Below are positions 1 to 36,871 of a stretch of 36,871 bases of DNA, piece by piece (positions within the stretch are counted from its first letter, which is position 1; every line of letters begins with the position of its first letter). The position numbers were made by a program, and so were the translations under genes. The notes under the pieces are model-generated. The model saw only the letters and a program-made list of their open reading frames with translations, had not been told where the DNA came from and did not search any database. The DNA comes from Candidatus Zhuqueibacterota bacterium (GTDB taxonomy: Bacteria > Zhuqueibacterota > QNDG01 > JABMRT01), in assembly GCA_013202295.1 (NCBI GenBank), contig JABMRT010000008.1, positions 1 through 36,871 on the forward strand. Direction: 5' to 3'.

Positions 1-69
1 GGTATGTATATTGTGAACATGCGGGCTGGATCATATCAGAAGAATATGAAGATGATTTTGCTACGATAG
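1..69 (+). CDS. 3' end of a secreted protein with type IX sorting tail (partial)
   Basis: The first 23 codons, open from the window edge, end in a TAG stop at 67-69 and read as the last strand of a type IX secretion C-terminal domain (YIVNMRAGSYQKNMKM then ILLR). The DNA matches 1460-1528, the end of the next gene, at about 61 of 69 bases. The two genes are therefore probably tandem duplicates. The rest of this gene lies outside the window, so its catalytic or binding part is unknown. Confidence 0.75.
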   Translation, partial: GMYIVNMRAGSYQKNMKMILLR

Positions 70-118
70 TAAGATACTAATGAGGGGCTCCCTATTAAAA
101 AGCGAGAGGATTATAAAA

Positions 119-1528
119 ATGAAAAATAAATCGATTATATCAATAATCTTTCTGTTTCTTTTCCACCACTTATTATTCTCACAAGAACCGGGTACTGTGA
201 AATGGGCCTTTACGACAGGAGGTCCTGTTCGTTCTTCTCCCGCTATTGGCTTGGATGGTACAATATATATAGGATCAGATGACAGTACGGTATATGCGAT
301 CAACCCTGATGGTACTGAGAAGTGGGCATTTAAAACTGGTGATGAAGTCAAGTCTTCACCAGCAATAGATACAGGTGGGAATATTTATATTGGTTCAAAT
401 GATGAGTACTTATATGCGCTGAATTCTGATGGAACAACGAAATGGTCATTTAAATCAAAATATTGGGTGAATAAAAGCCCTGCTGTTTCGTCAGATACAA
501 CAATCTATTTTGGGTCAGGATTTTTATATGCATTAAATTCTTCGGGTATTGAAAAATGGTCATTTGATCCTATATTTTATGCTCATTCTTCTCCTGTGAT
601 CTACTCTGATGGTACTGTATACTTTAGATCTTCGTATGGTAGTCCGGAAGGAAAATTTGATGGTTATTTATATTCACTTAATTCAGATGGATCAGAGAGG
701 TGGAATTTTCAGATTGGATATGACATTGCATCCGATCCTGCATTTGATGAAAACGGGATTATATACATTGGCGCTTGGAAAAAGGTTTATGCATTTCGTA
801 GCGATGGCACAGTGAAATGGTCGTTTACTGCAGACAGTTATTTTAAGTCGTCACCAGCAATAGGTAAAAATGGTACAATTTATTTAGGATCATACGATAC
901 TAGAATATATGCCCTAAATCCGGATAGTACTGAAAAATGGGCTTTTATAACCGGAGATGTAATAAGATCTTCCCCTGCTGTTGGAATGAATGGTATTATC
1001 TATATTGGATCAAATGATAAAAAAGTATATGCGATTAATCCCGATGGTACTTTAAATTGGTTCATTGAGACTGAAGGGAAAATTGAATCATCACCAAATA
1101 TAAGTTCTGATGGTACTTTGTACATAGGATCTGATGATGGTAAATTATATGCTATTCATACAACCAGTATGGGTCTGGCAGATAGCCCGTGGCCTAAATT
1201 TCGCGCAGACAATCAGAATACCGGGCGTTATACCTTTGATTATTCTGCTCTCGTTGATGATACAAAAACATATCAATTATATCAAAATTTTCCAAATCCT
1301 TTCAATGATTTTACAACAATCATTTATGAACTACCAGAGAAAGATTATGTTGATATCAAAGTGCATGATGTCCTTGGTCGAATTGTAACCCAACTAATTA
1401 GTACTGAACAATATGCAGGTATCAAATGGGCTGAATTGGATGCTTCTGATTACCCATCAGGCGTGTACATTGTGAGAATGCGAGCTGGATCATATCAGAA
1501 GAATATGAAGATGATTTTGTTGCGATAG
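119..1528 (+). CDS. Secreted PQQ-type beta-propeller protein with type IX sorting domain
   Basis: A 469-residue protein with an N-terminal signal peptide (KNKSIISIIFLFLFHHLLFS). It has about eight repeats of roughly 40 residues with the pattern SSPAIG-DGTIYIGS-D--VYAINPDGT-KW, as in PQQ_2/PQQ_3 (BamB-like) propellers. Residues from about 390 form a FlgD-like type IX sorting domain (YQNFPNPFN, then YPSGVYIVRM). The start is placed at 119 because an AGAGGA ribosome binding site lies just upstream and the signal peptide begins there; an in-frame ATG at 80 would add 13 charged residues. The protein is expected to be exported and held at the cell surface. No enzymatic residues are visible, so a binding or scaffold role is more likely than catalysis. 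It follows a partial gene with a near-identical tail and ends before a hairpin. Confidence 0.85.
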   Translation: MKNKSIISIIFLFLFHHLLFSQEPGTVKWAFTTGGPVRSSPAIGLDGTIYIGSDDSTVYAINPDGTEKWAFKTGDEVKSSPAIDTGGNIYIGSNDEYLYALNSDGTTKWSFKSKYWVNKSPAVSSDTTIYFGSGFLYALNSSGIEKWSFDPIFYAHSSPVIYSDGTVYFRSSYGSPEGKFDGYLYSLNSDGSERWNFQIGYDIASDPAFDENGIIYIGAWKKVYAFRSDGTVKWSFTADSYFKSSPAIGKNGTIYLGSYDTRIYALNPDSTEKWAFITGDVIRSSPAVGMNGIIYIGSNDKKVYAINPDGTLNWFIETEGKIESSPNISSDGTLYIGSDDGKLYAIHTTSMGLADSPWPKFRADNQNTGRYTFDYSALVDDTKTYQLYQNFPNPFNDFTTIIYELPEKDYVDIKVHDVLGRIVTQLISTEQYAGIKWAELDASDYPSGVYIVRMRAGSYQKNMKMILLR

Positions 1529-1537
1529 AGATAATAA

Positions 1538-1568
1538 GTTGTAGTCCAACTCAGAGTTGGACTATAAC
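1538..1568 (+). terminator. Hairpin after the propeller gene
   Basis: A near-perfect inverted repeat, with arms TAGTCCAAC and GTTGGACTA plus outer GTT/AAC pairs, starts ten bases after the stop codon. No clear T-run follows on the plus strand, so termination is likely from position but not proven. Confidence 0.5.
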
Positions 1569-1664
1569 TATCACCTATAATATATATCAATATCCCCGGT
1601 ACAATCTTTGCTTTTCTAGTAACTACCTGAACCATAGAATATGAGAATGATTGCATATTATTCT

Positions 1665-1685
1665 ACAACAACTAGACGTTGTTGT
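1665..1685. repeat. Small perfect hairpin in the intergenic region
   Basis: ACAACAAC and GTTGTTGT are separated by five bases (TAGAC). The hairpin sits between the propeller gene and the recombinase remnant. It is not next to any gene start or end; its function is unknown and it may be part of the recombinase debris. I see nothing else in 1570-1846. Confidence 0.4.
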
Positions 1686-1846
1686 TGGTAATTTGATTGT
1701 TGTCAGGTAAGAATCTGTGGTTGAAACACCATTTTAATACAAGCTTATTACAACGAATTTACATCATCTGCGCTGCACAAGAATACTTTTCATAGGGTGT
1801 AGTCTTTGGAAGGTGTTTCGCAACCAGTTACTCAATCCCCTAATTT

Positions 1847-2160
1847 ATGGATCAGGTACGACATGCTCTGCAAATGGTTATGTTAGTCCGATGCAGTATG
1901 AGCAGTTATGTGCATAGTTAGGGTGTCTCTTTTCTGTGGGTAAGACCGATCTGTTTTCATAATAAGAAACACCCCAAAGATTTAAAAGAATCTGACATTT
2001 CACAATACATCAGTTACTTTGCAACTACCAGAAAAGTATCGGCTGCCACACAAAACCAAGTGTTATACGCTATTGTATTCTTATACAAAGTAGTGCTTAA
2101 AAGAGATCTTGGTGATTTCAATCTGATATAGGCAGAGAAATCAAGAGGGGATTTTTTTAA
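1847..2160 (+). pseudogene. Decayed integron-integrase-like tyrosine recombinase (N-terminal domain only)
   Basis: Translation in one frame from 1847 gives MDQVRHALQM, then YVH, a TAG stop at 1919-1921, WVRPICFHNKKHPKDL, and VSAATQNQVLYAIVFLYKV followed by LGDF. These match the SAM-like N-terminal DNA-binding domain of integron-type integrases (family pattern: DQVR-A--, YV-WI--FI-FH-K-HP, S-STQNQAL-AL-FLY--VL, LGD). Part of the helix linking the first two blocks (SPMQYEQ) is found in another frame, so there is at least one frameshift. A second stop is at 2129-2131. The whole catalytic domain (R-H-R-Y) is absent, and the minus-strand kinase gene ends 30 bases downstream. This is a dead, truncated gene. 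Confidence 0.8.
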
Positions 2161-2189
2161 GATACAGAGAATAAATCTGACATCAACCA

Positions 2190-3143
2190 TCAATCTTCGA
2201 ATTTATAACCGAATCTTTCTTTTCCAATTTTTAGAATATTTGCCATGGTGGTAAATGCTGCAGTACCGCCCGGCTCTGTCGTGTTCAGGGCGCCTGTGAG
2301 ATTAGCAAAGGTTTGACAAACACGGATGTCTTCGCCCTGAATGAACTTGTAGACGAATCCTGTATTAAAGCTGTCTCCGGCCCCAATAGCATCAACCACG
2401 TTTGTGTTTAAAAATGGAGTGGCTTTAATAACCTTGTTTCCATGCTTTAGGATGGATCCTTTTTCACCCAATTTAATCACAATGATGTTGCCTATTCGCG
2501 CTAATTTGTCGAGCGCCGTTTCAATATCCTTTTCTCCTGATAATAAGAGTGCTTCTACTTTATTAGGAAGAAAGATATCCACGTGGGGCAGAATTTCTTC
2601 AATATCAATATCCCACTTTTCTGCAGGGTCCCATTGTGGGTCAAATGAGGTTGTGAGTCCTAATTCTTTTGCCGATTTGAATAAATTAGCCAGGTCCGGT
2701 TTTATGCCAGGTTGTAAGAAACATGAAGCAAAATGGAGATGTTTGCCCTGTTTCAAATGATCTGGAGAAATATCGGAAAGGATCAGATAATTCATAGCCC
2801 CCGGATGGGTGACCATGGCTCTGTCCTGATCGAAGTTGAGTACAATAGTAGCTCCTGTTGCCAGAGAATCATCCTGAATAATCATGCTTGTATCTACATT
2901 CTTTGCTTGTAAACTGTCTAACACCAGGTCTGCAAAAGTATCTTTACCCGTTTTCCCAATAAATCCAACTTTCGCCCCCATACTGCTCAGATTGCTGGCG
3001 AATATGGCTGAAGAGCTCCCAAGAGTTAATGACATGCTGGATGCCAGTTTTTCTTTACCCATTTCAGGAAATGAATCGATCTGGTTAAGAATTATATCGA
3101 CATTGAGTTCTCCCACAACAATAACATCAAAATTGTTTTTCAT
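2190..3143 (-). CDS. PfkB-family sugar kinase, intact active site
   Basis: A 317-residue cytoplasmic ribokinase-type kinase. It begins with the usual VIVVGELNVDII strand, has the substrate-region FDPQWDP, an N-x-x-E motif (PNKVEA), and the catalytic GAGDSF motif with base Asp257, then NTGFV. These features support ATP-dependent phosphorylation of a sugar or sugar phosphate. In this context galactosamine, N-acetylgalactosamine or tagatose-6-phosphate are plausible substrates, but the exact one cannot be read from the sequence. The ATG at 3143 lies two bases after the HAD stop codon and follows a GGGGA site; a TTG at 3158 is possible but less likely. It is the last gene of the agaS-HAD-kinase operon. 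A paralogue at 7448-8401 shares much of its sequence but lacks the catalytic motif. Confidence 0.87.
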   Translation of the reverse strand: MKNNFDVIVVGELNVDIILNQIDSFPEMGKEKLASSMSLTLGSSSAIFASNLSSMGAKVGFIGKTGKDTFADLVLDSLQAKNVDTSMIIQDDSLATGATIVLNFDQDRAMVTHPGAMNYLILSDISPDHLKQGKHLHFASCFLQPGIKPDLANLFKSAKELGLTTSFDPQWDPAEKWDIDIEEILPHVDIFLPNKVEALLLSGEKDIETALDKLARIGNIIVIKLGEKGSILKHGNKVIKATPFLNTNVVDAIGAGDSFNTGFVYKFIQGEDIRVCQTFANLTGALNTTEPGGTAAFTTMANILKIGKERFGYKFED

Positions 3144-3145
3144 TA

Positions 3146-3811
3146 TTAAAATCCCCAAAAATTATTTTTTAATGGTTCAGTCAGTGAATTGATTATTCTG
3201 TCTGCTTTTTCCAATTTAGAGTCGCTAGTATAGATGTTCCGCAACGCGACACAAATAATTCCGGCCTTTTTCGCACTATCGACGCCTGCTTGTGAGTCTT
3301 CAAATGCTATACAGGTTTCAGGTAATACATTTAACAGATTGATAATTTTTTGATAGATGTCAGGGGCTGGTTTTTTTTGTGATACATCGTCCCCTGAAAC
3401 AATGGCATCAAATGTATTGTGATAATCATTTCCCAGTACACGTTTCATCACAGCATTGATTTGTACCCAGTCTGAAGAAGAAGCTAAACCGAGCAGAATT
3501 TGATTATTTTTACAATGCTGAATTAATTCTATTACTCCTGGAAGTGGATTGATTGATTGGGTAGAAAGAAGATGTAAATACAGTTCATTTCTTCTTTTTA
3601 CTCCCTCTTGAATATTGATTTCATTTCCTTTAAGGTATGTTTGGTTAATTTGTTTAATATTGTCTTCTATTGAATGCCCAACGAACGAAAAAATAAATTC
3701 TTCTGTATATTGGACGTTTCGTTCTTTTAGGAGATATCTGAAAGATTCAATATGAATCGGTTCAGTATCTACAATAACACCATCCATGTCTAAAATGCAT
3801 GCATTGATCAA
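3146..3811 (-). CDS. HAD-superfamily phosphatase / beta-phosphoglucomutase-like protein
   Basis: A cytoplasmic HAD subfamily I protein with all four motifs: DMDGVIVDTEP (nucleophile and acid Asp), SSS of motif II in GLASSSDW, Lys of motif III in KKPAPDIY, and the metal-binding acidic pair in FEDSQAGVDSA. A helical cap lies between motifs I and II, as in beta-phosphoglucomutase and small sugar-phosphate phosphatases. The start is uncertain. I prefer the TTG at 3811, which puts the first motif at the usual distance from the N-terminus and has AAAGGA six bases upstream; TTG at 3856 would add 15 residues. It lies between agaS and the PfkB kinase, almost touching the latter, so it probably handles a sugar phosphate in the same pathway. 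Confidence 0.82.
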   Translation of the reverse strand: MINACILDMDGVIVDTEPIHIESFRYLLKERNVQYTEEFIFSFVGHSIEDNIKQINQTYLKGNEINIQEGVKRRNELYLHLLSTQSINPLPGVIELIQHCKNNQILLGLASSSDWVQINAVMKRVLGNDYHNTFDAIVSGDDVSQKKPAPDIYQKIINLLNVLPETCIAFEDSQAGVDSAKKAGIICVALRNIYTSDSKLEKADRIINSLTEPLKNNFWGF

Positions 3812-3911
3812 GTTAATTCCTTTTCTAAAATCTGTTTGAATTTTTATTCGTCCCAAGGTTTGAATTGGGATTTGTGAGCGTATTTAAAATCAGATTTTTA
3901 CAGATGAAGAT

Positions 3912-3933
3912 TCCCTGCTACAAACAGCGGGGA
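3912..3933 (-). terminator. Hairpin between agaS and the HAD gene
   Basis: TCCCTGCT pairs with AGCGGGGA (one G-T pair) around a six-base loop, in the 105-base gap downstream of agaS on the minus strand. No T-run follows in that direction, so it may be an attenuator or an RNA-processing site that lowers expression of the two downstream genes. Confidence 0.45.
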
Positions 3934-3961
3934 GTTTATACAATTAATACGGCCCATTGAT

Positions 3962-5131
3962 TTAATAAGGATATATTTTAACACCTTGAACAACCCTTGT
4001 TATTGTTCCACTTTCTGATGGTGTATCAGGTTTTAAGCCCAATTCCAGAGATTTATACATTCCTAATAATTGACCGACTAGTGTATAAACTACTACTAAA
4101 AAATCAATATCAATTGCAGTTTTTATAGTAGTAGAAAGGATTATTTTTAAATCAACATCTATCTCTGGAATATCATTTTCCATCACACCAATGCTATAGA
4201 TACCTCGCTCACCTAAATTAATTGTCTTAATTAAATTAATTTCATAGCGTAATACATATGGATCCGAAGATAAGAAATAAATCATTAATGTTTTATTATT
4301 GATTACAGCTTTAGGACCATGTCTGAATCCTAAAAAAGAATCAAATTTAGAAATTATCTTTCCATCAGTTAATTCCTGTAATTTTAAATGGCTTTCTTCA
4401 GCGCTTCCCATTAATGGCCCTGAGCCTAAGAACACAGCTCTTTCAAAAGGTAATTTGCATGCTTCCTTTAATTGATGAGTATAGTCATTGTTTATTTTTT
4501 CTCCATATTCTGAAAGAGTGCAAATATCATCCTTTAAAGAATCAATAGAAGAAATTTTTGATAATAAAATTCCATTCAGAAGCATTGCAGTAAAACTGCC
4601 AGTCATTGCCAAGCTTTGATCATTTGATTCAGGTGGCAGGACAATAACAAATGAATTGGTTTTATCTGCCTTTACTGCAAGCTCTCCTTCATTGTTGCAC
4701 GTTATTATCAAATGAAATATTTTGCTACATATTTGATTTGCCAGTTGAATAGCTGCAAGGCTTTCCGGACTTTCACCAGATCGGGCAAAAGAAATTAATA
4801 AAGTTGGTTTGTCCTTTAAAAAGTAATGATGAGGGTGAGTAACGATATCAGTCGTTGCTATTGCCCTGGATATTAAACCGGTATTTTTCTTAAATATTCC
4901 TCTTAAGCTGTTTCCGATATATGCAGATGTTCCGGCTCCTGCAAAAATAATATCAAAATTATCGTCTAAAGAAATTCTATTAAAGAAGGATTGGATGCCC
5001 TCTTTCTTGTCAATAATTAGTGAAAATGTCTTTTGCCATAATTCAGGTTGCTGAAAAATCTCAATGGCAGTCAGGTTGGCGCTCAATTCAGTTAATTTAT
5101 CGTTTGGCAAACCCAAAATATCGCTTTGCAT
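3962..5131 (-). CDS. agaS: SIS-domain aldose-ketose isomerase, AgaS-like
   Basis: A 389-residue cytoplasmic protein with two SIS domains. The first has FAGAGTSAYIGNSL and SFARSGESPES, the second has FLGSGPLMGSAEESHLKLQEL and FLGFRHGPKAVI. These are characteristic of AgaS, which in the N-acetylgalactosamine pathway converts galactosamine-6-phosphate to tagatose-6-phosphate with release of ammonia. The start ATG at 5131 has a good AAAGGAAAC site upstream. It is the first gene of the minus-strand operon and is transcribed away from the DeoR regulator, as is common for aga loci. No AgaA deacetylase is seen here; N-acetylgalactosamine-6-phosphate would need deacetylation before this step. Related SIS proteins can act on other amino-sugar phosphates, so the substrate is an inference. 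Confidence 0.85.
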   Translation of the reverse strand: MQSDILGLPNDKLTELSANLTAIEIFQQPELWQKTFSLIIDKKEGIQSFFNRISLDDNFDIIFAGAGTSAYIGNSLRGIFKKNTGLISRAIATTDIVTHPHHYFLKDKPTLLISFARSGESPESLAAIQLANQICSKIFHLIITCNNEGELAVKADKTNSFVIVLPPESNDQSLAMTGSFTAMLLNGILLSKISSIDSLKDDICTLSEYGEKINNDYTHQLKEACKLPFERAVFLGSGPLMGSAEESHLKLQELTDGKIISKFDSFLGFRHGPKAVINNKTLMIYFLSSDPYVLRYEINLIKTINLGERGIYSIGVMENDIPEIDVDLKIILSTTIKTAIDIDFLVVVYTLVGQLLGMYKSLELGLKPDTPSESGTITRVVQGVKIYPY

Positions 5132-5163
5132 TAGCTGTTTCCTTTCATAAAACTTTCATTAAG

Positions 5164-5171
5164 TTTCGAAA
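5164..5171. promoter_or_regulatory. TTTCGAAA palindrome upstream of agaS (candidate operator)
   Basis: A perfect 8-base palindrome with flanking A/T bases lies 33 bases before the agaS start. The same palindrome occurs at 5471-5478 next to the regulator gene, and a near match (ACTTTCGATT) is at 5383-5392. A paired arrangement in a divergent control region suits binding by the adjacent DeoR-family protein, but this is inferred. Confidence 0.35.
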
Positions 5172-5407
5172 TAATAACAAATAAATATTATCTTGTCAAG
5201 CGATATTTCTAAATTATTTTAATATATTTGATTATCATTTAAATTGTTTATGTTTTGTTATAAAATATGAAGAGTGTTAAACATTATTAAAAATAATACT
5301 TTATAGGTTTCCTAATCATGATCTTCAATTCACATTGTTTGTTTCTGCACTGAAATGATAGTATAAAATTCGACTGTTTTCTACTTTCGATTTATTTAAA
5401 AAATCAC

Positions 5408-5436
5408 TTGACTTTTGTGAAAAAATAAAATAAAAT
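5408..5436 (+). promoter_or_regulatory. Sigma70-like promoter for the DeoR regulator gene
   Basis: TTGACT at 5408-5413 and TAAAAT at 5431-5436 are separated by exactly 17 bases, in a very A/T-rich stretch 85 bases before the start of the regulator gene. The TTTCGAAA palindrome at 5471-5478 would lie just downstream of the start of transcription, where a repressor could block it. The rest of 5132-5520 is A/T-rich and shows no gene. Confidence 0.55.
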
Positions 5437-5470
5437 ACACTAACTTCGCAAGGAAACAAAAGCTATTAAC

Positions 5471-5478
5471 TTTCGAAA
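5471..5478. promoter_or_regulatory. TTTCGAAA palindrome upstream of the DeoR gene (candidate operator)
   Basis: The second copy of the palindrome seen at 5164-5171. It is about 35 bases downstream of the predicted -10 box and 42 bases before the regulator start, a position consistent with autorepression. Confidence 0.35.
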
Positions 5479-5520
5479 AGAAAAGATTCGCATACTTTTA
5501 TAGGGGGTGCATAAATTATT

Positions 5521-6300
5521 ATGGAATTATCGGCTGGTATATCAACAACGGATAGGCGATCAAAAATTATTGCTCAGTTGGATGCAACTGGGAGAGTTGG
5601 GGTTCAGGAATTAAGTGATTTATTCAAAGTAAGTTCCGTCACTATCAGGAATGATCTAACCTTTCTTGAAAACAAGAATTTACTTTATAGAACCCGCGGG
5701 GGTGCCATTAAACAAACAAAAGTGGCTATCGATTTGGCTTTATCTGAAAAAGCAAAAAAGAACTCGGAAATGAAAAAACGGATAGGAGTGAAAGCGGCTT
5801 CTTTTATTCAGGATGGGGATACCATTATTCTGGACTCAGGAACAACCACGATGGAAATTGCAAAACAGCTCAAACAATTTAAAAATCTTGTTGTAATAAC
5901 CCATGCTTTAAATATTGCTTCAGAACTAGCAGGTTCAGACGGTATTGATATTATTATGCCGGGAGGTATGTTAAGAGAAAAATCTTTTTCTCTTGTAGGT
6001 CCGATGGCCGAGAAGAATCTGAAAGAATATTATTGTGATCGCTTGTTTCTTGCTGTTGATGGTTTTGATACAAAATATGGTATTTCAACACCATGCGTAT
6101 CAGAAGCCCAGCTTAATCGCGTAATGGCTGAAATTGCCAGGGAAGTGATTGTTGTCGCGGATTCATCAAAGTTCGGGAAACGAAGCTTTGCCCATATTCT
6201 ACCTGTTTCGAAAATCGATAAAGTCATTACAGATGATGGACTTGATGAACTGGAAAGAAAAAAACTAGAAAATCAGAATATTGAATTTATTGTCGTATAG
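5521..6300 (+). CDS. DeoR-family transcriptional regulator
   Basis: A 259-residue regulator. Residues about 11-65 form the DeoR winged helix-turn-helix (RRSKIIAQLDATGRVGVQEL, then VSSVTIRNDLTFLE and RTRGGAI). Residues from about 80 form the DeoR sugar-phosphate sensor domain, with DSGTTTMEIAKQL, GGMLREKSFSLVGP and the ADSSKFGK motif. Family members such as AgaR and GatR respond to phosphorylated sugars. It is divergent from agaS and precedes the permease-GatZ-glycosidase genes, so it probably controls both sides. The ATG at 5521 follows GGGGGTG at a somewhat long spacing. It could be a repressor or an activator; repression relieved by an intermediate of the tagatose pathway is most likely. 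Confidence 0.9.
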   Translation: MELSAGISTTDRRSKIIAQLDATGRVGVQELSDLFKVSSVTIRNDLTFLENKNLLYRTRGGAIKQTKVAIDLALSEKAKKNSEMKKRIGVKAASFIQDGDTIILDSGTTTMEIAKQLKQFKNLVVITHALNIASELAGSDGIDIIMPGGMLREKSFSLVGPMAEKNLKEYYCDRLFLAVDGFDTKYGISTPCVSEAQLNRVMAEIAREVIVVADSSKFGKRSFAHILPVSKIDKVITDDGLDELERKKLENQNIEFIVV

Positions 6301-6368
6301 CTTGTTGTCAATTTAACTGGATCGTTTTATAATATGAAAGGACAAAAAGAAAAACTATAAGTGAGCAA

Positions 6369-6506
6369 ACCTATCCAACGGGCAATCATACTGGTGTATG
6401 AGGCGGCACGGATTTTACAGATCAGAATGTGTCCTCGGGTATTTATTTTGTCCAAGTTATGGGAGCAAAATACGCTACAGACATAAGAATAACTTACATT
6501 AGATAA
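6369..6506 (+). pseudogene. Remnant of a type IX sorting domain (3' end of a lost gene)
   Basis: Read in frame from 6369, the translation is TYPTGNHTGV, a TGA stop at 6399-6401 in the place of the usual Trp, then GGTDFTDQNVSSGIYFVQVM and TDIRITYIR followed by TAA. This is the C-terminal half of a FlgD-like/type IX sorting domain (family pattern V-W-G-D--G--V-SGIYFV-). No coding sequence for the rest of a secreted protein lies upstream; the DeoR gene ends at 6300. It is debris left after deletion or insertion and lies directly upstream of the permease gene. Confidence 0.7.
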
Positions 6507-6526
6507 ACTACTTATGGAGGCATTTA

Positions 6527-7432
6527 ATGAAGTCTAAACCCTGGCTTTTTTACGCGTTAATTACAACATCATTCTGGGGTGTCTGGGGTGCACTTATAAC
6601 TATTACTGAAAAGGCGGGTTTCCCAGCCACCCTTGGCTACACGGTCTGGTCCTTGACAATGATATTACCTGCATTGGTTGCATTGAAACTAGTGAATTGG
6701 AAACTGGACTATGATAAAAAATCCATCTTATGGGGAGCGATTATTGGTTTTACAGGTGCCGGCGGACAGATGATTCTGTTTACCAAGGCGTTATCACTGG
6801 GTCCCGCTTATTTAATCTTTCCGATTATTTCCCTCTCACCAGTTGTGACCATTTTACTCTCCAAATTTCTACTCAATGAAAAAGCCAGTAAATTGGGCTG
6901 GATTGGCATTTTCCTAGCATTGGCTGCTATCCCGCTTCTATCTTATGCTGATCCCAGCCAATCAGCTTCTCAGGGTAATTTGTGGCTTATTTTTGCATTG
7001 CTTGTCTTTTTCGGATGGGGTGTTCAAGGTTATTTTATGCGATTTGCCAATCAAACCATGAAAGCTGAAAGTATTTTCTTTTATATGATGGTTACTGGAA
7101 TTTTACTGGCACCTATTGCGCTTTTTCTCACGGATTTTTCCCAGCCCATTAATTGGGGATTCGAGGGTCCGTATCTGGCTTATCTCATTCAAACATTAAA
7201 TTCTGTCGGTGCATTGTGTATTGTGTATGCATTTCGATATGGGAAAGCAATCATTGTAAGCCCCATGACCAATGCGGTTGCACCGATTATTACCGTGGTG
7301 TTGTCTTTGATTCTTTATCAAAAAGTGCCCCATTATATCATTGTCATGGGAATTGTACTGGCAATAATAGCCGCTTTTTTAATGGCCCTTGAAGATGATT
7401 CGGAAAGTGTTGATCGATCTCTCATGCCTTAA
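6527..7432 (+). CDS. EamA/DMT-family inner-membrane permease
   Basis: A 301-residue protein with about ten hydrophobic helices arranged as two EamA repeats (first ALITTSFWGVWGALITI, second starting near FALLVFFGWGVQGYF). DMT-superfamily members move small molecules such as metabolites or sugars across the inner membrane. Repeat 1 contains the typical SLGPAYLIFPIISLSPV region before an acidic NEKAS turn. The ATG at 6527 has a GGAGG site seven bases upstream. It is 15 bases from the second PfkB gene and is probably the first gene of the permease-PfkB-GatZ-glycosidase operon. Uptake of a monosaccharide released by the exported hydrolases is a reasonable guess; the substrate is not visible in the sequence. 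Confidence 0.85.
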   Translation: MKSKPWLFYALITTSFWGVWGALITITEKAGFPATLGYTVWSLTMILPALVALKLVNWKLDYDKKSILWGAIIGFTGAGGQMILFTKALSLGPAYLIFPIISLSPVVTILLSKFLLNEKASKLGWIGIFLALAAIPLLSYADPSQSASQGNLWLIFALLVFFGWGVQGYFMRFANQTMKAESIFFYMMVTGILLAPIALFLTDFSQPINWGFEGPYLAYLIQTLNSVGALCIVYAFRYGKAIIVSPMTNAVAPIITVVLSLILYQKVPHYIIVMGIVLAIIAAFLMALEDDSESVDRSLMP

Positions 7433-7447
7433 TGAAGGATAACTGTC

Positions 7448-8401
7448 ATGGATAATTTAGATGTTATTGTGATCGGTGAGTTAAATGCAGATCTCATTTT
7501 GCAAGATATCCCTTCATTCCCTGAAATGGGAAAAGAGAAAATCGCTAAAAATATGACATTGACCATGGGCAGCGCCTCAGCGCTTATGGCCAGTAATGTC
7601 GCCCAATTGGGATTAAAAACCGGTTTTATCGGGAAAATTGGAGATGACCTTTTTGGTCGTTTGGTGACAGACACATTGCAAGATTTAAATGTGGATATCG
7701 ACGGCATTATGGTTGATGGGAGTGTGCAAACAGGCGTGACGGTTGTGATGAGTTATCCGAGGGACAATGCCATGTTAACCTTTATGGGCGGCATGGAAGA
7801 TTTTTCTGTTCGCAATGTCGATCCGGATTATCTCGGAAGAGCACGACATATGCATCTTTCATCATACTACCTTCAACCGGGTATGCGTGAAGGGTGTAAT
7901 GAATTATTTAAAATGGCAAAGGAGATGGGACTTACGACCTCTTTTTACCCGGGTTGGGATCCCTCGGAAAACTGGGAAGATGACATTTTTGAAGTGCTGC
8001 CCTATGTAGATATCCTGTTTTGTACCAAGAAAGAGGGACAGTGTATCAGTAAACAGAAAAGTGTCGAAGACGTGCTAAATAAACTTAATGAAGTGGTCTC
8101 AACTGTTTTAATTACATCAGGAAGTGAGGGCGCTATTTGCTGTCAATCTGATGGGAATATCGTCAAGGTCAATGCCTATCCGATCGTACCGATTGATACC
8201 ACAGGAGCCAAGGAAAGTTTTCATGCAGGCTTTCTTCTGAAATGGCTTGAACAGGCTGATCTGGAAACGTGCATGCGATATGGAAGCGCATGCGGTGCCA
8301 TTGCTTGTACAAGAATCGGAGGAGGTTCTGACAGCTATTTTGATTTAAATGAGTTAGAACATTTTCTTAAAACTAACCCAAAAGATATTATCAGTCATTA
8401 A
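7448..8401 (+). CDS. PfkB-family paralogue with altered catalytic motif (possible pseudokinase)
   Basis: A 317-residue protein clearly paralogous to the kinase at 2190-3143: both start with the same VI-GELN-D-I strand, PSFPEMGKEK and a LGLTTSF block. Several kinase residues differ. The catalytic GAGDSF reads GAKESF, so the base Asp is Glu256 and the adjacent Gly is Lys255. The N-x-x-E motif reads TKKE, and FDPQWDP reads FYPGWDP. The fold, length and reading frame are intact, and the gene is embedded in an operon with 15- and 26-base gaps, so it is kept. It may be a non-catalytic partner or sensor, or a kinase with changed chemistry. Loss of ordinary kinase activity is inferred from the motif changes. 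Confidence 0.85.
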   Translation: MDNLDVIVIGELNADLILQDIPSFPEMGKEKIAKNMTLTMGSASALMASNVAQLGLKTGFIGKIGDDLFGRLVTDTLQDLNVDIDGIMVDGSVQTGVTVVMSYPRDNAMLTFMGGMEDFSVRNVDPDYLGRARHMHLSSYYLQPGMREGCNELFKMAKEMGLTTSFYPGWDPSENWEDDIFEVLPYVDILFCTKKEGQCISKQKSVEDVLNKLNEVVSTVLITSGSEGAICCQSDGNIVKVNAYPIVPIDTTGAKESFHAGFLLKWLEQADLETCMRYGSACGAIACTRIGGGSDSYFDLNELEHFLKTNPKDIISH

Positions 8402-8427
8402 TAAAAATTAGGCGTTATAAGCGAATT

Positions 8428-9720
8428 ATGTTAAAAGAAATTATTAATACGCATAAACAGGGCAAACCAGTTGGAATTTATTCGGTTTGTTCATCCAATC
8501 CCTATGTTATGGAAGCCGCCATGCAGCAGGCGCAAAAGGATGACAGTGTTCTGCTCATTGAATCCACATCAAATCAAGTGGATCAATTTGGCGGATATAC
8601 CGGGATGAAACCTGTTGATTTTGTGGATTATGTAAAAAAATGCAGCAAACGGATGCAATTTCCTTTTGAGCGGATTATTTTGGGTGGAGATCATCTCGGA
8701 CCCAATGTATGGCAGGATCAATCCGCTGAAAAAGCCATGTCGTTTGCACTAGAGCAGGTTGAAGCTTATGTGAAAGCAGGTTATTCTAAAATCCATCTGG
8801 ATTCCAGCATGCGATGCGCGGATGATCCAGGAGATAATGGTAGTGCTCTTTCCACTGAAACAATTGCAGAGCGAGCAGCGCTTCTTTGTGAACGTTCCGA
8901 AAAGGCAGCCATTGATCAGACTTCTAAACCCGTCTATATAATCGGCACAGAAGTACCGGTTCCAGGCGGCGCCCATGAAGATCTGGATGTTTTAAAACCC
9001 ACATCCATTATTGATTTGGCCGAGACTATCGAAATAACAAAAGAAGCTTTTTATAATAAACATTTGGAGGCTGCCTGGGATCGCGTGATTGCTGTGGTGG
9101 TTCAGCCGGGAGTTGAATTCAGCGATACCACGGTTGTGGAATATGATCCGAACAGTGCCAAAGAGTTGTCGCTCTTTATCATACAAAATGAACAGATGGT
9201 TTTTGAAGCGCACTCCACAGATTATCAGCGAAAAGAAAGTTTGAGGGAAATGGTAGAAGATCATTTTGCGATCCTTAAAGTTGGTCCTGCTTTGACTTAT
9301 GCTATGCGCGAAGCTGTTTTTGCTCTCGCAAGTATTGAAGAAGAGTTGAATCCATTACGAAAAGCATGGACACTTTCTCGAATCCGTGTTGCTCTGGAAA
9401 ATATCATGTTGGAAAATCCTAAATATTGGGTAAAGCATTATCATGGAAATGAAGACGACCAGGGATTTGCCAGAAAATACAGTTACAGTGATCGCATTCG
9501 TTACTATTGGCCTATACCTGAAATTGAAACAGCACTCACGCAACTTGTGAAGAACCTGTCTACAATTGAGATTCCTCTCACCCTATTGAGTCAGACAATG
9601 CCGAATCAATACTGGGCTGTACGTAATGGTTTAATAAAAGCTTCACCAGAAGATTTAATTCGTCATAAAGTGGGCGAGGTATTGCAAATGTATGCTTCGG
9701 CAACTGAACAGGGGAAATGA
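8428..9720 (+). CDS. gatZ: GatZ/KbaZ-family protein (tagatose-bisphosphate aldolase subunit or tagatose-6-phosphate 4-epimerase)
   Basis: A 430-residue cytoplasmic TIM-barrel protein of the GatZ/KbaZ family at full length. Visible conserved blocks are GIYSVCSSNPYVMEAAM, LGGDHLGPNVWQ, KIHLDSSMRC, GTEVPVPGGAHE, VVVQPGVEF and FEAHSTDYQ. In E. coli GatZ and KbaZ are needed for full activity of the class II tagatose-1,6-bisphosphate aldolases GatY and KbaY. Other family members are tagatose-6-phosphate 4-epimerases. No GatY/KbaY-type aldolase is encoded in the window, which favours the epimerase reading, giving fructose-6-phosphate directly. It lies between the altered PfkB protein and a lipoprotein glycosidase, in the same operon. 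The ATG at 8428 has only a weak ribosome binding site. Confidence 0.88.
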   Translation: MLKEIINTHKQGKPVGIYSVCSSNPYVMEAAMQQAQKDDSVLLIESTSNQVDQFGGYTGMKPVDFVDYVKKCSKRMQFPFERIILGGDHLGPNVWQDQSAEKAMSFALEQVEAYVKAGYSKIHLDSSMRCADDPGDNGSALSTETIAERAALLCERSEKAAIDQTSKPVYIIGTEVPVPGGAHEDLDVLKPTSIIDLAETIEITKEAFYNKHLEAAWDRVIAVVVQPGVEFSDTTVVEYDPNSAKELSLFIIQNEQMVFEAHSTDYQRKESLREMVEDHFAILKVGPALTYAMREAVFALASIEEELNPLRKAWTLSRIRVALENIMLENPKYWVKHYHGNEDDQGFARKYSYSDRIRYYWPIPEIETALTQLVKNLSTIEIPLTLLSQTMPNQYWAVRNGLIKASPEDLIRHKVGEVLQMYASATEQGK

Positions 9721-9780
9721 TTCAACTCGGTTATTAAATCGTGAATACTGAGTGTAAAAACCCAAATGAAAGGAAATTTT

Positions 9781-11847
9781 ATGAATACAACATATCACAA
9801 ATATTTCGTAGGGCTATTTTGTCTGATCGTGTTGTTCGTGTTATCATGCGCCGTTAGTCAAAATGGCGACTTATCCGTAAAAGGAAAAAATATCCAGATT
9901 AAGTTTAATGAGCAGTTGCAGAGTAAAATTGTGGCGAAATTTGACAATCGTGAAGTCGAACTAGGTGATTTTAATGATTCAGAGTATATTGCAATATCTG
10001 GAAAAACCGTAACGGATATCCCATTTGTAAAAAAAGCGACTCGTAGAATTAAAGATGAAATTGGCTCGGGTAAAGAAACAAATTTTGTTGGGGAAAATGA
10101 CACGCTAAAAAAGGAAATTGCAATTACCATCTATAAAAATTTTCCAACAATGGCTGTATTTCAGGTGACATACACCAATAAGAGTGAAAGCGATCTTTTG
10201 GTCGAATCATGGACGAACAATAACTATACGATTTCTGCAAAATCTGATAGCAGTGAAGACGTTCCGTTCTGGTCATTCAATGGTGGTTCTTACACGACCA
10301 GACCGGATTGGATCCTTCCCATCAAAGAGGGGTTTGAACAACAAAATTATATGGGAATGAACCATACAGATTACGGCGGCGGAACACCGGTAAGTGATGT
10401 TTGGCACAGAGAAGCAGGTCTTGCAGTTGGCCATTTGGAAACTGTTGCAAAACTGGTTTCACTTCCAATTACAATGCCTACTGCTGATGAAGCAAATGTA
10501 GCAGTTACTTTTGATATCAATAAAACGTTGAAACCAGGTGAAAGTGTTACTACATTTAAAACATTTGTCTCTGTCCATACTGGCGATAATTTCTCTACGC
10601 TTTCTGAATATAGCCGGATGATGGATTTGCTAGGCATAAAAATGCCAGATTATCCTGAAACAAGCTATGAACCAATCTGGTGCGCCTGGGGATATGAACG
10701 AAATTTTAAAACCGAACAGATTTATGGCGCGCTCCCAAAAGCAAAAGAATTGGGTTTCGAATGGGCTGTATTGGATGATGGATTTCAGACTGGCGAAGGT
10801 GACTGGACTAGTTTGATTAAAAGCAAATTTCCCAAGGGTGAGGAGTCAATGAAAGAATTTGTTGACACAATTCACGAACAAGGGATGAAAGCAAAGTTGT
10901 GGTGGGCTCCAATGGCTGTCGATCCAGGAACAGACTTGATAAAAGAACATCCTGAATATTTACTTTTAAATGAAGATGGCAGCACACAGGATATTGAGTG
11001 GTGGGATTCCTACTATCTGTGTCCGGCAGATCCAAATGTACAGAAATATACAAAAGATTTAGTAGTAAAATTTATGAAAGACTGGGGCTACGATGGATTG
11101 AAAATAGACGGACAACATCTGAATGGCGCTCCGCCATGTTATAATCCCGCACATAACCATAAACGACCGGAAGAATCTGTAGAAGGTGTTGCTGAATTTT
11201 TTAAAATTATTTATGAGACTGCCCGGAGCATTAATCCAGACGCCGTTGTCGAAATTTGTCCCTGTGGTGCTACCTATGCATTTCATACGCTGCCGTATAA
11301 TAATCAACCTGTTGCATCCGATCCTATGAGTAACTGGCAGATCCGCTTAAAGGGAAAGACCTTTAAAGCACTCATGGGCCCGCAGGTCCCCTATTATGGT
11401 GATCATGTGGAACACTCTGCCAGCAAAGACGATTTTGCAATCACTGTAGGTATTGGCGGTGTGATCGGTACAAAATTTACCTGGCCGGTTGGGTCAGGGC
11501 CGAGACCAAGGACTGATTTGACACCAGAAAAAGAAGCCCACTTTAAAAAATGGGTTGATATCTATAATGAGAAGATGCTGCCTAAAGGCAATTATCGGGG
11601 TGATTTGTATGATATAGGATTTGATAGACCCGAAGCCCACGCCAATCAAAAAGAAGATAAAATGTACTATGCTTTTTATGCAGATAATTTTGATGGCACT
11701 TTAGAATTAAGAGGATTGGATAAGAAAAAATATTCCATCACTGACTATGTTGCTGATAAAGATCTGGGACAAGTTGAAGGTCCTGATGCATTATTAAAAG
11801 TTTCCTTTGAAAATAATTTACTTATCGAATTGTCGCCTATTCAATAA
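9781..11847 (+). CDS. Lipoprotein alpha-galactosidase-like enzyme, GH36-related (clan GH-D), copy 1
   Basis: The protein has 688 residues with a lipoprotein signal (LFVLSCAVSQ, Cys about residue 24). A beta-sandwich N-terminal domain precedes a TIM barrel and a small beta C-terminal domain, the GH36 layout. The barrel keeps the substrate-binding pair Asp332-Asp333 (LDDG), the nucleophile Asp443 in LKID with Lys441 two residues before it, and the acid/base Asp514 in ASDP. It also carries PPCYNPAHNH after the nucleophile and EICPCG before the acid/base, in place of the usual GH36 Cys-Ser-Gly-Gly motif. Of the three copies in the window this is the most canonical, so alpha-galactosidase activity is most likely here. 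The start at 9781 follows AAAGGAAA; 9766 would add five residues. It ends the permease-gatZ operon. Confidence 0.85.
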   Translation: MNTTYHKYFVGLFCLIVLFVLSCAVSQNGDLSVKGKNIQIKFNEQLQSKIVAKFDNREVELGDFNDSEYIAISGKTVTDIPFVKKATRRIKDEIGSGKETNFVGENDTLKKEIAITIYKNFPTMAVFQVTYTNKSESDLLVESWTNNNYTISAKSDSSEDVPFWSFNGGSYTTRPDWILPIKEGFEQQNYMGMNHTDYGGGTPVSDVWHREAGLAVGHLETVAKLVSLPITMPTADEANVAVTFDINKTLKPGESVTTFKTFVSVHTGDNFSTLSEYSRMMDLLGIKMPDYPETSYEPIWCAWGYERNFKTEQIYGALPKAKELGFEWAVLDDGFQTGEGDWTSLIKSKFPKGEESMKEFVDTIHEQGMKAKLWWAPMAVDPGTDLIKEHPEYLLLNEDGSTQDIEWWDSYYLCPADPNVQKYTKDLVVKFMKDWGYDGLKIDGQHLNGAPPCYNPAHNHKRPEESVEGVAEFFKIIYETARSINPDAVVEICPCGATYAFHTLPYNNQPVASDPMSNWQIRLKGKTFKALMGPQVPYYGDHVEHSASKDDFAITVGIGGVIGTKFTWPVGSGPRPRTDLTPEKEAHFKKWVDIYNEKMLPKGNYRGDLYDIGFDRPEAHANQKEDKMYYAFYADNFDGTLELRGLDKKKYSITDYVADKDLGQVEGPDALLKVSFENNLLIELSPIQ

Positions 11848-11896
11848 ATAGTGGTTTGTATACAAAGGGCTAAAATGTTAATAGATAGAACTTTTA

Positions 11897-12370
11897 ATGC
11901 ATAATTCAATAACAATAGATCACTTATCAAACCACAAGAATTTTATTCCTATGATAGCAAAATGGCAATATGATCAATGGGGATATCTTCACCCCGACCA
12001 AACACTGGATGATAGAATTGAAAAATTAAAAGCATTGACCCATTGTAGTGAAATACCCACAACAGTCATCGCTTTTTATAATCAAGAAGTGATCGGATCT
12101 GCGAGTCTTGTTGAATATGATATGGGTACACATAAAGAATGGTCGCCCTGGCTTGCTTGTGTTATTGTAAATTCGAAATTTAGAAGTAAAGGCGTTGGAA
12201 CTGCGATGGTTCAACGTATCATTGACGAAGCCAAGTTGTTAAAAGTCAAAAAAGTTTATTTATATACTTTTGATAAACAAAAATTCTATACTCGTTTGGG
12301 ATGGGAATTGATTATGAATGATTTTTACCGAGAATATCAGGTTGCTATCATGGAACGTCAAATCCGGTAA
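11897..12370 (+). CDS. GNAT-family N-acetyltransferase
   Basis: A 157-residue cytoplasmic protein with the GNAT acetyl-CoA-binding motif A (VIVNSKFRSKGVGTAMVQRI, with the R-x-x-G-x-G/A element), preceded by a strand and followed by KKVYLYTFDKQKFYTRLGW, the usual motif B. It would transfer an acetyl group from acetyl-CoA to an amine. It begins 49 bases after the GH36-like gene and is probably co-transcribed. An amino sugar or its phosphate could be the acceptor, but GNAT proteins are very diverse and nothing in the sequence fixes the substrate. The ATG at 11897 has no strong ribosome binding site. Confidence 0.8.
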   Translation: MHNSITIDHLSNHKNFIPMIAKWQYDQWGYLHPDQTLDDRIEKLKALTHCSEIPTTVIAFYNQEVIGSASLVEYDMGTHKEWSPWLACVIVNSKFRSKGVGTAMVQRIIDEAKLLKVKKVYLYTFDKQKFYTRLGWELIMNDFYREYQVAIMERQIR

Positions 12371-12536
12371 AATCGATTAAACAATTTTTGAGTAGGAGAA
12401 TTTCAGAATAACTTAAATGTAAAAAAATTGAGACTATACTTTATTTCTAAACCGGTTAGGGTTTTTGATTGGAGGTGAAGGTAAAAACATTTTGATCGCA
12501 TCAATTCACTAAAAAACGTATGCAAGGAGGAATGGG

Positions 12537-15500
12537 ATGAAAAAACAATGGTTTAGTAAAAGAGTTACAATTTTATTTGTATCTATGCTTTTTGTTTTTC
12601 TGTGCAGTTCTATTATTACTGCAGGAACAACAGGGAAAATTGCAGGTAAGGTGATAGATGTTGCAACTGGAGACGCTTTGCCGGGAACAAATATTATTGT
12701 AGTGGGAACAAATTTGGGAGCTGCCTCTGATGATGAGGGTGATTTTTATGTTCTCAATATCCAGCCTGGAGTCTATTCTGTAAAAGCGACTATGATGGGT
12801 TACACGATACAAATCCAAACCGATGTCCTGGTCAATATTGACAGAACAACTCCAGTAGATTTTAGTCTTGAAACAACAACAATCGAGGGTGAGGTAGTTA
12901 CTATTATTGCGGGCAGGGACGTTATTCACAGGGACATTTCTTCCAGCCAAGTTATTTCTGATGTTACTGATATTGTGCAAGTTCCTATGGTAACAAATAT
13001 TGAAGATTTTATCAGTCTGCAAGGGGGTATCGAAGGTGATATGATCCGTGGTGGTTCGATTGATCAGACTGGTTTTATGCTCGATGGCCTCATGATGGTG
13101 GACAATCGGTCAAACACACCGATGATGTCCGTTAATCTAAGCTCTGTTCAGGAAGTTTCGATTATCAAGGGAGGATTTAACGCTGAATACGATAATGTAC
13201 GTTCAGGATTAGTTAATGTTGTCACAAAAGAAGGTGACGTAGAAAAATATAGTGGATCCATTGATTTTCAAAGGATTCCGGCTAATCTTAAACATAGTGG
13301 TGCGTCACTTTATAATCCGAGCAACTATTATTTACGACCTTACCTTGATCCCGAAGTCTGCTTTGAAGGCACAGCAGTGGGTGGTTGGTCGCAAGAAATG
13401 CAAGATCAATATCCCAGTTTCCTTGGATGGGATAATTTTTCAGCAGTAATGGCTGGCCAGGGTATTAACATCACTCCAACAGAAGCACGTGAATTATTCA
13501 TGTATCAACATCAAGTAGAAGGCGCTGATGCGGTTGGCGGAAAAGTTGGTAAATATGGTGATCAACCAGATTTCAATTTTGATGCTGGTTTTGGCGGCCC
13601 TGTTCCATTGATTGGTGAATATTTGGGAGATTTAACATTTTTTACATCCTATCGGTTAAACAAGGAAATGTTTGGTTTGCCAACAAGTAGAGATTATTTT
13701 TCTGAAGATAATTTTTTAATGAAATTAACTTCTCGAATTACGCCAAGTATGAAGTTGACACTTGAAGGCACATACGGTGAAACTCATACTGTGGCCAGTG
13801 TTGTAGATAATTTCCAGAATCTTGAAGGTGATTTCCGTGCCGGCAGTGATTATGGACGTGTGAATTATGTCCCAGGTGGAAGCGATATTTTTGATACCAA
13901 TCTCGGTTTAAATCCTGAAAATATTTATTCCCATCGAGGTGCTGCCAATTTATATTGGCCAAGTTCATTAAGTCCGTTTGATATTTATCGTTCGATGCAG
14001 GGAATTTCATTCGATCATGTTTTGAGTCCCAGTACTTTCTATAATGTTCGAATTTCCCATATTCGTGTTAAAAATGTTTGTAGTGGACCCGATGCATGGC
14101 GGAATCCCGCAACCGTTAAATCTTTTGGTGATATTGCTGTAGATGAGCAACCCTTTGGATTTTGGTGGGAAGGCGGCCCTCAAATAATGGCTGGCGACGG
14201 GATGTTGATCGCGGCCATTGGTGCTGGCGCCAGAGATTATTCTGAAGTAAACACGCTTAACATTAAGTTCGATCTCACAAGTCAGGTCAATAAATATAAT
14301 CAAATTAAAACAGGTTTTGTCTTTAATTATGATGATATGAACACCCATATGGAAAAAGTCAGTCAGTATGCCCCCGGTGACAGCTGGGTGAATAAATGGC
14401 GACAATTTCCATATCGAATCGGCGCTTATGCCCAGGATAAATTAGAGTTCGAAGGGCTTATTGCTAATATAGGAATGCGGTTGGATTATATGCAGCCAAA
14501 TACAGACTGGTATGATGTAGATCGTTATTCTGAAGAACTGAGCAAACAAAATAAAGACCAATTAACCACTGATGCGGCATCGAGCGAAGCTAAAAGTCAT
14601 TTAAAAATAAGCCCACGCCTTGGAATTTCGCATCCTATCGGCGATAAAGCCAAACTTTATTTTAATTATGGACATTTTTATTCAATGGCTCCCGCGTTTG
14701 ATTTATATCAAATCGATTATGGTCTGGCTGCAGATGGTATCACATTTTTAGGAAATCCGTCAGCGGATTTGCCAAAAACGGTTTCCTATGAACTGGGTTT
14801 TGAATATGATATCGCTGATATGTATCTTGTTCATGTTTCAGGATATTATAAAGATGTAACCGATGAAACGGGACAAATTGCTTATGAAAATATCAGTGGT
14901 AGCGTTTCTTATACCACAATTGAAAATAACCAATTCGCTGATATCCGTGGATTTGAAATTCGTCTTGAAAAACGTTATGGGACCTGGTTCACAGGCTGGC
15001 TTAATTACAATTACATGGTTGCGGTTGATGGTCGTTTAGGAAGAGAAACGTATTATCAGGATCGGGCACGTCAAGTTCGAGAAGGATTATATAATCCTTA
15101 TTTCGAGACTCCTTTGGCGCAACCTTATGCTCGAGCTAATTTGTCTTTGCATAGTCCAAAGAAATTTGGTCCTTCCGTATTGGGTCAAAATGTTTTTGGA
15201 AATATAAATGTCACTTCTATTCTTACATGGAAAAAGGGCGATTATGAATCGGTGGCCGACTTAAAAACACAAACGATAAGCACCGAAGATGATATCGCCC
15301 AATGGCGTGATGAATATAATGTCGATCTGCGGATTAGTAAAACTGTCGATCTTGGCACGATGAGTGGGTTGCTCTATCTCGATGTTCATAATCTGTTTAA
15401 TTCTAAATTTTTGCGTGATAATGGATTTGCCAGCGACGCTGACCGACGTGATTATCTCAGATCGTTACATTTGCCTGAATATGCCGGCGATGAATATCAA

Positions 15501-15632
15501 AGCGCTGGGTTGACAGCAGGTAATGACAAAATTGGCGATGTTGACAAAGACTACATCAATATGCCAAACCGTGCTTTCCTAACCTATTTAGATCCGAGAG
15601 TTATAGTGATGGGTTTAAAATTTAATTTCTAA
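12537..15632 (+). CDS. SusC-like TonB-dependent outer-membrane receptor
   Basis: A 1031-residue outer-membrane protein. It has a signal peptide to about residue 29, a carboxypeptidase-regulatory-like beta domain (about 31-115, GKIAGKVIDVATGDALPGTN), a TonB plug domain (about 125-235, with MIRGGSIDQTGFMLDG), and a long beta-barrel ending in the aromatic residue typical of outer-membrane barrels (MGLKFNF). Such receptors take up glycans or other large ligands with energy from TonB. A strong AAGGAGG site lies nine bases before ATG 12537. No SusD-type lipoprotein follows; instead come a FlgD-tailed secreted protein, a PorV-like protein and an IPT/propeller lipoprotein. The ligand may be the galactosidic glycan handled by the flanking enzymes. 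Confidence 0.9.
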   Translation: MKKQWFSKRVTILFVSMLFVFLCSSIITAGTTGKIAGKVIDVATGDALPGTNIIVVGTNLGAASDDEGDFYVLNIQPGVYSVKATMMGYTIQIQTDVLVNIDRTTPVDFSLETTTIEGEVVTIIAGRDVIHRDISSSQVISDVTDIVQVPMVTNIEDFISLQGGIEGDMIRGGSIDQTGFMLDGLMMVDNRSNTPMMSVNLSSVQEVSIIKGGFNAEYDNVRSGLVNVVTKEGDVEKYSGSIDFQRIPANLKHSGASLYNPSNYYLRPYLDPEVCFEGTAVGGWSQEMQDQYPSFLGWDNFSAVMAGQGINITPTEARELFMYQHQVEGADAVGGKVGKYGDQPDFNFDAGFGGPVPLIGEYLGDLTFFTSYRLNKEMFGLPTSRDYFSEDNFLMKLTSRITPSMKLTLEGTYGETHTVASVVDNFQNLEGDFRAGSDYGRVNYVPGGSDIFDTNLGLNPENIYSHRGAANLYWPSSLSPFDIYRSMQGISFDHVLSPSTFYNVRISHIRVKNVCSGPDAWRNPATVKSFGDIAVDEQPFGFWWEGGPQIMAGDGMLIAAIGAGARDYSEVNTLNIKFDLTSQVNKYNQIKTGFVFNYDDMNTHMEKVSQYAPGDSWVNKWRQFPYRIGAYAQDKLEFEGLIANIGMRLDYMQPNTDWYDVDRYSEELSKQNKDQLTTDAASSEAKSHLKISPRLGISHPIGDKAKLYFNYGHFYSMAPAFDLYQIDYGLAADGITFLGNPSADLPKTVSYELGFEYDIADMYLVHVSGYYKDVTDETGQIAYENISGSVSYTTIENNQFADIRGFEIRLEKRYGTWFTGWLNYNYMVAVDGRLGRETYYQDRARQVREGLYNPYFETPLAQPYARANLSLHSPKKFGPSVLGQNVFGNINVTSILTWKKGDYESVADLKTQTISTEDDIAQWRDEYNVDLRISKTVDLGTMSGLLYLDVHNLFNSKFLRDNGFASDADRRDYLRSLHLPEYAGDEYQSAGLTAGNDKIGDVDKDYINMPNRAFLTYLDPRVIVMGLKFNF

Positions 15633-15657
15633 GTAACAAGTAAAAGGGAGTACAATA

Positions 15658-17766
15658 ATGAAAAAATATTCATTTATAGTTAGCTTCTGTCTTCTATTCA
15701 TTATCCTTGGTATGAATTCATCTCAAGCGGGTGTTTATAAATGGGTAAAAGTCGGAAATTTTCAAACAAAAATTGTTGATTCCGGTGATCAAGGTGAATC
15801 ATCCGGAGAAGGCACTTTTCACTATTATTACTACGATAAATTTGAACAAGCCGGTACTGACCATTCAGGATGGATGCTCGGAACCAGAGATTGGACCGAT
15901 GAAAACGGCGCGGTACATACGGTTAAAATATCCGGAGCAGGGCATGGAACGGCTGATGAAACACGCAATACCATTCCAATACCTGACGAAAATGGAAATA
16001 CCATCAATCGCTATGTCAGATATAAGCTTCCGGAAGTAGAGGTAGATGGCCTGGTCATTAGCGAACCGTTCCCACAAACGGCTGACGCTGTTGATCCGAC
16101 TAAAATACCAGGTACCGCTGATATAATGATTGAATCAACCGTGAATACATCCATGGGGCTGACCATTCATCAGAAAGTGTTGGCTTGGAGTCAGAAAAAT
16201 CATGATGATTATATCATCTGGGACTGGACATTCACCAATACCGGGAATGTTGATTTGGATCCTGAAAGTGAACTTCCCAACCAGACATTGCATGATGTTT
16301 ATTTTACCCGCGCAAATAATTTTTACGCAGGAAGTAATTCTGGAGTATGGCACTCTGCATATGGAGAATCTGAGGGTGACAGCTTGAGAATATCATATGC
16401 CTATCCGGCAGCTTATCCTGACGCAGAGCGTGATGATTTTGGCGGCCCAGATTTTGATAGTGGTTTCTTGGGTATGCCATGGTACATCGGCGATGCGATG
16501 CTTCATATCGACAAATCAACGAGTGACGAGTCAGATGATCTTGCTCAACCCCATTGGACTGCCGCTAATACAGCTGAATTACTCTATATTAAAAATGAAG
16601 CAAATATTAACACGCTGCAGCAACATACGCAACTCTATGATGTCATGCAGAATGGTTTTAGTGAGATGCCTTTCATGACAGGGACATATCCAGGGACGCA
16701 TCACAATTCACGCATGGATGACATGGGAATTGAAGATGACGTAAGCTATCCCGAAGACTTTGGTTGGTGGAACTGGAGAGCTTGCTCTTATACAGGCACA
16801 GGCCCATTTACCGTAGCGCCGGGAGAGTCATTTCGGATTGTCTGGGCAACCGTGTACGGCTCAATCTCACCTGAAAAAGGCTGGGAAGTCGGGCGAGCCT
16901 GGCTAGATGAAGAAGCAACATGGGACGGTGAAAACAATCTACCTGAGGTGCATGAATACTTCGGACTTTATGATACTGATAGTGATTATGCAAAAGATTG
17001 TTGGGTTGCTACAGGAAAAGATTCTTTGTTCGCTAATGCTTGGGCAGCGCAATGGGCTGTTGAAAATGATTATAATGTTCCTATTCCGCCTCCAGCACCA
17101 TCAATTACGGTTCAATCATTACCTGACGGTGTAAAGTTAAGCTGGTATTATGATTCAACCGTGGATGATTCCGATGTTGCTGGTTATCGCGTTTATCGGG
17201 CTGTGGGTAGTACGGACACAACGTTTTTCCCGATTTATGAATGTGGAGACGGTACTGCAAATCCATTAGCAAATACATATACGGATGATAGTGCTCAACG
17301 TGGGGAACCTTATTTCTATTATGTCGCTGCATTTGATCAAGCGGCGGATAATGCGCCAGGTGTAAACGGTGTCAGTGAAAGTCTTGAAAGCGGGAAATAT
17401 TTAAACCGCACTACTGCAGCTGCTTATCTCACGCGGCCTGCGGGAACTTCCCTCTCTCAGATACGCGTTGTACCGAATCCTTTTAGTGTTTCTGCCCGTC
17501 ACAAACAATTTACAGGTGATGATAAAAATAAAATTATGTTTTATGATGTGCCGGGTGTTTGTACTATTAGAATATACACAGAAAGCGGTGACCTTGTTAA
17601 GACAATTGAACATACGGACCAATCGGGTGATGAAGCATTCGGGAATGTCCCCCTTGACTTTACAACAACCGAAACAGGACAAATTGTCGTTAGCGGGCTT
17701 TACATCGCAAATATTTCGACTCCATCCGGTGAAAGTATAAATGTTAAGTTTATAGTCATTCAATAG
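15658..17766 (+). CDS. Secreted protein with fibronectin-type and FlgD-like C-terminal domains
   Basis: A 702-residue exported protein with a signal peptide (FIVSFCLLFIILGMNSSQAG). Residues about 30-470 are beta-rich, dense in Trp, Tyr and Asp, and I do not recognise them as a named family. Residues about 480-575 look like a fibronectin type III domain (VQSLPDGVKLSWYYDS, then VAGYRVYRA and YFYYVAAFD). From residue about 600, VVPNPFS starts a FlgD-like/type IX tail that ends in the SGLYIANI and FIVIQ strands. It begins 25 bases after the TonB receptor behind a GGGAG site, so the two form one operon. Its place next to a SusC-like receptor suggests it may be the surface substrate-binding partner that replaces SusD. 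That role is inferred. Confidence 0.75.
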   Translation: MKKYSFIVSFCLLFIILGMNSSQAGVYKWVKVGNFQTKIVDSGDQGESSGEGTFHYYYYDKFEQAGTDHSGWMLGTRDWTDENGAVHTVKISGAGHGTADETRNTIPIPDENGNTINRYVRYKLPEVEVDGLVISEPFPQTADAVDPTKIPGTADIMIESTVNTSMGLTIHQKVLAWSQKNHDDYIIWDWTFTNTGNVDLDPESELPNQTLHDVYFTRANNFYAGSNSGVWHSAYGESEGDSLRISYAYPAAYPDAERDDFGGPDFDSGFLGMPWYIGDAMLHIDKSTSDESDDLAQPHWTAANTAELLYIKNEANINTLQQHTQLYDVMQNGFSEMPFMTGTYPGTHHNSRMDDMGIEDDVSYPEDFGWWNWRACSYTGTGPFTVAPGESFRIVWATVYGSISPEKGWEVGRAWLDEEATWDGENNLPEVHEYFGLYDTDSDYAKDCWVATGKDSLFANAWAAQWAVENDYNVPIPPPAPSITVQSLPDGVKLSWYYDSTVDDSDVAGYRVYRAVGSTDTTFFPIYECGDGTANPLANTYTDDSAQRGEPYFYYVAAFDQAADNAPGVNGVSESLESGKYLNRTTAAAYLTRPAGTSLSQIRVVPNPFSVSARHKQFTGDDKNKIMFYDVPGVCTIRIYTESGDLVKTIEHTDQSGDEAFGNVPLDFTTTETGQIVVSGLYIANISTPSGESINVKFIVIQ

Positions 17767-17835
17767 AAACTCTATGACAATTAACTTCTACTTTATTAGG
17801 CTAATTGTTAAAACCTAATTAGGGAGTATTAGAAA

Positions 17836-18822
17836 ATGAAAAAAATAACAATAATATTAATAATAGCGTGTATCGCTATCATTAGCATGCCGGCTCATTC
17901 TGCCATGAAAAAAACGGCGCAATCCGGTCTGCAAATATTGAAAATCGATGTTGGCGCTCGTCCGGCCGCGATGGGGGGCGCTTACTCGATGGTTGGTAAC
18001 GATGCGATTGCCATGTTTTATAATCCGGCTGGAATTGCAGAAATACAATCCGATGTAGACTTTTTTGCTACTCAGACACAATGGATCGCTGATATCACCT
18101 ACATTGCCGCAGGAGTTGTGAAAAATCTTGGCAATTGGGGGAATGTGGGCCTCAGCGCTCTTACGGCGGATTATGGTGATATTATTGGAACCGAAGTTGA
18201 TCCAAGTTCAACGTCAGGTTATATTGAAACTGGTAACTTGGATGTAAGTGCTTATGTTGTTGGATTGACTTATGCCAGAAGTTTAACCAATAAATTCAAA
18301 ATTGGTGGACAGGTAAAATATGCCTATCAACATCTCGGAGAAAATGTGCTGTCGGCAGAAGAAACCGTTCAGAATGATGTCAGCGGATTGGCATTTGATT
18401 TTGGAACGATCTTTTACCCCGGGTATAAGAGTCTGCAATTTGGAATGTCTATTCGAAATTTTTCTCAACAGTTCAAATTTGTTGATAAAGCATTTCAATT
18501 ACCCCTTACATTTTCAATTGGCGCCGCAATCAATGTGATGGATTTCGTGAATGAGGATGGAGAAAATGCATTACTATTGGCTGTAGATGCTCTTCATCCT
18601 AATGATTATACAGAGCGTTTGAGCATCGGCCTTGAATATTCATTTCAGAGTATGTTCTTTATTCGCGGTGGCTACAAAACAAACCATGATATTGAAGGCC
18701 TTTCTGCAGGATTTGGCATTGAGCATAGTATTGGTGGTTTGGGTCTCAGGATAGGTTATGCATATTCAGCTATTGAAGTGTTTGATCCGGTAAGCCGAAT
18801 CTCCTTTGGAATTAAATTTTAA
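17836..18822 (+). CDS. PorV/PorQ-family outer-membrane protein
   Basis: A 328-residue protein with a signal peptide (IIACIAIISMPAHS), then GLQILKIDVGARPAAMGGAY and GNDAIAMFYNPAGIA. This start is characteristic of PorV/PorQ and UPF0164-like outer-membrane beta-barrels. The rest is a series of amphipathic strands (FFIRGGYKTN) ending in ISFGIKF. In type IX secretion PorV is the outer-membrane shuttle that receives folded cargo, while in other FCB bacteria copies sit next to single secreted proteins. The preceding gene has a type IX-like tail, so a dedicated partner of that protein is plausible. It sits 69 bases downstream of it, behind a GGGAG site. Confidence 0.85.
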   Translation: MKKITIILIIACIAIISMPAHSAMKKTAQSGLQILKIDVGARPAAMGGAYSMVGNDAIAMFYNPAGIAEIQSDVDFFATQTQWIADITYIAAGVVKNLGNWGNVGLSALTADYGDIIGTEVDPSSTSGYIETGNLDVSAYVVGLTYARSLTNKFKIGGQVKYAYQHLGENVLSAEETVQNDVSGLAFDFGTIFYPGYKSLQFGMSIRNFSQQFKFVDKAFQLPLTFSIGAAINVMDFVNEDGENALLLAVDALHPNDYTERLSIGLEYSFQSMFFIRGGYKTNHDIEGLSAGFGIEHSIGGLGLRIGYAYSAIEVFDPVSRISFGIKF

Positions 18823-18939
18823 TTTGGGAGAAAAAAAATCGTGCCTGTTTTAAATCTGCATAGTAAAGGTCTAATACAATGGCCGATCATAGATAGGCGC
18901 CAAACATCTTTAAGAAAAGAGAATCAAAGGAGTAACACT

Positions 18940-20154
18940 ATGAAATTAAACTATATAAAAGCTACGTTAATATTCTCTACGTGCATCCTTATGCTTTTGT
19001 TGATGGGTTGCGCTGAGGATGTTAACAATTTTTTAACAAACCTTGATGATATAGGAACGCCAACAATTACTGAATTTGAATCTGATTCTGATTTTGGAGG
19101 AGCTGAAGCAGTTATAACCGGTACTGGTTTTAGTACTGATCCTTCCAAGAATCTGATTACTTTTGGGCCACACGATAATTTCGGTTATAAAAGTATCAGA
19201 CCCTCTTCAGCGACTGCAACAAGCTTAACTTTCACCAAGCCCGTTATCAGTGCGGTGGACGACAACATATTCACTGAAGTCAGAGTTTCCCGTCTGGATG
19301 ATAGTGATCCGGTGAGAAGCAATGCACTCGATGTTACTTTTGCACCTCTAATTTCAACTTTTGCAAGCGGTCTTGTGCGTCCGAGAGCCATTGCTTTTGA
19401 TGCAGCTGGAGATGGTTATATTGCTGAGTATGATGTGGATAATCTGCGTGTCGTAAAAGTCACAGCAGCTGGAAATGAAGATTATTCAATCTTTCCGGCT
19501 ACGAATCTCAGGGGAGAAATCGAATTTGACAGCCAGGGTACTCTCTGGGTGGCAACAGCCTGGCAAGCGCTATATGCGATTGCTCCAGGAGGTGGTGATC
19601 CTGTAGATACTGGTTGGACCGGCGATGATGCAGGACGATACTTTAAGAGTTTATCTTTTGACGCCGATGATAATCTTTATGGATGCCTTGAAGGGTGTTC
19701 TCGAATGGCTCCGGATGGCACAGAAACAGCGCTTGATCTTAATGTAGAAAATTTCTGGCCTGGTTTTGTTACAACAGTTGCCGATGGTTATCTCTATTGG
19801 TATACGAAGTCAGAAGGAGAGGGTGTGGAAGGTTTTTATAAAGCTCCCCTTACAGCTGATGGTATCGGAGCAATCGAAACAATATTAGAGCTTGAACCTG
19901 GTAACTATTGGCCCAATTCGATTGTTGTAGATACTGATGGTAATATCTATGGTACAGGCGGCGGTTGGGATAACGCCAATCCTTCATCAATATGGAAAAT
20001 TGCACCTGATGGAACTGAATCAGTCGTCTATGAATTAGGGATTGATTCTTGCTGGGGCCTAGAGTTCCATGGAGAATATATTTATGTAGCAACACAGTAT
20101 GAAGGCACAGTTCTTAAGTGTTATATGAATGGTGCTGTAGGCGCCGGGCGTTAA
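18940..20154 (+). CDS. IPT/TIG-domain lipoprotein with NHL-like beta-propeller
   Basis: A 404-residue lipoprotein: the signal segment ends in LLLMGCAED, with the Cys as lipid anchor. Residues about 35-110 form an IPT/TIG immunoglobulin-like domain (AVITGTGFS). Residues about 120-400 form a propeller with NHL/SMP-30-type strands (RPRAIAFDAAGDGYIAEY, NSIVVDTDGNIYG, DDNLYG). Such propellers bind ligands or act as sugar lactonases, but catalytic residues cannot be assigned with confidence. The start is set at 18940 because an AAAGGAG site precedes it and the lipoprotein signal begins there; a GTG at 18841 would place 33 non-signal residues ahead. It closes the TonB-FlgD-PorV set and is followed by a strong hairpin. 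IPT/NHL lipoproteins are often beside SusC-like receptors in these bacteria. Confidence 0.82.
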   Translation: MKLNYIKATLIFSTCILMLLLMGCAEDVNNFLTNLDDIGTPTITEFESDSDFGGAEAVITGTGFSTDPSKNLITFGPHDNFGYKSIRPSSATATSLTFTKPVISAVDDNIFTEVRVSRLDDSDPVRSNALDVTFAPLISTFASGLVRPRAIAFDAAGDGYIAEYDVDNLRVVKVTAAGNEDYSIFPATNLRGEIEFDSQGTLWVATAWQALYAIAPGGGDPVDTGWTGDDAGRYFKSLSFDADDNLYGCLEGCSRMAPDGTETALDLNVENFWPGFVTTVADGYLYWYTKSEGEGVEGFYKAPLTADGIGAIETILELEPGNYWPNSIVVDTDGNIYGTGGGWDNANPSSIWKIAPDGTESVVYELGIDSCWGLEFHGEYIYVATQYEGTVLKCYMNGAVGAGR

Positions 20155-20166
20155 ATAAAAGTTAGA

Positions 20167-20205
20167 ATATCCCCATCACATAGCATTGCTAAGTGATGGG
20201 GATAT
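20167..20205 (+). terminator. Strong hairpin ending the TonB-PorV-lipoprotein set
   Basis: The arms ATATCCCCATCAC and GTGATGGGGATAT pair perfectly over 13 bases. After an A-A mismatch, TAGC and GCTA continue the stem around the loop ATT. It starts 13 bases after the lipoprotein stop. An A/T-rich stretch follows rather than a pure T-run. Confidence 0.65.
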
Positions 20206-20319
20206 ATATAATATGGTTGATTTAGTCCATTCTTAATGAGCCAGCCTTCGTATTTGCCAAGGTTACCTTTTGTTAATTACCGTTCGTTAGCGAAATTACA
20301 AAAAAGAGAATTAAAAAGA

Positions 20320-21372
20320 ATGAGAATATTTTCTTCCATTGTTATTTTACAAATATTATTAATTTCAGCATTTACAAATTTGGCATTCACCCAAAGCAAG
20401 GGCGGCCAATGGCAGTTTGAGAATAATGGGAATGATACCGCTGAATGGGATACTACTGATAACTCTGGTGTTTTGGAGTCAGGCGCGTTTTATGTAAATT
20501 CAAATCCTTCACAAGAGGGTTCCTATTATTTAAACCTTAACAATTCATATTCTCATTTAAAAATTAATGATAGTGACGATATTGATTTTAAAAATGAAAA
20601 TATCGGGATTTCGCTATGGATAAATACGAAAGAAGCTGGTGGAAGCAACTACTTCATTTTAAATAAAGGGATAGATGCAGGAGGCCAGAAAACATCAAAT
20701 TATGCATTGAGGATCGGAAAATCCAAGAATCTGGAACTACTTATTCGAGATTCAAACAACAAAGCACAAACTGCGGTCTCGTCATTCATAATTGAAAAAA
20801 ATGTATGGACTTTTATCGCCGTATATTATGATTATGATCTTAAAAAGGTCTACTTTTGGAATCAACCGACTCAAAATCCTGTTGATACACTTGATTACGA
20901 TCCCGATTTTTCAGATAATGCTGATCCTCTCACGATAGGTGGGCGATATACTTCCGATCCAAGTGCGCCGGTATCGTACCATTTTAAAGGTTATATTGAT
21001 GATGTCAGAATTAGCGGGCGAGTTGAGGATATCCTTTCTCCTGCAACGCATGTCGCTCTGCAAAAGGACTATATAAATCCACCTATGTCGATTAAGATGG
21101 GAATTTACCCCAATCCATCCAGTATTTCAGAAAATAACGGAAATGTCTCATGTGCGATAGAATTGAACAATATAAATAATCCATCAATTTCTATTTTTAA
21201 TGTATTGGGACAGCGCGTTATGAAACGAACATTGTCAGGATTTGACAAGCACCAAATCGTTCAGTGGAATAGAAAGGACAGTCAAGGAAATATACTGCCG
21301 ACAGGAACCTATTTTGTAAGGATAAATAATGCAGGACAAAAGTTAACAAAAAGGTTAATGATCATTCAATAG
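20320..21372 (+). CDS. Secreted LamG-like (concanavalin fold) protein with type IX sorting domain
   Basis: A 350-residue exported protein. It has a signal peptide (SIVILQILLISAFTNLAF), a LamG/concanavalin-like jelly roll at about 35-250 (IGISLWINTKEAGGSN, VWTFIAVYYDY, YHFKGYIDDVRISGR), and a C-terminal type IX sorting domain (MGIYPNPSS, SISIFNVLGQRVM, LPTGTYFVRI, RLMIIQ). LamG domains usually bind carbohydrate, so a surface glycan-binding role is likely. The start ATG at 20320 is chosen because the signal peptide begins there; 20236 would add 28 residues unlike a signal. It stands between a strong upstream hairpin and the amidohydrolase gene 25 bases downstream, so it likely begins a new transcript. 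Confidence 0.82.
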   Translation: MRIFSSIVILQILLISAFTNLAFTQSKGGQWQFENNGNDTAEWDTTDNSGVLESGAFYVNSNPSQEGSYYLNLNNSYSHLKINDSDDIDFKNENIGISLWINTKEAGGSNYFILNKGIDAGGQKTSNYALRIGKSKNLELLIRDSNNKAQTAVSSFIIEKNVWTFIAVYYDYDLKKVYFWNQPTQNPVDTLDYDPDFSDNADPLTIGGRYTSDPSAPVSYHFKGYIDDVRISGRVEDILSPATHVALQKDYINPPMSIKMGIYPNPSSISENNGNVSCAIELNNINNPSISIFNVLGQRVMKRTLSGFDKHQIVQWNRKDSQGNILPTGTYFVRINNAGQKLTKRLMIIQ

Positions 21373-21397
21373 TAAAGAATAAATACTGGAGTCAGTG

Positions 21398-22492
21398 ATG
21401 AATCGATTAAAACAAATTACAATACTCTGTTTCAGTTTATTAACTGTTACGAGCCATTTTGTCAACGCACAAACGTCTCCCGAAACATTGTATCTTAAAA
21501 ATTATAAACCAAAGTCCATTTATAATGTGCCCACAACATTGGTTGAGAAAGCCAGATTCTCAGTGATTGATATGCATTCTCATGCATACGCTGAAACAAC
21601 CGAAGAAATCGCCCAATGGGTAAAGAACATGGATGAAGTCGGTATTGAGAAATCAATTATTTTATCCAAAGCCACGGGTGTTATGTTCGACTCAATTTAT
21701 GCAGAATACGCAAAGTATCCGGGGCGATTTGAGGTATGGTGCGGATTCGATTATACGGATTATGATAAACCAGGATTTGGTCCAGCTGCCGTGGCAGAAT
21801 TGGAACGTTGTGTAAAAGTCGGGGCAAAGGGTATCGGCGAATTGGGTGATAAGGGAAAGGGTTTATTTTACTGTAATCCCAAAGCTTATGGCATGCATCT
21901 GGATGATCCACGCATGGATCCGCTTCTTGAAAAATGCGCTGAACTGGGGCTGTCGATCAATGTTCATATCGCCGAACCCATCTGGATGTACGAGCTCATG
22001 GATTCCACCAATGATGGTTTGATGAACGCATATGATTGGCGTCTGGACAATCAGCCGGATATCGTGGATCATGCGGGGATGATTGATATTCTGGAACGGG
22101 CTGTTAAAAGGCATTCACAGACCATTTTCATTGCCTGTCATTTTGCCAATTGCTCATACGATTTGAACAAACTTGGCGATTTGCTGGACAAGTATCCCAA
22201 CCTCTATGCGGACATTTCCGCCCGGTATGCGGAAACAGCGCCTATTCCCCGCTTCGTATCCCAATTCTACAGCAGATATCAGGACCGGTTGCTGTATGGC
22301 ACTGATATGGGTTTTGATGTGAACATGTATCGTCTTACCTTCCGAATTTTGGAGAGTGAGGATGAACATTTTTATGCAACTGACCAATTCGGGTATCACT
22401 GGTCGTTAAACGGATTTGGATTGAATGAAGAGATACTGAAAAAAGTGTACAGGGACAATGCTTTAAAAGTGATGCGGCAGAATGCCAAATGA
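21398..22492 (+). CDS. Exported amidohydrolase-2-family metal hydrolase
   Basis: A 364-residue protein of the Amidohydro_2 TIM-barrel family with an N-terminal signal peptide (TILCFSLLTVTSHFVNAQ). Metal-site residues are visible as DMHSHA (His-x-His), a GIGELGDKGKG strand, the His of NVHIAEP, the His of IACHFANCS, and Asp in LYGTDMGFD. Family members hydrolyse or decarboxylate small organic acids and lactones. Export to the periplasm is unusual for the family. ATG 21398 follows GGAG; a GTG at 21395 is adjacent. It lies at the head of the exported hydrolase region, 25 bases after the LamG-like gene. It is not AgaA-like: sequence and location differ from cytoplasmic N-acetylgalactosamine-6-phosphate deacetylase. 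Confidence 0.85.
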   Translation: MNRLKQITILCFSLLTVTSHFVNAQTSPETLYLKNYKPKSIYNVPTTLVEKARFSVIDMHSHAYAETTEEIAQWVKNMDEVGIEKSIILSKATGVMFDSIYAEYAKYPGRFEVWCGFDYTDYDKPGFGPAAVAELERCVKVGAKGIGELGDKGKGLFYCNPKAYGMHLDDPRMDPLLEKCAELGLSINVHIAEPIWMYELMDSTNDGLMNAYDWRLDNQPDIVDHAGMIDILERAVKRHSQTIFIACHFANCSYDLNKLGDLLDKYPNLYADISARYAETAPIPRFVSQFYSRYQDRLLYGTDMGFDVNMYRLTFRILESEDEHFYATDQFGYHWSLNGFGLNEEILKKVYRDNALKVMRQNAK

Positions 22493-22744
22493 TTCAATGT
22501 CGATGACTTTGTTAAAAAGATGTCCAATTATTCAGGCACGTTTCATGATTTTGCAGATAATCTGTTGCCTCCTTGGTTATGCCCCCTTGTTTGTAAGTGT
22601 CAGGTAGGATTATATGTTGCAGCAAATGGAATTTTCTAGGGAATTTGACGTGACTTCAACTCTGTTTCCGGAAAACCTTATTCAAGGGAACAGACATTCA
22701 AATTGTCCAATATCCATTTGTTGTAAACAAGGAGGATACAGCCA

Positions 22745-23584
22745 ATGCGCTTAAAACTTCTGATTATTTTATTCTGCTTCCTTTCGATCTCCAATAAATT
22801 ACAGGGACAAACAGAGACCATTAAATTCGATCATTTTTCCGACCAGGAAAGGGCCCCTCAATCATACATTAATGTTATCCTTCAGGATCAAACCGGATTT
22901 ATGTGGTTCGGGACAGCAACCGGGCTGGTCAGATATAATGCATATGATTTCACCTATTTTACTCATGAACCGGATAACATGAATAGTCTGCATTCTAACA
23001 ATATTTTATCCCTGTACGCGGACAAGAATAAGAAAAAATTGTGGATCGGTCTGCAAAATGGTGTTCTAAATCAGTTGGATCTCCATCAGGAAATATTCTC
23101 AAGTCATCAGATTCCCCAAATAGAAGACTCCCCCGCAAGTGTTTCCAATATTAATGCCATATTAGAAAGCCGAAATGGAAATCTTTGGATTGGAACCGAT
23201 GAAAGCGGATTATATCAGTTTCAAATAGATAACAAACAATTTATGCGATATGAATCCGGGACAACAACCATTATCCCAATCCAAGTGACTGGCATTAATT
23301 CCCTTTTTGAGGATTCTGAAGGTATTCTGTGGATTGCATCTTTTACCGGTCTTTACCGATACGATCCCGAAAGGGAAGCCTTTGATCAGTATTTGATTGA
23401 TCCGGGTTATCCTTTACCGCGTGGCGTATGCCAGGCGATGATTATGCTCCCAAAAGGTGTAGACTGGAAAGGATTAAGACTTAAAGCGGAATTAGAGGTA
23501 AAAGGTAAAACTTATCCAGTGCAATGGTCATGTGATGAAAAAATCCAGGCTGATGGTTCGATTACCCTACAGCCGGGTGTATAG
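22745..23584 (+). CDS. Chimeric protein: sensor propeller fragment fused to the tail of a TIM-barrel protein
   Basis: A 279-residue open frame made of two unrelated parts. Residues 1-218 have a signal peptide (LLIILFCFLSISNKLQGQ) and about four to five Reg_prop blades (DQTGFMWFGTATGLVRYN, NGNLWIGTDESGLYQF, EGILWIASFTGLYRYDPE), the start of a hybrid two-component sensor of the HTCS type. Residues 219-279 instead match the last 60 residues of the protein at 34982-36535 (DPGYPLP-GV-QAMI-LPKGVDWKGL, then KAELEVKG-TYPV). The remaining blades, the Y_Y_Y domain, the membrane segment and the kinase domains are missing. The join falls at a shared Asp-Pro codon pair. It follows an AAGGAGG site. It is probably a deletion scar and non-functional as a sensor, though the frame is intact. 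Confidence 0.8.
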   Translation: MRLKLLIILFCFLSISNKLQGQTETIKFDHFSDQERAPQSYINVILQDQTGFMWFGTATGLVRYNAYDFTYFTHEPDNMNSLHSNNILSLYADKNKKKLWIGLQNGVLNQLDLHQEIFSSHQIPQIEDSPASVSNINAILESRNGNLWIGTDESGLYQFQIDNKQFMRYESGTTTIIPIQVTGINSLFEDSEGILWIASFTGLYRYDPEREAFDQYLIDPGYPLPRGVCQAMIMLPKGVDWKGLRLKAELEVKGKTYPVQWSCDEKIQADGSITLQPGV

Positions 23585-23618
23585 ATTATTTATATCATGA
23601 GACATGTCACCGATGAAC

Positions 23619-23655
23619 AATCCCGATTTATCGGGATTCGTCTCTCTCTTATTTA
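23619..23655 (+). terminator. Rho-independent terminator after the chimeric gene
   Basis: AATCCCGAT and ATCGGGATT form a perfect nine-base stem, followed by a T/C-rich stretch (CGTCTCTCTCTTATTT). It ends the chimeric gene and may have come in with the fused tail. Nothing else gene-like is visible in 23656-23961, apart from a ribosome binding site (AAGGA) before 23962. Confidence 0.7.
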
Positions 23656-23961
23656 TACGCCAGTCGGCACATCTTCGACCGGGGAGAGAAATCTTAATCA
23701 TTGTTGACCTTCATCTAAAACTGCCAACTTATTTTGTAAGAAATAGGAGTCGAATATAGTCTGTTTGAGGCCGGTTCTACAATAACTGATTTCGATAGAA
23801 AAACAATCATTATTACGAACTAGTACCTGACTTTGAAAACCTAAAACAATTTTCAATTCAGTTCTGATGGAGAAATTTATATTAATTAAAAGGGTAAATC
23901 ACATTCTGTTATTAACTGATATTTGCATTATATTCATTACCAATATAGAAGGATTTAGATA

Positions 23962-26406
23962 ATGTATAAACACTACTCCATCGTTTTACAAATTATGATT
24001 GCGACGATACTTACCCTAGGTCTGATATCACAGAGTCTGGCTGAAAATATTGTCCTGGAAAACAAGTTCGGAGTAAAAATCGTGATTCCAAAAACTGATA
24101 AGGGCTATGCATTTGGAACAGTTTATCTGAACGAAAGTCCCGTAGAAGAATCTCTACTAAAGGGAATGATTTTATTTAAAGATATTGAGAAAAATCAAGA
24201 TTTTTGGTTTCATGCTTCAGAAATAAAGAAATTGAGTAATTTGAAATGGAAATTTTCAGGAAGGGGAAATATTGATGGAGCAACAATTGCCTTCAATCTG
24301 GTAATTGAACTTCCGGAGAATAATAAGGCAGTTAATCTAGACTATGATTTTAAAGTGGACAAAGATCTTCAAAATCTTCAGGCTTGTTTATTGTTCAATT
24401 CTGATTTTGGATATGACTGGAAATGTCATATGTATCCCTGGGCCGCAGATGCCAGATTTATCCAACGGGATCCCTTAAGCTGGATGGGTATTCCCTCTCT
24501 TATATTATATAGGGACGATATGTCAATGGGAATGCTGTGGGGAATTGATCCAGCTTCCGATTATTTGAATCCAACAAGCTGGACAAAAGACTTTGGAATA
24601 TATTTCATTAATCGCCAGGTGCCGGCTCAATACAGAGTTGGTGGGAAAGAGTTAAAAGCAGGAATAAACTATCATTGCCCTATGCAGCTTATTCTTTCAG
24701 ACAATCAGGATCCTGATTTACTGATCACGGAATTGGTTAAATCATGGATAAAACATAACAATTTTCAGGTTGAAGCGCTACATGTTCGCTCAAATGATGA
24801 GGCATTGAAACTGTTTATGCATGGACGAAAAAATACAAGTATGTGGTACCCCGGTCAGGGATATCGTCTTGAAATGGGAGATCCATCCAGTGCATTTATT
24901 TATATCGGTGAGCAAGGTCTGTCTGCCTTATTCGAGTATATGCTTTATGAATTAACCAGTGATACAGAATGGAGAAAACGTTCATTCGAACAAATGGACT
25001 TTGTTTTAAACGGACAAAATATCAATCCGCATGATCCTCTTTATGGATATATTCATACAGCCTTTAGTTTGGTTGACTACGGCCCAGCGGGAAAAGGATT
25101 TAATAGTTATGATCGTGGCTCAAATCCCGGTTACAAAATTGATATGAATATCTATCTGGGTAGATATATGTTGCACATGTGGGAGCGTGTAAAAATCCAT
25201 GAGGGAATTGATCGTAAAGACTGGTATGATGCAGCAATTAAAGCAATCGATTGGGCGGTTAATCAACAGAACAGTGACGGAGGATTACCGCAAAAAATAA
25301 GTTTTACCCCTCTTGACGTCCAAGAGGGTAATGATTGGATGGGTACTGGTCAACCGGAATTTGTAAAATACAAAGGACCAGGGAAAAAATCAATTTCTGC
25401 GACATCAACCCGCACGCTTCCGGCACTTTGGCATATCTACAAAATTACCGGTAATGAAAAATATAAACAGATCATGGAAGAAGTAGAAGCTTATACACTT
25501 TCCAGCTTTCAAAATAAATATTTATTTATCAGTCATCATCCGGATCTGCCTCCGCATACATTAGAAGAAGGGGGTATCTGGGGCATCTGTGAATATTGGC
25601 TCTATAGATTTGAAGAAACCAATAATAAAAACTATCTCAAACATGCGGTGGCAAATGCCCATTTGTCCCTGACATGGAAATGTCCCAAACAGCTCTCCTG
25701 GGTAGAAAATCCAACGCAACTAGGATCTGCTGAACAGCAGTATTTTCTCCAATATTCCGTATACTGCTATCAAAATCGACAGGTACAATGTCTAAAAAAA
25801 CTATATAAATACACCGGGAACTCACTATATGAACAATTGGCAGAACGAATAACTCAGAATATCTTTTGGACACAAATAGCAGAGGGTGATTTGATGGGAG
25901 CAACCCATGAACGAATTGCAGATCCCTGGCTTGCACGTAGTGATGGTGATGGCCCGGGTTATAATACGATGGGTACGATTTATATGAGTGAACAATCTTT
26001 AGATCTCCTACTTCAAACTGTTGAGATGTACCGAACGGGGAAATTTATATGTAAAGATAATATTATCATCAATAAATCTTATCCCGATGGTCTTGTATAT
26101 TACAGTGAAGATAACAGGGGTAAGGAAATGACCAAATTACAGATTTTCCCTTCTAAAGGATATGTAAATTCAATGGTTAAATCTTGGAACGCTAATGAAA
26201 AGATTTGGATGTTGAGTAATGCGTCTGAAAAGAATTTAACTATTGATCATAAATTAGGTTCATTAGAACATGGAATCACCTACAAAGCACTTATCAATGG
26301 TTATGAAATAGGAATCTATCAAGCCAATCAGGATGGAGAAATCAAATTTAGTCATACTAGCAATTTTACAAAGGAGATCGAGGTTAAAATTATTAGTTCA
26401 AAATAA
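23962..26406 (+). CDS. Large exported protein, probably an alpha/alpha-toroid glycan hydrolase (unrecognised family)
   Basis: An 814-residue protein with a signal peptide (TILTLGLISQSLA). Residues 30-260 are beta-rich (beta-sandwich-like). Residues about 270-690 are helix-rich with aromatic-lined turns (HGRKNTSMWYPGQGYRLEMG, DAAIKAIDWAVNQQNSDGGL, SISATSTRTLPALWHIY, EEGGIWGICEYWLYRF), as expected for a six-hairpin toroid such as those of heparinase-, GH88/105- or GH127-type proteins. Residues from about 700 are again beta. I cannot name the family or assign catalytic residues; acidic and His residues near 345-400 are candidates. Its neighbours are exported glycan-acting proteins, so a hydrolase or lyase is inferred. 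It stands alone between a terminator and a repeat-rich gap. Confidence 0.6.
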   Translation: MYKHYSIVLQIMIATILTLGLISQSLAENIVLENKFGVKIVIPKTDKGYAFGTVYLNESPVEESLLKGMILFKDIEKNQDFWFHASEIKKLSNLKWKFSGRGNIDGATIAFNLVIELPENNKAVNLDYDFKVDKDLQNLQACLLFNSDFGYDWKCHMYPWAADARFIQRDPLSWMGIPSLILYRDDMSMGMLWGIDPASDYLNPTSWTKDFGIYFINRQVPAQYRVGGKELKAGINYHCPMQLILSDNQDPDLLITELVKSWIKHNNFQVEALHVRSNDEALKLFMHGRKNTSMWYPGQGYRLEMGDPSSAFIYIGEQGLSALFEYMLYELTSDTEWRKRSFEQMDFVLNGQNINPHDPLYGYIHTAFSLVDYGPAGKGFNSYDRGSNPGYKIDMNIYLGRYMLHMWERVKIHEGIDRKDWYDAAIKAIDWAVNQQNSDGGLPQKISFTPLDVQEGNDWMGTGQPEFVKYKGPGKKSISATSTRTLPALWHIYKITGNEKYKQIMEEVEAYTLSSFQNKYLFISHHPDLPPHTLEEGGIWGICEYWLYRFEETNNKNYLKHAVANAHLSLTWKCPKQLSWVENPTQLGSAEQQYFLQYSVYCYQNRQVQCLKKLYKYTGNSLYEQLAERITQNIFWTQIAEGDLMGATHERIADPWLARSDGDGPGYNTMGTIYMSEQSLDLLLQTVEMYRTGKFICKDNIIINKSYPDGLVYYSEDNRGKEMTKLQIFPSKGYVNSMVKSWNANEKIWMLSNASEKNLTIDHKLGSLEHGITYKALINGYEIGIYQANQDGEIKFSHTSNFTKEIEVKIISSK

Positions 26407-26487
26407 ACACTTATTTTATATACCTCGGACGGATACGGAATTGCACTGAAGAGTTATCTCTGCTTTTATTGTTATTCGCTCGAAAGC

Positions 26488-26596
26488 GGGTGTTGCAAAA
26501 CCAAAGAAAAAGGCCGAAACTGTCATGCCTGCGAAGGCAGACATCCATTATAAAATTACCTAATCTGCAACACCCTCAAAAGCGGGAATCCGCTTA
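26488..26596. repeat. Palindromic intergenic repeat element
   Basis: GGGTGTTGCA (26488-26497) and TGCAACACCC (26566-26575) are perfect inverted repeats. Between them is TGTCATGCCTGCGAAGGCAGACA, itself an imperfect hairpin of the widespread extragenic palindrome type. A further hairpin (AGCGGGAATCCGCT) follows at about 26583-26596. The arrangement resembles a small non-autonomous repeat element; no transposase is near. Confidence 0.6.
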
Positions 26597-26675
26597 GGCA
26601 GGAGCAAAAATATCCTCGTTTATCTGAGAGTAAAAAAATGGAATGATGATTTAACTTCAATTCCGGAGAAGTTAG

Positions 26676-26834
26676 CATTTTTTCCGACAGCAACCTGGTC
26701 GACTACTTAATGAGATAAAATCAGGCTATGAACTAATCGAAATGCAGGTTGCTAAAGAAAGAAAAATTAATTTTACCTCGCTTATCGTTGGAAGGTTCTA
26801 TGAAGTTGCACCTGTAAGGATTCCTTCTAAATAG
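26676..26834 (+). pseudogene. Possible 3' gene remnant, no start codon
   Basis: A 52-codon open stretch ends in TAG at 26832-26834 and reads like protein (LLNEIKSGYELIEMQVAKER, then FTSLIVGRFYEVAPVRIP). No initiation codon or ribosome binding site precedes it and there is a stop just upstream, so it may be the tail of a lost gene. I do not recognise the family. The rest of 26407-26858 holds only the repeat element at 26488-26596. Confidence 0.3.
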
Positions 26835-26858
26835 GACATAATATGAAAGGGAGGTTTT

Positions 26859-27737
26859 ATGTATAAGAGATTTTTCGTGTTAATGCCCTTTATTTTTCAA
26901 TTTTCGATCGGTCAAAATATTCTTATAAAAGATAATGTATTCTCCCCATATGCCTGGGCGACTTATTATGCAGTAAAAAAGACAATGCCGATTACTATTG
27001 ATGGTGATCTATCAGAATGGCACTCTATTCAGGGAGTGACAATGGATCAGGAGGTGTTTTTCTTTGCCGGTCAGGGTATGTCAGCTGCCAAGTGGAAAGG
27101 GGTGAACGACCTGTCTGGAAACTTTAAACTGCTTTGGGATTCAGAGTATATCTACATTGCTGCAGAAGTGATTGACGATCAAGTTATCGAACCGCATGGT
27201 TCGCTTGTCAGTGGCCCGGAATCGGGTTCGTGGGATGATGATGGCATTGAAATAATGTTTGATAATGACGGTTGTGGAATGTCGAAATATTATATCGGTG
27301 ATGATCTACATCATGAATTTCATTTTGTGTACAGTAAAGAGAAACCTTTCGTTTTTGACAATTTCTGGCGGCCGGAGCCCGGAGCGCCACAACCGATGTT
27401 CAAACTACCAAATGGCGGTGAGGAACCATTGGCCTATCCGGATGAAGTAATGGAAAAAAATGATGTGACCTCCCGATTTTCAGATCCACCTTATAATGGC
27501 AAATATGTATTTAAAAAGACAGATAGTGGATATAATTTTGAATTAAAGATGTCATTACCGGGTGCCAAAATGGTCGCTATTAACGAAGGGGGGCATAAAA
27601 TTGGATTTGATATATGCTTCAACGATAATGATAGCGGTGAAGGTGCCCTGAAACAACAATTACATTGTTCTGGAATGAATGGCATCTTCTGGAGAAACTG
27701 TCAGTTTTTTGGTACGCTAATTTTAATAAATCAATAA
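26859..27737 (+). CDS. Exported CBM9-like sugar-binding protein
   Basis: A 292-residue protein with a short signal peptide (FFVLMPFIFQFSIG) and a family-9-like carbohydrate-binding fold covering most of the rest. Visible pattern: PITIDGDLSEWHSI, then FKLLWDSEYIYIAAEVIDD, then GSWDDDGIEIMFDND and a C-terminal GHKIGFDICFND strand. This fold is found in xylanase CBM9 modules and in stand-alone secreted proteins of glycan-degrading gene sets. No hydrolase domain is attached, and the protein is short, so binding is the likely role. A strong AGGGAGG site precedes ATG 26859. It is the first gene of the run that continues with two GH36-like enzymes, a GH57-like and a GH109-like protein. The ligand is not identifiable from the sequence. 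Confidence 0.8.
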   Translation: MYKRFFVLMPFIFQFSIGQNILIKDNVFSPYAWATYYAVKKTMPITIDGDLSEWHSIQGVTMDQEVFFFAGQGMSAAKWKGVNDLSGNFKLLWDSEYIYIAAEVIDDQVIEPHGSLVSGPESGSWDDDGIEIMFDNDGCGMSKYYIGDDLHHEFHFVYSKEKPFVFDNFWRPEPGAPQPMFKLPNGGEEPLAYPDEVMEKNDVTSRFSDPPYNGKYVFKKTDSGYNFELKMSLPGAKMVAINEGGHKIGFDICFNDNDSGEGALKQQLHCSGMNGIFWRNCQFFGTLILINQ

Positions 27738-27834
27738 GCCTTTGAATGCTAAAACTTGAAATGTGTAAACGATGATCTGAAAATTTAAATAATTCTATTT
27801 GTGAAAACTATAAACAATAAAATAGGATAATCTT

Positions 27835-29955
27835 ATGGCAAAATTGTCTTTTTATGCAATTGCAATCATCTGGATTTTAGCTTGTGAAAATCCATCGCCA
27901 ATTCACTATAAGAAAGCAGATGGTGTCATTTATTTTGAAAACAAATCTATTAAACTTGCTATTGATGATAATATGAAAATTACAACTTCATATTTTAATG
28001 GAGAAGAGATTAAATCAATGGTTGTTGATCAATCTTCTCCAAATGATTTTCTGGTAATCTATGACAAAGAGGTGAAAGACTTTAAGACTGAGAAATCCCA
28101 ATTGAATGAATTAAATAACGAATTTGGTTTAGGCAAACAACTTAAAATATTCGGCAAAGCGACAGTAATGATCGAGGAAGTTAAAACGGAACTTGAAAAA
28201 GTTTTGACAATCGAACTCTATGACAATTTCCCAAATACTGCGGTCACCTATGTAGAATATACAAATCTATCTGAAAATCCAGTAAAGATTGATAAAGTCG
28301 TCAACGTATCCTATACCGTCGATCGCAAATTGTTAGATCCTACACAAAACAGTTATGAGTTTTCGCTCTTTCAGGGTTGTGGGGTAGACTGGGGTCTTGA
28401 TTATGCCAATATTAAAATTGGCCCGGAATATTCAGCGACAAACTTCATTGGTATTACTATAGCGCACCGTGATCCTCCGGGTGGGGGAATCCCTTTATTA
28501 GATTTGTGGAGCAAGGAAATGGGTATGGCGATTGCCCATATATCAGATAAACCAGAGTTCGTAAATTTACCCATACAGACATTGCCTGATGGCCGTGTTA
28601 AATATGCCATCGAGGAACCATATTCTCAGCAATATGAAGACATCATTCTGGCTAATAGTGAGACGTTTTCGACAATAAAGTGTGTAGTAATCGTTCATTC
28701 TTTAGACTACTTTGATGCATTGAGAACCTATGCTGAATTTCTAAATGCCCAGGGAATAAAAACCTTCAAAGAAACACCAGCAAATGTTCCAAATGCATAT
28801 TGGAAGACCTGGGGTTATGAACTGGATTTTAAATTAAAAGACATATATGCCAAAGTGCCTGAATTTAAAGAACTGGGCATTGAAATGGTTGTTCTTGATG
28901 ACGGTTGGTTTTCAAATTACGGTGATTGGGAACCAAGCACTGAAAAAGACAAATTTCCTGAAGGTAGAAAAAGTCTCACGAAATTTGTAAGTAATATGCA
29001 TGACGAAGGATTAGATGTAGGAATTTGGTGGTGTCCATTAATCGTTGAACCGCATTCTGAAGCTGCGAAAGCTAATGCAGATTGGTTTATGCAACAAAAA
29101 GACGGACAACCCTATGTTATGAAAGACCCTACATCATATTACTTATGTCCGGACTATGCGCCTGTGCTGAATTTCTGGGAAGAACAAATTGAAAAACTAT
29201 ATAGTACATTTGATCTTGATTTTATTTATCACGATTGGGCGAACCTTATTGAAGTACCACCTTGCTATAATCCTTTGCATAAGCATGAAAGCCCCCTATC
29301 TCCATATTGGAATTTTGGCAAGCAATATAAAGTGATGTATGATAAAGCCCAATCGATCAAACCGGGTTATGCAATTGAAATGTGTGAATGCGGACGCCCT
29401 CACGATCCTTATAAAATGCCATTTTATAATATCACAAATGCGTCGGATGCAAATAATAAAGAACAGGTTCGACAAAGGTTAAAAGTAGAGAAAGCCCTGA
29501 ACGGTTCAAAAGTCTATTTTAATCCGGGCTATATTTTGCCAGAATCAAAAGCGGATTGGGGCTATGATCCCTGTGAGATTGATGAATGTGTTGCTATGGG
29601 CGGATACTTTGAATCTTACTATACAGAGCTAACTCCTGAAAAGAAAAAAGAGTGGTTGAAATGGATGAAAATCTATAAAGAAGAAGCGATTTATAAAGGT
29701 GAGTATCTTAATCTTTATGATGTTGCAAATGATCTTCCTGAATTTCACGTGACAAAGAAGGATGATAATTTGTACTATTTTGCCCCGGGACCATTTAAGG
29801 GCGAGGCTGAACTACGTGGATTGGATAACAAATCGTATACAATTATTGATTTTAGTTCAAATGAAACAATCACCACAGTAAATGGACCAGTTGCAAAAGT
29901 AAATATTGATGTTGAAAGTGATATTTATTTGAAAGCAACAGCCTCTATTCAATAA
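27835..29955 (+). CDS. GH36-related lipoprotein hydrolase (clan GH-D), copy 2
   Basis: A 706-residue protein with a lipoprotein signal (IIWILACENP, Cys about 17), then an N-terminal beta domain, TIM barrel and C-terminal beta domain as in copy 1. It keeps the substrate Asp355-Asp356 pair (LDDGW), a nucleophile Asp467 in IYHDWAN and an acid/base Asp538 in ASDANN. The Lys two residues before the nucleophile, which binds galactose in clan GH-D, is Tyr465 here. PPCYNPLHKH and EMCECG are shared with the other copies. After the acid/base it loses the KAL-GP---GDH segment seen in copies 1 and 3. The changed pocket suggests a different sugar or linkage. It is 17 bases upstream of copy 3, so the two are co-transcribed. 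Confidence 0.82.
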   Translation: MAKLSFYAIAIIWILACENPSPIHYKKADGVIYFENKSIKLAIDDNMKITTSYFNGEEIKSMVVDQSSPNDFLVIYDKEVKDFKTEKSQLNELNNEFGLGKQLKIFGKATVMIEEVKTELEKVLTIELYDNFPNTAVTYVEYTNLSENPVKIDKVVNVSYTVDRKLLDPTQNSYEFSLFQGCGVDWGLDYANIKIGPEYSATNFIGITIAHRDPPGGGIPLLDLWSKEMGMAIAHISDKPEFVNLPIQTLPDGRVKYAIEEPYSQQYEDIILANSETFSTIKCVVIVHSLDYFDALRTYAEFLNAQGIKTFKETPANVPNAYWKTWGYELDFKLKDIYAKVPEFKELGIEMVVLDDGWFSNYGDWEPSTEKDKFPEGRKSLTKFVSNMHDEGLDVGIWWCPLIVEPHSEAAKANADWFMQQKDGQPYVMKDPTSYYLCPDYAPVLNFWEEQIEKLYSTFDLDFIYHDWANLIEVPPCYNPLHKHESPLSPYWNFGKQYKVMYDKAQSIKPGYAIEMCECGRPHDPYKMPFYNITNASDANNKEQVRQRLKVEKALNGSKVYFNPGYILPESKADWGYDPCEIDECVAMGGYFESYYTELTPEKKKEWLKWMKIYKEEAIYKGEYLNLYDVANDLPEFHVTKKDDNLYYFAPGPFKGEAELRGLDNKSYTIIDFSSNETITTVNGPVAKVNIDVESDIYLKATASIQ

Positions 29956-29972
29956 AAAGGAATGAGGAATAA

Positions 29973-32171
29973 ATGAAGCCATTCGAGAAAATTAAGAGCT
30001 TCTCTTATGTATTCTATTTTTTAACCTGTGTCCTTATTTCACAGGTATATGCAACCATAGATTATTCAGTGATTGGTGATAAAATTACCTTCAATAATGA
30101 TGGCATAAAACTGCAAATTGACTCACTTATGTTTTGTAAAGTGACTTATGTTAATGGATCAAAATCCATGTTCATGCATACCACGAGGGTCGATAATGAC
30201 AATACTAGGCCAAGTCATTTTTTAAGTATAAAGGGTGATGATATCTATCGATTTGTGGTTATTAAAAACTCAACTGTTCCCATAACCACTGAATTAGGCA
30301 CAGGGTACCGATTGCGAATTGAAGGCAATGCGCATGAACAGCACAATGTCTCAATTAAAAAAATTCTAACCTTAGAATTATATGATAAATATCCCAATGT
30401 GGCTATCGCGAAAGTGGAGTATGTCAATACCGGCACTGTTGATTTAAAGATAACGACCCTGTGGGATCAGGTATTTCGTCTTGATCGATCATTGGTAAAT
30501 CCATCGGTCAATTCAAATGAATTAAAAGCTGTTGGCCTGGGCGGTGTACATACCAACGAGTTGAATTATCAAATTAGAGATTTGAGTAAAGAGTTTAATT
30601 CTTCGGGAACAAATTATGAAAATTTGAATGATTTTTATACCGGTGGATTATCCGGAGATATCGCAAAAGGATGGGAAAACTGGGGTGGTGGTGGAACACC
30701 ACTTCTATCAGTATGGGGTGGCGAAATGGCCATGACCATCGGGCAGCTCGAAACAACCGTGAAACCGGTTTATCTGCCATTAAAAACAGATGATGAAAAC
30801 AAAGTTTTCATGACCATAAAACAAGTTGATGATATCCCAAATTTTACTGCAGGTTCAACTCTTTCTTCCTATAAAACCATGATATGCGTCCACTCGTTGG
30901 ATTTTTATAATGGCTTAAGAAATTATTCCTTGATAATGCAGGATTTAGGATTAATGATGCCCGCTTTCACTCAAAATGATTATAGTGAATATTGGTGCAG
31001 TTTTGGAGCCGCTGATCGTAAAGGAATAAGCGATGCTGATATTCCTTATATTCGAAGTCGTATTGATCAAATTAATGAGCTTGGCATTTCAACAATTAAT
31101 ATTGATTCCCGATGTTTTGGGCCAACAGGTGATTATTTAATTGAAGACGATCTCTTGGCTCTGGTAAAAGAATTGAAGGATGATGGCTTCAATGTTGGCG
31201 GATGGGTTGATTTTGGGTGGGCTCATAAAAATAGTTCAATATACAAATCGAATAAATCATCATATATACTAGATAAATCAGGGAATGTGTATACTGATAA
31301 ATGGGGGCGGGTTGCCATATGTCCAACCCAGAGTGGTGTGATTGATTCAATGAAAGCAACTGTTGCACTGGTTTTGGATACCTACGGTTTCGATAGACTT
31401 TTTCATGATGGTACACTGTTATGTCCCCCTTGTTATAATCCGGCCCATAACCATGCATCCCCTCATGAATCGGAGGAGCTTTGGTGGCAAAATACAATAG
31501 GTGAAGTGTATAAAACTGCCAAAGAGATCAAACCTGACGTTACTCTTGAGTTATGCGCGTGCGGAACGGCCCATAGTTTTCATCACTTACCGTATACAAC
31601 TCATATTACAGTATCGGATCCGGATGTTTTTAGCAAACGATGCCATGAAGTAAATGGGAAAATAATGAAGGCGTTATTTGGTCCACGAGCGCCGGTAAAT
31701 GGTGATCATATTGAAGGCTGTGGGGAGTATTTACATCCTCCGATGGACTATATGTTTTCTCTTGTCCTTGGAAATGGCCAAGTGTATCAAACCTATTTCT
31801 GGAAGGATTTGGCTACTTCTGAAATGACCCTTTATAAGAAATGGTTTGATTTATATCGTGAACATATGATCGCAAAGGAAGAATATCTTAATCTCTACAA
31901 TTTTGGTTATGAGAACGGTTCTGTATATCCGGTTGTTATCAAAAAGGACAGGGAGCTTTTTTATGCGTTTTATCGGGTTTATGACAGCACACAATGGAGC
32001 GGCACGATCGATTTGCTTGGATTAGAAGAGGGTGTTGTCTATACTCTCGTCGATTATACCAATGATAACTCACCGCTTGGAATTGTGACTGGTCCAGTAG
32101 CACAATGGGAAATGACAATTGATAAAAATAAACCCGTGTTATTCAAAGCTGTCCCTAAAACTTCACTATAA
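29973..32171 (+). CDS. GH36-related exported hydrolase (clan GH-D), copy 3, most diverged
   Basis: A 732-residue protein with a classical signal peptide (FYFLTCVLISQVYA) rather than a lipobox, and the same three-domain layout. The nucleophile Asp479 lies in LFHDGT; the Lys of the pocket is replaced by Phe477. The LDDG pair is replaced by INIDSR, so only Asp378 remains. The acid/base Asp549 is in VSDP. PPCYNPAHNH, ELCACG and the KALFGPRAPVNGDHIEG segment match copy 1. The catalytic Asp pair is intact, so it is likely an active hydrolase, but sugar recognition is expected to differ strongly from ordinary alpha-galactosidases. A soluble periplasmic or secreted location is suggested by the signal. 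It lies between copy 2 and the GH57-like gene. Confidence 0.82.
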   Translation: MKPFEKIKSFSYVFYFLTCVLISQVYATIDYSVIGDKITFNNDGIKLQIDSLMFCKVTYVNGSKSMFMHTTRVDNDNTRPSHFLSIKGDDIYRFVVIKNSTVPITTELGTGYRLRIEGNAHEQHNVSIKKILTLELYDKYPNVAIAKVEYVNTGTVDLKITTLWDQVFRLDRSLVNPSVNSNELKAVGLGGVHTNELNYQIRDLSKEFNSSGTNYENLNDFYTGGLSGDIAKGWENWGGGGTPLLSVWGGEMAMTIGQLETTVKPVYLPLKTDDENKVFMTIKQVDDIPNFTAGSTLSSYKTMICVHSLDFYNGLRNYSLIMQDLGLMMPAFTQNDYSEYWCSFGAADRKGISDADIPYIRSRIDQINELGISTINIDSRCFGPTGDYLIEDDLLALVKELKDDGFNVGGWVDFGWAHKNSSIYKSNKSSYILDKSGNVYTDKWGRVAICPTQSGVIDSMKATVALVLDTYGFDRLFHDGTLLCPPCYNPAHNHASPHESEELWWQNTIGEVYKTAKEIKPDVTLELCACGTAHSFHHLPYTTHITVSDPDVFSKRCHEVNGKIMKALFGPRAPVNGDHIEGCGEYLHPPMDYMFSLVLGNGQVYQTYFWKDLATSEMTLYKKWFDLYREHMIAKEEYLNLYNFGYENGSVYPVVIKKDRELFYAFYRVYDSTQWSGTIDLLGLEEGVVYTLVDYTNDNSPLGIVTGPVAQWEMTIDKNKPVLFKAVPKTSL

Positions 32172-32220
32172 ATTAAAAGTAGCATAAGAATGAAATCCAT
32201 TAACCATTGAGGAGAACAAA

Positions 32221-33474
32221 ATGAAGAAAAATAACATGAGCACAACTATGGTTTTTATCCTCTTGTTGCTAATCTTGTTTAATCCTGTAAAAGCAACAGA
32301 ACCAGTCATTTACTTTACCTATCTTTTCAATTGGAATTTAAACCATGCAGGCGCGCCTGTAAGTGGAATGCCTGCTTTGGTTGAGCAGGGCCACAATTCA
32401 TTGTTGGATGTATTTGAAAAACATCCCGAGTGGACAACACAATTTTATTTTTCGGCATACACAGGTGATTATTTACAGAAAAATTATCCCGAAACCATTA
32501 AACGGGTTAAGAATGGGATTAAGAAAGGAAAGTATGGGATTGGCACTTATACATTGAGCCACCCTATTTTGAACTTAACGCCCTACAACAGTCTTGTGCT
32601 TCAACTTAGCACAAGTTTGGACTACGATAACAAGATATGGGGATTCAAACCCGAATCTGTATTCTTACCGGAAAATTCATGGGATGTTACGTTGCCTCAG
32701 GTGTGGGAAGATGTGGGGCTTAAATGGATTTCCATTTATAAAGATATTGTACCGGCTTATGCAAATGAACTTTACTACCCACCCACAGTCATGCTCGAAG
32801 GTGTCAATGGAAAGAATATCCCTGCAGTTTTCTGCGCCCATTATTTAACACGGGGCAGCGCTGAAGAGCTAAAGGTAAAACTGGATTCATTGTATGAAAT
32901 ATTAAAGGAAAAGGGTGTCAAAGAACATTTCCTGGCATTTAAAGGAGACGCGGAAGATATTTACTTTGCTTCACTAGGCATGCTGAATCGCGAGAGTGAA
33001 AACAAGTGTTCATCAGGACAGATGTTGCCCCGTCTTCCCGCAATCGCAGAATGGGATGAACGGTTGGAAATGGTCGAGAATCTGCCCTACGCCAAATTCA
33101 TGACCATGGGGGAGTGGTTGAAAAAATATCCGCCTGAAATTACAGTGCCCAATGAAGAAATTTCAATGGAAGCTGATTTTACAAATTGGATTCGGAATAA
33201 TGGTGTCGAACGGATCAATATATTAACCGATGAAGCCAGGATGGAAGTGAGCAATGCGACTTATGCTATCATTCTTGCAGAAAAATTAGGATTGAATGTT
33301 ACCCACTCTAAGAAATTATTAGAGCAGGCAAAATACCAACTCATGCTTTCCGAAGGTGCTGATGGCAGGGCGACAAATCCACCGGCTTCAAGAAAGGTGT
33401 TTGTTATGGAAGCCGCAGTTAATGCGACCAAGCTGGCGAAACAAGCGGCTGAGGCAATAGGTAATAATAAGTAA
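32221..33474 (+). CDS. Exported GH57-like glycoside hydrolase / deacetylase-fold protein
   Basis: A 417-residue protein with a signal peptide (VFILLLLILFNPVKA). The (beta/alpha)7 GH57-type region is supported by GIGTYTLSHPILNL (residues about 106-119, like the conserved HPILPLL block), a FLPENSW block with candidate nucleophile Glu151, and FKGDAEDIY with candidate acid/base Asp243. The usual N-terminal His-Gln-Pro of GH57 is not seen. GH57 members act on alpha-linked glucans or galactosides. Residues from about 330 are helical. The ATG follows GGAG. It is 49 bases downstream of GH36 copy 3. The family call is good; the activity is inferred. Confidence 0.7.
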   Translation: MKKNNMSTTMVFILLLLILFNPVKATEPVIYFTYLFNWNLNHAGAPVSGMPALVEQGHNSLLDVFEKHPEWTTQFYFSAYTGDYLQKNYPETIKRVKNGIKKGKYGIGTYTLSHPILNLTPYNSLVLQLSTSLDYDNKIWGFKPESVFLPENSWDVTLPQVWEDVGLKWISIYKDIVPAYANELYYPPTVMLEGVNGKNIPAVFCAHYLTRGSAEELKVKLDSLYEILKEKGVKEHFLAFKGDAEDIYFASLGMLNRESENKCSSGQMLPRLPAIAEWDERLEMVENLPYAKFMTMGEWLKKYPPEITVPNEEISMEADFTNWIRNNGVERINILTDEARMEVSNATYAIILAEKLGLNVTHSKKLLEQAKYQLMLSEGADGRATNPPASRKVFVMEAAVNATKLAKQAAEAIGNNK

Positions 33475-33521
33475 AAACTGTAAAACTGGAGTTTTAATTT
33501 CATTATTAAAGGAGGTTTGTT

Positions 33522-34859
33522 ATGAACGAAGAATTGAATCGAAGAAGCTTTATCCAAAAAAGTACGGCTGCCAGTTTAGCACTGGCTGTTGCACCAAACA
33601 TCGTTTTTGGTAATAAAGATGACCGTAAAGTGCGGCTCGGATTTATCGGTGTGGGGCTTCAAGGGACTGGTCTTCTCAAAATGTGTTTATCAATGGATGA
33701 TGTTGAAGTGAATGCAATTTGTGATATCGATAAAGCAGCAGCAGCCCGAGCCCAAAAACTGGTTGAAAAATCCGGACGAAAAAAACCGGCGCTTTACACG
33801 AAAGACGAAGAAGACTATAACAATTTGGTAGAGAGGGATGATTTGGATGGCGTTATAATAGCGACTCCCTGGGTGTGGCATACACCGATGGCCATTGCAA
33901 CAATGAAAGCCCAAAAATACTGCGCACCCGAAGTATGGGGCGCTTCGTCAATTGATGAAATTTGGCAGCTTGTTAAAACATCCGAAGAGACCGGCATGCC
34001 GTGTATGATGCTGGAAAATCATAATTATGATCGTGATAGTATGGCAATCCTGAACATGGTGCGAAAAGGATTGTTTGGTGAACTCATCCACTGCCAATGC
34101 GGTTATCAACATGATCTTCGGGACGTGAAATTCCGGCCCGGAGCAGAGTTTGGAGCCAAAGGTGAAAACGAAGCACGCTGGAGAACAGACCATTCTGTGA
34201 AACGTAATGGTGATCTTTATCCCACGCATGGTATCGGGCCGATCGCCAACTGCCTAGATATTGACCGGGGGAACCGATTTGTCACTCTGACTGCCACAGC
34301 AACAAAAGCACGGGGTCTGCATAATTATATTGTTGAAAAAGGCGGGCAAGATCATCCCAATGCCAAGGTTCAATTTGCTTTGGGTGATATAGTGACTACT
34401 GTGATTAAATGTGCCAATGGTGAAACTGTAATCATTAACCATGATACCAACCTGCCGCGTCCCTATTCAAATATGTATCGAGTTCAAGGTACCAAAGGAC
34501 TGTGGATGGAAGACAATATGTCTATTTATTTGGAGGGGACAAGCCCTGAACATTCATGGGAAGATTTTGAACCCTATATGAAAAAATATGAACATCCTTT
34601 GTGGAAAAATTTTATGAATGACGGTGTAAGAGGCGGACATGGCGGTGCTGGTTTTCTTAAAACACGTGCGTTTGTAGAAAGTGTAAAACGACAAATTCCG
34701 ACCCCTATTGATGTATATGACACAGCCTCGTGGGCTGTTATAACGCCTTTAACAGAAATGTCCATAGCACAGGGAAGCGAACCTATTGAATTTCCAGATT
34801 TTACAATGGGTAATTGGATGAGAAGAAAACCAATTTTCGGATTACATGGTGAATTTTAA
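33522..34859 (+). CDS. GH109-like NAD-dependent alpha-N-acetylgalactosaminidase
   Basis: A 445-residue Gfo/Idh/MocA-fold protein, about the length of characterised GH109 enzymes. It starts with a twin-arginine signal (NRRSFIQKST) and has a Rossmann domain (VRLGFIGVGLQGTG), then TPWVWHTPMAIATMKA. GH109 blocks are clear: YDRDSMAILNMVRKGLFGEL, ARWRTDHSVKRNGDLYPTHG (with Tyr233 and His236), KARGLHNYIVEKGGQ, HPNAKVQF and the GGHGG loop. GH109 removes alpha-linked N-acetylgalactosamine by an NAD-bound oxidation-elimination route. Tat export would carry the enzyme folded with its cofactor. Two usual loop residues after GGHGG are changed (Ala-Gly instead of Met-Asp). It has a strong AAGGAGG site and supports N-acetylgalactosamine as a substrate of the locus. 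Confidence 0.85.
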   Translation: MNEELNRRSFIQKSTAASLALAVAPNIVFGNKDDRKVRLGFIGVGLQGTGLLKMCLSMDDVEVNAICDIDKAAAARAQKLVEKSGRKKPALYTKDEEDYNNLVERDDLDGVIIATPWVWHTPMAIATMKAQKYCAPEVWGASSIDEIWQLVKTSEETGMPCMMLENHNYDRDSMAILNMVRKGLFGELIHCQCGYQHDLRDVKFRPGAEFGAKGENEARWRTDHSVKRNGDLYPTHGIGPIANCLDIDRGNRFVTLTATATKARGLHNYIVEKGGQDHPNAKVQFALGDIVTTVIKCANGETVIINHDTNLPRPYSNMYRVQGTKGLWMEDNMSIYLEGTSPEHSWEDFEPYMKKYEHPLWKNFMNDGVRGGHGGAGFLKTRAFVESVKRQIPTPIDVYDTASWAVITPLTEMSIAQGSEPIEFPDFTMGNWMRRKPIFGLHGEF

Positions 34860-34919
34860 TTGTTGTTGATAAGGTTACAATAAAATAGAAACCTTATCAT
34901 AAGTAAATGATTTCAATAA

Positions 34920-34958
34920 TTAGGGAATGAGGTTTTAACCCAAAACCTCATTCCCTAA
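34920..34958. terminator. Perfect 17-bp hairpin between the GH109-like and TIM-barrel genes
   Basis: TTAGGGAATGAGGTTTT pairs fully with AAAACCTCATTCCCTAA around a five-base loop. It lies 60 bases after the GH109 stop and 24 bases before the next start. No T-run follows on the plus strand. It may be a terminator or attenuator that separates the last gene from the hydrolase run. Confidence 0.6.
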
Positions 34959-34981
34959 AAGAATATGGAGATGATTCATTT

Positions 34982-36535
34982 ATGAAGCGAAGGATTTTTT
35001 TTAAAGTTGGTAGCGCTGCTGCAATTGGTGCCGGACTGACAGTTCAAAAAGGCCGTGCTTTTGTTCCATCTCATAATTGGGAGAAATATAACTTTGGCTC
35101 CGGTCCAGAAGTTAAAGACCGATTGTATCAGGGGCCATTTCCACAATATGCACCTGAAGAAGTTTTGCCGGGCAGTGAAGTGGTGATGGCAACAACACCT
35201 TCAAAAAATATTGTTCCCAATTATGGGATGGGGCTGGTTGCTTATGTTTCCGGCGATATTGGTCCGCCAAATATCAAAGGCGAGTCTTTAGAAAAGTCAA
35301 TTGAAGATCTGGTCAAACTTCCCTTTGTTCAAAAGATTTATATGCGTCCTGACTGGCGTCAAGTGCAGAAGAAACCGGGCCGATTGGATTTTTCTGATTA
35401 CTGGAAAATCGCATTTGATCTGGCAAAACAATATGGTAAACAGGTTGCATTTAGGGTCATGCTTGAAAATCCTGATGTCCCTTATCCGGGCATGCCTGGA
35501 TTTTTGATGGATAAAGTCCCATATGTCAAATTAAAAGGGGAATGGAAAGGCGATCCATCAGTGGCTCGTTATCAGAAAGTTCATAAAATGCCCCGATATG
35601 ATCATCCTGAGTATCAGGCGGCTTTTCGGGATTTGAATGCCATGCTGGCCGATGAATTCAATGGAAATCCTATGGTTGAATATATGGATACTTTTATGTA
35701 TGGATTTTGGGGCGAAGGGCATTCATGGCCCTTTGACGGTAATCCATTCCCGGATGATATAATCGCAGAGAAGACCTGGAAAAAGATGATGGAAGTTCAG
35801 CTTGAGTATTGGACGAAAACACCCCTGGTCACCAACACACAACCGGATTTCAGCAATGTTGGAAATTCAGAAATGCTGGACCGTTCAATTCGTACCAATA
35901 ATTGGCTGAGAACTGATACTATTTTTATTGAAAATGAGCAGATCGAAGCTTTGGCAAATCGACCGCCATGGATCGCCGCCATTAGTGAGGTGGGTATCAC
36001 ACCAGGAAATTCACACCGCCTTAAAGAGGTCGAGGGAATTACCCGAAATGAGAGCATTATTTATCATGTGATGGATATTGGCGCCAATTACTGGTCCGTG
36101 TGGAACTGGCATCATATTTCAGCAAAAAACATCATGAGCTATTATGAAAAATATCCTGATGCGATTGATGAAATTGCGCGGAGAATTGGTTATCGTGTTC
36201 GCCCCTCATGGATCTGGAGTTTTGAAAAGGATGGGCATCCAGGTCTTGTATTCGGTATGACGAATGATGGTATTGCAGGTGTACCTGGTGTGCTTCGGTT
36301 GACGGTTTTCAGTGATGATGGTAAGGTTCATGAAACCGGCTGTCTTGATCCCGGATACCCCTTACCACAAGGTGTTCGACAGGCCATGATCATATTACCT
36401 AAAGGCGTCGATTGGAAGGGTTTGAAAGTAAAAGCTGAGTTGGAAGTGAAGGGCGTTACATATCCTGTGAACTGGGCCTGTCATCAAAAGACCAATGCGG
36501 ATGGCAGTTTAACACTACGCCCCAATATGGGCTAA
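34982..36535 (+). CDS. Tat-exported TIM-barrel protein, putative clan GH-A-like hydrolase
   Basis: A 517-residue protein with a twin-arginine-type signal (KRRIFFKVGSAAAIGAG). Residues about 80-400 look like a TIM barrel of the retaining glycosidase type: YGMGLVAYVSGD, KIYMRPDWRQVQKKPG, DYWKIAFDLAKQYGKQVAFR, then FWGEGHSW with Glu245 and AISEVGIT with Glu336, spaced as expected for an acid/base and nucleophile pair. Residues about 400-456 are beta, and 456-517 form a small C-terminal module (DPGYPLPQG, PKGVDWKGL, ELEVKGVTYPV). That module is also found at the end of the chimeric protein at 22745-23584. I do not recognise a named GH family, and catalysis is an inference from the two Glu. It is the last gene before a terminator. 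Confidence 0.65.
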   Translation: MKRRIFFKVGSAAAIGAGLTVQKGRAFVPSHNWEKYNFGSGPEVKDRLYQGPFPQYAPEEVLPGSEVVMATTPSKNIVPNYGMGLVAYVSGDIGPPNIKGESLEKSIEDLVKLPFVQKIYMRPDWRQVQKKPGRLDFSDYWKIAFDLAKQYGKQVAFRVMLENPDVPYPGMPGFLMDKVPYVKLKGEWKGDPSVARYQKVHKMPRYDHPEYQAAFRDLNAMLADEFNGNPMVEYMDTFMYGFWGEGHSWPFDGNPFPDDIIAEKTWKKMMEVQLEYWTKTPLVTNTQPDFSNVGNSEMLDRSIRTNNWLRTDTIFIENEQIEALANRPPWIAAISEVGITPGNSHRLKEVEGITRNESIIYHVMDIGANYWSVWNWHHISAKNIMSYYEKYPDAIDEIARRIGYRVRPSWIWSFEKDGHPGLVFGMTNDGIAGVPGVLRLTVFSDDGKVHETGCLDPGYPLPQGVRQAMIILPKGVDWKGLKVKAELEVKGVTYPVNWACHQKTNADGSLTLRPNMG

Positions 36536-36580
36536 TGGAAATTAAGTTTTGAATCAATGACATTGAATCTAGGAGTTTGA

Positions 36581-36612
36581 TGCTGCTGAAATGAGCAGCA
36601 GTATTTATTTAT
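36581..36612 (+). terminator. Rho-independent terminator after the hydrolase run
   Basis: TGCTGCT and AGCAGCA form a seven-base stem around a six-base loop, followed by a T-rich stretch (GTATTTATTTATA). It starts 46 bases after the stop of the TIM-barrel gene. Confidence 0.7.
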
Positions 36613-36740
36613 ACCATATCCAAGCCGGGAATTTTACCGCAATCATGCGCATGTTGTTGTTGAAATAAAGGTATTTTCTTAAAACTTGAAATATGATTGT
36701 GATGAAATAATATCATTCACTATTTATGATGATAGACGAT

Positions 36741-36758
36741 GCCTCCCCTTGGGGAGGC
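36741..36758. repeat. Intergenic palindrome (GCCTCCCC / GGGGAGGC)
   Basis: A perfect eight-base-arm palindrome with two central bases in a gene-free stretch. G/C-rich palindromes of this type recur between genes in many bacteria. Its function here is unknown. Confidence 0.5.
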
Positions 36759-36774
36759 GAATCCCTGTAATGTG

Positions 36775-36819
36775 CAAATCAGTCCATTTTCGTGTGCCCA
36801 TTACGTGCCCACTGATTTG
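36775..36819. other. Inverted and direct repeats resembling an attachment site
   Basis: CAAATCAGT (36775-36783) and ACTGATTTG (36811-36819) are perfect inverted repeats. Between them GTGCCCA occurs twice as a direct repeat (36794-36800 and 36805-36811). An inverted core with repeated arm sites is the layout of some tyrosine-recombinase attachment sites, but no integrase is in this part of the window, so the assignment is weak. Confidence 0.3.
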
Positions 36820-36871
36820 TATAAATAGATATAAATAGATATAAATAGATATAAATAGATATAAATAGATA
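36820..36871. repeat. Tandem 10-bp repeat at the window edge
   Basis: The unit ATAAATAGAT is repeated five times without a mismatch from 36821, and continues to the last base, so the array is cut by the window end. It is entirely A/T-rich and non-coding. A short-tandem slippage array is the simplest explanation. Confidence 0.85.

Follow-up and report, generated by a model that had tools for sequence, protein, structure and literature searches.

Hybrid two-component sensors with Reg_prop propellers are regulators of polysaccharide utilisation, according to the general background given in PMC3243724 and PMC11253607. The TIM-barrel hydrolases of clan GH-A, among them the GH35 beta-galactosidases, are the second group with which the present locus can be compared. 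Deletion-born fusion pseudogenes, the third, join two truncated parents in frame at a short common sequence, giving a fusion found in no relative; a literature search on deletion fusions found nothing specific. Within the 36,871-nucleotide stretch analysed here (the window), from the genome of an uncultured bacterium of candidate division KSB1, the open reading frame at 22745..23584 on the plus strand, designated P0001, combines the beginning of a propeller sensor with the end of a TIM-barrel protein. We consider it probable that P0001 is a recent scar of a microhomology-mediated deletion in a sugar-utilisation locus, with no functional product, and that the loss of the front of a hydrolase was tolerated through a second copy. 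P0001 does not differ in kind from deletion-born fusion pseudogenes and represents ordinary gene decay. It is unusual only in how clearly and completely synteny reveals where it came from.

A reading frame in two parts

P0001 encodes 279 amino acids and is open throughout, with no stop and no frameshift. Residues 1-218 (22745..23398, plus strand) are of sensor type, and from residue 219 the frame continues as the tail of a TIM-barrel family (23399..23581, plus strand). This two-part make-up, proposed in a first-pass annotation, is upheld by a Reg_prop match in the first part (Pfam, E 1.3e-20) and by an alignment of the tail to the protein encoded at 34982-36535, both far beyond chance. The first part consists of a signal peptide, judged by eye, and the first four Reg_prop blades of a hybrid two-component-type sensor, and shares 30-41% identity with the beginnings of propeller sensors in the same genome and phylum, most of which are 700-1400 residues long. 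Unlike those full sensors, P0001 exits the sensor after four blades, and the complete propeller, transmembrane segment, histidine kinase, receiver and DNA-binding part are all missing. A propeller fold needs about seven blades. A search of 82 genomes of the phylum found no orthologue of the sensor part, the best match reaching 41%. Among the matches to P0001 elsewhere in the assembly there was no orphan sensor remainder; a short propeller frame on contig C91 was considered for this role and rejected, because it starts with a signal peptide of its own and is a different protein.

The tail comprises 61 residues and aligns with the final 60 or so of the 517-residue protein encoded at 34982..36535 (plus strand) at 73-74% identity. 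A BLASTP comparison of P0001 with that protein, which extends over a longer local alignment, gives an E-value of 9e-30. The family's C-terminal motif, LDPGYP...LPKG..WKGL...ELEVKG...PV.WAC...DGSLTL, is retained in the tail. An AlphaFold model of the parent, built with 66 sequences (pLDDT 90), has a TIM barrel followed by a C-terminal beta-sandwich, and the join splits this sandwich midway, so that the strands before residue 455 are gone and only its second half remains. The barrel, with its invariant acidic residues (e.g. E245 and E336), is likewise absent from the chimera. In having a barrel, to which the beta-sandwich is added, the parent resembles the hydrolases of clan GH-A, and its fold is closest to that clan, with GH35 beta-galactosidases as the best Foldseek matches (best E about 3e-11). 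It differs from GH35 enzymes in sharing only about 10% identity and a TM-score of about 0.4 with them, and the tail itself differs from the whole clan in lacking the barrel. No family in Pfam or NCBIfam was matched by the parent.

A scan of genome contigs collected 79 loci of the TIM-barrel family from Acidobacteriota, Bacteroidota, KSB1 and others, a few of them cut by contig ends, broken, or with a longer open frame. In all 79 the tail sits on a TIM-barrel frame, usually of 505-610 amino acids, and in none is it fused to a propeller, so the two-part architecture of P0001 corresponds to no known protein family. A tree of the tail computed on 62 columns did not resolve the branching. Locus L136 holds six tandem paralogues of the family in a single Bacteroidales genome from goat abomasum.

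The join lies at 23399..23407 (plus strand). Successive propeller blades are linked by the motif F..Y..DP, and the TIM-barrel family has LDPGYP at the position of the join; the chimera holds both registers at once, as F-D-Q-Y-L-I-D-P-G-Y-P. Among 98 propeller blades of the same spacing, 43 have Asp-Pro at exactly that site, mostly encoded GATCC, so the earlier placement of the join at an Asp-Pro codon pair GATCC agrees with the registers of both parents. The parents share about 5-7 bp there, and such a short overlap is what microhomology-mediated deletion predicts. Downstream of the stop codon, a terminator had also been annotated. A perfect 8-bp hairpin, read from the sequence, is indeed present at 23619..23638 (plus strand), but what comes after its stem is a mixed C/T tract, and the list from a consensus terminator scan does not include it, leaving a weak terminator candidate.

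The tail in the place of an operon gene

Between the tail and the gene at 34982, third codon positions are 31% identical, that is, randomised, and pS is 0.89, while pN is 0.18 and dN about 0.21. Saturated third positions combined with a dN of about 0.2 indicate that the tail was under purifying selection and that, through most of its history, it formed the end of a functional copy distinct from 34982. On the same grounds, the tail as a decaying duplicate of 34982 is rejected for most of that history. Of the three changes that it shows at conserved columns, two (A45S and Q48E) also occur in the intact protein of L081, which again argues against such a duplicate. The divergence that the first-pass annotation had called clear is borne out (73% of amino acids and 31% of third positions identical), as is its derivation of the tail from a second paralogue that is otherwise absent. 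The genome retains only the tail and 34982, no further copy of the family being found in it, and among the matches to 34982 in the assembly there is no orphan TIM-barrel remainder.

Gene order shows where the lost copy belonged. Relatives belonging to several phyla have an operon with the gene order PorV-like, LamG, amidohydrolase, melibiase-like, TIM barrel. The last three genes occur in this order in KSB1 genomes G053, G036, G016 and G039 (with one further gene between in G053 and G036), in L131 and L148 of Neomarinimicrobiota, and in L081, which is labelled Firmicutes. The upstream part of the operon in the window (12537..21372, plus strand) encodes a TonB-dependent receptor-like protein, a 702-aa protein, a PorV-family protein, a 437-aa propeller-like protein and a LamG/T9SS-sorted protein, in the same order as in G036, G048 and G039. 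The amidohydrolase gene (Amidohydro_2; 21395..22492, plus strand) marks the syntenic place, and the chimera follows it directly. The melibiase-like gene, which in relatives follows the amidohydrolase and precedes the TIM barrel, is here upstream of the operon (9766..11847, plus strand). The tail thus stands where the operon had a TIM-barrel gene of its own, and is the remnant of that gene. By the same comparison, the intact gene at 34982 is a second copy; a GH57-like gene (32221) lies near it, an arrangement also seen in KSB1 genome G043. This use of synteny, which puts the lost copy at the end of a conserved operon, is new over the earlier reading. A search of two intergenic gaps for relics of other operon genes gave matches at chance level only.

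Other features of the window may be recorded here. The regions 2190-12370 and 33522-34859 encode an AgaS-like SIS protein, two PfkB kinases, a KbaZ/GatZ-like protein, a DeoR regulator and a GH109-like protein, which suggests that a locus for the use of galactosamine or N-acetylgalactosamine is linked to the TonB-receptor operon. The 814-aa protein encoded at 23962-26406 has no Pfam or NCBIfam family and a weak GH127 or pectate-lyase-like signal. At the contig end (36820-36871) there is a ten-base tandem repeat, TATAAATAGA.

Origin of the fusion

In the ancestral arrangement, the gene for a propeller sensor would have come after the amidohydrolase gene, with the terminal TIM-barrel hydrolase gene downstream of both. 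A single break, with rejoining at the short common sequence GATCC, would then have cost the sensor its remainder and the hydrolase roughly its first 455 codons, and the join would have fallen in frame by chance. For a sensor of typical length, the deleted DNA would amount to about 4 kb or more. The loss was probably tolerated through the intact hydrolase copy 11 kb downstream, and any protein made from the frame would be exported and unlikely to fold. Both parents are truncated and the syntenic place of one is occupied by the fusion, as in other deletion-fusion pseudogenes. Of the deletion first proposed for this frame, the in-frame fusion and the short homology both stand, but an adjacent intact sensor is found in no relative. 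The intact sensor and TIM-barrel paralogue that had been anticipated as neighbours in related genomes were sought in the relatives' operon loci and no such pair was found; the loci examined yielded no gene flagged as Reg_prop. That no relative has an intact sensor gene after its amidohydrolase and before its TIM barrel counts against a deletion scar, and for this reason we infer, rather than observe, the arrangement before the deletion.

The same absence makes insertion a live rival, since no relative has a sensor at the place of the chimera; here illegitimate recombination would have copied part of a sensor into the TIM-barrel gene of the operon in exchange for the front of that gene. This would take two joins, and a deletion only one. 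The sensor part, moreover, is preceded by a spacer of its own and has its own start codon and signal peptide, as a gene in its original place would, and the genome holds no second copy of the sensor DNA; we regard an insertion as unlikely. An assembly artefact, in which a metagenome contig combines two unrelated sequences and the gene does not exist, might be suspected from the fragmentation of the assembly (303 contigs) and from the uniqueness of the join among the genomes searched. However, an assembler k-mer is far longer than the few base pairs common to the parents, searches of the rest of the assembly, which is 95.65% complete, recovered neither missing half, and a random misjoin would not put the tail where relatives keep their TIM-barrel gene. 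These points make an artefact very unlikely.

The state of the frame bears on its age and on whether it has a function. The lack of any stop or frameshift counts against a long-dead scar. In simulations, a neutral frame of this length was still open in 14% of cases at 0.05 substitutions per site and in 3% at 0.1, so that either the event is recent or the frame has been selected; an open frame is also expected by chance if neutral divergence since the fusion is less than roughly 0.05-0.1 per site. The other outcome considered in the first-pass annotation was a newly born exported protein, which the operon would express and selection would maintain. It would account for the intact signal peptide and the open frame, and codon usage in both parts lies within the range of the neighbouring genes. 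Against this, both folds are incomplete, with four of seven blades joined to a beta-sandwich cut in half, which makes a stable fold of the chimera, and hence a new functional protein, unlikely; a single-sequence prediction gives a pLDDT of 39, which is weak evidence because it comes from one sequence. Since, in addition, the fusion occurs in no relative and chance alone can keep a young frame open, we find a selected new protein the hardest of these alternatives to credit. The deletion scar therefore remains our reading of P0001, and it offers a clean case of a carbohydrate-utilisation operon that has lost its last enzyme, with the lost gene named by synteny. For annotators it carries the warning that a scar can take the form of a frame that has both a good signal peptide and a Pfam match.

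Parallel losses in other KSB1 genomes

Two parallel losses of the TIM-barrel gene were found in the same phylum. In G043, on contig C71 (L159, about 8814-9059, minus strand), residues 1-42 of the TIM-barrel protein are joined to residues about 475-516 in a relic that has one stop and one frameshift and adjoins a melibiase-like gene; besides this relic, G043 keeps an intact copy that shares 80% identity with the protein at 34982. In G068, on contig C248 (L191, about 4440-4593), residues about 1-19 are joined in frame to about 484-515, placing a Tat-like leader (RRTFLK-type) straight onto the family's last 32 residues, upstream of a melibiase-like gene, and no other TIM-barrel copy was found in that genome. 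Together with P0001, these point to at least three losses of the gene by deletion among the phylum genomes examined, and ascertainment is part of the reason why the tail survives in each of them, as matches to the TIM-barrel protein or its tail served to find them. A more far-reaching view, that P0001 is either a young exported protein under selection or one of a series of recurrent scars that arise because KSB1 lineages repeatedly favour loss of the operon-terminal gene, seems to us quite unlikely. At a further locus (L161, G077:C212), a degenerate first-blade propeller fragment at about 16190-16548 lies 3' of an intact TIM-barrel gene and runs into the contig end.
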